In this document: positions 1 through 64,000 of the stretch, piece after piece
Position numbering within the stretch: the first letter of the stretch is position 1
Layout: each line of letters begins with the position of its first letter
NCBI GenBank assembly: GCA_030142905.1
Contig: JASJOG010000279.1
Location: 62,001-126,000, forward strand
Length of the DNA: 64,000 nt
Direction of reading: 5' to 3'
From: Heliopora coerulea
Lineage: Eukaryota > Cnidaria > Anthozoa > Scleralcyonacea > Helioporidae
Position numbers and translations under genes: made by a program
Notes under the pieces: generated by a model
Seen by the model: only the letters and a program-made list of their open reading frames with translations
The model's database searches: none
What the model was told of the DNA's origin: nothing

Positions 1-783
1 ACTGACGTTTTGAGTGAAAGCCTTTCAATGTATGTCAGGTAGTTAAGTCCACTGGACTTAAAATTTGTTAATTTTTCGAACAGAAATTGTGTTCGTTATC
101 GTGACATATTCAAATTTCGTCATCCGATTCAATTAGTCGGGCCATTGACTGTCCTCTCTGGGAGATATTTCGAACCTTTTTCCACCTTGAAGAGTGTTCG
201 TTGTCCGTCTTAGAGTAGTGTCCGCCTTAGAGAGAATTTATTTATGGCAAAACAATGTATAAACGGCCTGTTCCAAAGGTGGTGTCCGTCTTTGAGGGGT
301 GTTCGTTAAGAGGGAGTTCCCTGTATCTGTGTTCGGTGAATTCAGTATATTCAGACTCATATCAAAGTTATCTAGGGAAAAACCAGAGCGAAAGGCAGAT
401 AGTGGTTTGTAGTTCATCAAAGTATATAACAAGGGGCACTTCTTTCGAGAACTGAAATGTGTTTTTGAAGATTTTGAAATAAGCTTTTGAGTAAGGCGGT
501 CTCCCAGGAACTTTTTTCATGACAACTTTTCTTTTAACCCCTGCAATGTATGATTTAGTAGCACGACTTTACAAACTTAGCCCAAATGTCAGAGCCTAGA
601 ATTTTTAACTAATATACATACCTCTCAACTCCATATAATAATTATCATTGAAAATAATGGAAATTTAAATTGAAAATGGAACTTCTTCACATCATTGAAA
701 AATTACGTACGTCATGCAGTTAGCAACCCTACATTTCCGAACCCAGTGTGTTGCAAATGTTAATCTCCATTTGTGCTACCTAT
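1..783. other. Non-coding stretch, nothing recognised
   Basis: I see only short unrelated open frames and no domain, splice-flanked exon or clear repeat. The sequence is AT-rich and looks intergenic. Confidence 0.5.
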
Positions 784-1042
784 GGCCTGGTTCACACGTG
801 AGCATAAGCATAAGCATAAGGACAAAACAAAATGCAAAACAAAGGAATGAAGTTAAACCTGCGACATAAGAATGGTTGTGATCATAAGCATAAGATTATA
901 GTCCAAGCATAAGCCAAGAGCCGAACAAAAGACGAAACAAAGACAAAGTCTTGTTTTACCTTCGCAAGTCCAAGAGGAGATGCCGTCCTTTGTTTTCGCA
1001 TTGATCTTGTCCTTATGCTTATGCTGCTCATGTGAACCATGC
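784..1042. mobile_element. MITE-like inverted-repeat element
   Basis: The left end reads GGTTCACACGTGAGCATAAG and the right end, reverse-complemented, reads GGTTCACATGAGCAGCATAAG, so the roughly 260-bp segment is bounded by imperfect terminal inverted repeats. The subterminal CATAAG motif repeats at both ends. There is no coding capacity, so it is non-autonomous. Family unknown. Confidence 0.65.
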
Positions 1043-1227
1043 TTATCCACAATTATTTGTTGGACATGGTTGGATGCCCACTCTGCATGATTGTAAAAGT
1101 TTGGCCAAGGTACAATACAAAAATGTCCAGGATAGCAAAATTTGAAGGTAACGTGGAGTCCAAGGGCATTGCTGTCCCTGAAGTGAAAATTTTAAATTAG
1201 ACCCCTGCAAGCAACGCTGTTTTTCTA

Positions 1228-1998
1228 AAGCCGGGTGTCCATATAGTTGTAATCGTTGTAGTTCAATCGGTGACTGTCAGCAATTTCATTACAACAATTG
1301 TGTTTCCATATAGTTGTAATTGTTGTAATTTAGGCATCGATTTCCCTCTAGTACACAGGACGTCTTGGTTTAGTGATTGCCGATTTATCGTTGAAACTGC
1401 GCAAGCGGTTGGTTAGGAAAAATTTAGACCCGGACGAGAGCCAGAATTTGGCTTCGAAAATGTTGTCGTAAAATATTCCTCACATTAAAACGCTGAACGT
1501 AGATGGTACAGTTAAGTCGAAGGTTACAGGTACAATACAAAAAGATGTTGTTGCTTGCCTTAGCAAGGGTTCGCAAAAAATTAAGGAAGATAAAACATAA
1601 ATTGATTCAGTGCTTTTTTTCGCAAAACAAAACTGATGATCTTTGGAAGGTGTCTGGGTATACACGAACAACATCCATGAACCGCTCGTCAGTTTAAGTA
1701 AAACTCTGCGTTTGACTCATCATTACATAATATATAAAATATTATTCTGTGACTGTGGTCTTGTAGGCACTTTTGTTGCAGACATTCGGCCACGAACGTT
1801 CCATTAAATGGTGATTTGTCAGCGATTGTTGTAACTGTTGTAGATGTTGAACCTGTTTCAACTTCTACAACAATCACCGACTGATCGCCGATAGAATTAT
1901 AACATTTACGACATGCGTTCCCATTTAATCGTAATTGTTGTAAGACTCGATCGGCGATCATCGTCGACAACCATTACAACTATATGGAAACCAGGCTT
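1228..1998. mobile_element. Non-autonomous DNA transposon with subterminal repeats
   Basis: The left terminus AAGCCGGGTGTCCATATAG mirrors the right terminus, which reverse-complemented is AAGCCTGGTTTCCATATAG. The motif TCCATATAGTTGTAAT recurs inside the left end (near 1308), and the right end is full of GTTGTAA/TTACAAC motifs, as expected for subterminal transposase binding sites. No transposase frame is visible in its 771 bp. I could not fix a target-site duplication with confidence. Confidence 0.7.
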
Positions 1999-2098
1999 AA
2001 ATGCAAGAGATTATAATTCAAAATATAGCAATGACCGCTTCACTTTATACATCCGCTGAATTCAACTACCAGAATTCCTTTCGAAATATTGTTTGTAA

Positions 2099-2916
2099 CA
2101 GAGGCGGCGGAACAACATTTCTTTTCGGGGGGCTAATTTTCAACTAAGCCAAAGAAAAATTTTAATTGAGTTTGGAGTATTAGCTATGAAACATTTCTTA
2201 GTGCGCATCCGAACATAAAAATAGTACCCGGTTGTTTCGTATACATAAAGCCTAAATGAATTTTTCTTTGCATTCTGACAATCATTAACAAGATATATTA
2301 GCATAAGCCAAATGTAAGACCACTTTCATTTTCTACAGTTAATACTTCGTTTTGCCTGTATTCAGAATTTTGGTTTTCTTAACCCCTTTGCCACTTCCAT
2401 GGAAGAGGTGAAAAGAACTTAAATGGTTTTGACTGCTCCATTGATCACTATTTATTTTTATTAAAATTATTTTAATATTCATGCAGGTTTTTGACTTTTT
2501 TCTCACACCATGTGGATTTGTTTAGAAGGATTATGGCTTGTTTTGGATCGGTAACAAAATTTATTGTTATCCTTAGATCTCTGAGTTTCAGTTTTACATG
2601 AAGAATTTACTCCAAATAAACGAATTCAATTTATGCAAGATGGCAGTCGGAAATTTCGAGATGTGAGACAATATTAACCAATTTAACTCAGGAACTTTTT
2701 ATCAAAGCTTCAGATTTAATGGTAAAGATAGGTAAGAAATAAATTAATGTAAATACACTTTTTGCTTACTCAAATCTTGATTGAATCACAATGTCTGTTA
2801 TATTGTCTATTTCATCATTTTATATTTTTCCAGTAAATATTTTGGGGGCTAAGCACTCCACTTTTACTTTTGGGGGGCCTGAAGCTCCCCTAAGCCCCCC
2901 AGTTCCGCCGCCACTG
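2099..2916. mobile_element. Non-autonomous hAT element with perfect 8-bp TSD
   Basis: The ends are CAGAGGCGGCGGAAC and, reverse-complemented, CAGTGGCGGCGGAAC. They are flanked by identical 8-bp direct repeats GTTTGTAA at 2091-2098 and 2917-2924. CAG-starting inverted termini with an 8-bp duplication are the hallmark of hAT transposition. The 818-bp interior has no transposase frame. Confidence 0.85.
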
Positions 2917-3561
2917 GTTTGTAATGTTAATTGGAGCAATTTTCTTTCCATTAACGCTGGGAATTCAATGTTTGCACGAAAACGAGAAGAACAAATAGTA
3001 TTCCAGTAGTTGTATTCAGCTGACGTAATAAGGCAAACAGACTGTTCTATAACTTTTATTTTTTTAGGAGGTAGGAGATTCACCTCCCATTCGCTCTTTG
3101 GTTTCTCCTTACTCCCCCTCTTCCAAAGTAAAAAGCCCGATTTAGAACTATGTCTGGCATCTGGGTCTTATGCATCCGATGATCGGTAGGAGAGAGTTTC
3201 AATCTTATTTGAAGGTTCTCAGGTCTTCAAGTACCATTGCTCAAAACCTATATCCTGTCAGAGAATTTCATAACGAAAGCATTTGAGGAATCACATTTTT
3301 GACGCGATACTCTCGTTCTCTCAATACAATATTCCATGCATGACTCACATGCTGCTGAGATAACTACTAAATCATAAGGACGGAAGGGGAACTACGATTT
3401 TCTTTGTGGCGACTTGAACTGATCAAATTCAGTACCAAACATTTTTGTCCACGATTGTTGGCATGGAAACGACAATGATGGTTGCCAAGTGACTTCCGGT
3501 TGTACTTATCAGTTATCTTTCTGGTAAGTTAATAACCTCAAGGCCGAAGACCACGGTGCAA

Positions 3562-3568
3562 TATTTAA
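3562..3568 (+). promoter_or_regulatory. TATA-like box upstream of the plus-strand SNase gene
   Basis: TATTTAA lies 43-49 bp upstream of the ATG at 3611. The spacing would leave only a very short 5' leader. Supported by motif and position only. Confidence 0.3.
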
Positions 3569-3610
3569 GAAAGGTTACCGTGATATTGTATCGGTTTTAG
3601 TTCCACAAGG

Positions 3611-4075
3611 ATGGCTTATCAAGAGCTTAAAGCTGTTACAAACAAAAACATTGGTCGTTTTACGTTCAAAGGTAAACGAACCAATGCGAAGGTGATTCAT
3701 ATTCACGACGGAGATACTTGCGACTTAGTATTCGAACACAATGGCGAATTGATGAGATTCAAATATCGTTTGGCCGGCGTAGACACCCCGGAGCTTGGAA
3801 TAAAGGACATTCTAGGTCGGGATGCAAGGATAGCCCGTGATTACTTGGCTCACCTCAGTACTGGTGAGGATCCTAACGATTTTGACGATGAATCTGGTTC
3901 GTTAAAGAAATCTGAACTACAAGAACATTTGGATAAGAACAAGAAATTGGTCTATGCAACATTTGGTGATTTCGATAAGTACGGAAGGCCACACGTTACA
4001 TTAAAGAGTCCAAAATCGATGAAAAAATCGTTTAGTGGTTGGCTTGATGAGGAAAGATATGTAAATGTAGAGTAA
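3611..4075 (+). CDS. SNase-like (thermonuclease-fold) nuclease, plus-strand paralogue
   Basis: This is an uninterrupted 154-aa frame of the staphylococcal-nuclease fold, a Ca2+-dependent phosphodiesterase family acting on DNA or RNA. It has no signal peptide or membrane segment, so it should be cytosolic or nuclear. Visible active-site elements are HDGDT (Asp35, the SNase Asp21 equivalent), YRL (Arg53, Arg35 equivalent), GVDTPE (Asp58 and Glu61, equivalent to Asp40 and Glu43) and KYGRP (Arg87 equivalent). All five are present, so the site looks complete. It is the only SNase copy here on the plus strand and the most diverged; its tail (DEERYVNVE) differs from the others. It lies outside the 14-kb tandem units, about 660 bp left of unit 1. 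An AATAAA signal lies 155 nt after the stop. It appears to be a single-exon gene. Function beyond nuclease activity is not known. Confidence 0.88.
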   Translation: MAYQELKAVTNKNIGRFTFKGKRTNAKVIHIHDGDTCDLVFEHNGELMRFKYRLAGVDTPELGIKDILGRDARIARDYLAHLSTGEDPNDFDDESGSLKKSELQEHLDKNKKLVYATFGDFDKYGRPHVTLKSPKSMKKSFSGWLDEERYVNVE

Positions 4076-4230
4076 TATTTTTGTGAACGGAAAAATCGAT
4101 TGAAAGCGGAAGGCTTGTTTGGATCGAGGTTTCGTAGTGAATCTTTGACACGAGTACAGAGTCCTGTTCCATCTTCACCATGTAATTTTTATTTTTTTAG
4201 TCTCTTAGTAAAGAGTAACTGACTTAGCTT

Positions 4231-4236
4231 AATAAA
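4231..4236 (+). terminator. Poly(A) signal AATAAA
   Basis: A canonical AATAAA lies 155 nt beyond the SNase stop codon on the same strand, in an AT-rich context. It is the nearest candidate for 3' end formation. Confidence 0.4.
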
Positions 4237-4314
4237 AAGAAGACGCTAAACTTGAATGGAGCTAGTTTGCTCTGAAAAAGTTGGAATGGAGAAAAATACA
4301 TATGTGATACCTAA

Positions 4315-4482
4315 TTCACACGTGAGATCAACTGGCTTAAAATTTCACTTGTGAAATCTTGGTGTACGAGACACGTATTTCACATATGAAATGGAAGATT
4401 AATTTCACTTTTGAAATTTTTATTTCACATATTAAATCGAAACAATTCACATATGAAATACTATTCTCATATGAGTAAAAGA
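4315..4482. repeat. Cluster of short palindromes related to TTTCACNNGTGAAA
   Basis: Seven near-palindromes occur within about 170 bp: TTCACACGTGAG, ATTTCACTTGTGAAAT, ATTTCACATATGAAAT, ATTTCACTTTTGAAAT, ATTTCACATATTAAAT, TTCACATATGAAATA and CTCATATGAG. The centre varies while the TTTCAC/GTGAAA arms are kept. It lies just 3' of the plus-strand SNase gene. It could be a decayed element or a protein-binding cluster. Confidence 0.6.
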
Positions 4483-5165
4483 ATACTTGGCGTAAGTTGA
4501 AGGATAGTAATCCACAAATAAGCTTGTCGCTATGGAAGCCTGAAAATAGCTCTGATTGGTTAATACCCGTGTTTGGATAAGAGTATCCAAACACAGAAAA
4601 TTTTTCGCCAAAAGTATACTGAAGTTTGTTTTCCACGTTCAGTCTTATTATTATATGAAAGGAACACGTAACAGCTTTGTGCGTTTGAACACTGATTCAA
4701 ACACTTGGTGCGTTGCAGGACTTTCAAATAGCTTATAAAAAAAAACAAGCTTGTTTTTCCTCTTTGTCACTGCGTTGAAGTGGCTTCGCTTTGTTGACCA
4801 GAGTTTGATCTTCATAAGCTTGGCTCTGATTGGTGCGTAGTTGATGATTTTCGGGAGAATTGCTTACTTCATCACTGTGTTTATTAACTGCATTTTATCT
4901 GTCGTTATTTTATAAAAGAAATTCCAAATTGTCTTCCATGTTTAGATACTGTGATCCAAACACTTGGGATATTGCTCGACTTTCGAAAATCTAAAAACAT
5001 TTGCTTAGCGGCTCATGTTTTATGACGTTTTTCTCAAGTCTCGCAACATCCCGCGCATTTGGATCAGTCTCTAAACACGGGAATTCATTTGGTATTTCGT
5101 AATTGATGATTATAAGTAACGAAAACGGGACTTTCTGTGTTTTTGCTTCTTTTTCGACAGACATG

Positions 5166-8100
5166 CAGGGTTCGAAATCAACGTTCAGAAAATATGCCTA
5201 AATTTGTAGGCTGTTTTTTGTAGGTCAAAATTTTTGCAGGCTGTTTCCCAAGCAGCAAAGTTACGTTCTGGACATAGGCCCAAATAAAAAGTAATGTAAG
5301 CCAAAATTAAATACATTTATTTTGTAATGTAAAAATTCTTTAACAAGTTAGATGCTATTGTCTTTGTCTGTTGAACTAACAATTTTGATATTCTAGTATA
5401 TTCAATATGTCAGTGTTACTGTATTAAATAAATTTATACTTGATCTGATCACATGTAAAGTTCTTCGGCAGTCAGATGTAAACTTACTGACAGCTCTGCT
5501 GCTGAGTTCGTGTTACATATCTCATCTTACGGTACCTAACTATTTTGTAAGAATAATTACAACATTTTATTTTGCACAAAAACAGACAAGTTCTGTTCAG
5601 TTAAGACAAGTTATATAATATATATTAAATGATATTAATGCATACGTAACGACAAGTTGGTCTCCTAGTATAAAACTAGTACTCGGTTTATTCCTCATCA
5701 CTATCGTTCGAATCAATACTTCTCATTCCACCCCGGAGAGGATCTTCACGATCACTGTCGTCCAAGCCTTCTGACAATTCCAACTGAGAAGAGTTGGCTG
5801 GTGTGTTTTCTTGGCTTTGTTCTCGGGCATCTTCCTCCGGTAAATCAGCTTTAATCTCTTCTTCCTCTCCATCTTCCTCGCCTTCAGATTATCCAAAAGA
5901 TGTTGGAGGTGAGTCACTTCCAACATCTTTTAACCAATCCCTTTTGGAATTCTTCCTTCTCTCTCTCTCTTGTTCTCTTTGATGCGCTTCCTTTTGGTTC
6001 ATACTGCTTTCGTTTTCCTTGGGTTTTCTTCCATAATTTATCACTGTTCCAGAGTTCTACAGCAAGCTCACCGAAACGTTCACGGTAAACGTGGAGGGAT
6101 GGGTCTCTCACTTTGATGCGCATCAAATCAATCAAGTTGCTTTCATTCAACCTGTTCCGACAGTCAGTCTTGACTACACTCAAGTATGAGATAAACGACT
6201 CGCACACTGCATTGCCGTATGCGGAGCAGCAGAGACACAGCTCGATCAGTGCCCAAAGTTCTGGTGCTTCGTCTTGCTTTAATTCCCAGAGCCTTGGCCA
6301 CAGATCCATGAAGGCGATAACAGCAACGTCAAAGTATGAAGTTGCCCACTACACAAGCACAACATACTGTTCTTGTAACAGTTCCTTGTTGGTCTGGCGT
6401 AGTGGGTCGATGTCTTTGAAGCTCTTGAAAACATTGGAGATTGTTTCCATTTGTACTGACAGCTTGTCTTCAGTCGCGTCCTTCATCCAAACGCGAGTAT
6501 ACAATAATTTGGTGATGCTGTGTGCTACTTCATCTGCATCGTTTGTTTCTTTGGACGATTCATCCTTGTCAGCATCCACCAAACATCCATAACTGCGTGC
6601 CAGTGACTCGTAGATGGCTACAACATTGGGATGCACCAGGGAGTTAACTGCAGCCTTGCCCTGCTGGAGATGTCTTACGGCAACACTCTGATACTGATGC
6701 TGTTGGCTGACTGACAGGACTTCCTGTTGGATCATAGAGAGCACATGTTTTATAGTTAGCAGCACAGATGTAACAGTCGCATCTGATTCTTGTGCTCTAC
6801 GTTTCATGATCTGATATTCATTGAGAGTTTTGTCAACTGCCTCAACTTGCTTGATGAGGTCAGCTCGGCTTGTCTTCTGAGTGATCAAGGAAAGTAGCCG
6901 AGTTGACTCCAGGATGTCAGCATACAATACACATTTTAGCAACATGGTAGGTTTTGCTATGCGCCGCCTTGTCATTCTGCTTGCTTGTGCCAGCAACGAC
7001 ATTCTGAATGTAGGCCAAGTACAGTCCCCTCTTGTCGACGAAAGCTTTCATTGCTCGCAACTTGTGGTCAATCCAGCGGGTACCACTCGATTTGGAAGTC
7101 TGGGTTTGTCTGTTCTCAAAGCTGTACCCTTTTTTCAGGATTTCACGCAAACTCCTCAGTTCTCTCCGTCGCCTTGCAGAGTTCTGATAAATACAATACA
7201 GATCCCGCATTACAGTTTCAACTTCCTTCATGTCGTTCTGAATCGCGTCCTTTATAGCCAGTTCAAGTCGATGGGACAAACACCAAACGAATTTGATGTG
7301 CTTGCCAAACTATCGCTGCAGTATGGAAATAACACCGTCTCGCTGACCTAAATTAACTGCAGTACCATTAGACTCAAAAAAGACAATTCTTTGTAGTTTC
7401 TCTGAAATGTCACAATCTTTAAAGGCATCAATAGTAGCACCTACAATCCCTAGCACATCTCGGGATTCCACCTGCTTCAAACTTAGAAAAGCAAGTGAAG
7501 CTTTAAATTCGTCTGGATCTAGAAACAGTATGTAGATAGCTTCCTTCTCTTTGCTCGCTGCATCAGTCGCTCCGTCAGCTAGCACAGTTACAAAATTAGC
7601 TCTCTTGACTTTATCCTTGACTTGCCTCTCATACAGCGCCTTGGCAGCAAAGTGAATGAATAATTTGCAGCCCTTGTCATTCTCGTATGTACCTCCAGGC
7701 ATGAACTTGACTCCATGTAACTTTTTAATCCTTACGTGATCAATGAAGTCAGAATAAGGCCGTCCCTTTTAAGCTGGCAGATATCCAATGTCGAAGAGGT
7801 TTTGCATGGCGGTTCTTTTTTCGGGTGTAAGCCGTCCCATATTGCCGCCTGCCTGGGCAATGGGGGCATCAGGTGGTACTGGTGGTAATTGCACTCGTAC
7901 ATTCCTGTCCTCGGTGGCTGCCTGCCCCTGCTCTTCAAGTCGCAGAGCTTGTTTATGAAGCTTACTTTGAACGTGTTTTGTAACAGCCGATGATTTTAAA
8001 TTGGTAGATCCAGTATTAAAAGCGTTTGTCCCAGGAAGTTTGGCTTTCCACTTCACGCAAATATGACAAGTCAAAACTTTTCGAGTTACATCAACTCGAA

Positions 8101-8917
8101 AATACTTGTTCATCTGTCTCCAATTCTCAAAAGTTGCTGGTTTCACTCGCCGACCCGACATCATGATATTTGTGCATACCATATTTCTACAGCTATTTAT
8201 AAATTAATGTAAGAGCACAACTCTGTAGGCGTCTACGTTTTGGAATTTATTCATTGCTGCCGATCAAGCGATGCGAAACAGGGATTCCACTGAGACGTCA
8301 GTCGACGTCGGTCATTTTTTCCAGGGTACTATGGTCTGTGGTCTCCTTTTCGCTTATGCGCGCGCTCCATGAGCTGTAATGAAGTCGCTGTAAAAAGGAA
8401 AATGCGGGCTCCATTACAACTTAAAAATAAAAATGGCGGCAATAATAAAGACGGCAGGATCAGGAAAACTGGACAGCAATTCGGATCTTTACTTTTCGGC
8501 ACTGGATTGAACTGCAGCTTGATCACTGCATTTGTGCAAAGGAAAATCACAGGACAAAGTCATGATCTATATATTGTAATTTAATATATAACTACAAGGT
8601 ACGTGTACCGGATGTTATTGTAATTATAATTTGTCCTGCAGTGAAATCGATCAAGTAAGCGACTGATTTTTATCTTTCGTCACGTTTGTTCATCTTTGCA
8701 ATGACGCCATTAGTCTGACCCTTGTTTACACAATCTGGCTAAGCAAATACTGATTTCTATTGAGATCGTATACAGAGAAAATAAAAACAAATTACCATAA
8801 TTAATTTTGATCTTGGCAAAAGCAATTTCGCCGATAACCCAAAGTTGAGTTATATTTTGAGATTAGAAGTCGCCGGCATGGTCCTAAAACTATTGCCGGC
8901 TGCTATTTCGAACCCTG
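5166..8917 (-). mobile_element. hAT transposon, unit 1 copy, 5-bp TSD ACATG
   Basis: The left end CAGGGTTCGAAAT (5166) and the right end ATTTCGAACCCTG (ending 8917) form a 13-bp inverted repeat. Both sides carry the direct repeat ACATG (5161-5165 and 8918-8922). The 3.75-kb interior holds the ZNF862-like transposase relic on the minus strand. Copies in units 2 and 3 have the same flanks, so a single insertion was duplicated with its host block. Confidence 0.85.
5688..8182 (-). pseudogene. hAT transposase relic, ZNF862-like, unit 1
   Basis: On the minus strand from the ATG at 8182 the translation opens with a Cys/His zinc-finger region (LTCHICVKW...HVQSKLHK). It continues through ADGATDAASKEKE and a CLSHRLELAI block, and ends with a hAT C-terminal dimerisation-like segment (FISYLSVVKTDCRNRL). 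This order matches hAT-derived ZNF862/TTF-type proteins. The frame is broken by a nonsense codon near 7769, another near 7312 (QR-stop where unit 3 has QRKFG), a stop near 5888 shared with unit 2, and frame changes. It cannot make a full transposase. Confidence 0.85.
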
Positions 8918-9539
8918 ACATGGCTTGAATGGCTTTGGCCTGGATCTGCCAGTGAGGGTTGTGTTCTGTTGAACATTTTGCATAAAAATTAAGCAGTCAA
9001 ACATTTGAAGTTCCCAAACTCAATAAAACTGTACTGGTGGGAGCTCTCCCCTTGACAAATAAGGTCGTCTGGCATTAGCCAGGTTAAATTGATACGAGTT
9101 TTATACCTCCAGGAAACAGATAATAATTCATGAATTAACCTGGCCAATCCATGAAAGTCTACCACATCTCATGGAAGCATTTTGATGCCCAAAGAAAACT
9201 TGTGGGTAAATCAATAGCAATCTGGATCACATTCTTTAATTTACATATTGAAATCAATGCAAGAAACATGTAGTGAATCAATAAGAAAGCTCGTCTGAGA
9301 AACTAGTTCAAAAAACTCGTTTATCATCAGGTGGACCCAAACACTCGAAAGCAAAAAATTCTCGTGGTAACGCCCTTCGGTTTTCGTTATTTACTCGTGG
9401 TTCAAAACCCCTGATGAAACACTCAATCTCGTATTTTGAGTTATTGCATCAAACATGTTCCAGAATGAACGCAGGAATCTTGGCGGCATAGAAAACGTGA
9501 TTGCAATTCTTTTGGATAAGCGGAGTAGGACATTTTACA

Positions 9540-9690
9540 GTAAGTCAATCAACCAATCAATCGATGGACAAATCATTCATTCAATCATTCAATCAATCAA
9601 TCAATCAGTTAGTCAGTTAGTCAGTCAATCAATTAATCTATTAATCTATCAATCTATTAATCTATCAATCAGTCTCAATAAATCAATCAA
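9540..9690. repeat. (AATC)n/(ATCT)n microsatellite, unit 1
   Basis: Degenerate TCAATCAATCAAT runs pass into TTAATCTATCAATC. Equivalent arrays lie at about 23630-23775 and 37808-37940. It lies 3' of the NHL exon. Confidence 0.9.
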
Positions 9691-9804
9691 TCAAATCTCT
9701 TATTTCTTCACGTTATTCTCTACTCCTAGAGGCAATTAAAACGTTGAAACTCACACGTATAAAGTTATCTAATTCATTTTTTAAAATCTCTGCTTTAAAC
9801 TAAT

Positions 9805-11327
9805 TTAGGAAGTATCTGTATCCTCTTGCGGATTTGATTTGCGGCGAACATCATTTTTTCTTGGATCTGTGTCGGCTGCACGCAAAAGCATAGGTTCCAA
9901 ACGTAGCTCAAGCTCAACAATTCTATGGTTGTAAGTGTCGCAGACGTAGAATATTCCGTGATGGTCGTGAACTATACCAGAAGGATGATTTAAACCACCT
10001 ATACAACAAATATGCTTACCAGCTGTGGTAAGGACATGCACCCTTTCTTTGTACCAATCAGAGACCACAACATATTGATCATATATTGCAATCCCCCGGC
10101 ATTCAGCGAAGCTATGTTCCACCGAGAGTTCAGGCCCAATGCATCGTATGAAATTACCATCTTCTGAGAAGACCTGAATGCTATTGAGAACCATGTCGGT
10201 AACAAATATGTTACCCTGCAAATATGTTATGCAGTTTGTCAAAAGCTGCATTTAAACAATGTTCCATTGATCCAGTGGCGACCCCTCCTCGCCAATATCG
10301 AATTGCCCATCACGATCCAACATCACAATCCTATGATTTCCGGTATCGCACACAACAGCTTGACCCTTCAGGTTTATAGCAATCCCATGTGATATCTTGA
10401 AATTTCTTCAAATAATAAAACAGCGATTTTGTCGTGGTAACAAATTTAAACACAGTTTTTAAATACGTAGATACCATGGTGAATGGTAATTTAAGATAAA
10501 GTAGAAGATGAAGAGTAATATACGCTTTAAAGAGGTATACACAGTTACCAAAGACTGTTGGATAGTTTAGTTCTTAAAAGAACTGTTTGAAACTTAAAGA
10601 GGTAAAATTCTACGTAAAGAATAAGCCTAAAGAATTAGAAAAAAGCACGATGCATTCCGGCAGACCACTTATCAAGTGCTATACGTCTGCTAACTAAAGA
10701 AACATATGGGTCGATGTCATCAGTTTTGTTTAGACTATATAAGCAGGTGATATGTTTCTTTAGTTAGCAGACGTATAGCACTTGATAAGTGGTCTGCCGA
10801 AATGCATCGTGCTTTTTCTAATTCTTTAGGCTTATTCTTTACGTAGAATTTTACCTCTTTAAGTTTCATACAGTTCTTTTAAGAACCAAACTATCCAGCA
10901 GTCTTTGGTTACTGTGTATACCTCTTTAAAGCGTATATTACTCTTCATCGTCTCCTACTCTATCTTAAATTACCATTCACCATGGTATCTACGTATTTAA
11001 AAACTATCTTGAAGTTCCTTCCATGCACTTTCGTTATAATGGTCGTTTCACCTGTCATCGCATCAAGAATCTTTATGCAATTTGCCCTCGGCTCGAAAAT
11101 GATAATCTCTCCCTTATGGCTACAGGCAATATTTGTAGGAAAATTAAAGCTCTCTGAGCTGGCCACAGTTCCGATGTAGTCTAAATTCTTGCCCATTCTT
11201 ATCAAACGATTATTATTCTTATCCACAACGATAAGCTCATCTTTGTTACTTATACAAAGGTCCCATATCCTATGAAAACATTCTACTTCCTTACTTGGTC
11301 CAATGAGTTTATTGGTGATAACAATAT
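9805..11327 (-). pseudogene. NHL-repeat exon, unit 1, disrupted by foldback insertion
   Basis: This is the counterpart of the intact NHL exon at 38055-38950. An acceptor TTCAG precedes the first NHL codons. The first part (to about 11005) and last part (9805-10251) encode recognisable NHL blades such as GNIFVTDMVLNSIQVFSEDG. The exon is split by about 600 bp of inserted sequence containing a long foldback. A 1-nt deletion near 10270 (CCATTGATCC where unit 3 has CCATTTGATCC) shifts the frame. Both lesions are shared with unit 2, so the defect arose before those units separated. Confidence 0.85.
10455..11004. mobile_element. Foldback (long inverted repeat) insertion in the NHL exon, unit 1
   Basis: Two arms of about 250 bp are reverse complements: the outer left end GTTTTTAAATACGTAG matches the outer right end CTACGTATTTAAAAAC. 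They flank a loop of roughly 40 bp. The inserted stretch extends left to about 10402. ATCTTGAA is duplicated at both borders (10394-10401 and 11006-11013). Unit 3 has a single uninterrupted ATCTTGAA at this site. Confidence 0.85.
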
Positions 11328-11605
11328 CTGAATAATGAAAAGTATTCAATCGTTAGAAGGAAGGAAAACGTCATCCAAGTCATTCAAGACGTACAAGGTG
11401 ATTTGATTGCTGAACTAATACATTCCTGTGCCAATCAATCCATTGTTATAACTTAAACGTTTAAAGATTTGCTCGTTCAAGAAACTTCTTGCTTGGATTA
11501 TGCTTCCAACTGTTTGAGGATACAAACGTTTTATTTTGTGTCTTTTTCATACATCTTATTTTCTAAATCCATGCATGACGAAAATCCTATTACAAAATTA
11601 ACGTT

Positions 11606-12775
11606 AATGCCAAAAACTTTCTCTCTTTCTTTCTTTCGTTCGTTACTTCTTGTTCTCTTTTCTTTCTTCCTCTCTTCTTCCTTTTTCTCTTCTTCCTTTC
11701 TCTCTTCTTCGCTTCTGTCTTTCTTCCTTTCTCTCGTCCTTCCTCTCTTCCTTTCTTTCTCTGTTTCTTTCTCTCTTTTTTCTTTCTTTCTTTCATTCTT
11801 TCTTTCTTTCTGGCTTTCTTTCTCTCTTTCTTTTTACTTTCTTTGTTCCTCTCTTTCGTTCCTTCTTTCTTCTTTTCTTCCTTTCTTCCTTTCTTTTTTC
11901 TTTCTTTCTTTCTTCCTTTCCTCCTTTCTTTTACTTTCTATATCTTATTTAATATCTTGTTTAAAAAGATAATTACATAAAATATGTTCAGGGCTCTAAT
12001 CGAGTAGCCTGAACACCTTTAACCAACTATACTAAATATATACATGTTAAAATTCCTAAGTTCTAACAGATTTAAAAAGGTTCTTTATACGAATCGAGCC
12101 AAATATAACTACTTTTTGCATTCTTTTCAAAACACTCTCTACTAATTTGTCATGTTGTAATAACTTATTTAGCAAAGTTTTTAAGCACTTTAAGTATCGT
12201 CCCAACGCATCCAGCAGCACGTATCCACTTTCTTTCTTTCCTTCTTTCTTTCTTTCTTTCCTTCTTTCCTTCCTTCCTTCTTTCTTTCCTTCTTTCTTTC
12301 TTTCCTTCTTTCTTTCTTTCCTTCCTTCTTTCTTTCCTTCTTTCTTTCTTTCCTTCTTTCTTTCCTTCTTTCCTTCTTTCTCTCTTTCCTTCTTTCTTTC
12401 TTTCCTTCTTTCTTGCTTTCCTTCTTTCCTTCTTTCCTTCTTTCCTTCTTTCTTTCTTTCCTTCTTTCTTTCTTTCCTTCTTTCTTTCTTTCCTTTTTTC
12501 TTGCTTTCTTTCTTTCCTTCTTTCTTTATTTCTTTCTTTCTTGCTTTCTTTCTTTCCTTTTTTTGCTTTCCTTCCATCACCCCATCCTTCCTTTATTTAT
12601 ACCGTGCTTCCTTCCTTCGTCCCTTCCTTCCTTCCTTCCTTTCTTCCTTTCCTTCATTGTTTCATTGCTTCCCTTCCTTCCTTCCTTTCTTGTCGTACTT
12701 CCTTCCTTCTTTATTTCTATCCTCTCTTCTTTCTCTTTTTTTCCTTCCTTCCTTCTTTCTTTTCTTTACTCCACT
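11606..12775. repeat. TTTC/TTCC polypyrimidine tracts, unit 1, with TTCG-rich tail
   Basis: Two tracts (about 11606-11945 and 12227-12775) are almost pure C and T in 4-bp steps with interruptions. A degenerate TTCG repeat follows at about 12885-12985. They lie between the 55-nt exon and the NHL exon, that is, in intron 2 of the kinase-NHL gene. Transcribed from the minus strand they would be purine-rich RNA. Long open frames here are low-complexity artefacts. Confidence 0.95.
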
Positions 12776-13160
12776 TCTGCCATTCATTCCCTTCGTTTCG
12801 CTCATGCAACTTATAATTGATTCTTACATTTAAGTCACTTACTTTATAAAGTCATTCCACTCGTTTGCTTTTTTTTATTCGTTCGGTCAGTCGGTCGTTC
12901 ATCCGGTCGATCGTTGGGTTATTCATTCGGTCATTCGATCGTTCGTTCGTTAGTTCTTTAGTTTCTTTGCAAATTCGTTCGTTCATATATTTTCAATATG
13001 TTTTGCAACACCTAGTAAAGAGGCTGGGTGGCCACATTTAGTATCGTTATTCTCCCTGTCTTAATGAATTACAAATAAAATCTAGCTAGCCCAAAAAGGT
13101 AAATTTTTTGTTAATCTCAGAGTCCAAGAATATAATTTAACCAGATAACAAGTCACTTAC

Positions 13161-13215
13161 TCAAAGAAAATCCGTTGCTTTCGAAAGTCTGCAACTTGTG
13201 ATCATCCTGTAGTGA
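13161..13215 (-). pseudogene. 55-nt middle exon, unit 1 copy
   Basis: On the minus strand TTGTTACAG precedes TCACTACAGG and TTTGA is followed by GTAAGTGA. The frame is open (SLQDDHKLQ...NGFSL plus one base) and matches the intact unit 3 exon. The exon itself is undamaged, but the kinase and NHL exons on either side are broken. Confidence 0.7.
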
Positions 13216-13569
13216 CTGTAACAATTCAAAATAAATAAATAAATAAATAAAACCTAAATTTTTGTGGTTTACAAAAAATTTCTTGAAGTTTGTCTCATTT
13301 ATAAAGTTTCGAGGGAATCAGGATAAAAGTGAGAAAACGTAAGTCTTGGAAAGTTACCACGTTCGTCATAATAATGATAAGATATATAATGATAATAGAG
13401 AAAATAAGTCGCTTCGAGTTTGTAATTGGCTAGAGGACGTTTTCGGTTCAATTATTTTATAGACAGCTTATTGGTTCATCGTATATACTAATTCTTGATT
13501 TAACCAGGGCCCCCTTTGATAACAGCATTAGTTCTGTTTTAGGGCTTACTTTAGGTAAAAGTGATTCAA

Positions 13570-13950
13570 TTAATAAAATTGTTATTATTGTTATTATTAT
13601 CATTATCTTTTTATTGACGATATCATAATCATTCTTATTATTATCATTAGCATTATAATTAGCACTATTATTATCATTATCAATACCATTATAATTACAA
13701 TCATCATTATCATTACCATTACCATTATCAATATCATGACCATTACCCTTATCGTTACCATTATCATTACCATTACCATTATATTACCATTATCATTACC
13801 ATAATCATTACCATTGCCATTACCATTATTATTATAATTTACCATTATCATTATCGTCACCATTATCATCACCATTACATGACCTTTATCATTACCATTA
13901 TCATTACCATTATCATTATCATTGTCATTACCATTATTATTATTATGTAT
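13570..13950. repeat. ATTACC/ATTATC microsatellite, unit 1
   Basis: Imperfect CATTATCATTACC repeats lie in intron 1 between the kinase-KEN exon and the 55-nt exon. Equivalent arrays are at about 27985-28480 and 40900-41520. Confidence 0.95.
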
Positions 13951-14102
13951 AAAATCAACTTAAATAAACACAAGTCAGGAGTGTTACTTTAAACGTTGAT
14001 TGTATTGATCCTTTTGAAAAATAAATTATGACCAAATTAAATGTGCATTAATTTCCATAAAGTGTAGAGTATTACAGTGCTCGCTCACTTACACCTACCC
14101 GA

Positions 14103-15401
14103 AATTTTGGAAAGTCTCCTTTCGGATAAAATTCCCGTAATTTGACGTCATCTCTCCAAGGAATAGCGGCTTCATACGTGTGCAAGAGCAAGTGGGGAAA
14201 GTTCTTGGTAAATGAATCTAAACTTGTGTAACCAGTGTTTTCTGATTCATTGGGGCTTGGCATAGAACCCACATCAAAAACTTTTTGATCAGCCTCGGAA
14301 TAATGTCTCCAGTAATTTCTGATTGCCTTAATAAGCTCAGAGATGTACTCAGCACCAATTTCAAACCGACTACTTTCTTTGCTGAGTCTCATAGGTTTCT
14401 GGAAATTCTTGAAGTGATGTTGGATTGCAGGATGTAACTGGGATAGCCAGTTACCTCGAATGACATTCTGTTTGTTTTGATCAAGTCTGGCCCGCAAACA
14501 TGGAACGAAGACTTTCAGTGCAGTCGCCCACCACCTTGTAGAATTGGTACTGTCGTTACTCTGACCAAAAGAATGGATGATTCACGACATCTCGAGCATC
14601 AGGTCGCAACTCTGGATTTTTGTCCAAAAGATGAAACAACATGTCTTTTGCCAGAACGCCGTCTTGATCTGATTCACCAATCATTTTAATGTCAAGCTGC
14701 GCATCCTTTTTTGTACCATACGCTTTAATGCATTGCTGGGCTTCCTGAAGTTTATCTGGAATAATCTTCGAATTGTGAGAAAACAGATGTGAACCATGAG
14801 TCAGGCCATAATGAACTAGGAGTCCAAACGAGAAAATGTCCGCCTTTCTCGTCAGTCGGTGTTCACATTCGTGAAAGTACTCAATTTCTGGTGCTATCCA
14901 GCCGATCATTCCTCCAAATGTTCTTGTCCTTATGGACTCCTTTCCATCGTAGACATTTTTACTCACTTCGAAATCCGCCAAAACAATCCTTTTCCGGCTG
15001 CCACACGATATAAGAATATTACTTGGTTTTAGATCTAAGTGATAGATGCCATTTCGATGAATATGTTCAAGACCAAGTGCAATCTGCTTCACAGCCGTCT
15101 TTTCATCCAGTCCACCGCTGTCAAAGCTTGGATCTTCGACGAAATTGCAGAGATTTCCACTGCAAAGCTCAAGGTAAATGAAGCAGTAAGGATCTTGCTG
15201 TTCGATTAAAAAGTAGCGGATGACATTCTCGTGTTGTTTGTGCTTCGATAGTTCAATAAGTTTATTGACTTCGTTTATGTCTGTAGTCCCAGTGATTACT
15301 CTCTTTACAGCTGCAACTCGTTCATCGTTCATGGTGCGTTTAAAAATGAGAGAATACCCATCCAAAGATCCACCAAGCGTTTCATGGCCTGCTTTCGCCA
15401 T
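14103..15401 (-). pseudogene. Kinase-KEN (RNase L/IRE1-like) exon, unit 1, broken
   Basis: From the ATG at 15401 the frame encodes the kinase-like domain with AAVKR, HLDLKPSN and DFEVSK, then GWIAPEI, up to HPFFWSE. There a TAA stop near 14562 replaces a Tyr codon found in unit 3 (SAYRQYQ). Further on, a deletion of about 26 nt near 14492 shifts the frame at the start of the KEN region. The KEN remainder (RNYWRHY onward) is recognisable to 14103, where TACCCGAAAT marks the shared donor region. With the damaged NHL exon, this copy is a pseudogene of the kinase-KEN-NHL gene. Confidence 0.88.
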
Positions 15402-17016
15402 GTCTACAACAGCTGAATGAATTTTTTTTTTTTTTGCACTGTTTATTGCGGTTGGCGTTTTCGTTCGGGTGACGGCAAAGGCTCTGGAAACCAAATTGAC
15501 GTGAGTTTCTCGTGACGTCACCAGCAGTTTGCGCATTTTTATCAGTTGAATTTTAGCTGTAGCCTTTTATTAGAGGTTTTCAATTAGCCGGAATGTGAAG
15601 AGTAGTTTTCTAACGTTTCGAGCGACTCTTCACATTTCGGCACTACTCAGACCTTTCCGATCATCTCACTAAGATTTCAACAGTGCCTACGCAGCACTCT
15701 ATTTTATCTCATATCCTTTTGGTTTGTTCTTGTCCTCTTGTAATGTTTGTTCTTCGTACATTGCACTTGACCCATTCAAAGTTTCAAATGCAAATGGTTT
15801 AGAGATAAAAATCCTGTTTCGTGAACCATTGGGGGAAATGGCGAAGGGTGAGGCTTATTTTAAATTGCCTAATGCAATCAAAATAATTTTGGTTTGTTTC
15901 AAAGAGCGCTTACAATGGCAAACAATGAAAGTTCGCAGTCATTCGATACCTATTCAAGTTGTTGAATAATACAGCTTTTTTAGACATGCAAAAAAAGTAT
16001 ATCATTTCCGTCAAATCAGTCAAACCGCATTTTCACTTATCTTAAATCGATTATTTCTTCAACATTATCATCCGGATCCAATTAAAACATTGTTCATGAA
16101 CGTGTGTCACAAAACTGAGGAATACTGTTAAATTCAGACCTCTTACTCTGTTTTCTGTCATATGTCAAGACCTCTCAATATGGGTTCTCTGACACTGCCA
16201 AGCATTTTGTTACGTCCGCAGAAACTTTGGGTTAGCATCAAGCCGATGGTACCGCGATTCAACATCGCTTAACAAAGGTTGCTTAAAGAATGTTCAGTTG
16301 CAGTGTGTTATCTCATCCTGAAGCAACAATTGATTAATTCATGTCCTTCGACAATTTCCAAATTGTCTAATACAATAGAACGTCTCGCTTTTTTGTCCAA
16401 ATGTAGAATCTCTTCCTCGGATTGTATTCAACAACGTAAATGATTCAACAGTAGTAGTCTACAAATGAGTATACGAATAAACATGACATACAAAGTAAAC
16501 TCTTTCTTTAACAATTTCTGAACCAAAATAAAGACCAAACATACAAAGGTGCTTTTCAGCAGGTATTATGCTATGCACACTATTATTTTTTAATTTCTAC
16601 GAAAGATGCAAAATTTAAACAAAAATTAAGGGTGATTAACAACTTACAACACTACACATATCTTAACTGTTTACAAACGATCTCAAGTCAATGTTTCGTT
16701 GTTAACAATTGCCTTGATAAACTGCGACTTTACGACATTACGATGAATTATTTAACTCCAAAGGTTCAGAAATTGCTGTTGATGTTGTTACGACACGTAG
16801 GCTCGCTGACGGGATCTTTATTCAGTCAAACAAAACTACCAAAGAATATACTCTGCAAGACAACACTAACAGCTCCAAGTCTACCGTAATCTGACACGTA
16901 TCGCTTATCCTCATCTGTCAGTTCAAAGTGATAAGTGTTATTTAACAAATGTCAATCCCTAGAGTAGCTACTAAAATGTTTAAGCAAACGGTGCATTCCT
17001 TAAAAGGAAACCACTT

Positions 17017-17481
17017 TTAAGTGTATTTACTGGCGTAGCCGTTGTCCATTAACATTTGATTAAACGACTTGGTCGATCCAGGTCCACTTTTGAGGGTGAC
17101 TAGAGGTCTTCCATATCCTCCAAGGCCATGAAACTCAGCATATACCACGTTTTCGCTTCTGTTCAATGAATCCTGAAGTTTAGCCTCCGTCCAAGGTTGT
17201 GTTTGACGTGGAAAGCTACCAGGGTCAAAACCTAGGCACAACCAAGCTAAAAAATCGCGCGATTTCAAGGCACTGGAACCTGTTCGTAACTCCGGTGAAT
17301 TTATTCCCAACAAACGGCTCTTAAAACGTTCAAGCCTGCTATTACGGTAGAATACCAAGTCACAGGTATCCCCATCGTGAATGGTAACCACCTTGGCGTA
17401 AACATTCATGGATGTCGGTGGGCTTGTAGACGAACGAGCGACGTCTCGTTCAGTAATTCTCTTCAACTGTTGAAGACTCAT
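17017..17481 (-). CDS. SNase-like nuclease, unit 1 copy
   Basis: A 154-aa intact frame starts at the ATG giving MSLQQLKRITERD, the start shared with the diverged copy at 48220; sequence upstream has no in-frame ATG. The SNase motifs are IHDGDT (Asp38), SRL (Arg56), GINSPE (Glu64) and GYGRP (Arg125). The residue aligned with the Ca2+-binding Asp40 of staphylococcal nuclease is Asn61 here, where unit 3 has Asp, so activity may be reduced or altered. There is no secretion signal. It is almost identical to the unit 2 copy. It lies about 1.6 kb upstream of the kinase exon on the same strand and stays open although that gene is dead in this unit. Confidence 0.88.
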   Translation of the reverse strand: MSLQQLKRITERDVARSSTSPPTSMNVYAKVVTIHDGDTCDLVFYRNSRLERFKSRLLGINSPELRTGSSALKSRDFLAWLCLGFDPGSFPRQTQPWTEAKLQDSLNRSENVVYAEFHGLGGYGRPLVTLKSGPGSTKSFNQMLMDNGYASKYT

Positions 17482-17550
17482 TGTTAAACTTGTTCTCGTA
17501 CAACTGCAGCTCTCATCAACTGGACTTCGTTCCAAGTTGGCCCGTGGCTT

Positions 17551-17595
17551 TTGAAACTGTAATGTGCTTTGTAAGCAATATTTAGCCAAAATATT
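17551..17595 (-). promoter_or_regulatory. Conserved upstream block of SNase gene, unit 1
   Basis: A stretch containing AATATTTTGGCTAAATATTG followed by CTTACAAA is kept in the four minus-strand SNase genes, including the diverged copy at 48281-48325. It lies about 70-115 bp upstream of the ATG. It may be core promoter or 5' leader. Confidence 0.5.
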
Positions 17596-17613
17596 CGCCC
17601 AGTCATTATTTTA

Positions 17614-17625
17614 CTTTCGTTTTCA
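17614..17625 (-). promoter_or_regulatory. IRF/ISRE-like motif, unit 1 SNase
   Basis: On the minus strand the site reads GAAAACGAAAGT, matching the IRF core GAAANNGAAA. It lies 133-144 bp upstream of the SNase ATG. The same site is kept at the other three minus-strand SNase genes. Confidence 0.5.
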
Positions 17626-19269
17626 GCTCTTCCAAGTAAACAACTTAGGTCACCAGCCAAGAGGGAGATCCCCTTGGCGGGAACATTAATGTGATTGGTC
17701 AGTGGCCTTCTATACGTTAAACAAGCGTTAGATGACGCTTTTTGGACATCAAGAATTGTCAAGGTCGCAAACTGCGTTGTCAACCCGAATCCAAGATTAT
17801 TTTATTGGATACTCTGAATTAGCAACCAGCTAATTACTAAACTGTCTAAAATTGTAAAACATTGCCGGATAAGCCTCATGCCTTGCTGAGGCAGAACAGC
17901 TTAGCTGGGACCTGTCGCCAGCACATGACATTACATCGCTTTGTTTACAATGGTGGTGTTTATGTGGAAGCTAACCAGCTCTACTAGTAAGGTGGCCTTT
18001 TTTGTCGAAATTTCCCCTCAATGTGAAATCCCTTGAAGAAATTGTTTTTGTTTACATGAGAGGAGAGACAGCCCTGCTACGAAAGATCTCGCTATTGATT
18101 ACCCGAAATGTCGCCTAGCACAAAGGGGGGGGGGGCCCTCTCATTACTCCAGCATGCTCGACCCAGCCCTTCTAGAGGGCCAAGAAAATTCCCATGTAAA
18201 AGCGAGCTCGTCTCCTTATAAACACCTCCTAGAAAAATGCCTACGGATAATAGCATCATCGGCTGTCAACATCTCAATCTCTGCGGTTTACAGGACTAGA
18301 AGTGCAGATTTAGAGAATTCTCTCGGCTTTTTTGGCCGATCATTGTCAAGAATTTCGAAAAAATATATAAGAAATAGATTGGAGCTGAAAATGCTGTCTC
18401 TGAAAGACAATATTAACACTGGACTGAACGTTAAATTAGGAACTATTTAAACGAGGCTGGACTTGTCCGAATGATCGCAGGTTAGCTGGTATCTCTCTTA
18501 ACCCTTTCCGCTCGGTACAAGGCTTAGTATTTTAATCTGGCTAACTCAAAACAATTTCACTCGTCAGGGGAAGACGTCTTCGACAGGAATGGTTTAAGCG
18601 AAGCGATGCGGCTGGTTAGCATGGCAGAAATATTCCTGTATGAACTGTTAGAGGCCAGATTGAAAAATCTTATGCTTCAGTGTTATGATAATAACTACAA
18701 AAAAACTTTGCAGTTCTCTCATGCATCTGAATCAGAAAAGACAAATTTGTTTTTAGAATGGTCGAAATAAGATCCAAATTCACTAACACAGTTTGCAATT
18801 TTCTCGACAAGTACAGGGAGTATGAATTCAGTTGGGTCCTGCCCCCCCCCAAAAAAAAAACAAGCTTGTTTTTCCTCTTTGTCACTGCGTTGAAGTGGCT
18901 TCGTTTGTTGATCTTCATAAGCTTGGCTCTGATTGGTGCGTAGTTGATGAATTTCGGGAGAATTGCTTACTTTATCACTGTGTTTATTAACTGCACTTTA
19001 TCTGTCGTTATTTTATAAAAGAAATTCCAAATTGTCTTCCATGTTTAGATACTATGATCCAAACACTTGGGATATTGCTCGACTTTCGAAAACCTAAAAA
19101 CATTTGCCTAGTGGCTCGTGTTTTATGACGTTTTTACCAACTCTCGCAACATCCCGCGCATTTGGATCAGTCTCTAAACACGGGAATTCATTTGGTATTT
19201 CGTAATTGATGATTATAAGTAACGAAAACGGGACTTTCTATGTTTTTTGCTTCTTTTTGGAGAGACATG

Positions 19270-22200
19270 CAGAGCTCGAAATCAACGTTCAGAAAATATG
19301 CCTAAATTTGTAGGCTGTTTTTTGTAGGTCAAAATTTTTGCAGGCTGTTTCCCAAGCAGCAAAGTTACGTTCTGGACATAGGCCCAAATAAAAAGTAATG
19401 TAAGCCAAAATTAAATACATTTATTTTGTAATGTAAAAATTCTTTAACAAGTTTGATGCTATTGTCTTTGTCTGTTGAACTAACAATTTTGATATTCTAG
19501 TATACTCAATATGTCAGTGTTAATGTACTAAATAAATTTATACTTGATCTGATCACATGTAAAGTTCTTCGGCAGTCAGATGTAAGCTTACTGACAGCTC
19601 TGCTGCTGAAGTCGTGTTGCATATCTCATCTTACGGTACCTAACTATTTTGTAAGAATAATTACAACATTTTATTTTGTACAAAAACAGACAAGTTCTGT
19701 TCAGTTAAGACAAGTTATATATTATATATTAAATAATATTAATGCATACGTAACGACAAGTTGGTCTCCTAGTATAAAACTAGTACTCAGTTTATTCTTC
19801 ATCACTATCGTTCGAATCAATACTTCTCATTCCACCCCGGAGAGGATCTTCACGATCACTGTCGTCCAAGCCTTCTGACAATTCCAACTGAGAAGAGTTG
19901 GCTGGTGTGTTTTCTTGGCTTTGTTCTCGGGCATCTTCCTCCGGTAAATCAGCTTCCATCTCTTCTTCCTCTCCATCTTCCTCGCCTTCAGATTATCCAA
20001 AAGATGTTGGAGGTGAGTCACTTCCAACATCTTTTAACCAATCCCTTTTGGAATTCTTCCTTCTCCCTCTCTCTTGTTCTCTTTGATGCGCTTCCTTTTG
20101 GTTCATACTGCTTTCGTTTTCCTTGGGTTTTCTTCCATAATTTATCACTGTTCCAGAGTTCTACAGCAAGCTCACCGAAACGTTCACGGAAAACATGGAG
20201 GGATGGGTCTCTCACTTTGATGCGCATCAAATCAGTCAAGTTGCTTTCATTCAACCTGTTCCGACAGTCAGTCTTGACTACACTCAAGTATGAGATAAAC
20301 GACTCGCACACTGCATTGCCGTATGCGGAGCAGCAGAGACACAGCTCGATCAGTGCCCAAAGTTCAGGTGCTTCGTCCGTTTTTAATTTCCAGAGCCTTG
20401 GCCACAGATCCATGAAGGCGATAACAGCAACGTCAATGTATGAAGTTGCCCACTACACAAGCACAACATACCGCTCTCGTAACAGTTGCTTGTTGGTCTG
20501 GCGTAGTGAGTCGATGTCTTTGAAGCTCTTGAAAACATTGGAGATTGTTTCCATTTGTACTGACAGCTTGTCTTCAGTCGCGTCCTTAATCCAAACGATA
20601 GTATACAATAATTTGGCGATGCTGTGTGCTACTTCATCTGCATCCTTTGTTTCTTTGGACGATTCATCCTTGTCAGCATCCACCAAACATCCGTAACTGC
20701 GTGCCAGTGACTGGTAGATGGCTACAACATTGGGATGCACCAGGGAGTTAACTGCAGCCTTGCCCTGCTGGAGATGTCTTACGGCAACACCCTGATACTG
20801 ATGCTGTTGGCTGACTGACAGGCCTTCCTGTTGGATCATAGAGAGCACATGTTTTATAGTTAGCAGCACGGATGTAGCAGTCGCATCTGATTCTTGTACT
20901 CTACGTTTCATGATCTGATATTCATTGAGAGTTTTGTCAACTGCCTCAACTTGTTTGATGAGGTCAGCTCGGCTTGTCTTCTGAGTGATCAAGGAAAGTA
21001 GCCGAGTTGACTCCAGGATGTCAGCATACAATACACATTTTAGCAACATGGTAGCTTTTGCTATGCGCTGCCTTGTCATTCTGCTTTCTTGTGCCAGCAA
21101 CGACATTCTGAATGTAGGCCAAGTACAGTCCCCTCTTGTCGACGAAAGCTTTCATGGCTCGCAACTTGTGGTCAATCCAGCGGGTACCACTCGATTTGGA
21201 AGGCTTGATTTGTCTGTTCTCAAAGCTGTACCCTTTTTTCAGGATTTCATGCAAACTCCTTAGTTCTCTCAGTCGCCTTGCAGAGTTCTGATAAATACAA
21301 TACAGATCCCGCATTGCAGTTTCAACTTCCTTCATGTCGTTCTGAATCGCGTCCTTTATAGCCAGTTCAAGTCGATGGGACAAACACCAAAAGAATTTGA
21401 TGTGCTTGCCAAACTTTCGCTGCGGTATGGAATTAACACCATCTCTCCGACCTGAATTAACTGCAGTACCATCAGACTCAAAAAAGACAATTCTTTGCAG
21501 TTTCTCTGCAATGTCACAATCTTTAAAGGCATCGGTAGTACCACTTGTAATCCCTTACGCTCTTGTGATTCCACCGACTTCAAACTTAGAAAAGCAAGTG
21601 AAGCTTTAAATTCGTCTGGATCTAGAAACAGTATGTAGATAGCTTCCTTCTCTTTGCTCGCTGCATCAGTCGCCCCGTCAGCTAACACAGTTACAAAATT
21701 AGCTCTCTTGACATTATCCTTGACTTGCCTCTCATACAGCGCCTTGGCAGCAAAGTGAATGAATAATTTGCAGCCCTTGTCATTCTCGTATGTACCTCCA
21801 GGCATGAACTTGATTCCATGTAACTTTTCAATCCTTACGTGATCAATGAAGTCAGAATAAGGCCGTCCCTTGTAAGCTAGCAGATATCCAATGTCGAAGA
21901 GGTTTTGCATGGCGGTTCTTTTTTCGGGTGTAAGCCGTCCCATATTGCCGCCTGCCTGGGCAATGGGGGCATCAGGTGGTACTGGTGGTAATTGCACTCG
22001 TACATTCCTGTCCTCGGTGGCTGCCTGCCCCTGCTCTTCAAGTCGCAGAGCTTGTTTATGAAGCTTACTTTGAACGTGTTTTGTAACAGCCGATGATTTT
22101 AAATTGGTAGATCCAGTATTAAAAGCGTTTGTCCCAGGAAGTTTGGCTTTCCACTTCACGCAAATATGACAAGTCAAAACTTTTCGAGTTACATCAACTC

Positions 22201-23009
22201 GAAAATACTTGTTCATCTGTCTCCAATTCTCAAAAGTTGCTGGTTTCACTCCCCAACCCGACTTCATGATATTTGTGCATACCACATTTTTAAAGCTATT
22301 TATAAATTAATGCAAGAGCACAACTCCGTAGGCGTCTACGTTTTGGAATTTATTCATTGCTGCCGATCGAGCGAAGCGAAACAGGGATCCCACATAGACG
22401 TCAGTCATTTTTTCCTGGGCCCTATGGTCTGCGGTCTCCTGTTCGCTTATGTGCGCGCTCCATGAACTGTAATGAAGTCGCTGTAAAAAGGAAAATGCGG
22501 GCTCCATTACAACTTAAAAATAAAAATGGCGGCAATAATAAAGACGGCAGGATCAGGAAAACTGGACAGCAATTCGGATCTTTACTTTTCGGCACCAGAT
22601 TGAACTGCAGCTTGATCACTTGATTTGTGCAAAGGAAAATCACAGGACAAAGTTATGATCCATATATTCTAATTTAATATATAACTAAAAGGTACGTGTA
22701 CCGGATGTTATTGTAATTATAATTTGTCCTGCAGTGTAGTCGATCAAGTAAGCGACCAATTTCTATCTTTCGTCACGTTCGTTCATCTTCGCAATGGCGC
22801 CATTAGTCTGGCCCTTGTTTACACAATCTGGCTAAGCGAATACTTTTTTCTTTTGCGATCATATGTAGAGAAATCAAAACAAATTACCATAATTGATTTT
22901 GATCTTGGCAAAAGCAATTTCGCCAATAACCCAAAGTTGAGTTATATTTTGAGATTAGAAGTCGCCGGCATGGTCCTAAAACTATTGCCGGCTGCTATTT
23001 CGAACCCTG
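19270..23009 (-). mobile_element. hAT transposon, unit 2 copy
   Basis: It is flanked by ACATG at 19265-19269 and 23010-23014, as in the other units. The left terminus has decayed to CAGAGCTCGAAAT; the right terminus ATTTCGAACCCTG is intact. It carries the transposase relic on the minus strand. Confidence 0.85.
19792..22285 (-). pseudogene. hAT transposase relic, ZNF862-like, unit 2
   Basis: The longest continuous part runs from the ATG at 22285 through the zinc-finger region and ADGATDAASKEKE to about 21555, where a small deletion shifts the frame (VESQERKG where unit 3 reads VESRDAQG). Downstream parts with the WIDHKLRAMKAFVDKRG block and the C-terminal dimerisation-like region persist in other frames. 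A TAA stop near 19993 is shared with unit 1. It is the best preserved N-terminal half of the three but still non-functional. Confidence 0.85.
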
Positions 23010-23629
23010 ACATGGCTTGAATGGCTTTGGCCTGGATCTGCCAGTGAGAGTTGTGTTGTGTTGAACATTTTGCGTAAAAATTAAGCAGTCAAACATTTGA
23101 AGTTCCCAAACTCAATAAAACTGTACGGGTGGGAGCTATCCCCTTGACAAATAAGGTCGTCTGGCATTAGCCAGGTTAAACTGATACGAGTTTTATACCT
23201 CCGGGAAACAGATAATAATTCATGAATTAACCTGGCCAATCCATGAAAGTCTACCACATCTCATGGAAGCATTTTGATGCCCAAAGAAAACTTGTGGGTA
23301 GATTACTAGCAATCTGGATCACATTCTTTAATTTACATATTGAAATCAATGCAACAAACATGTAGTGAATCAATGAGAAAGCTCGTTTTAGAAACTAGTT
23401 CAAAAACTCGTTTATCATCAGGTGGACCCGAACACTCGAAAGCAAAAAATTCTTGTGGTAACACCCTTCGGTTTTCATTATTTACTCGTGGCTTGACCCC
23501 TGATGAAACACTCAATCTCGTATTTTGAGTTATTGCATCAAACATGCTCCAGAATGAACGCAGGAATCTTGGCGGCATAAAAAAAGTGATTGCAATTCTT
23601 TTGGATAAACGGAGTAGGACATTTTACAG

Positions 23630-23775
23630 TAAGTCAATCAACCAATCAATCGATGGACAAATCATTCATTCAATCATTCAATCAATCAATCAATCAGTTA
23701 GTCAGTCAATCAATTAATCTATTAATCTATCAATCTATTAATCTATCAATCAGTCTCAATAAATCAATCAATCAA
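23630..23775. repeat. (AATC)n/(ATCT)n microsatellite, unit 2
   Basis: Same repeat and position as in unit 1, slightly shorter. Confidence 0.9.
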
Positions 23776-23884
23776 ATCTCTTATTTCTTCACGTTATTCT
23801 CTACTCCTAGAGGCAATTAAAACGTTGAAGCTCACACGTGTAAAGTCATCAAAGTCATTATTAAAATCTCTGCTTTAAACTAAT

Positions 23885-25235
23885 TTAGGAAGTATCTGTA
23901 TCCTCTTGCGGATTTGCTTTGCGGCGAACATCACTTTTTCTTGGATCTGTGTCTGCTGCACGCAAAAGCATAGGTTCCAAACGTAGCTGAAGCTCAACAA
24001 TTCTATGGTTGTAAGTGTCGCAGACGTAGAATATTCCGTGATGGTCGTGAACTATACCAGAAGGATGATTCAAACCACCTACAAAACAAATATGCTTACC
24101 AGCTGTGGTAAGGACATGCACCTTGTCATTGTACCAATCAGAGACCACAACATATTGATCATATATTGCAATCCCCCGGCATTCAGCGTAGCTATGTTCC
24201 ACCGAGAGTTCAGGCTCAATGCATCGTATGAAATTACCATCTTCTGAGAAGACCTGGATTCTATTGAGAACCATGTCGGTAACATATATGTTACCCTGCT
24301 TGTCAAAAGCTGTATTCAAACAATGTTCCATTGATCCAGTTGCGACCCCTCCTCGCCAATATCGAATTGCCCATCACCACCCAACATCACTATCCTATGA
24401 TTTCCGGTATCGTAGACAACAGCTTGACCCTTGTGGTTTATAGCAATCTCATGTGGTATCTTGAAATTTCTTCAAATAATAAAACAGCGATTTTGTCGTG
24501 GTAACAAATTTAAACACAGTTTTTAAATACGTAGATACCAAGGTGATTGGTAATTTAAGATAGAGTAGGAGAAGATGAAGAGTAATATACGCTTTAAAGA
24601 GGTATACAAAGACTGTTGGATAGTTTAGTTCTTAAGAAAACTGATGACATCGACCCATATGTTTCTTTAGTTAGCAGACGTATAGCACTTGATAAGTGGT
24701 CTGCCGAAATGCATCGTGCTTTTTTCTAATTCTTTAGGCTTATTCTTTACGTAGAATTTTACCTCTTTAAGTTTCAAGTAGTTCTTTCAAGAACTAAACT
24801 ATCCAACAGTCTTTGGTAACTGTGTATACCTCTTTAAAGCGTATATTACTCTTCATCGTCTCCTACTCTATCTTAAATTACCATTCACCATGGTATCTAC
24901 GTATTTAAAAACTATCTTGAAGTTCCTTCCATGCACTTTCGTTATAATGGTCGTTTCACCTGTCATCGCATCAAGAATCTTTATGCAATTTGCCCTCGGC
25001 TCGGAAATGATAATCTCTCCCTTATGGCTACAGGCAATATTTGTAGGAAAATTAAAGCTCTCTGAGCTGGCCACAGTTCCGATGTAGTCTAAATTCTTGC
25101 CCATTCTTATCAAACGATTATTATTCTTATCCACAACGATAAGCTCATCTTTGTTACTTATACAAAGGTCCCATATCCTATGAAAACATTCTACTTCCTT
25201 ACTTGGTCCAATGAGTTTATTGGTGATAACAATAT
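23885..25235 (-). pseudogene. NHL-repeat exon, unit 2, disrupted
   Basis: This is the NHL propeller exon with the same foldback insertion and 1-nt frameshift (CCATTGATCC near 24328) as unit 1. NHL blades are readable on either side, for example GNIYVTDMVLNRIQVFSEDG in the distal part. It cannot encode a continuous propeller. Confidence 0.85.
24519..24912. mobile_element. Foldback insertion, unit 2 copy, one arm truncated
   Basis: The right arm is nearly full length, but most of the inner left arm and loop is missing: the sequence passes from AAACTGATGACATCGACC straight into ATATGTTTCTTTAGTTAGC. The insertion site and flanks are the same as in unit 1. Confidence 0.8.
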
Positions 25236-25513
25236 CTGAATAATGAAAAGTATTCAATCGTTAGAAGGAAGGAAAACGTCATCCAAGTCATTCAAGACGT
25301 ACAAGGTGATTTGATTGCTGAACTAATACAATCCTGTGCCAATCAATCCATTGTTATAACTTAAACGTTTAAAGATTTGCTCGTTCAAGAAACTTCTTGC
25401 TTGGATTATGCTTCCAACTGTTTGAGGATACAAACGTTTTATTTTGTGTCTTTTTCATACATCTTATTTTCTAAATCCATGCATGACGAAAATCCTATTA
25501 CAAAATTAACGTT

Positions 25514-27185
25514 AATGCCAAAAACTTTCTCTCTTTCTTTCTTTCGTTCGTTACTTCTTGTTCTCTTTTCTTTCTTCCTCTCTTCTTCCTTTTTCTCTTC
25601 TTCCTTTCTCTCTTCTTCGCTTCTGTCTTTCTTCCTTTCTCTCGTCCTTCCTCTCTTCCTTTCTTTCTCTGTTTCTTTCTCTCTTTTTTCTTTCTTTCTT
25701 TCATTCTTTCTTTCTTTCTGGCTTTCTTTCTCTCTTTCTTTTTACTTTCTTTGTTCCTCTCTTTCGTTCCTTCTTTCTTCTTTTCTTCCTTTCTTCCTTT
25801 CTTTTTTCTTTCTTTCTTTCTTCCTTTCCTCCTTTCTTTTACTTTCTATATCTTATTTAATATCTTGTTTAAAAAGATAATTACATAAAATATGTTCAGG
25901 GCTCTAATCGAGTAGCCTGAACACCTTTAACCAACTATACTAAATATATACATGTTAAAATTCCTAAGTTCTAACAGATTTAAAAAGGTTCTTTATACGA
26001 ATCGAGCCAAATATAACTGCTTTTTGCATTCTTTTCAAAACACTCTCTACTAATTTGTCCTGTTGTAATAACTTATTTAACAAAGTTTTTAAGCACTTTA
26101 AGTATCGTCCCAACGCACCCAGCAGCACGTATCCACTTTCTTTCTTTCCTTCTTTCCTTCTTTTCTTCTTTCCTTCTTTCCTTCTTTCTTCTTTCTTTTT
26201 TTCTTTCTTTCCTTCTTTCTTTCTTTCCTTCTTTCTTTTTTTCCTTCTTTCTTTCTTTCCTTCTTTCTTTCTTTCCTTCTTTCTTTCTTTCCTTCTTTCT
26301 TTCTTTCCTTCTTTCTTTCTTTCCTTCTTTCTTTCTTTCCTTCTTTCTTTCTTTCCTTCTTTCTTTCTTTCCTTCTTTCTTTCTTTCCTTCTTTCTTTCT
26401 TTCCTTCTTTCTTTCTTTCCTTCTTTCTTTCTTTCCTTCTTTCTTTCTTTCCTTCTTTCTTTCTTTCCTTCTTTCTTTCTTTCCTTCTTTCTTTCTTTCC
26501 TTCTTTCTTTCTTTCCTTCTTTCTTTCTTTCCTTCTTTCTTTCTTTCCTTCTTTCTTTCTTTCCTTCTTTCTTTCTTTCCTTCTTTCTTTCTTTCCTTCT
26601 TTCTTTCTTTCCTTCTTTCTTTCTTTCCTTCTTTCTTTCTTTCCTTCTTTCTTTCTTTCCTTCTTTCTTTCTTTCCTTCTTTCTTTCCTTCTTTCTTTCT
26701 TTCCTTCTTTCTTTCTTTCCTTCTTTCTTTCTTTCCTTCTTTCTTTCTTTCCTTCTTTCTTTCTTTCCTTCTTTCTTTCTTTCCTTCTTTATTCCTTTCT
26801 TTTTTTCCTTCTTTCTTTCCTTCTTTCTTTCTTTCCTTCCTTCTTCCTTTCTTTCCTTCTTCCTTTCTTTCCTTCTTCCTTTCTTTCCTTCTTTCTTTCT
26901 TTCCTTCTTTCCTTCTTTCTTTCCTTCTTTCTTTCTTTCTTTCTTGCTTTCTTTCTTTCTTTCTTTCCTTTTTTTGCTTTCCTTCCATCATCCCACCCTT
27001 CCTTTATTTATACCGTGCTTCCTTCCTTCGTCCCTTCCTTCCTTCCTTTCTTCCTTTCCTTCATTGTTTCATTGCTTCCCTTCCTTCCTTTCTTTCTTGT
27101 CGTACTTCCTTCCTTCTTTCTTTCTATTCTCTCTTCTTTCTCTTTTTTTCCTTCTTTCCTTCTTTCTTTTCTTTACTCCGCTTCT
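25514..27185. repeat. Polypyrimidine tracts, unit 2, including a homogeneous 16-bp repeat
   Basis: A first irregular TTTC/TTCC tract (about 25514-25853) is nearly identical to unit 1. The second (about 26135-27185) contains at 26220-26790 a nearly perfect array of CCTTCTTTCTTTCTTT in roughly 35 copies. Unit 1 has only an irregular version. The tract lies in intron 2. A TTCG-rich repeat follows at about 27285-27400. Confidence 0.95.
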
Positions 27186-27576
27186 GCCATTCATTCCCTT
27201 CGTTTCGCTCATACAACTTATAATTGATTCTTACATTTAAGTCACTTACTTTATAAAGTCATTCCACTCGTTTGCTTTTTTTTATTCGTTCCGTCAATCG
27301 GTCGTTCATCCGTTCGATCGTTGGGTCATTCAGTCGTTCGTTCGGTCGTTTGATCGTTCGCTCGTTAGTTCTTTAGTTTGTTTCCAAATTCGTTCGTTCA
27401 TTTATCCTCAATATGTTTTGTAACACCTAGTAAAGAGGCTGGGTGGTCACATTTAGTATCGTTATTCTCCCTGTCTTAATGAATTACAAATAAAATCTAG
27501 CTAGCCCAAAAAATGTAGACTTTTTTTTAATCTCAGAGTCCAAGAATAAAATTTAACCCGATAACAAGTCACTTAC

Positions 27577-27631
27577 TCAAAGAAAATCTGTTGCTTTCGA
27601 AAGTCTGCAACTTGTGATCATCCTGTAGTGA
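27577..27631 (-). pseudogene. 55-nt middle exon, unit 2 copy
   Basis: It has the same TTACAG acceptor and GTAAGT donor as the other units and an open frame (SLQDDHKLQ...NRFSL). It lies between broken kinase and NHL exons. Confidence 0.7.
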
Positions 27632-27984
27632 CTGTAACAATTCAAAATAAATAAATAAGTAAAACCCAAATTTTTGTGGTTTGCAAAAAATTTCTTGAAG
27701 TTTGTCTTTTTTACAAAGTTTCGAGGGAATCAGGATAAAAGTGAGAAAACGTAAGTCTTGGAAAGTTACCGCGTTCGTCATAATAATGATAAGATATATA
27801 ATGATAATAGAGAAAATAAGTCGCTTCGAGTTTGTTATTGGCTAGAGGACGTTTTCGGTTCAATTATTTTATAGACAGCTTATTGGTTCATAATATTTAC
27901 TAATTCTTGATTTAACCGGGGTCCCCTTTGATAACAGCATTAGTTCTGTTGTAAGGCTTACTTTAGGTAAAAGTGATTCAATTA

Positions 27985-28480
27985 ATAAAATTGTTATTAT
28001 TATTATTATCATTCTTATTGTTATCATTAGCATTATAATTAGCACTATTATTATCATTATCAATACCATTATCATTATAATCATCATTATCATTACCATT
28101 ACCATTATCATTATCATGACCATTACCCTTATCATTATCATTATCATTACCATTATCATTACCATTATCATTACCATTATCATTACCATTATCATTACCA
28201 TTACCATTACTATTTCCATTATCATTATCGTTACCATTATCATTATTATTATTACCATTCTCATTAGCATTACCATTACCATTGCCATTATCATTATAAT
28301 TACCATTATCATTATCATTACTATTCTCATTACCATTATCATTAACATAATCATTACCATTGTCATTACCATTATTATTATAATTTACCATTATCATTAT
28401 CGTCACCATTATCATCACCATTACATGACCTTTATCATTACCATTATCATTATCATTGTCATTACCATTATTATTATTAT
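27985..28480. repeat. ATTACC/ATTATC microsatellite, unit 2
   Basis: Imperfect CATTATCATTACC repeat in intron 1, longer than in unit 1. Confidence 0.95.
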
Positions 28481-28626
28481 GTATAAAATCAACTTAAATA
28501 AACTTAAGTCAAGAGTGTTACTTTAAACGTTGATTGTATTGATCCTTTTGAAAAATAAATTATGACCAAATTAAATGTGCATTAATTTCCATAAAGTGTA
28601 GAATATTACAGTGTTCGCTCACTTAC

Positions 28627-29570
28627 ACCTACCCAAAATTTTGGAAAGTCTCCTTTTGGATAAAATTCCCGTAATTTGACGTCATCTCTCCAAGGAACAG
28701 CGGCTTCATACGTGTGCAAGAGCAATTGGGGAAAGTTCTTGGTAAATGAATCTAAACTTGTGTAACCAGTGTTTTCTGATTCATTGGGGCTTGGCAGAGA
28801 ACCAACATCAAAAACTTTTTGATCAGCCTCGGAATAATGTCTCCAGTAATTTCTGATTGCCTTAATAAGCTCAGAGATGTACTCAGCACCAATTTCAAAC
28901 CGACTACTTTCTTTGCTGAGTTTCACAGGTTTCTGGAAATTCTTGTGAGAAAACAAATGTGAACCATGAGTCAGGACATAATGTACAAGGAGTCCAAACG
29001 AGAAAATGTCCGCCTTTGTCGTAAGTCGGTGTTCACATTCGTGAAAGTATTCAATTTCTGGTGCTATCCAGCCGATCGTTCCTCCAAATGTTCTTGTCCT
29101 TATGGACTCCTTTCCATCGTAGACATATTTACTCACTTCGAAATCCGCCAAAACAACCCTTTTCCGGCTGCCACACGATATAAGAATATTACTTGGTTTT
29201 AGATCTAAGTGATAGATGCCATTTCGATGAATATGTTTAAGACCAAGTGCAACCTGCTTTACAGCCGTCTTTGATCTAGTCCACCGCGGTCAAAGCTTGG
29301 ATCTTCGACGAAATCGCAGAGATTTCCACTGCAAAACTCAAGGTAAATGAAGCAATAAGGGTCTTGCTGTTCGATTAAAAAGTAGCGGATGACATTCTCG
29401 TGTTGTTTGTGCTTCGATAATTCAATAAGTTTAATGACTTCGTTTATGTCTGTAGTCCCAGTGATTACTCTCTTTACAGCTGCAACTCGTTCATCGTTCA
29501 TGGTGCGTTTAAAAATGAGAGAATACCCATCCAAAGATCCACCAAGCGTTTAATGGCCTGCTTTCGCCAT
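28627..29570 (-). pseudogene. Kinase-KEN exon, unit 2, broken and internally deleted
   Basis: Three independent lesions are visible. The seventh codon after the ATG at 29570 is TAA (MAKAGH-stop). A 1-nt deletion near 29272 shifts the frame after GGLD. About 390 bp (130 codons) are missing in frame at about 28944, joining FSH of the kinase C-lobe directly to KNFQKP of the KEN region. The junction shares a short TTG microhomology with both sides in unit 1. The kinase ATP-lobe, ADFEVSK and KEN end are otherwise recognisable. Confidence 0.88.
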
Positions 29571-31183
29571 GTCTACAACAGCTGAATGAATTTTTTTTTT
29601 TTTGCACTGTTTATTGTGGTTGTCGTTTTCGTTCGGGTGGCGGCAAAAGCTCTGGGAACGAGATTGACGCGCATTTCTCGTGACTTTACCAGCAGTTTGC
29701 GCATTTTTATCAGTTGAATTTTAGCTGTAGCCTTTTATTAGAGATTTTCAATTAACCGGAATGTGAAGAGTAGTTTTCTAACGTTTCGAGCGACTCTTCA
29801 CATTTCGGCACTACTCAGGCCTATCCGATCATCTCACTAAGATTTCAACAGTGCCTACGCAGCACTCTATTTTATCTCATATCCTTTTGGTTTGTTCTTG
29901 TCCTCTTGTAATGTTTGTTCTTCGTACATTGCACTTGACCCATTCAAAGTTTCAAATGCAAATGGTTTAGAGATAAAAATCCTGTTTCGTGAACCATTGG
30001 GGGAAATGGCGAAGGGTGAGGCTTATTTTAAATTGCCTAATGCAATCAAAATAATTTTGGTTTGTTTCAAAGAGCGCTTACAATGGCAAAGAATGAAAGT
30101 TCGCTGTCATTCGATACCTATTCAAGTTCTTGAATAATACAGCTTTTTGAGACATGCAAAAAAGTATATCGTTTCCGTCAAATCAGTCAAACCGCATTTT
30201 CACTTATCTTAAATCGATTATTTCTTCAACATTACCACCCGGATCCAATTAAAACGTTGTACATGAACGTGTGTCACAAAACTGAGGAATACTGTTAAAT
30301 TCAGACCTCTTACTCTGTTTTCTGTCATATGTCAAGACCTCTCAATATGGGTTCACTGACACTGCCAAGCATTTTGTTACATGTGAAGGAACTTTGGGTG
30401 AAAGAATCAGGCCCATGGTACCGCGATTCAACATCGTTTAACAAAGGTTACTTAAAGCATGTTGCCGTGTGTTGCCTCATCCTGAAGCAACAATTGATTA
30501 ATTCATGGCCTTCGACAAGTCCCAATTTGTCTAATACAATAGAACGTCTCGCTTTTTCGTTCAAATGTAGAATCTCTTCTTTGGATTGTATTCAACGCCG
30601 TAAATGGTTCAACATTTGTAGTCTACAAATGAGTATACGAATAAACATGATACACAAAGTAAACTCTTTCTTTAACAATTCTAGAACCAAAATAAAGACC
30701 AAGCATACAAAGGTGCTTCTCAGCAGATATTATACCATGCACACTGTTATTTTTTTAATTTCTACGAAAGATGCAAGATTTAAAAATAAAAATTAAGAGT
30801 GATCAAGAACTTACAACACTACACATATCTTAACTGTTTACAAACGATCTCAAGTCAATGTTTCGTTGTTAACAATTGCCTAGATAAACTGCGACTTTAC
30901 GACATTACGATGAATTATTTAACTCCAAAGGTTCAGAAATTGCTGTTGATGTTGTTACGACACGTAGGCTCGCTGACGGGATCTTTATTCAGTCAAACAA
31001 AACTACCAAAGAATATACTCTGCAAGACAACACTAACAGCTCCAAGTCTACCGTAATCTGACACGTATCGCTTATCCTCATCTGTCAGTTCAAAGTGATA
31101 AGTGTTATTTAACAAATGTCAATCCCTAGAGTAGCTACTAAAATGTTTAAGCAAACGGTGCATTCCTTAAAAGGAGACCACTT

Positions 31184-31648
31184 TTAAGTGTATTTACTGG
31201 CGTAGCCGTTGTCCTTTAACATTTGATTAAACGACTTGGTCGATCCAGGTCCACTTTTGAGGGTGACTAGAGGTCTTCCATATCCTCCAAGGCCATGAAA
31301 CTCAGCATATACCACGTTTTCGCTTCTGTTCAATGAATCCTGAAGTTTAGCCTCCGTCCAAGGTTGTGTTTGACGTGGAAAGCTACCAGGGTCAAAACCT
31401 AGGCACAACCAAGCTAAAAAATCGCGCGATTTCAAGGCACTGGAACCTGTTCGTAACTCCGGTGAATTTATTCCCAACAAACGGCTCTTAAAACGTTCAA
31501 GCCTGCTATTACGGTAGAATACCAAGTCACAGGTATCCCCATCGTGAATGGTAACCACCTTGGCGTAAACATTCATGGATGTCGGTGGGCTTGTAGACGA
31601 ACGAGCGACGTCTCGTTCAGTAATTCTCTTCAACTGTTGAAGACTCAT
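31184..31648 (-). CDS. SNase-like nuclease, unit 2 copy
   Basis: This intact 154-aa frame is almost identical to unit 1 from MSLQQLK to SKYT. It has IHDGDT, GINSPE and GYGRP, so it too carries Asn61 in place of the Asp40-equivalent Ca2+ ligand. It starts at the conserved ATG and has no signal peptide. The kinase-NHL gene beside it is dead, yet this frame has no lesion. Either it is still selected or the duplication is recent. Confidence 0.88.
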   Translation of the reverse strand: MSLQQLKRITERDVARSSTSPPTSMNVYAKVVTIHDGDTCDLVFYRNSRLERFKSRLLGINSPELRTGSSALKSRDFLAWLCLGFDPGSFPRQTQPWTEAKLQDSLNRSENVVYAEFHGLGGYGRPLVTLKSGPGSTKSFNQMLKDNGYASKYT

Positions 31649-31779
31649 TGTTAAACTTGTTCTCGTACAACTGCAGCTCTCATCAACTGAACTTCGTTCG
31701 AAGTTGGCCCGTGGCTTTTGAAACTGTAATGTGCTTTGTAAGCAATATTTAGCCAAAATATTCGCCCAGTCATTATTTT

Positions 31780-31791
31780 ACTTTCGTTTTC
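31780..31791 (-). promoter_or_regulatory. IRF/ISRE-like motif, unit 2 SNase
   Basis: GAAAACGAAAGT on the minus strand, 132-143 bp upstream of the ATG at 31648. Confidence 0.5.
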
Positions 31792-33957
31792 AGCTCTTCC
31801 AAGTAAACAACTTAGGTCACCAGCCAAGAGGGAGATCCCCTTGGCGGGAACATTAATGTGATTGGTCGGTGGCCTTCCATATGTTAAACAAGCATTAGAT
31901 GACGTTTTTTGGACATCAAGAATTGTCAAGGTCGCAAACTGCGTTGTCAACCCGAATCCAAGATTATTTTATTGGATACTCTGAATTAGCAACCAGCTAA
32001 TTACTAAACTGTCTAAAATTGTAAAACTTTGCCGGATAAGCCTCATGCCTTGCTGAGGCAGAACAGCTTAGCTGGGACGTGTCGCCAGCACATGACATTA
32101 CATCGCTTTGTTTACAATGGTGGTGTTTATGTGGAAGCTAACCAGCTCTACTAGTAAGGTGGCCCTTTTTGGCGAAATTTCCCCTCCATGTGAAATCCCT
32201 TGAAGAAATTGTTTTTGTTTACATGAGAGGAGAGACAGCCCTGCTACGAAAGATCTCGCTATTGATTATCCGAAATGTCGCCTCGCACAAAGGAGGGGGC
32301 CGCCCTCTAATTACTCCAGCATGCCCGACCCAGTCCTGCTAGAGGGCCAAGAAAATTCCCATGTAAAAGCGAGCTCGTCTCATTATAAACACCTCCTAGG
32401 AAAATACCTACGGATAATAGCATCATCGGCTGCCAACATCTCAATCTCTAGAAGGACTAGAAGTGCAGATCTAGGGAATTCTCTGGACGTTTTTGACCGA
32501 TCATTGTCAAGAATTTCGAAAAAATATATAAGAAAATAGATTGGAGCTGAAAATGCTGTCTCTGAAAGACAATATTAACACTGGACTGAACGTTAAATTA
32601 GGAACTATTTAAACGAGGCCGGACTTGTCCGAATGATCGCAGGTTAGCTGGTATCTTTTTTAACCCTTTCCGCTCCATACAAGACTTTAGTATTTTACTC
32701 GGGCTAACGCAAGACGATTTTACTCGTCAAGGGAAGACGTCTTCGACAGGAATGGTTTAAGCGAAGCGATGAGGCTGGTTAGCATGGCAGAAATATTCCT
32801 GTGTGAACTGTTGGGGCCAGATTGAAAAATCTTATGTTTCAGTGTTATGATAATAACTACAAAAAAAACTTTGCAGTTCTCTCATGCATCTGAATCAGAA
32901 AAGACAAATTTGTTTTTAGAATGGTCGAAATAAGATCCAAATTCACTACCACAGTTCACAATTTCCTCGCCAAGTACAGGGAGTGTGAATTCAGTTGGGT
33001 CGTGCCCCCAAAAAACAAGCTTGTTTTTCCTCTTTGTCACTGCGTTGAAGTGGCTTCGCTTTGTTGACCAGAGTTTGATCTTCATAAGCTTGACCCTGAT
33101 TGGTGCATAGTTGATGATTTTCGGGAGAATTTCTTACCTCATCACTGTGTTTATTAACTGCATTTTATCTGTCGTTAGTTTATAAAAGAAATTCCAAATT
33201 CACTTCCATGTTTAGATACTATGATCCAAACACTTGGGATATTGCTCGACTTTCGAAAACCTAAAAACATTTGCCTAGTGGCTCGTGTTTTATGACGTTT
33301 TTCTCAAGTCTCGCAACATCCCGCGCATTTGGATCAGTCTCTAAACAAGGGAATTCATTTGGTACTTCGTAATTGATGATTATAAGTAACGAAAACGGGA
33401 CTTTCTATGTTTTTTGCTTCTTTTTGGAGAGACATGCAGGGTTCGAAATAACGTTCAGAAAATATGCATCAGTTTGTAGGCTGTTTTTTGTAGGTCAAAA
33501 TTTTTGCAGGCTGTTTCCCAAGCAGCAAAGTTACGTTCTGAACATAGGCCCAAATAAAAAGTAATGTAAGCCAAAATTAAATACAATTATTTTGTAATGT
33601 AAAAATACTTTAACAAGTTAGATGCTACTGTCTTTGTCTGTTGAACTAACAACTTTGATATTCTGGTATACTCAATATATCAGTGTTACTGTACTAAATA
33701 AATTTATACTTGATCTGATCACATGTAAAGTTCTTCGGCAGTCAGATGTAAGCTTACTGACAGCTCTGCTGCTGAAGTCGTGTTGCATATCTCATCTTAC
33801 GGTACCTAACTATTTTGTAAGAATAATTACAACATTTTATTTTGTACAAAAACAGACAAGTTCTGTTCAGTTAAAACAAGTTATATAATATATATTAAAT
33901 CATATTAATGGATACGTAACAACAGGTCCGTCTCCTGGTATAAGACTAGTACTCAGT

Positions 33958-36466
33958 TCATTCCTCATCACTGTAGTTAGAATCACTGCTTCTCATTCTA
34001 CCTAGGGGAGGGTCTTCACGATCACTGTCGTCCAAGCCTTCTGACAATTCCATGTGAGAAAAGTCGGCTGGTGGGTTTTCTTGGCTTTGTTCTAAGGCAT
34101 CTTCCTCCAGTACATTAGCTTCCATCTCTTCTTTCTCTCCATCTTCCTCGCTCTCAGATTCTCCAAAATATGTTGAAGGTGAGTCACGTCCAACATCTTT
34201 TAACCAATCCCTTAGGAATTCTTCCCTCTCCGTCTCTCTTGTCCTATTTGGTGCGCTTCCTTTTGGTTCAAACTGCTTTCGTTTTCCTTGGGTTTTCTTC
34301 CTTAATTTATCGCTGTTCCAGAGGTCCACAGCAAGCTCACCGAAACCCTCACGGAAAACGTGGAGGGTTGGGCCTGTTACTTTGATGTGAATCAAATCAA
34401 TCAAGTTGCTTTCATTCAACCTGTTCCGACAGTCAGTCTTGACTACACTCAAGTATGAGATAAACGACTCGCACACTGCATTGCCGTATGCGGAACAGCA
34501 GAGACACAGCTCGATCAGTGCCCAAGGTTCTGGTGCTTCGTCCTGCTTTATCTACCAGAGTATTGGCCACAGATCCATGAGGTCGATAACAGCAACGTCA
34601 AAGTATGAGGTTGCTCATTGCACAAACACAACATACTGCTCTTGTAACAGTTGCTTGTTGGTCTGGCGTAGTGGGTCGATGTCTTTGAAGCTCTTGAAAA
34701 CATTGGAGATTGCTTCCATTTGTACTGACAGCTTGTCTTCAGTCCCGTCCTTCATCCAAACGCTAGTATAGAATAACTTGGCGATGCTGTGTGCTACTTA
34801 TAAGAGAAAGCAAATTCCGAAAAAGAAAGCCATCTTTTAACTTAAGATTTAAGTTAATGAAAGATGAAACTGTGAATTAGTGATATTTCGATTTTATTGC
34901 AAAATCATCTTCAGACTAAGTGAACCAACATAAGCGGACCTAAGGTTTATATATACATGTGAAAGTGATTGCATCATCGATGAAGAATTGAGGAAACGCC
35001 TACTCTATTTACAATGATTGATTGTGTCAGTAAGTGACAAGTGTTGACGCCTAAGGATGAAATGACAAGATGTCGATGAATAAAAGATCGACATCTGATA
35101 TTCGTTGACAGTTTTGTCAACTGCCTCAACTTGCTTGATCAGGTCAACTCGGCTTGTCTTCTGAGTGATCAAGGAAAGTAGCCGAGTTGATTCCAGGATG
35201 TCAGCATACGTTACACATTTTAGCAACATGGTAGCTTTTGCTATGCGCTGCCTTGTCATTCTGTTTGCTTTTGCCAGCAACGACATTCTGAATGTAGGCC
35301 AAGTACAGTCCCCTCTTGTCGACGAAAGCTTTCATGGCTCGCAACTTGTGGTCAATCCAGCGGGTACCACTCGATTTGGAAGGCTTGATTTGTCTGTTCT
35401 CAAAGCTGTACCCTTCTTTCAGGATTTCATGCAAACTCCTCAGTTCTCTCAGTCGCCTTGCAGAGTTCTGATAAATACAATACAAATCTCGCATTGCAGT
35501 TTCAACTTCCTTCATGTCGTTCTGAATCGCGTCCTTTATAGCCAGTTCAAGTCGATGGGACAAACACCAAAAGAATTTGATGTGCTTGCCAAACTTTCGC
35601 TGCAGTATGGAATTAACACCATCTCGCAGACCTGAATTAACTGCAGTACCATCAGACTCAAAAAAGACAATTCTTTTCAGTTTCTCTGCAATGTCACAAT
35701 CTTTAAAGGCATCGATAGAAGCACCTGTAATCCCTTGCGCATCTCGTGATTCCACCGGCTTCAAAATTAGAAAAACAAGTGAAGCTTTAAATTCGTCTGG
35801 ATCTAGAAACAGTATGTAGATAGCTTCCTTCTCTTTGCTCGCTGCATCAGTCGCCCCATCTGCTAACACAGTTACAAAATTAGCTCTCTTGACTTTATCC
35901 TTGACTTGCCTCACATACAGCGCCTTGGCAGCAAAGTGAATGAATAATTTGCAGCCCTTGTCATTCTAGTATGTACCTCCAGGCATGAACTTGACTCCAT
36001 GTAACTTTTTAATCCTTACGTGATCAATGAAGTCAGAATAAGGCCATCCCTTGTAAGCTAGCAGATATCCAATGTCGAAGAGGTTCTGCATGGCAGTTCT
36101 TTCTTCGGGTGTAAGCCATCCCATATTGCCGACTGCCCGGACAATGGGGGTACCAGGTGGTACTGGTGGTAACTGCACTCGTACATTTCTGTTCTCGGTG
36201 GCTGGCTGCTCCTGCTCTTCAAGTCGCAAAGCTTGTTTATGAAGCTTACGTTGAACGTGTTCTGTAACTGCCGATGATTTTAAAATGGTAGATCCAGTAA
36301 TAAAAGCGTTTTTCCCAAGAAGTTTGGCCTTCCACTTCACTCAAATATCACAAGTCAATACTTTTCGGGTTGCATCAAGTTGAAAATACTTGTTTGTCTG
36401 TCTCCGATTGTCAAAAGTTGCTGGTTTTACTCACCGACAGGACATCGTGATTTTTGTGGATACCGC
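33958..36466 (-). pseudogene. hAT transposase relic, ZNF862-like, unit 3
   Basis: The start codon position is mutated (GCG in place of ATG at 36466), with stops soon after and again in the zinc-finger region near 36342 (ATT TGA GTG). The central part with CLSHRLELAI and WIDHKLRAMKA is open for 237 codons, and the acidic C-terminus reads through to the stop at 33958. A segment of about 300 bp (34798-35095) unlike units 1 and 2 replaces the equivalent transposase coding part. Confidence 0.85.
34798..35095. other. Foreign segment replacing part of the hAT relic, unit 3
   Basis: Between GTGCTACTTA and CATCTGATATTCG the sequence is unrelated to units 1 and 2, where transposase coding sequence continues. 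It is AT-rich with no long frame. It may be a small insertion with loss of host sequence. Confidence 0.6.
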
Positions 36467-37807
36467 ATTTCTACAGCTATTTATAAATTAATGCAAGGGT
36501 AGAAGTCCGTAAGCGTCTACGTTTTGGAATTTACTCATTGCTGCCGATCGAGCGAAGCGAAACAGGGATTCCACTGAGACGTCAGTCGACGTCCATCACT
36601 TTTTCCACGATACTGTGGTCTGCGGTCTCGTGCTTGCTCATGCGCCCGCAGGATGCGCTGTTATGAAGCTGCTGTATAAAGCGAAAAGTGGGCACCACTA
36701 CAACTTAAAAACAAAAATGGCGACTATAACAAAGATGTCAGGATCAGGAAAACTGGACAGCGATTCGGATCGTTACTTTTCAGCACTGAAGTGAACTGCA
36801 GCTTGATCACTGCATTTGTGCAAAGAAAAATCACAGGGCAAAGTTATGATCCATATATTCTAATTTAGTATATAACTACAAGGTACGTGTACCTGATGTT
36901 ATTGTAATAATAATTTGTCCTGAAGTGTAATCGATCAAGTAAGCGACCAATTTCTATCTTTCGTCACGTTCGTTCATCTTCGCAATGGCGCCATTAGTCT
37001 GATCCTTGCTTACACAATCTGGCTAAGCGAATACTTTTTTCTTTTGCGATCATATACAGAGAAATCAAAACAAATTACCATGATAAATTTTGATCTTGGC
37101 AAAAGCAATTTTGCCAATAACCCTAAGTTCAATAACCGGCAAGGTCCTAAAATTATCACCGACAACCGGCTGCTACTTCGAACCCTGACATGGGTTGAAT
37201 GGCTTTGGCCTGGATCTGTCAGTGAGGGTTGTGTTGTGTTAAACAATTTGCATAAAAATTAAGCAGTTAAACATTTGAAGTTCCCAAATTCAATAACACT
37301 GTACAGGTGGGAGCTCTCCCCTTGAAGTAAGATCGTCTGGCATTAGCCACGTTAAATTGATACGAGTTTTATACCCCCGGGAAACAGGTAATAATTTATG
37401 AATTAACCTGGCCAATCCATGAAAGTCTACCATATCACACGCAGGCATTTTAATGCCCAATGAAAACTTGTGGGTAAATCACTAGTAATCTGGATCACAT
37501 TCTTTAATTTACATATTGAAATCAATGCAACAAACATGTAGTGAATCAATGGGAAAGTTCGTTTGAGAAACTAGTTCAAAAACTCGTTTATCATCAAATG
37601 GACCCGAACACTCGAAATCATAAAGATCTCGTGGCAACGCCCTTCGGTTTTTATTATTTACTCGTGGTTCGACCCTCAGATGAAACATTCAATCTCGTAT
37701 TGTGAGCTATTGCGTCAAACATGTTCCAGAATGAACGCAGGAATCTTGGCGGCATAGAAAAAGTAATTGCAAATTCTTTTGGATAAACGAAGTAGGACAT
37801 TTTACAG

Positions 37808-37940
37808 TAAGTCAATCAACAAACCAATCGACGGGCAAATCATTCATTCAATCATTCAATCAATCAATCAATCAATCAACCAATCAATCAGTCAATTTAT
37901 CTATTAATCTATCAATCTATTAATCTATCAATCAGTCTCA
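37808..37940. repeat. (AATC)n/(ATCT)n microsatellite, unit 3
   Basis: TCAATCAATCAATC runs followed by ATCTATTAATC, equivalent to the arrays in units 1 and 2. Confidence 0.9.
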
Positions 37941-38054
37941 ATCAAATCTCTTACTTCTTCACGTTATTCTCTACTCCTAGAGGCAATTAAAACGTTGAAA
38001 CTCACACGTGTAATGTTATCAAAATCATTATTAAAATCTTTGCTTTAAACTAAT

Positions 38055-38950
38055 TTAGGAAGTATCTGTATCCACTTGCGGATTTGCTTTGCGGCGAACA
38101 TCACTTTTTCTTGGGTCCGTATCTACTGCACGCAAAAGCATAGGTTCCAAACGTAGCTGAAGCTCAGCAATTGTATGGTTGTAAGTGTCGCAGACGTAGA
38201 ATATTCCGTGATGGTCGTGAACTATACCAGAAGGATGATTTAAACCACCTACACAACAAATGTGCTCACCAACTGTGGTAAGGACATGCACCTTGTCATT
38301 GTAGTAATCAGAGACCACAACATATTGATCATATATTGCAATCCCCCGGCATTCAGCGAAGCTATGTTCCACCGAGAGTTCAGGCCCAATGCATCGTATG
38401 AAATTACCATCTTCTGAGAAGACCTGGATTCTATTGAGAACCATGTCGGTAACATATATGTTACCCTGCTTGTCAAAAGCTGTATTCAAACAATGTTCCA
38501 TTTGATCCAGTGCCGACCCCTCCTCGCCAATATCGAATTGCCCATCACGATCCAACATCACAATCCTATGATTTCCGGCATCGCAGACAACAGCTTGACC
38601 CTTGTGGTTTATAGCAATCCCATGTGGCATCTTGAAGTTCCTTCCATTCGCTTTCGTTATAATGGTCGTTTCGCCTGTCATCGCATCAAGAATCTTTATG
38701 CGATTTGCCCTCGGCTCGGAAATGATAATCTCTCCCTTATGGCTACAGGCAATATTTGTAGGAAAATTAAAGCTCTCTGAGCTGGCCACAGTTCCGATGT
38801 AGTCTCCATTCTTGGCCATTCTTATCAAACGATTATTATTCTTATCTACAACGATAAGCTCATCTTTGTCACTGATACAAAGGTCCCATATGCGATGAAA
38901 ACATCCTACTTCCTTACTTGGTCCAATGAGTTTATTGGTGATAACAATAT
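38055..38950 (-). CDS. Kinase-KEN-NHL gene, exon 3: six-bladed NHL propeller
   Basis: This exon begins after the acceptor CATTATTCAG with two bases that complete a codon, then IVITNKLIGPSKE, and ends at a TAA after DTDTS. It encodes about 297 residues with six NHL-type blades, recognised by motifs such as ELIVVDKNNNRLIRM, AVVCDAGNHRIVML, NIYVTDMVLNRIQVF and FYVCDTYNHTIAEL. NHL propellers bind RNA, proteins or small ligands in TRIM-NHL and related proteins. Here the propeller follows a KEN ribonuclease, so it may sense ligand or select RNA. There is no ATG at a natural start for this exon, which supports its being a downstream exon. It is intact, unlike units 1 and 2. Confidence 0.85.
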
Positions 38951-39235
38951 CTGAATAATGAAAGGTATTCAATCGTTAGAAGAAAGGAAAACGTCATCCA
39001 ACTCATTCAAGACGTACAAGATGATTTGATTACAAAACTAATACATTCCCATGCCAGTCAATTCATTGTTATAATCCAAACATTTAAAGATTTGCTCGTC
39101 CAAGACACTTTTTGCTAGGATTATACTTCCAACTATTTCAGGATGTCAACGTTTTATTTTGTGTTTTTCATACATCTTATTTTCTAAATCCAGGTATGAC
39201 AAAAATCCTATCCCAAATCTAACGTTAATATCAAA

Positions 39236-40080
39236 AACTTTCTTTCTTTCTAAAATTCGTTCGTTCTTTCTTTCTCTGTTTTATTTCTTTCTCTGTTTTA
39301 TTTATTTCTCTCTTCTTCCTTTCTCTCTTTCTTTCGTTCTTTGTTTCTCTCTTTTCTTTGTTTCTCTCTTTTCTTTCTTTCTTTTCTTTTCTTTCTTTCT
39401 CTCTTTTCTTTCCTTCTTTCTTTTCTTTCTTTCTCTCTTTTCTTTCTTTCTCTCTTATTCCTTTCTCTCTTTCTTTCTTTCTCTCTTTCTTTCTCTCTTT
39501 CTTTCTTTCTCTCTTTCTTTCTATCTTTCTTTCTCTCTTTCTTCTTTCTTTTTTTGTTCCTCTCTTTCTTTCCTTCTTTCTTTCTTTCTTTTTTTCCTTC
39601 TTTCTTTCCTTCTTTCTTCTTTCTTTCCTTCTTTCTTTCTTTCCTTTTTTCTTTCTTTCCTTCTTTCTTTCTTTCTTTTTTTCCTTCTTTCTTTCCTTCT
39701 TTCTTCTTTCCTTCCTTCTCTCTTTCCTTCTTTTTTTCTTTCTTTCTTTCTTTCCTTCTTTCCTTCTTTCTTTCTTTCCCTCTTTCCTACTTGCCTCCTT
39801 TTTTTCTTTCCTTCTTTCCTTCTTTCCTTCTTTCTTTCTTTCCTTTTTTCTTTCTTTCCTTCTTTCTTTCTTTCCTTCTTTTTTTGCTTTCCTTCCATCA
39901 TCCCTCCCTTCCTTCATTTATATCATGCTTTGTTCCTCCCTCCCTCCCTCCCTCCCTCCCTTCCTTCCTTCCTTCCTTCCTTCCTTTCTTTCTTTCTTGT
40001 CCTACTTCCTTCCTTCTTTCTTTCTATCCTCTCTTCTTTTTCTTTTTTTCCTTTCTTCCTTCCTTCTTTTCCTTATTTCG
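39236..40080. repeat. Polypyrimidine TTTC/TTCC/CTTT tract, unit 3
   Basis: A single long C/T tract, rich in CTCTTT and TTCC steps, lies in intron 2 between the 55-nt exon and the NHL exon. A TTCG-rich repeat follows at about 40180-40295. Open frames in it are compositional. Confidence 0.95.
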
Positions 40081-40467
40081 CTTCTACCATTCCTTCCCTT
40101 CGTTTCGTTCATAAAATTTATAATTGATTCTTACATTTAAGTCACTTGATAAAGTCATTCCGCTCGTTTTCCTTTTTTTTTATTCGTTCGGACAGTCGGT
40201 CGTTCATCCGGTCGATCGTTGGGTTATTCATTCGGTCATTCGATCGTTCGTTCGTTAGTTCTTTAGTTTCTTTGCAAATTCGTTCGTTCATTTATTTTCA
40301 ATATGTTTTGCAAAACCTAGTAAAGAGGCTGGGTGGTCACATTTTAGGGTCATTATTCTCTCAATCTCAATGAATTACAAATAAAATCTAGCTAGCCCAA
40401 AAAGGTAGATTTTTTTGTTGATCTCAGAGTCCAAGAATAAAATTTAACCCGATAACAAGTCACTTAC

Positions 40468-40522
40468 TCAAAGAAAACCCATTGCTTTCAAAAGTCTGCC
40501 ACTTGTGATCATCCTGCAGTGA
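40468..40522 (-). CDS. Kinase-KEN-NHL gene, exon 2 (55-nt linker exon)
   Basis: The acceptor TTGTTACAG and the donor GTAAGTGA bound exactly 55 nt. Entered in phase 0, it reads SLQDDHKWQTFESNGFSL plus one base. That base plus the AT at the start of exon 3 makes an Asn codon and leads into the NHL frame. It therefore converts the phase-0 donor of exon 1 into the phase-1 acceptor of exon 3. The same exon and splice sites are kept in units 1 and 2. It lies between two microsatellite blocks. Confidence 0.75.
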
Positions 40523-40899
40523 CTGTAACAATTCAAAATAAAAAATAAGTAAATAAATAAATAAAAATAATAAACCCCCCAAAATTTTTGTGGTTTGCAA
40601 AAAATTTCTTGAAGTTTGTCTTATTTATAAAGTTTCGGGGGAATCAGAATAAAAGTGACAAAACATAAGTCTTGGAAAGTTACCGCATTTGTCATGATAA
40701 TGATAAGATATATAATGATAATAGAGAATAAGTCGCTTCGAGCTTCTGATTGCCTGGAGGACGTTTTCAGTGGAATAATTTCATACCCAGCTTATTGGTT
40801 CATAATATGTACTAATCCTTGATTTAACCAGGGCCCCCATTGATAACAGCATTAGTTCTGTTGTAGGGCTTACTTCAGCTAAAAGTGATTCAATTTTTA

Positions 40900-41520
40900 C
40901 AATTATTACAATTATTATCATTTCATTAACAATATTATCATTTCTATTTTTATCATTAGCATTATCAGTAGCACTGTTATCATTATCAATGCCATTATCT
41001 TTACCATCATCATTATCGTCATCATAACCATTATCATCATTATCGTCATCATTACCATTATCATCATTATCATAATCATTACCATTATCATTGTCATTAC
41101 CATTATCATTATGATCACAATTACCATTACCATTACCATTATTACAAGTACCATTACGATTACCATTATCACTACAATTGCCATTACCATACAATTATCA
41201 TTACGATTATCATTACTATTATCATTATAATTACCATTATCATTACTATTATCATTACCATTATCATTATCATTATCATTACCATTACCATTACCATTAT
41301 CATTACCATTATCATTACCATTATCATTACCATTATCATTACCATTATCATTACCATTATCATTACCATTATCATTACCATTATCATTACCATTATCATT
41401 ACCATTATCATAATTTACCATTAGCATTACCATTACCATAATTTACCATTAGCATTATCATCACTATTATCATTACCTTTATCATCACCATTATCATTGA
41501 CATTACCCTTATTATTATTA
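40900..41520. repeat. ATTACC/ATTATC microsatellite, unit 3
   Basis: At 41250-41410 the 12-bp unit ATTACCATTATC is nearly perfect; elsewhere it is interrupted. It lies in intron 1. Confidence 0.95.
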
Positions 41521-41667
41521 TGTATAAAATCAACTTAAATAAACGTAAATCAAGAGTGTTACTTTAAAGGTTGATTGTATTGATCCTTTTGGAAAATAAC
41601 TTATGAACAAATTAAAATTGCATTAATTTCCATAAAGTGTAGAATATTTCAATGCTCGCTCACTTAC

Positions 41668-43002
41668 ACCTACCCGAAATTTTGGAAAGTCTCCTTTCGG
41701 ATAAAATTCCCGTAATTTGACGTCATCTCTCCAAGGAATAGCGGCTTCATACGTGTGCAAGAGCAACTGGGGAAAGTTCTTGGTAAATGAATCTAAACTT
41801 GTGTAACCAGTGTCTTCTGATTCATCGTGACTTGGCAGAGAACCCACATCAAAAACTTTTTGATCAGCTTCGGAATAATGTCTCCAGTAATTTCTGATTG
41901 CCTTAATAAGCTCAGAAGTGTGCTCAGCACCGATTTCAAACCGACTACTTTCTTTGCTGAGTTTTACAGGTTTCTGGAAATTCTTGAAGTGATGTTGGAT
42001 TGCAGGATGTAACTGGGATAGCCAGTTACCTTGGATGACATTCTGTTTCTTTTGATCAAGTCTGGCCCTCAAACGTTGAGAAGCATCGAATCTCTGGTTC
42101 ATTGAACGAAGACTTTCAGTGCAGTCGCCCACCACCTTGTAGAACTGGTACTGTCGGTAAGCTGACCAAAAGAATGGATGCTTTACGACATCTCGAGCGT
42201 CCGGTCGCCACTCTGGACTTTTGTCCAAAAGATGGAACAACATGTCTTTTGCCAGAACGCCGTCTTGATCTGATTCACCAATCATTTTAAGGTCAAGCTG
42301 CGCATCCTTTTTGGTACCATACACTTTAATGCGTTGCTGAGCTTCCTGAAGTTTATCTGGAACAATCTTCGAATGGCAAGAAAACGGATGTGAACCATGA
42401 GTCAGGACATAATGAGCTAAGAGTCCAAACGAGAAAATGTCCGCCTTTCTCGTCAGTCGGTGTTCACATTCGTGAAAGTACTCAATTTCTGGTGCTATCC
42501 AGCCGATCGTTCCTCCAAATGTCCTTGTCCTTACGGATTCCATTCCATCATAGACTTTCTTACTCACTTCGAAATCCGCCAAAACAATCCTTTTCCGGCT
42601 GCCACATGATATAAGAATATTACCTGGCTTTAGATCTAAGTGATAAATGCCATTTCGATGAATATGTTCAAGACCAAGTGCAATCTGCTTCACAGCCGTC
42701 TTTTCATCCAGTCCACCGCTGTCAAAGCTTGGATCTTCGACAAAATCGCAGAGATTGCCACTGCAAAGCTCAAGGTAAATGAAGCAGTAAGGATCTTGCT
42801 GTTCGATTAAAAAGTAGCGGATGACATTCTCGTGTTGTTTGTGCTTCGATAATTCAATAAGTTTATTGACTTCGTTTATGTCTGTAGTCCCAGTGATTAC
42901 TCTCTTTACAGCTGCAATTCGTCCATCGTTCATGGTGCGTTTAAAAATGAGAGAATACCCATCCAAAGATCCACCAAGTATTTCATCGCCTGCTTCCGCC
43001 AT
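41668..43002 (-). CDS. Kinase-KEN-NHL gene, exon 1: RNase L/IRE1-like kinase and KEN ribonuclease
   Basis: The exon encodes 445 residues from the ATG at 43002 to the donor GTAAGT after FRVG. The kinase-like domain spans about 8-280: Lys33 in AAVKR, HLDLKPGN at 121-128 (HRD Arg replaced by Leu), DFE at 143-145 in place of DFG, GWIAPE at 167-172, and HPFFW at 275-279. The KEN domain spans about 281-435, with Arg370, Asn371 and His375 in AIRNYWRHY matching the KEN catalytic Arg/Asn/His, and FPQLLLHTYEA as in IRE1. The catalytic Tyr of IRE1 aligns with Ile here. There is no signal peptide, lumenal domain or membrane helix, so it is cytosolic as in RNase L. DFE/HLD suggests an ATP-binding pseudokinase that controls KEN dimerisation; that is inference. 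Confidence 0.88.
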
Positions 43003-43196
43003 GTCTACAACAGCTGAATGAATTATCTATTTTGCACTGTTTATTGTGGCGGTCGTTTTTGTTGGGGTCGCGGCGAAGGCTCTGGGAACCAGATTGACGT
43101 GAATTTCTCGTGTTATCAGCAGCAGTTTGGGCATTTTCATCAGTTGAATTTTAGCTTTAGTCTTTCATTGGAGATTTTCGATTTGTCTATTTGAAC

Positions 43197-44265
43197 CAGG
43201 GGTGGCGCCAGGAATTCGCCGACGCAGGGGCTAAGGACCCCGACAGGGAGCTAAGGTTTAGATGCAGGAAAATTAATTATATTTTTTTGAAATGAATGCA
43301 TGTACATCGGTAAATGAACAATTTGTTTTTGTACCGACTACAATAAGACATATTATGTTAACGTATTATGTAAATAGGAATAGGCAGATCATTCTCGAAT
43401 ACTTAATGTATTGTTTTTATTTCCTCGCGCCTATGATGGTTCTGAAAAATGAGTAAATTTCTTGTTTTAAGATAAACTAATAAAATGTCAAAGTTAATAT
43501 TTACAATTTCCAAGAATAATTCAAGAATAATTGCTGTCGGCGCACAGCGACCACACTCGTATAAATCCTTTTTTTTGGACTTTGTGTGCCTTTCAACATA
43601 ATCGTTTTGAAATATTTCGTTACAGATAGTGCAACCCAACTTGAAGCAAACAGCCTTTGCCATACCAATGACCAAATGAAAGATGACCCTACGGAATCTA
43701 GCATTTAATTGTCAGACTGATAGTCATAATGTAGTCCGAACACCCAATTAAACACCTTGAAGAGTTGGCACGCGAGTAACATCAACATGGTCTCTTGCCT
43801 TGTTGACAACCGTTGTTTCCGTTCGTCCTTTCTTTCATGGAATTAAACTTTAAAGTTTAGAGCGTACCAGTTATAACAGTAACGTAGGCACAAAGTGAAG
43901 TCTGAAGTCGCGTTTGAATAGTTCGTAGTATTCTAAACTCGCAAAGCCACAGAACAATAAAAGTGATACCGATAATTATGCCTTTAGGCCAACTTGCCCA
44001 GCCACATTAGTGTCAGTTTGCTTTTTTGTTCGTTTTCACATTATTCCCCCCGATTTCCTTGTAAAAATTCAACCTTGGTTTTATTATTCACATTTAATGC
44101 AGATAATTCGTTTTTCCTTTTACCAGTTTGAGAAAACAAACACGAATTTTTGAAGTTACCCCCCGTATGTCGTTCGCCGACGAATTGTTCAATTTTCTCC
44201 GACGGGGGGCTAAGGTTCCCCGAAGGGGGGCTGTAGCCCCTACCCCCCTCTGGCGAGCAACGGGT
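43197..44265. mobile_element. Insertion upstream of the unit 3 kinase gene
   Basis: Units 1 and 2 have about 200 bp of other sequence here; unit 3 has about 1.07 kb starting CAGGGGTGGCGCCAGG. GGGGCTAAGG motifs occur near both ends. The ends are only partly inverted, so it is probably a degraded DNA transposon. A 90-codon minus-strand frame (43403-43675) has a CTICNEIF...H pattern but no clear family. It lies within the likely promoter region of the intact kinase-KEN-NHL gene. Confidence 0.6.
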
Positions 44266-44279
44266 TTAGGAATATGCAA

Positions 44280-45490
44280 ATGGTTTAGGGATAAAATTCC
44301 TGTTTCGTAAACCTTTGGGGAAAATGGTGAAGGATGAGGCTTATTTTAAAGTTCCTAATGCGATCAAAATAATTTTGGTTTGTTTGAAAGAGAGCTTACA
44401 ATGGCGAAGAATGAAAGTTGACAGCCATTTGATACCTATTTAAGTTTTTAAATAATACAGCTTTTTGAGGTATGCAAAAAATGTATATGATTTTTGGCAA
44501 ATCAATCAAACAGCATTTTCACTGATCTTAAATCGATTATTTCTTCAACATTGTCACCCGAATCCAATCAAAACATTGTAACATGAACGTGGGTCACAAA
44601 ACTGAGAAATACTGTCGAATTCAGACCTCTTACTTTGTTTTCTGTCATATGTCAAGACCTCTTAATATGGGTTCTTTGACATACCAAGCATTTTGTTACG
44701 TACGAAGGAACTTTGGGTTAGCATCAAGCCCATGGTACCGCGATTCAACATCGCTTAACAAAGGTTGCTTAAAGAATGTTCAGTTGCAGTGTGTTATCTC
44801 ATCCTGAAGCAACAATTGATTAATTCATGTCCTTCGACAATTTCCAAATTGTCTAATACAATAGAACGTCTCGCTTTTTTGTCCAAACGTAGAATCTCTT
44901 CCTCGGATTGTATTCAGCAACGTAAATAGTTCAACAGTTGTAGTCTACAAATGAGTATACGAATAAACATGACATACAAAGTAAACTCTTTCTTTAACAA
45001 TTCATGAACCAAAATAAAGACCAAATATACAAAGGTGCTTTTCAGCAGGTATTATACCATGCACAATATTATTTTTTAATTTCTACGAAAGATGCAAAAT
45101 TTAAACAAAAATTAAGGGTAATCAACAACTTACAACACTACACATATCTTAACTGTTTACAAACGATCCTAAGTTAATGTTTCGTGGTTAACAATCGCCT
45201 TGATAAACTGCGACTTTACGACATTATGATGAATTATTTAACGCCAAAGGTTCCGAAATTGCTGTTGATGTTGTTACGACACGTTGTAGGCTTGCTGACG
45301 GGATATATATATATATTCTGCAAGACAACGCTAACAGCGCTAAGTCTACCGTAATCTGACACCTATCGTTTATCCCCAATCTGTCAGTTCAATGTGACAA
45401 ATAATATTTAACATTGTTAGAGCTTAAAAATGTCAGTCCTTAGAGTAACTAGTGAAATGTTTGAGCAAACGGTGCATTCTTTAAAATAAA
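44280..45490. other. Unit 3 spacer between kinase 5' region and SNase gene
   Basis: This is non-coding sequence conserved among the units (counterparts about 15800-17010 and 29960-31180). There are only short unconserved frames. It would contain the SNase 3' end and the kinase upstream region. No motif is firm enough to call. Confidence 0.5.
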
Positions 45491-45497
45491 AGTACTT

Positions 45498-45962
45498 TTA
45501 AGTGTATCTACTGGCGTAGCTGTAGTCCATTAATATTTGATTAAACGACTTGGTCGATCCAGGTTCTCTTTTGAGGGTGACTAGAGGTCTTCCATATCCT
45601 CCAAGGCCATGAAACTCAGCATATACCACTTCTTCGCTTCTATTCAATGAATCTTTAAGTTTAGTCTCCGTCCAAGGTTGTGTTTGACGTGGAAAGCTAC
45701 CAGGGTCACCACCAAGACACAACCAGGCTAAAAAATCGCGCGATTTCAAGGCACGGGAACCTGTTCGTAACTCCGGTGAATCTATTCCCAACAAACGGCT
45801 CTTAAAACGTTGAATCCTGCCATTGTGGTAGAATACCAAGTCACAGGTATCCCCATCGTGAATGGTAACCACCTTGGCATAAACGTTCACATATGTCGGT
45901 GGACTTGAAGACGAACGAGGGACGTCTCTTTCAGTAATTCTCTTCAGCTGTTGAAGACTCAT
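45498..45962 (-). CDS. SNase-like nuclease, unit 3 copy, complete active site
   Basis: This 154-aa intact frame starts at the conserved ATG (MSLQQLKRITERD). Active-site residues by alignment to staphylococcal nuclease are Asp36 and Asp38 in HDGDT, Arg56 in SRL, Asp61 and Glu64 in GIDSPE, and Arg125 in GYGRP. It is the only minus-strand copy with Asp at the Asp40 position. It has no signal peptide, so it is presumably intracellular. It lies 2.5 kb upstream of the intact kinase-KEN-NHL gene and 1.8 kb downstream of the diverged SNase gene at 48220, on the same strand. It is expected to be a Ca2+-dependent nuclease; substrate unknown. Confidence 0.9.
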   Translation of the reverse strand: MSLQQLKRITERDVPRSSSSPPTYVNVYAKVVTIHDGDTCDLVFYHNGRIQRFKSRLLGIDSPELRTGSRALKSRDFLAWLCLGGDPGSFPRQTQPWTETKLKDSLNRSEEVVYAEFHGLGGYGRPLVTLKREPGSTKSFNQILMDYSYASRYT

Positions 45963-46031
45963 TATTAAACTTGTTATCGTACAACAGCTGCTCTCATCAA
46001 CTGGACTTCGTTCCAAGCTCGCCTGTGGCTT

Positions 46032-46076
46032 TTGAAGCTGTAATGTGCTTTGTAAGCAATATTTAGCCAAAATATT
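46032..46076 (-). promoter_or_regulatory. Conserved upstream block of SNase gene, unit 3
   Basis: Contains the GGCTAAATATTGCTTACAAA block shared with units 1 and 2 and with 48281-48325. It lies about 70-115 bp upstream of the ATG. Confidence 0.5.
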
Positions 46077-46093
46077 CGCCCAGTCATTATTTT

Positions 46094-46105
46094 ACTTTCG
46101 TTTTC
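46094..46105 (-). promoter_or_regulatory. IRF/ISRE-like motif, unit 3 SNase
   Basis: GAAAACGAAAGT on the minus strand, 132-143 bp upstream of the ATG at 45962. Confidence 0.5.
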
Positions 46106-47758
46106 AGTTCTACCAAGTAAACAACTTAGGTCATCAGCCAAGAGGGAGATCCACTTGGCGGGAACATTAATGTGATTGGTCGGTAGCCTTCCATTTGTTA
46201 AACAAGCATTAGACGAAGCTTTTTGGACGTCAAGAATTGTCGAAGTTGAAAACTGGGTTGTCAACCCAAATCCAAAATTATTTTATTGGATATTCTGAGT
46301 TAACCAAATAAGTACTAATCTGTCTAAAATTGTAAAGCTAAGCCGCATGCCTTGTTCAGGCACAACAGCTCAGCTGGGACGTGTCGCCAGCACATGACAT
46401 TACATCGCCTTGTTTACAAAGCTGGTGTTTATGTGGAAGCTAACCAGCGCTCCTAGTAAGGTAGCCTTTTTTGTCGAAATTTCCCCTCCATGTAAAATCC
46501 CTTGAAGAAATTCTTTTTGTTTACATGAGAGGAGAGACAACCCTGCTACGAAAGATCTCGCTATTGATTACCCGAAATGTCGCCTCGCACAAAGGGGGGG
46601 CGGCCCTCTCATTACTCCAGCGTGGTCGACCCAGCCTTGCTAGAGGGCCAAGAAAATTCCCATGTAAAAGCGAGTTCGTCTCCTTATAAACACCTCCTAG
46701 GAAAATGCCTACGGATAATAGCATCATCGGCTGCCAACATCTCAATCTCTGCGGTTTATAGGACTAGAAGTGCACATCTAGAGAATTCTCTGGACTTTTT
46801 TGACCGATCATTGTCAAGAATTTCGAAAAAATATATAAGAAAATAGATTGGAGCTGAAAATGCTGTCTCTGAAAGACAATATTAACACTGGACTGAACGT
46901 TAAATTAGGAACTATTTAAACGAGGCCGGACTTGTCCGAATGATCGCAGGTTAGCTGGTATCTCTCTTAACCCTTTCCGCTCCATACAAGGCTTTAGTAT
47001 TTTACTCTGGCTAACGCAAGACGATTTTACTCGTCAAGGGAAGACGTCTTCGACAGGAATGGTTTAAGCGAAGCGATGCGGCTGGTTAGCATGGCAGAAA
47101 TATTCCTGTGTGAACTGTTGGGGCCAGATTGAAAAATCTTATGCTTCAGTGTTATGATAATAACTACAAAAAAACTTCGCAGTTCTCTCATGCATCTGAA
47201 TCAGAAAAGACAAATTTGTTTTTAGAATGGTCGAAATAAGATCCAAATTCACTACCACAGTTCACAGTTTCCTCGCCAAGCACAAGGAGTGTGTATTCAG
47301 TTGGGTCGTGTGAACCCGGCATGAAATTCCGCCTTTTCAGCCGTAATCGGATAAGTAGAATTTAAGTAGGAAGAAGCTGAGTGCCTCAGGGAAAATAAAG
47401 CAAAAAACAGGATTTACCCTTACCTGTATAAAAAATGTGTCCTTTGAGTTGCTTTTAGAATTTAATACAAGTAGTTTTTATTTTACGTACTGTTTACATC
47501 TTTTATAATAAGAATTCAATAAAATAAAGAGAATGAATCATGCCTAATCAGGTAAAATTCAATTGCCACTACACCAAAGTATTCAGTCAAAATTTCCACA
47601 ACGGATCGCTTGCTAAAATTAGACCCCAGCATTAACAAAAAGTAATTGATGTTATTTACTGTAATAGTATAAAAGCTTGTAAGAAAAGCTTCTGCTATGA
47701 TATCGGTAGCTATTTTGGCATCCTGCCGAACAATGTACATATCACATGACAATCTCCT

Positions 47759-48220
47759 TTAATAGTATATTCTGGCATAGCCATTGTTCAACAACAACTG
47801 GTTAAATGACTTTGTACCAGAGAAGTCCATGAGAGTAACCAATGGCCTTCCATAGTATCCGACGCAGCGAAACTCGACATATACTAAGTTCTGGTTGCTG
47901 TTCAGTAAATTTTGTAACATAGCATCTGACCAAGGTCCTTTCTGCCGGGGAAAACTATCAGGATTGTTTCCTAGACATAGCCAAGCTAGAAAGTCACGAG
48001 ATTTCAGTGCATCAGGACCAGTTCCTAACTCTGGCGTGTTTATCCCCAGTAAGCGACACTCGTAACGTTGCATGACGCCATTTCGGAAGAAAACCAAGTC
48101 ACAAGTGTCTCCATCCTGGATATTGACAACCTTTGCATAAACATCGATGTTTGTCGGTGGACTGCGAGACGAACGAAGAACATCTGTTTCAGTAGTTCTT
48201 TTCAACTGTTGAAGGCTCAT
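47759..48220 (-). CDS. SNase-like nuclease, diverged paralogue
   Basis: This 153-aa intact frame shares the MSLQQLKR start, the VYAKVV segment and the DFLAWLCLG segment with the unit copies but is clearly diverged. It has IQDGDT, CRLLGINTPE and YYGRP. Like units 1 and 2 it carries Asn61 where staphylococcal nuclease has Asp40; Asp38, Arg56, Glu64 and the GRP Arg are kept. It has no signal peptide. It lies outside the tandem units, downstream of the diverged kinase-KEN and NHL exons on the same strand, so the SNase/kinase-NHL association predates the triplication. Its upstream region is recognisably homologous to that of the unit SNases. Confidence 0.88.
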   Translation of the reverse strand: MSLQQLKRTTETDVLRSSRSPPTNIDVYAKVVNIQDGDTCDLVFFRNGVMQRYECRLLGINTPELGTGPDALKSRDFLAWLCLGNNPDSFPRQKGPWSDAMLQNLLNSNQNLVYVEFRCVGYYGRPLVTLMDFSGTKSFNQLLLNNGYARIYY

Positions 48221-48280
48221 TATTAAATTTTTAAAGCAGTTTACAACGATAGTGCTTCGTTGCTAGCTCGCCTGTAGTTC

Positions 48281-48325
48281 TTGAAACAGTGATGGGGTTT
48301 GTAAGCAATATTTAGCGAAAATATT
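48281..48325 (-). promoter_or_regulatory. Conserved upstream block of the diverged SNase gene
   Basis: AATATTTTCGCTAAATATTG followed by CTTACAAA is nearly identical to the unit copies although the surrounding non-coding sequence has diverged. It is about 60-105 bp upstream of the ATG. Confidence 0.55.
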
Positions 48326-48407
48326 AGTCTAGGCGTTAATCTTTAAACCTAAACCAAGCCAGTTGCCGTGCCAATTCACTACCTTACCGGAAACTCCTTG
48401 ACCTTTG

Positions 48408-48419
48408 ATTTTCGTTTTC
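48408..48419 (-). promoter_or_regulatory. IRF/ISRE-like motif, diverged SNase
   Basis: GAAAACGAAAAT on the minus strand, 188-199 bp upstream of the ATG at 48220. It sits in the same local context (before a GGAAGCGCTGAAAACG stretch) as the unit sites. Confidence 0.5.
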
Positions 48420-49174
48420 AGCGCTTCCAAGTAAACGACGCAGGTGTCCAACCATGAGGGGAACTCCCTTTGAAACACAATTTGTAATTAAATAGCGAGA
48501 GAGAAAAACTCGAAAATAGTGGATGAAAGTAAGTTTCGAAAACAGTAATAAATGGCAACACTGCTGAACAAGTGCGAGGCAACAACGAAATTATTATGAT
48601 ATGACTACTCAATTTTTTTTCAATGTCAAGAAACAGTTTCTCTGCACATTTGAAATACTGGATTTTCTTGAAATAAAATTCACAGCTGACTGGTACGCAT
48701 AACAACCACAGTAAACGAATACGTCAAGCAGCTTGGTTAAATAACTGTTAAAATTTCCAGAACGAATCTTGTCATACTCGGGTTTAGTAAATAAAACAAC
48801 TCGGATCTCCATTCTCGAGGAAGATATCCTTCTCAAAAAGATTCTTCGGGGAAGGAAAACAAGTAATCGGGGAGTTGGTACTAGTTAATTATTCATCTTT
48901 TCCTTTGCCGGAAGTTGGTTTAATCTGTCTGATAAAAGTCTAGTCCCTAGTTCACCTGGTGACTAAATATTAACTCATCTACAATACCAGGGATTGCTCT
49001 TCCAGGAAACGAAGGATCACTTTGGTGAGTTCAGTTAAGGTTGGAACGCGAATATTATTCATGACTTACGTAGGAGAGTATCAAAATAGCCATGTTTACA
49101 GACTAAAAACAGAATGAATGTTATTCTGAATTTAGTGTAAATAAATAATATTATATATTATATTTTATTATGTC

Positions 49175-49430
49175 ATGTTACGTAACATAACATAACATGA
49201 CATGACATAACATAACATGACATAACATAACATGACATAACATAACATGATATAACATAACATGACATAACATAACATGACATAACATAACATAACATGA
49301 CATGACATAACATCTTAACAAGACATAACATCTTAGCAAGACATAACATAACATAGCATAACATAACATAGCATAGCATAGCAAAGCATAACGCAACGTA
49401 ACGTTATGTTATGTCATGTCATGTTATGTT
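49175..49430. repeat. ATAAC/ATGAC pentanucleotide satellite
   Basis: Mixed 5-bp units ATAAC and ATGAC alternate in a roughly 15-bp higher-order pattern. The right end turns into the reverse complement (TTATGTTATGTCATG), making a local inverted repeat at about 49385-49430. Frames in it are artefacts. Confidence 0.95.
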
Positions 49431-49439
49431 GTGTTGTGT

Positions 49440-50908
49440 TGGGTGGGACAGCCATTTCATTTGTTTTTCCTCCTCGTGGATTGTTCACGAGTGTTAAACC
49501 TTTTACAAGCGCTGATCACAGGGTTTTTTGTTTGGGAAAAGCAGGAAATAAATGACAACAAACATTATAATTGTATTAAATATTATCGTTGAAGAAAGAA
49601 CATTTATCACGTCATCTGGTTTACACCAGTAAGCAACAACAAGTTTGTTACGCAATTAAATTTTTAAGTTGATTTTTGGATGAAGCTGTTATTTAGTGGA
49701 AGAAACAAAGTTTTGACTTTCTGTGCTTGTTTACGAGAGGATACATCAATAGTGCTTCGTAACTTGATCGTTGGTGGCTCTCAGCGAAATCATACCATGC
49801 TTTGTCAGCGATATCTTATCCTAATATTAATCCTTTCCTCTCCAAGGCTTCTCCCCTTTAAGAGGAAAATCGTCTGGCGTTCGAGCCAACGAGGTGACAA
49901 AGTACTTGCCCTTTGGCCAGCTTGACGTATCTCATTTCGTATTCAGCTTCTCTACCGGGAACGGCGGAGCCGGGAGACTGGGGGAGCTTTACCTTCCCAC
50001 TTTTTTCCAAATGTAATTTTTAAACAGCTACGTTTTAGAACACTTGTTATGAGATTTTCCAAGAAAGCATGCAAAATGTTAAATTTTTATCTCAAGCCCC
50101 CCCCCCCCCCCCTCCTTCCACTCGAAATTCCGTTCTCGCGTCCCTGTCTACAAATAGTGAGTCATGAACATCAACCGGAATTGGTGTTTCTCATATTTGG
50201 GCAATGTATTGTTTGAATAGAATTTTTAATGCAAGCAAAGATGATGAATAACTTAAAAATCCTTACAGGGATAATAGCATGTCTAATCACTAAATCAGTG
50301 AGTCCCGCCGTGAACTTGACTGACAAACGTTGACGTTGTAGGAGGACACGTCATCTTTACAACGTGGAAACGCTGTTCGTGACGTCTGGTCATAATGAAA
50401 ATGGCGTTTTAGAAGTTCAACGACTCGACTGGGATTTGATGTTTATTTTTTATGTTTTTTTGAATGAGAAACTCTATTGAAAGAAACAGCCATTCGTCGG
50501 ATTGAAGACCGTCTTTTTATGCTCTCTAATAGTAAACAACGCAGGCGTCAAAGTCTCATCTCACTACACGTTGTATCGATTTTGCAAGGAAAAGTACATA
50601 AAGTGTTATAATTTTTCGAATGTGAAAATCATATACCTTTCAAGACCCAGTCTGAACTGGATGCGAAAAATGGGAATCGGGTTTAATTCTTATCGGTCTG
50701 AATCCATCTTTAGTTATTTTTATCTTGGTTAAAACCTCAGAATATTACTCATCAATGGGGAAACGCTTCGAACTGGGCATGCTATCTCACTATTTCTGGT
50801 CACAATGTTACTTTTTTTTATTTTATAAAATGATTATTTAATAAAGAGGATTCTCGAGTGTGAAAAATTTTTTATTTTAAGACCCAGCCGGTGGTTAAAC
50901 CGGTTTGT
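49440..50908. other. Non-coding stretch with C-run
   Basis: No convincing exon was found. A run of about 17 C lies at about 50098-50114, next to GGCGGAGCCGGGAGACTGGG near 49962, suggesting an old transposon. Short frames at 49680 and 50502 have no recognisable domain. Confidence 0.45.
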
Positions 50909-51240
50909 ATATTTAGATCTAACGTTTTGTTGCTCACATAACACAACATCGTCAGAGAATGAAGCATAGCAGTGTTCTGTAGATGGCGATTCGCAACTTT
51001 AAAACGTAAAAAGCGTGGGATGACAGATTGTTTCTTGCAACTTCAGGTTTGTTTTCCCAAGTTTGAGTTCAACGCGCTTGAAGCGAAGCTGGACTTATCT
51101 TTTTCAAATAGTGGTAAGAGACAATCTGTCATTGCACGCTTTTTACTCATTAAAGTTTCTAACCGCCATCTACAGAACACTGCTATGTTTCATTCGCTTA
51201 TGATGTTGCGTTATGAGCAACGAAACGTTAGATTTTTATC
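50909..51240. mobile_element. MITE with long (about 130-bp) terminal inverted repeats
   Basis: The left arm has ATCTAACGTTTTGTTGCTC and TAGCAGTGTTCTGTAGATGG; the right arm carries their near-exact reverse complements (CCATCTACAGAACACTGCTA, GAGCAACGAAACGTTAGAT). The arms converge on a short centre. There is no coding capacity. It lies about 300 bp 3' of the diverged NHL exon. Confidence 0.85.
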
Positions 51241-51535
51241 AACCCTTTGATACAAAATGCCTATTTTACGAATTTTTTGTTGGGCCTTAATTTTCGTCTT
51301 TCAATTACGATTTCTGCCTCGTTCTTCCATTACATCGATGCTAATTTTTAGATATTTACTGATAAGCTTTGTTTCAAATTTATCACAATCAACAAGAATA
51401 AACTGAACCTTATCATCCCTATCGTTTACAAAGATTCGTTTAAGAACACACATGGTAGAATGGCTTAATCACTTCATCCAGCTTTAAGCTCTAACTCTGC
51501 AGCAATTTTAACCAAAAACATTCCTAGATTTCTTT

Positions 51536-52416
51536 TTAACCGTCGTGTTCCTGAGGAATGGCTGCCTTTCTTGTTGTTCTATTTACACGAAGCTTAAGTT
51601 TTACTATCCTGCTCTTACTGCCATAATCTACGACAAAGAATGTCATAAAATCCCCATCTTCCTTATAAGCCACCCCCCACACATGACTAAAGTCCTCCGT
51701 ATCTTGTCCCAGATCCGGACCAAAACTTTCAACGTATTTTCCAGTCTTAGAGATAACCTGAACACGTTTGTTCCTGTGGTCAGTTACTAGTAGACAGTCT
51801 TGAAATAACACAATTCCGGTTGGCTCAATAAACTGGAGTTCTCCACTTCCTTTGCACCCTATCGTACGACAAAACCTTCCTTGAACCGTGAAGACCTGGA
51901 GTCGATGGTTCCCAGCATCGCTAATGTATAACAAGTCATTATCATCTGCTGCTGCCATCCACGGGAAGAACAACTGACGTTGACCTCTTCCCTTTTTGCC
52001 AAACACAAGCTCAAGTTTGCATTCGGAGAAGACAATGATGCGATGGTTATGTGTGTCACAAATCACCAATTTTCCAGATGCACTGAACGTAACTCCATTA
52101 GGTTCCCGCAGGGCTTTGCCTTCAACGTCTGCAATGGTTTGGGTAAGTTTTCCTTCTTTATCAAATATAAATACTGCGTTTTTGCCAGTGTCAGCAACAG
52201 CTATGTTCCCCTCTTTATCAACTGCAACGTCATGTGGGCTATCAAAAAGGCTGGAATCCAAACAAGGCTTCAAACATCCAGCGTCGTCCAAGACGCACAC
52301 CCAGTGTAGACCGCTGTCAGTGATCACCAGGTTCCCTTGGTTGTCAATGGCGATGCCTCGAAACTCCCTTGTCCCTTCAGTGTTGCTAATTTGAAGATTG
52401 GAAACAGATTCCATGA
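51536..52416 (-). CDS. NHL-repeat exon of the diverged kinase-KEN gene
   Basis: The exon follows a strong acceptor (CATCTTATTTCAG) and runs to a TAA after PQEHDG, about 292 residues. Six NHL blades are visible, for example GNLVITDSGLHWVCVL, KLVICDTHNHRIIVF, LLYISDAGNHRLQVF and LLVTDHRNKRVQVI. It is the counterpart of exon 3 in unit 3 and lies about 2 kb downstream of the diverged kinase-KEN exon on the same strand. The acceptor needs a phase-1 upstream exon. An ATG two bases inside the exon could also be a start, so a separate NHL-only protein cannot be excluded. Confidence 0.8.
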
Positions 52417-52608
52417 CTGAAATAAGATGTTCCCAAAAAGTATCATTAGATAAGCTTTCAAGTTTGATCGCTACTGATAATAAAACAATATTTATTTAAT
52501 GATTGGGAAAAAAAATTATGAGCATTTATGAACTTACGAACAAACATTTAAAGGAATACTTGAGCAATATCGGAAAAATTCAGGACTAGAGAGCAAACGT
52601 TAGCCTAC

Positions 52609-52662
52609 CAGAGACCAGTCCTCATCGTCTTCTCCCGTCATGCCAAACTTCCACAAGGTTTT
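52609..52662 (-). CDS. Candidate small linker exon of the diverged kinase-KEN-NHL gene
   Basis: On the minus strand GCATTACAG precedes 54 nt, open as KTLWKFGMTGEDDEDWSL, followed by GTAGGC. Position, size and the final SL match the 55-nt exon of the tandem units. The phase is unresolved: 54 nt exits in phase 0 while the next acceptor is phase 1. A GC donor four bases on (AG|GCTAAC) would fix the phase but is weak. Confidence 0.4.
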
Positions 52663-52704
52663 CTGTAATGCTTTGAAAACACGGACTATGTTTTTGTGTT
52701 CTTG

Positions 52705-52813
52705 AACAATTGTTCACCGAAGTGGAGGTCAACAGTGGTGGATATTTACCGATCTGTGAAGCGGCGAGATAAATATCTACACTTTTCACCGACATTGAGG
52801 TGAATAATTGTTT
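52705..52813. repeat. Short inverted-repeat element
   Basis: AACAATTGTTCACC at the left pairs with GGTGAATAATTGTT at the right, and TGGATATTTA pairs with TAAATATCTA inside. It is a foldback of about 109 bp in the intron region of the diverged gene, probably a MITE fragment. Confidence 0.6.
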
Positions 52814-53589
52814 AGCATATACCTTGCATAATTGATTTCACATAACTTTTTTTTAAATTTTTAAAACAACTTTATGGAACGTCGGCTTGTCGCCAACTCA
52901 TCATTTTGTAAACAACACATATTGAACACATCCCGACCGTATTTATCGCTAGAAAGTAAAAGAAATACATATCTGTGAATACTTGATTGCCAAATTTCGT
53001 TGCATTTTTGATAAAGTCTGGCATGGCGACTTCGTTTATAAAAAAAAAGTTCTTTCTTTCGTAACTGAAACAAAATTGGATTCCATCTTATTTTGCTGGG
53101 AAGTGAATAGTGCAGGATATTCCGAGAAAAGGGAACCAATCAGACTGTGCAAAAAACACTATTCACCTGCGAGGTGTATGAAAATTATTCAAAAAGTTAT
53201 GATATAGGACGGTGTTTTCTGTTCATATAATCCTGAACCACTTTTCTTAGATCATTCACACTAAATACATTTTAGTCATTACACATAATCATAGACCCTA
53301 TCCTAAACTGGCGAGTGTTTCTTTAATAATTTTGCTCCTTAATAGGCCTAAATGAACTTGTTACCGTACACGACAATTCAAAGAATTTCTGCTCCAAATC
53401 CGGGTTAATTTATATTTACGCACGAGGGCAAGTCGGTTGCTATTTTGAATTAAGGACTATATGGCAGCGTATTTGTTAATATCAAACAGTTCATGTTTAA
53501 GAAATACAATTTAATATTTTACCACAAGTCACGTCATCGACCAGTTGGGTGGACTTGGAATTATCCCAGATCTAGAACATTTAAAGCAA

Positions 53590-54050
53590 CATCAGATTGA
53601 TTTATGTATAAATGCATGTATCTCTCTGTAGATATAAATGTATGTATCTCTCTCTCCATTCAATTCGTCAGTCTATCTACCCATATACACCGATTATTCA
53701 CCTTTCCACATACACTTATACCCGCATATGCATATCTCCTTGTACTCATATACCCATATTGCCCATATTCCAATATACACCTATGCCTATATGCTGATAT
53801 GTCTTCATGGTATATTTACTTTTACATATGTCTATGTATTAATTAAAATGTTCGTGTGTATGTATATGTGAATGTACTTGTATATGTGTATCGATGTATA
53901 GACACACACATATATAACATAACATAACACAATATAACATAATATAATATAATATAATATATGATATGATATATGATATATGATATGATATATGGTATAT
54001 GATATGATATAATATAATATAATATGTAATAATGTATAATATTTAATGTA
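53590..54050. repeat. AT-rich simple repeats (TATAC, ATAAC and ATATG types)
   Basis: TATATACC/CATATAC-like repeats (about 53600-53890) pass into AACATAACATAATATAATAT and GATATGATATATG runs. This is low-complexity sequence in the intron between the diverged kinase-KEN and NHL exons. Confidence 0.85.
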
Positions 54051-54377
54051 TGTATGCATAAACTATCCACAGAGAGAATGGATGGATATATAGGTATGTC
54101 GAGTTGATCAGCAACTTTTCAACTTTAAAAAATGCTCTACGGAAACATAAGGTTAAGTGTTTTACTCAATTGGATGCAATTTCATACGAAGTTATAACCT
54201 ATGTTGTGCACGTTTACATTTATATTTTTTAAATTTGTAATCACGCAGCATAGAAAATCTTTATTTCAACCTGTGTATGTGTTGTAGATTATTTGAACAG
54301 ATATATAGATCTATATAATATAAGTAATACACATAAGATGGATTTTTGCAGTTAACATTTGACGTGTAGTACAACAC

Positions 54378-55634
54378 CTTTATGTGTGAATCGTCGTCAG
54401 GATAAAATTCTTTGAACTTTTCTTCATGTCTCCAAGGGACGACAGCATAGTACACGTGCAACAGAAAACCCGGATACCTCTTGTTCACATCTTCCAAAAT
54501 ATCGTATTTGCCATCTTTCCTGTTTTCAAGACCAGGAGCTTCGCTTCTGTGTTTCCATAGGTGAACGCAATGATCTCTTATAAAACGCAACAAATCAGAC
54601 AAGTATTCCCTATCGTACTTTCCTTTATTTACAAACTCTCTGATTTGTTCTCCAACATCCCATTCACTTCCAATCACAATCTGTCTGTCTTGGTCTAGCC
54701 TATGGTGAAGGTGATTGTCAGTCTCATTATACAAAGTGTCGCCAGCAGTTTCAAGGAATTTTCCTTCTTTCAAAGAATCCCAAAAGACAGGATGCTCTAG
54801 ACATATCGACGCACCAGGCCTTTGTTTAGGGTTTCTCTGTAAAAGCTGAAATATCAGATCCTCTGCTAACAGGCCAGTTTGGGTCGTCTTGTCCAGATTG
54901 CGCAGTTTCAAATCATAATCTTTTTCCGAATACAAACATATGTTTTTCTGACACTGGTGATAGTCAACCTCTGCTTTGTCGTGGAATGGATGAAATCCCT
55001 TTGTTATAATGTAATAGAAAAGGCACCCCATGGCGAACATGTCAACCTTGGAGGAAAGACGATACTCGTAGTTGATGACACCAACTTCAGGGGCAATCCA
55101 TCCTTCACTTCCGGAGAATGTGAAAGTCCGTAGTGACTTTCCCCCTTCGCTGCATTTACTCACGTCAAAATCAGTAATAACGACTCGATTTGAGCTATCG
55201 TTTGCCCGAGTTATCAACACATTGCTTGGCTTGAGGTCCAAGTGAAAAATACCGCAGCTGTGAATATGATTTAGCCCACTTGCAATTTGTCTGGCCGCTT
55301 CAATATCTGTCAGTCCACGACGGTCAAAATCAGTGTCCTCGACAAAATCTGTAAGTGTGCCGTGGCACCACTCCAAGGCAATATAGTAATATGGCTCTTC
55401 ATGCTCGACCAAATAATATCGGATGATGTTGTCATGCTGTTTCACTTTCGACAGTTGAATAAGTTTGTTGACTTCCTCATAATTTGTAATGGAATCCACA
55501 ACTTTTTTGACTGCCACCTTTCGGCGGCCGTTATCCAACGTTCCAGCGAAAAGCATTGAGCCTTTCATGCTGGTTTGAACGCCAACACGAACTGTATTGA
55601 AAGAAATTTGGCCGACTTTCCTTGTTGACATCAT
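54378..55634 (-). CDS. RNase L/IRE1-like kinase-KEN exon, diverged paralogue
   Basis: The exon encodes about 419 residues from the ATG at 55634 to a candidate donor AAG|GTGTTG; without splicing the frame continues to 54261. Kinase features are Lys43 in VAVKK, HLDLKPSN at 131-138, TDFD at 154-157 (DFD as in vertebrate RNase L), GWIAPE at 178-183 and HPVFW at 281-285. The KEN domain spans about 286-410, with Tyr340, Arg353 and His358 aligned to the catalytic Tyr/Arg/His of IRE1 and with Asp354 in place of Asn. No membrane segment is seen. It is intact and lies outside the tandem units, so it is probably the older copy. The kinase is likely catalytically weak or dead while the RNase site looks usable. 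Confidence 0.85.
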
Positions 55635-55726
55635 GGCTCTCTGTTTTCACGCCGTACTTTAAACCACTCGGTGATGATAATCACTCAAGCGTTTCTGGGA
55701 AGGCAAGCGTTTGCCGGAACAAAAAG

Positions 55727-55736
55727 GAAAGTGAAC
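55727..55736 (+). promoter_or_regulatory. Weak IRF-like site upstream of the diverged kinase gene
   Basis: GAAAGTGAAC matches GAAANNGAAA at all but the last fixed base. It lies about 93 bp upstream of the kinase ATG. Such a match is common by chance. Confidence 0.2.
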
Positions 55737-55777
55737 ACCCTCGATCGCATGGCGGAGATGCTGTCGTCCCTTTCGTG

Positions 55778-55835
55778 AACGGTCTTTGCCATCCCAAACG
55801 GTCTTTGCCATCCCGAACGGTCTTTGCCATCCTAA
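55778..55835. repeat. Three tandem copies of a 19-bp repeat
   Basis: AACGGTCTTTGCCATCCC recurs three times with a 19-bp period. It lies 145-200 bp upstream of the diverged kinase ATG, in its promoter or 5' leader. Confidence 0.85.
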
Positions 55836-55839
55836 TGTC

Positions 55840-57305
55840 TTCGGGTTCCCCAAGTGTACCCTCCGTTCCCTGACTCCAGCAAATCGCATGAACAAGAAGC
55901 AACTCAAAATCTTTTACCTGTTTTCTTTTCTTGACTTTAAATTCAACGACGGATTATCTGGGTCACCTAACGGAAACCGAAAGCCTAACCTAACCGTCTC
56001 AGTAGCGGGTTTCCCACTTAGCTTACGCTCTGACTTGACCACTAGTCGCTTTAGTTTGTTACTTCAATTTTAACATTTTGACTGTACAAAAGCTCGAAGA
56101 AAATCAAACACTGCAGAGCAGAAAAAGTCACTTTGAGTGGAAATCAATTAAAATAATTGTCAAAATTCGAAATTTGTAAAAACATCCACCATTTAGTGAG
56201 GGTCCTCAGGGTACACTAGGGGAACTGGAAACATCAGGATGGCAATGACCGTTTACGAAAGGGAAAATTTTGCAGCGGAGATGTCTATCACGCATCTGAA
56301 AAAAACAACAACACTGATTGTGACCGACTGTTTGACTTTTCTGTGACTAAAGCCAGACGATTTTACTAGTTCAAGGTTGACGTGCGTCTTGGACAAGAAA
56401 TGGTTCGTCCGAATAAAATATAAATGATTAGGGGGAGTAAAGCTGGCTTTCCACCAAGCGCAGGGCTGCCGAGAAAAATTTCGGGACCCTGGTCAAGACT
56501 AAATGTGTGGGCCCCTCCTACGGAAGATTTGTCGTGTAATAGCCCTCATGGCAAGGAAAAGCCATTTATGGGGGACCCTAAGCCAGTAATAAGAGCCCCT
56601 ATGGCAGTAATAAAGCCATAAAGGGCTCCACGGCAATGATAAAGCCATAAACCCCCTTATTTACTTTCCAATAAAGCAACCCCTCTAGAGACGTTCTTTA
56701 GCTTAGTGATACGACAGTGATAAACCCATAAAGGGCCAACGGGGCTCGATGACATTAAAAATGGTCTCTACGAGATTGAAAAAGCAATGAAAGATCCCCA
56801 TGGCAGGGATAAAGACATAAAGGGGTCCCACGGCAGTGATAAAGCCAAATGCAATGTAATTGATAATGCTAACACTTTACCTGTCAAATGTTATGGAACC
56901 GAACTTGTCGATAATGCATAAAGTATTCTTTAGCTTCGTAAAAAATGTCCCCCCCCCGCTTTGGCCATGGGCCCCTTATCGACGACCAGGCTGATCCCCC
57001 ATCTCGTCAGGCCTGACCAAGCGGAAGAGAATTTTTCATCGTTTCTCGAGCTGTCGGGTCGGACTAATTTAAAAAAACGATGAAAAATTCCCCTCCGTGA
57101 GCAAAATTTCGCTCAGTGGAAAACCGGTTTACTCCCCAAAAACGCAAATACTTTATACAGATTAACTAAGCATACAAAACAGACCCAGCCAATTGAGGTG
57201 GTATTTGAATTTTTTAAAGAAATATGTCCTTTGAATTCGAGCAGTTCATGTTGTGTCTTTTTAGCCACCAAGAAAGATATCGTGTCCTTTGATTATTGCG
57301 GGTTT
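55840..57305. other. Non-coding stretch upstream of the hAT relic
   Basis: Apart from the degenerate repeat, I see a C-run near 56950 and an inverted repeat (GAATTTTTCATCGTTT at about 57031 against AAACGATGAAAAATTC at about 57078). The segment ACGATTTTACTAGTTCAAGG near 56358 resembles the ACGATTTTACTCGTCAAGGG segment found in each tandem unit, a dispersed repeat. No gene. Confidence 0.45.
56560..56850. repeat. Degenerate interspersed repeat with core GGCAGTGATAAAGCCATAAA
   Basis: Variants of GGCAGTGATAAAGCCATAAAGG recur at least six times with irregular spacing. The copies have diverged. No coding potential. Confidence 0.7.
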
Positions 57306-59840
57306 CAGCGGTGGATCTAGACCAGGTCAACCCGGTTCTGGAACCTTGTCAAGTCTTCCAGACAAAACCGAATTTTATTTTCATCTCCTGGATGCGTAGC
57401 TATATTCGATTTACGGCTTCGTTTCGTTACTTGGGTCGAAACATAAAATAACCACCTGTCCTTGGGTAGTAACGTTTTTCGTTCGCTTGTATGCATGTTT
57501 GCGTGCAGAATTTAGTCGCCGCGCGTGTTAATCAGTCGTCTTTACGTGGAAACTAGTCAAATTTGCGTGGAACCTGGTCACCACTCCAAACCACCCATCG
57601 GAACCTGATTAAAAGTCGTTTCTATTGGCTAACTGTCGTAAATTCAATTAACGGAACCTAGTCATAACCGGGTGAGAAAATTATAAAATTCCCTTCTCAA
57701 ACCTTCAACAGCCGGTTTTCGAAAGAGTAAATTTACGTTTGAAAGCACGTTTACTTACCCGGCACTGAGAATGGAAATTAGATGTATTGTAGTGGTAATA
57801 ATAATATTTAATAACACCAGGAAAGCTCTCTCACCATGCAATGGTGATTTTCAGAGAGGTTATGGAAATCGTACCGCGTGGCCAACCAAATACTCGTCGC
57901 TGAGATTGTTCTCCTTTCGATATTTGTTTGGTTTATTGTGAGCTAGGAAGATACTCGATTGCTGAGAAGTTTGAATTCATTCAAAACGTGTGGAAACCAG
58001 TGAATGTCGAAAATCGATTCTCTCAGACGAGGGCAAGTGTTGGTAAGAAACCAAAATTAAGGTAAGAATGGCCACTAGATTTTCATGGTTAGTATACTAA
58101 CGTAAGATTTTTATGGAGTGTTTTGGTTGCCTTGCTTTTGCTGTGGAATAAGGTGTGGAAAAAATTCAAGCAAACTTGACAAGCTAGTGAAATCTTTGCT
58201 TACGAGGTGGACAACAACGAGACCATTCAGTCATAGCCATGGCTAATTTTATGTACAGTATGAGAGAGCAGAGAGTTCCGATTAATTATAGCTACTGGAC
58301 AAGTTAATGCAAGCACAAGTAAATAAGAATCGCAATAATTATGAAGTTTCTTTTCAAGACGGTTATTCTTTGCGGAGGAAATCATAACTATAAATATAAC
58401 CATAAACATAACCTAAGAACAGTTTCTAACCCACTCTTGGCCCCAATTTCGAATACGGATAGACATAAACAACTATTTATACCGAGAGCGGCCTGGTTGG
58501 ACTTTTTTAATTGAAATATTCTTATAATATTTTAGAATAAATTAGTCTTAGTAGGTAGTTTTAGAATAAGTTTAGTCTTAGTTGTATATAATAATCATTG
58601 TATAATCTTTCTATTTTGTACTTAATTACACTATTAAATTTGCTGTAATACCACAGTAATTCTAGGCCAAGGGTGGTAAATAAAATCTATTATTATTATT
58701 ATCAATCAGTTTCTTCTAAAAGGTCAGATAGATGACAAGGTGAATAACCTAAACCTACCTTCAAGGCAGCTTTCAATGCCTCATTGGCATTTACAACTGA
58801 CTGTGGTGACCAAGCTCTAAAGGTATACCTTAAATAATGCATCACGAAATGTGTAGTATATTTCTAAGACAATCAAAAAATGAAGTAATTGCCACTGTGG
58901 AAATAAATATTATATCAAACATATTGGCCAAAATTAAAGCCAGCAAGTATTTCCCATTACTACCAGAGGAAGCTGCAAATATTTCCTCCAGAAAATTTGC
59001 CATTGGTTATTAGATTTGTTGATATGACAAAGAATAACTCTGAAGGATTTGTGGGTTACCAGAGCTGTGAAGAAGGAACAGCTGTAGAATCAAGCAGATA
59101 ATTAATAATGCTTTATCTGAGCTTGGGTTGTCCATTAGTTACTGCTGTGGTTAATCCTATGATGTTACTGGTGACATAGTGTGATGATATTTTGGTGTTT
59201 CAACCCATTTTCAGCAAGAACTTAGTAAAGGTCAGGTGTCTATGTTCACTGCATGAATCATTGACTGAGCCTGTGTGTTGCTAATACAGTACTGTCTTGT
59301 TCATTGCAACTTGTGCTGAATATGATGGGACCTGTTTGAAAATATTCTGACTATTGTTTGGATTTCCCCAAATGCAAAGATCACTTGGTCAATAAAATCA
59401 AAGCATAGTTACCTAACCATAAAAAGAGAGTTTCAATTGAGGTTTGTTGCACAAGATGGATTGCTTGCATTGATTGTTTGGCTAAAATTGTCAAGTTTTT
59501 GATTTCAGTTGTTTTTTTAGTCAAGTGCATCTAGATTATTGTGTATAGATTATAGTCCAAAAATATCCAGTTTTAGTTGCAACTCAGCTGGCATTATACC
59601 TTAATAGCAATGGTCTAATAATTCATTTTTCTGTGCACCAGACAGTATAAACATTTATTTGCATGAGTTATTCAAAGATTTACCTATCCAGCAATAAATT
59701 TTTTCCAAAAATTGTCCTCCCAAAATACAGGGAAACATGTTCCCGAACTTCTCAAAATCAAAAATTTTTTGGAAGACCACACCTCTAGACTCCCAAGATA
59801 ACTTGGAATCTGGTCATACAAAGTCCTAGATCTGCCCCTG
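57306..59840 (+). mobile_element. Degraded hAT element with 5-bp flanking repeat GGTTT
   Basis: The left end CAGCGGTGGATCTAGACC matches the reverse-complemented right end CAGGGGCAGATCTAGGAC at 13 of 18 positions. GGTTT directly abuts both ends (57301-57305 and 59841-59845). Inside lies a decayed DUF4371-type transposase on the plus strand. It is therefore a second hAT lineage, distinct from the ZNF862-like one. Confidence 0.65.
58866..59420 (+). pseudogene. Decayed hAT transposase, ZMYM1/DUF4371-like
   Basis: Translation in shifting plus-strand frames gives SKNEVIATVEINIIS...IKASKYFPLLPEEAANIS, then VIRFVDMTKNNSEGFVGYQ, EEGTAVESS and LSELGLSISYC. This order matches the RNase H-like core of DUF4371 hAT transposases (ADEATDIS, RFVD, EGFLGF, L.ELGLDI). 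Several stops and frameshifts are present, including two stops in the sequence around 59010-59020. It is a fossil. Confidence 0.7.
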
Positions 59841-60073
59841 GGTTTAAAGGTATTATTTTAATCCAATAGGTATGATTATTTACCAGAAAGTGTTAAACAG
59901 TTAACTAGATGAGATTGATGCAAAAAGCCATGACATTATCGACAAAAACAGTTGTCCTAAGAAGTGTGTAGATAACTAAGTACAAGAAACAACCTTCTGA
60001 TCCATGTGAAAAAGCAAAAATATAATTTAGGGAACAATGCTGTCAAGTCATTTCTGTAAAATAATAGAAAGAT

Positions 60074-60431
60074 AGTTATAAATTTCAAAAACATAAGAAT
60101 ACTTTTTAAAGACATGCTTTGGCAAGATGTATGCCATCTTCAGTTTACAGAGTGATGTTTGTAAGAATTAAATGCACAAATTCAACACAACATCTTCCTC
60201 TGTTCATAATTATCACTTGATCCCGCCTCTTTTAGTCTTCACTCAGCATATTGTCATCTTAATTATTCATCTTAGCATGTCATCACTGTACATGTAATTA
60301 GTTAATTTATTCATACTGTAATTCCTATTTAAAGCCTTACAAACCTCACTCTGTGAACTGAGGTTGGCACAAGTCTTGCTGAAACATGTCTTTAAAAAGT
60401 ATTCTCATGTTTTTGAAATTAATTTATAACT
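60074..60431. mobile_element. MITE with about 85-bp terminal inverted repeats
   Basis: The left end AATTTCAAAAACATAAGAAT continues through CTTTTTAAAGACATG. The right end is its reverse complement with few changes (CATGTCTTTAAAAAG, ATTCTCATGTTTTTGAAATT). The inner stretch CACAGAGTGAGGTTTGTAAG pairs likewise. Non-coding. Confidence 0.85.
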
Positions 60432-60726
60432 GTCCTTTTGCTTACAAGAAGTTTTGAAACAGAAAAATAATTTTTACCAGGGATGCACAACCAACTATCA
60501 TGCATCAGGGCAGTAAGGAAGACAAAAAAGTTGAACAATATCCCACAAAATCAATATGCAAAATGAGACAGAAACATTTTTAGTTTGGTCTGAATTATTT
60601 AACTTCTGTATTAGTCACGTTGAACATGCCAAAGAAGTTTGGGACAACGCTAATGTACATGCCTGACACTCGGGTCGTTTCAGGCCTCCAATTTGCCGAC
60701 ATACACAACACATAGTGGATTTATAG

Positions 60727-61349
60727 TCCTGTTTAGATGAAGAGAAGTTGTCCCTGGCGGAAGGGTTATCCTAGTCCTCGAGTCAACTTTTAGCAATATT
60801 TTTTACATGGGAAAAACCAATGTTAACCCCTCTGATTTGACTTTCAGGGAACTGCATGGGATGAGTTAATTGTTCCTTGCTGAACTTTTTCGTACAGCTG
60901 TAGTTTATTGGCATTATAATCGACTAAATTGAATTCACGTGGATACTTGTATTGCTTCAATCATGATTCAATCATCGCAGAAGTGAAAGCCCACCTTTTA
61001 TCTTGAAATTTCACCGACGACTTTGATTTGACATTTGCCGCCATTTTGGAAATAACAGCGTTTGCGCATACTTATTGGATCTTTAGTTGTCCTTTCCGGG
61101 TGAGTCAAAGCAGGACAAAGTGTTCACACGACAAAAAGTTGTATCGCCTTCTGGCGTCACCTTACTTTGCAGTGCGAGTGACCCTACCTCCAGGATCACC
61201 TTTCCCTCCCGAGACAGCTTTGCGACTTCTCACGTAAACGGATTTCTACAATTTACAAAGAAATGTGTTTAAAGTTATCTTGCCCCGAGTCACTCGGAGG
61301 CTAGGGTAACCCTTCCACCAGGGACAACTTCTCTTCATGTAAACAGAAC
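60727..61349. mobile_element. Non-autonomous DNA element with about 55-bp inverted ends
   Basis: CTGTTTAGATGAAGAGAAGT and the following TTGTCCCTGGCGGAAGGGTT are mirrored at the right end by AACCCTTCCACCAGGGACAA and ACTTCTCTTCATGTAAACAG. CGAGT/ACTCG motifs mark the inner edges. The 620-bp interior has no transposase. Confidence 0.8.
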
Positions 61350-61665
61350 CATCAGTCTTTTCCTCCATGCAAGGTCACTGTTGTTGACGGGACCGTTTAA
61401 CCCTACTCTATGGTTAAAGAGTTACGCATGCAATTCACCACGTAATGACTTGGATTTCAAATCCGATTAAAAACAGATTAATAACATCGGTGTTTCAAAA
61501 AATATGTAATGTAATATTTTTGAAATTAATTTATAATCATTCAAATTGTCTGATTTATCTTTAATTTGCGAGCTTAGGGGTCAAGAAGCAATCTCCGAAC
61601 GTTGAAAATTAAATAAGACCTTATTGTCGGTGATTAATACTTTTTTTAATTTGTCTTAACTTTTC

Positions 61666-61674
61666 TATATAAAA
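61666..61674 (+). promoter_or_regulatory. TATA box TATATAAAA
   Basis: A canonical TATATAAAA lies 59-67 bp upstream of the ATG at 61733. This predicts a transcription start near 61695 and a short leader. Confidence 0.5.
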
Positions 61675-61732
61675 ACGATAAAGAGCTTGCCTGCACTGCA
61701 GTATTAAGGCTAAGTTCTTCATCACATCAGTC

Positions 61733-61793
61733 ATGAAGCTTTCAAATCTTTTTGCTATCTTTCTTGTCGTCCATGCCGGGTCCTTTGTACAAG
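61733..61793 (+). CDS. Candidate first exon encoding a signal peptide
   Basis: From the ATG the frame reads MKLSNLFAIFLVVHAGSFVQ and meets a donor G|GTATGT in phase 1 after 61 nt. A Lys near the start, a hydrophobic core (LFAIFLVV) and small polar residues after it fit a secretory signal peptide. A TATA box lies at a suitable distance upstream. Later exons were not identified within the remaining 2.2 kb and probably lie beyond the window. The mature product is unknown. Confidence 0.55.
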
Positions 61794-64000
61794 GTATGTA
61801 ATATAGTAACATCTCTGTTGGTTTTAAAGTTCATGCGAGGACATTCAAGCAGCAAGCTGCGAAATGATTTTGCAGGAGAAAAAAAAAACATTTTAAATAT
61901 TTGCTTAAAATTTACGTTTTTGGTTCTGAGATTTTTAATTTCGTTTGCTGGTAGCTTTTCCACGTTTTAGTTATTTTACGGACTTTTTGATAGCCAAAGC
62001 AGACGACATCCTTTCTCTTTCATCTCACAACCTTTGTTTGGTAAACATATGCAGGCCTTTAATGCTCAGATTTTAGGGTGTGGTAAAGAAATGATTGTTA
62101 TACGGATTATCTAATATAGAACTCCCACGACCGACTGGGATTGCTCGATCGAGGATATAGTCTGGTTGCCTGTTTCGCAAAATAGATATATTGAAATGAA
62201 TACGTAACAAAATTCTCCTTCCTAAGTCTCCCGTTTTCGCTGTGTTAAGCAAAAACCTAAAATAAGCAGGTAACTTTCTCGAGCTGTTGACCAACAGGCC
62301 ATCATCCCCGGTTAAAAATCCCACTTGCTTCAAAATTTTAGTTCAAACAGGAATATACTTAGGTTAGAAATATTGGACAGGCCTTCGAATGAGGTGCTAT
62401 AGTCCAAACAAATTCATCATTGGTGTTTGTTCACCTGTTCTGTTGGCTGGAAAGAGGAAAAGCAATCAGAACTCGAGGACACGCATAGGGGGCTTGGCAA
62501 GTTATCGGTCGGGCTTGGATTCAAAACTGTTTGGGTGATCAAAGAGGTTGACGAATTAATCACGCCTGTAGATAACAAACATTTTGTCTTGAACTTATCG
62601 TTTAGAAAAATTTTTATTCCATTTTCTTATGCCCAAAAGAAGGGGCGTGCACACATATGTAGTTCCCGTTACTGGGGGGGGGGTAACATGCTTTTGTGTC
62701 GAGAATGCAGTAGTATCATATATAGATCGGTATTATCTCAACTTAATGCCAAAACTAAAGCATTATATAAGAAGGCACTGAAGGTACCGTAAGGACTTCT
62801 CGTTAAGTTAATAATTTTGAAATAATGGAGGTACCATATATGGTGCGGATGATTTAAAATATTTGGCTGGATTAATGTGTTTTAATCGATAGAGTACTAA
62901 AATTGTTTTTGAGCTAGATTGAAATACATTTTTTTGTTTTGACGCAAAGATGAAATACTCATTGTTTATATTGTAATGTCGTTGCGTGATTTTAACGAAT
63001 TTTTGATCCAAATTAAATTGGTTTTTAATTAAATCATGTTCAACATTAAACGCAATTTTGAAGAACGATCACAAGGAATCTTTCGATTGAAATTAAAAAT
63101 AAGTTTTAATATATCTTTAATTTAATTGATTTACGATTTAATTTTCCTTTACAAGTCTTAGTTAAGAGCTCTTTATCCACTGTTTTTGTCAGTCACGAAC
63201 ATGAGATGTCTACGTGGTCATCAATAAAATTTATAAAACTGGTTTTGAGCTCTTTGGTAGCGAACCCAGTTTGAGTTGTATGAAAGCTTTTGTTTTGGGT
63301 TTTCGACCAAGTCCAAATTCGGTTTTAGTAGTTTCTATTCTCACAGTGCAGTGTTTTCGAGCACTAGCGACCTTTTACTCAAGAAAACCACTTATTATCT
63401 TGGGTAAACATTTTTATGTCATAAACTTTAGTGTGGTGTATGTGTTCGGCTTCTGAGGAAAACCGTATTTTATCACACGTAGAAGATATGATATTTTTAC
63501 ATGTAAAGAGTGGTTCATATTCTCGCAGTTCAATGTTTTTGAACATTCGTCTCCTCTAACTCAGGAAAACTAAGTTCTATTTTGGGCAATAGTTTTTATT
63601 TCATAAACGTTAGTGTGATACAACGTGTTCGGCCTCTGAGAAAAATTAAATTGTATTTTATCACAGGTGAAAGATACGATATTTTGCATGTGAAGATAAT
63701 TGCTTCAACGGTCCTATGAATAGTCGAGTTGGATATTTTATTCGATCAATCAGGTCCAATGTTTTACAATTCGTATCTCAGTGGCAGTTTGTTGATTTCA
63801 GTTTGTTTGCCGGACGTTCATTTTCCGCTGACAAAACGAGCTTTTTTTGAGAGCAAAGTTAAACAAAAACTTTTCGGCTGGCTGATCCTCATTTCAAACT
63901 GTACGTTACTATTTTTGAAACATATCAAACTCTTGCCTTATTAGGTTGAACATTTGATCAAACTTGTGCCCAATCTCTTTCGGAACACAAATCACGCGGT
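61794..64000. other. Probable intron or intergenic sequence, nothing firmly recognised
   Basis: If the signal-peptide exon is real this is its first intron. A 121-codon plus-strand frame at 62427-62792 has no recognisable domain and no convincing acceptor. At 63420-63640 two stretches are similar (the CATAAACTTTAGTGTGGT / CATAAACGTTAGTGTGAT region, then GTTCGGCTTCTGAG / GTTCGGCCTCTGAG), suggesting an old local duplication with a period of about 190 bp. Confidence 0.4.

Follow-up and report, generated by a model that had tools for sequence, protein, structure and literature searches.

A Heliopora coerulea gene joining a kinase-KEN ribonuclease module to a C-terminal NHL propeller

Gene structure of unit C and its broken tandem copies

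The window, a stretch of 64,000 nucleotides from the Heliopora coerulea genome (contig JASJOG010000279.1, positions 62,001 to 126,000), contains on its minus strand a three-exon gene of 4,948 bases, here termed unit C, along with three related units, A, B and D. The exons of unit C (43002-41674, 40522-40468 and 38950-38055) join into a single open frame for a protein of 759 amino acids, in which a protein kinase is followed in order by a KEN ribonuclease (Pfam Ribonuc_2-5A, HEPN superfamily), a short linker and an NHL propeller. Exon 1 carries the start codon, the kinase domain (Pfam residues 23-278) and the KEN domain (286-424), and ends in phase 0 with the residues PKFR. Exon 2, of 55 nt, encodes SLQDDHKWQTFESNGFSL plus one base, changes the phase from 0 to 1 and supplies the linker between KEN domain and propeller, while exon 3 encodes the propeller, a C-terminal tail and the stop codon. 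An in-frame TAG lies at 43029-43027, 24 nt 5' of the ATG, and downstream of exon 1 the longest stop-free run in 41673-38055 extends to 306 codons, whereas none of 200 mononucleotide shuffles exceeded 115. The gene is real. Long simple repeats lie within its introns.

The first-pass annotation had joined 1335, 55 and 896 nt into 2286 nt, that is 762 codons with one terminal stop; this sum is reproduced exactly on recomputation, and the TTACAG, GTAAGT and TTCAG signals are found where it had placed them, but its exon 1 end at 41668 (GGT|GTAAGT) is probably 6 nt off. Exon 1 is followed by tandem 5' splice sites, GTAGGT|GTAAGT (41662-41673, minus strand), which lie 6 nt apart and either of which preserves phase 0. 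Comparison across the junction with an independent relative, P0001 (see below), gives 15 of 26 identities for the first donor (41674, CGG|GTAGGT) and 3 of 26 for the second. On this alignment we prefer 41674 to 41668 as the most likely end, from which the length of 759 amino acids follows.

Two tandem copies on the same strand are broken. In unit A (9805-15401) exon 1 is interrupted by a stop at codon 282 and by a deletion of 26 nt, and a palindromic insert of 596 nt near 10410-11005 splits the NHL exon, which bears a further 1-nt deletion and a 16-nt insertion. Unit B (23885-29570) has a stop at codon 7, deletions of 1, 147, 153 and 90 nt in exon 1, and an NHL exon with a 440-nt palindromic insert near 24474-24913 and another 1-nt deletion. 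The 55-nt exon is, as had been noted earlier, present with its AG and GT in each of the three tandem units. Because two of these, A and B, are broken, the common splice sites reflect recent duplication rather than selection, and we have dismissed this conservation as independent evidence for exon 2. The several lesions in A and B, the simple repeats in the introns and a dN/dS of about 0.7 for the NHL part of unit C versus the broken copies (0.26 to 0.36 for exon 1) could also mean that the whole family is decaying, with unit C as the last intact tandem copy, itself being lost and without present function. We consider this improbable, as the 759 codons of unit C are free of stops and frameshifts, its catalytic residues are intact, and the relatives P0001, P0003 and P0004 are still open at about 65 to 84% identity.

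Domains, catalytic residues and predicted fold

Scored on the 761-residue protein of the earlier join, the Pfam models Pkinase (118.5 bits; gathering cut-off 31.7), Ribonuc_2-5A (PF06479; 43.8 bits versus 23.3), which directly follows the kinase, and NHL (PF01436; 67.5 bits versus 20) all pass their cut-offs. At an E-value of 0.001 no further Pfam family is detected in this protein: there is no match to ankyrin repeats or to the IRE1 lumenal domain, and none to a RING, B-box or coiled coil ahead of the NHL propeller. Neither Pfam nor hydropathy identifies a transmembrane segment in it, the peak 19-residue hydropathy being 0.77 in unit C and 0.98 in P0001, whereas four IRE1-type proteins reach 2.0 to 2.4 (one of them at its N-terminus). 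The unit C protein is hence predicted to be soluble, a 5' exon upstream of the ATG being possible, and these results favor the earlier proposal of a soluble KEN ribonuclease.

A survey of HEPN domains (PMC3710099) defines the KEN catalytic motif as Rx4-6H with a polar residue after the arginine. This motif is present in unit C as R370-N371-x3-H375; the arginine and histidine are invariant in all nine aligned rows, with the asparagine replaced by aspartate in the four D-type rows. Likewise, K33, D123 and D143 of the kinase (the VAIK lysine and the HxD and DFG aspartates) are invariant in nine of nine rows. As judged from this alignment, the catalytic residues of unit C are intact. The glycine of the DFG motif has been replaced, by glutamate in the five C-type rows and by aspartate in the four D-type rows, and the resulting motifs, DFE in the C-type and DFD in the D-type proteins, may lower kinase activity.

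A structural model of P0001 is predicted to fold as an IRE1 kinase-RNase joined to a TRIM-type NHL propeller, with KEN residues 377-400 poorly modelled (pLDDT below 50). Its modelled NHL region matches the propellers of TRIM2, TRIM3, Thin and TRIM71 and the designed Pizza6 propellers, consistent with six blades. Among natural NHL domains of solved structure, the best matches by sequence are Thin, TRIM71, TRIM3, TRIM2 and Brat, and those by fold are TRIM2, TRIM3, Thin and TRIM71, the entries including the RNA complexes 6fq3 and 8j72.

An independent relative and a diverged paralogue

The most telling evidence for the joining of kinase-KEN and NHL parts in one gene, as put forward in the first-pass annotation, is P0001. 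This uninterrupted ORF of 764 amino acids, located on a contig of 3,029 bases that comes from a different source, encodes kinase, KEN and NHL domains and runs across the equivalents of all three exons. It is 65% identical to unit C over 99% of the query, with the exon 2 peptide in place (10 of 18 residues identical); the NHL part, at 54% (160 of 295 aligned residues of exon 3), is less conserved and faster evolving. As the contig is too short for introns of the size found in the window, a spliced transcript is its likeliest origin (the source is labelled only 'lgn'); it is possible that P0001 is instead an intronless retrocopy, which even so would derive from a spliced RNA.

A search for kinase, Ribonuc_2-5A and NHL in one protein, suggested earlier for anthozoan proteomes, was run on proteins generally and yielded P0001 (a cluster of three member sequences, one contig) and no other fused relative: one of 101 matches in one protein search, none of 74 in another, and one, again P0001, in the best 120 of 215 in a third, which scored 7998 candidates by a method dependent on shared 5-letter words, with fusion judged by the Pfam domains listed. 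Viral contigs gave no match, and the six pattern matches in genome contigs include no relative. Five other proteins (P0002, P0003, P0004, P0102 and P0103) terminate by read-through past the KEN domain, as in gene calls on genomic DNA.

A fourth unit, D (55634-51536), absent from the first-pass annotation, has a kinase-KEN exon followed by an NHL exon in the same order and on the same strand as unit C. The former (54378-55634) is about 39% identical to its unit C counterpart, has the motif R-D-x3-H and ends at AAG|GTGTTG in phase 0; the latter (51536-52473), 27% identical to the NHL part of unit C, has a phase-1 acceptor, either ATCAG ending at 52474 or TTCAG ending at 52417. No C-like middle exon was recovered from the unit D intron in a scan of stop-free AG..GT stretches of 3n+1 length between 28 and 130 nt (best similarity score 9), and a 54-nt AG/GT stretch found by eye at 52662-52609 was rejected, its length being incompatible with the phases. 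A fusion of the two exons in D is putative. The NHL part of C is not clearly the nearest to that of D: among 288 proteins compared, 13 outrank it by phmmer whole score, and two others outrank it when either the best single stretch or BLAST is used. Only order, strand and phase suggest a single fusion predating the split of C and D.

These observations bear on whether the kinase-KEN and NHL parts belong to separate genes or to separate main transcripts, one ending, by intron retention, with VGVSERALKYSTLYGN and the other carrying the NHL exon. The frame of exon 1 does stay open for 16 codons into the following intron, P0002, P0003, P0004 and P0102 end likewise, and the scan recovered no joining exon in unit D. 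However, P0001 is a single ORF through all three exons, exon 2 peptide included, the exon phases are compatible (0, 0 to 1, 1), and the read-through tails diverge among relatives shortly past PKF(R/Q), as expected of intron sequence. Separate transcripts as the main products are thus very improbable, though a real short isoform ending after the KEN domain is possible.

A possible propeller-gated KEN ribonuclease

Animals use KEN ribonucleases to degrade RNA in response to signals, which IRE1 receives through an ER-lumenal domain and RNase L through ankyrin repeats, the two well-known input modules. Sequence and the independent relative together indicate that in unit C an N-terminal IRE1-type kinase and a KEN domain are followed by a flexible linker of about 20 residues, including the exon 2 peptide, and a C-terminal NHL propeller. 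We propose, as the rather more probable reading, that this three-exon gene specifies a soluble KEN ribonuclease gated by its C-terminal propeller. The propeller would serve as a sensor or adaptor whose binding to a ligand, be it a protein or something else, releases or locally concentrates the kinase-KEN part; kinase domains with bound nucleotide would then pair in the fashion of IRE1 and RNase L, bringing together two KEN domains whose R-N-x3-H site would cleave single-stranded RNA independently of metal. Such a working would be akin to the soluble, ligand-gated RNA decay of RNase L, except that the sensor would sit at the C-terminus instead of at the N-terminus, as ankyrins do, or in the ER lumen. 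A role in defence or stress is a guess.

Alternatively, the propeller might resemble those of Brat and TRIM71 in binding RNA and so steer the KEN domain to chosen transcripts, resulting in targeted mRNA decay rather than a ligand-gated sensor. The nearest solved NHL domains (Thin, TRIM71, TRIM3, TRIM2 and Brat) and the two RNA complexes among the fold matches are in keeping with this. Brat and TRIM71, however, bind RNA via a basic face, and the NHL domains here are acidic overall (net charge of the whole domain -10 in unit C, -5 in P0001 and -6 in unit D), so that we regard RNA binding as rather unlikely. Were it to occur, the protein would be a natural self-targeting RNase. A propeller input on the far side of the nuclease shows that the KEN module can accept a C-terminal partner, and the protein offers a simple construct for asking if proximity alone turns KEN on.

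The earlier remark that this arrangement is not known as described agrees with the literature matches listed, whose titles and abstract openings describe no KEN-NHL protein. The table of the 2013 HEPN survey names kinase, ankyrin, CCCH, UBI and BRCT as KEN partners, and its text contains neither the word NHL nor propeller (PMC3710099); that of a second paper mentions RNase L once, in the introduction, as an interferon-stimulated gene, and not NHL (PMC13319465).

Unlike IRE1 (ERN1/ERN2), unit C lacks a lumenal domain and transmembrane segment, has a propeller after the KEN domain and reads DFE for DFG. It resembles RNase L in that both are soluble and combine a kinase-like and KEN core with a distinct sensor part, but unit C lacks ankyrin repeats and has that part at the C-terminus; RNase L, too, has lost the DFG glycine. 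In our tree, which left out vertebrate RNase L, the sole ankyrin-KEN protein (P0059) falls outside the group of C, D and IRE1 on a long branch of unsure placement. More tentatively, unit C could define a further, third kind of KEN receptor, soluble and gated by a propeller. Such a kinase-RNase would descend from an IRE1-like ancestor, would have arisen prior to the divergence of C and D and, sensing via its C-terminal NHL propeller, would set off RNA decay that needs neither 2-5A nor the ER, as an effector of antiviral or stress responses in an early-branching animal.

In the octocoral Xenia sp., kinase and Ribonuc_2-5A occur with no lumenal domain listed in 12 of 13 proteins, two of the 13 having TPR repeats and none a listed NHL; the seven used in the tree branch apart from unit C. 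TRIM-NHL proteins (TRIM2/3/71, Brat and Thin) share a C-terminal propeller of the same fold, but unit C has no RING, B-box or filamin domain, and its effector is a kinase-RNase. The propeller also matches structure entries 1rwi and 1rwl, named pknD, which we take to be mycobacterial PknD. PknD has a membrane helix between kinase and propeller and no RNase, but, like unit C, it combines an N-terminal kinase with a C-terminal NHL propeller.

The fused gene and a fused relative

The minus-strand three-exon gene proposed by the first-pass annotation (43002-41668, 40522-40468 and 38950-38055) could be reproduced as 1335 + 55 + 896 nt, giving 762 codons with a single terminal stop, and the splice signals claimed for it were recovered at all the proposed exon edges. 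The joined protein contains Pkinase, Ribonuc_2-5A (KEN ribonuclease) and NHL domains, all above the Pfam gathering scores, in the claimed order of an RNase L/IRE1-type kinase-KEN unit followed by a C-terminal NHL propeller. The catalytic motifs appear to be intact in this kinase-KEN-linker-propeller protein, for which no membrane segment was predicted. The longest stop-free run 3' of exon 1 spans 306 codons, far outside the range of 200 shuffles (at most 115 codons).

A search of about 5.8 billion clustered proteins with the joined protein recovered 101 matches, one of which, P0001 (764 aa, 65% identity over 99% of the query), carries kinase, KEN and NHL within one ORF. As its contig has just 3,029 bases versus the 4,948 bases of the window gene including introns, P0001 is most likely derived from spliced RNA, although its source label, 'lgn', does not specify RNA. 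In P0001 the exon-2 peptide QTFESN sits between KEN and the propeller. The annotation had allowed that transcripts might end after the KEN exon, join the NHL exon to an unrelated 5' exon or lack the 55-nt exon; on these points the outcome favors the fusion, in the relative P0001 and not in Heliopora coerulea. Identity between the two proteins drops from the kinase (221/282) through KEN (108/158) and exon 2 (10/18) to the NHL (160/295), with the frame unbroken throughout.

Tandem donors adjoin the end of exon 1 (CGG GTAGGT GTAAGT), and here the original model needs correction: its choice of the second donor yields 3/26 junction identities to P0001 versus 15/26 with the first (exon end at 41674), which gives a gapless alignment across the junction. 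The ORFs of the relatives P0003 and P0004 enter the intron, with family sequence lost right after PKF(R/Q), and the near-copies P0002 and P0176 have the same read-through as the window. Judging by these alignments, exon 1 most likely ends at the first donor, giving a 759-aa protein; as either donor preserves the frame, both could be in use.

Tandem copies, a diverged paralogue and phylogeny

Exon 2 had been thought to be kept in all three tandem units; the parts are in order and AG/GT is present in copies A and B, but both are broken, and only C, the gene described here, is intact. Unit A is interrupted by a stop at codon 282 and has lost 26 nt; in unit B, codon 7 is a stop, a single nucleotide is missing and there are three longer deletions. 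Their NHL exons each carry an inserted palindromic, MITE-like element, of 596 nt in A (10410-11005, inverted arms 68 to 144 nt) and 440 nt in B (24474-24913, inverted arms 36 to 105 nt); the insertion point is identical, and a single insertion probably predates the A-B separation. When C is compared with these dead copies, stops and gapped codons excluded, the two dN/dS values are 0.36 and 0.26 in exon 1, and 0.69 and 0.71 in exon 3; A and B are thus at best weak witnesses to selection acting on the propeller. Long AAGG/AAAG-type arrays and TGATAA-type repeats occur in the intronic DNA of each unit (39240-40110, 26135-27174 and 12228-12773) and vary in length from one unit to another.

The diverged paralogue D (55634-51536) has a kinase-KEN exon about 39% identical to that of C, followed in the same orientation by an NHL exon (27% identity), with outer splice-site phases as in C. 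Joining them would require a middle exon of length 3n+1, and none resembling exon 2 of C was found in the unit; its relatives P0102, P0103 and P0104 comprise the kinase-KEN part only (P0104 ends short of the exon 1 end, perhaps because its contig stops at 1,456 bases). Because of these two points, D can only suggest that the fusion is older than the divergence of C and D. Unit D itself dropped out of the midpoint-rooted tree, where P0102 stands in for it. There, kinase-KEN sequences of the C and D types make up a single clade (100/99), which joins the IRE1 proteins (96/91); the Xenia KEN kinases and the one ankyrin-KEN protein in the tree (P0059) lie outside this group.

Relation to known systems and possible function

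By its sequence the C protein would qualify as both a KEN ribonuclease and an NHL propeller protein, but it lacks the lumenal domain and membrane helix of IRE1, the ankyrins of RNase L and the RING/B-box of TRIM-NHL proteins. NHL is not among the KEN fusion partners tabulated by the HEPN survey (PMC3710099). The protein-database matches listed contain no second KEN-NHL fused family, and no title among the literature matches listed describes such a fusion.

IRE1 and RNase L are presented as homologous, dimerizing proteins in one account (PMC8104961), and by analogy with them kinase-mediated pairing would join two KEN domains, turning on single-stranded RNA cutting. The architecture suggests that the propeller may act as a sensor or adaptor in place of the lumenal or ankyrin part. 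Its acidic net charge (-10 in C, -5 in P0001) mildly favors binding to a protein or another ligand rather than to RNA. RNA targeting by the propeller nevertheless remains the main rival, because an RNA-bound TRIM71 NHL is among the nearest folds to the modeled domain. A defense role for the kinase-KEN-NHL protein is our guess; a Nematostella RNase L homologue, a different protein, is reported as one of the antiviral genes in the response to poly(I:C) (PMC8476169).

Neighboring genes and the Xenia KEN family

Five mutually similar small ORFs lie alongside the units: an SNase-like one at 47759-48262 (minus; Pfam SNase 22.4 bits, cut-off 21), one at 17017-17610 (minus) with a weak Pfam SNase score (E 0.023), and three with no Pfam match at 45498-46091 (minus), 31184-31777 (minus) and 3584-4075 (plus). 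They probably constitute a staphylococcal-nuclease-like family amplified next to the KEN genes. The tandem units also carry minus-strand copies of a transposase-like gene (5914-8203, 20018-22306 and 33958-36340), split into several ORFs, and the piece 21356-22306 encodes a zinc finger of the C17orf113 type (PF25431, 42.2 bits); that the gene is a transposase is a guess.

The octocoral Xenia sp. Carnegie-2017 is a cnidarian with an expanded KEN family. Its 13 matches (P0112, P0116-P0118, P0120, P0122, P0126-P0131 and P0135) combine kinase and Ribonuc_2-5A in all but one case (12/13), and nine of them lie on a single 12.6-Mb scaffold. TPR repeats occur in two, and P0112, P0117 and P0130, judged by eye, apparently contain two kinase-KEN units each.
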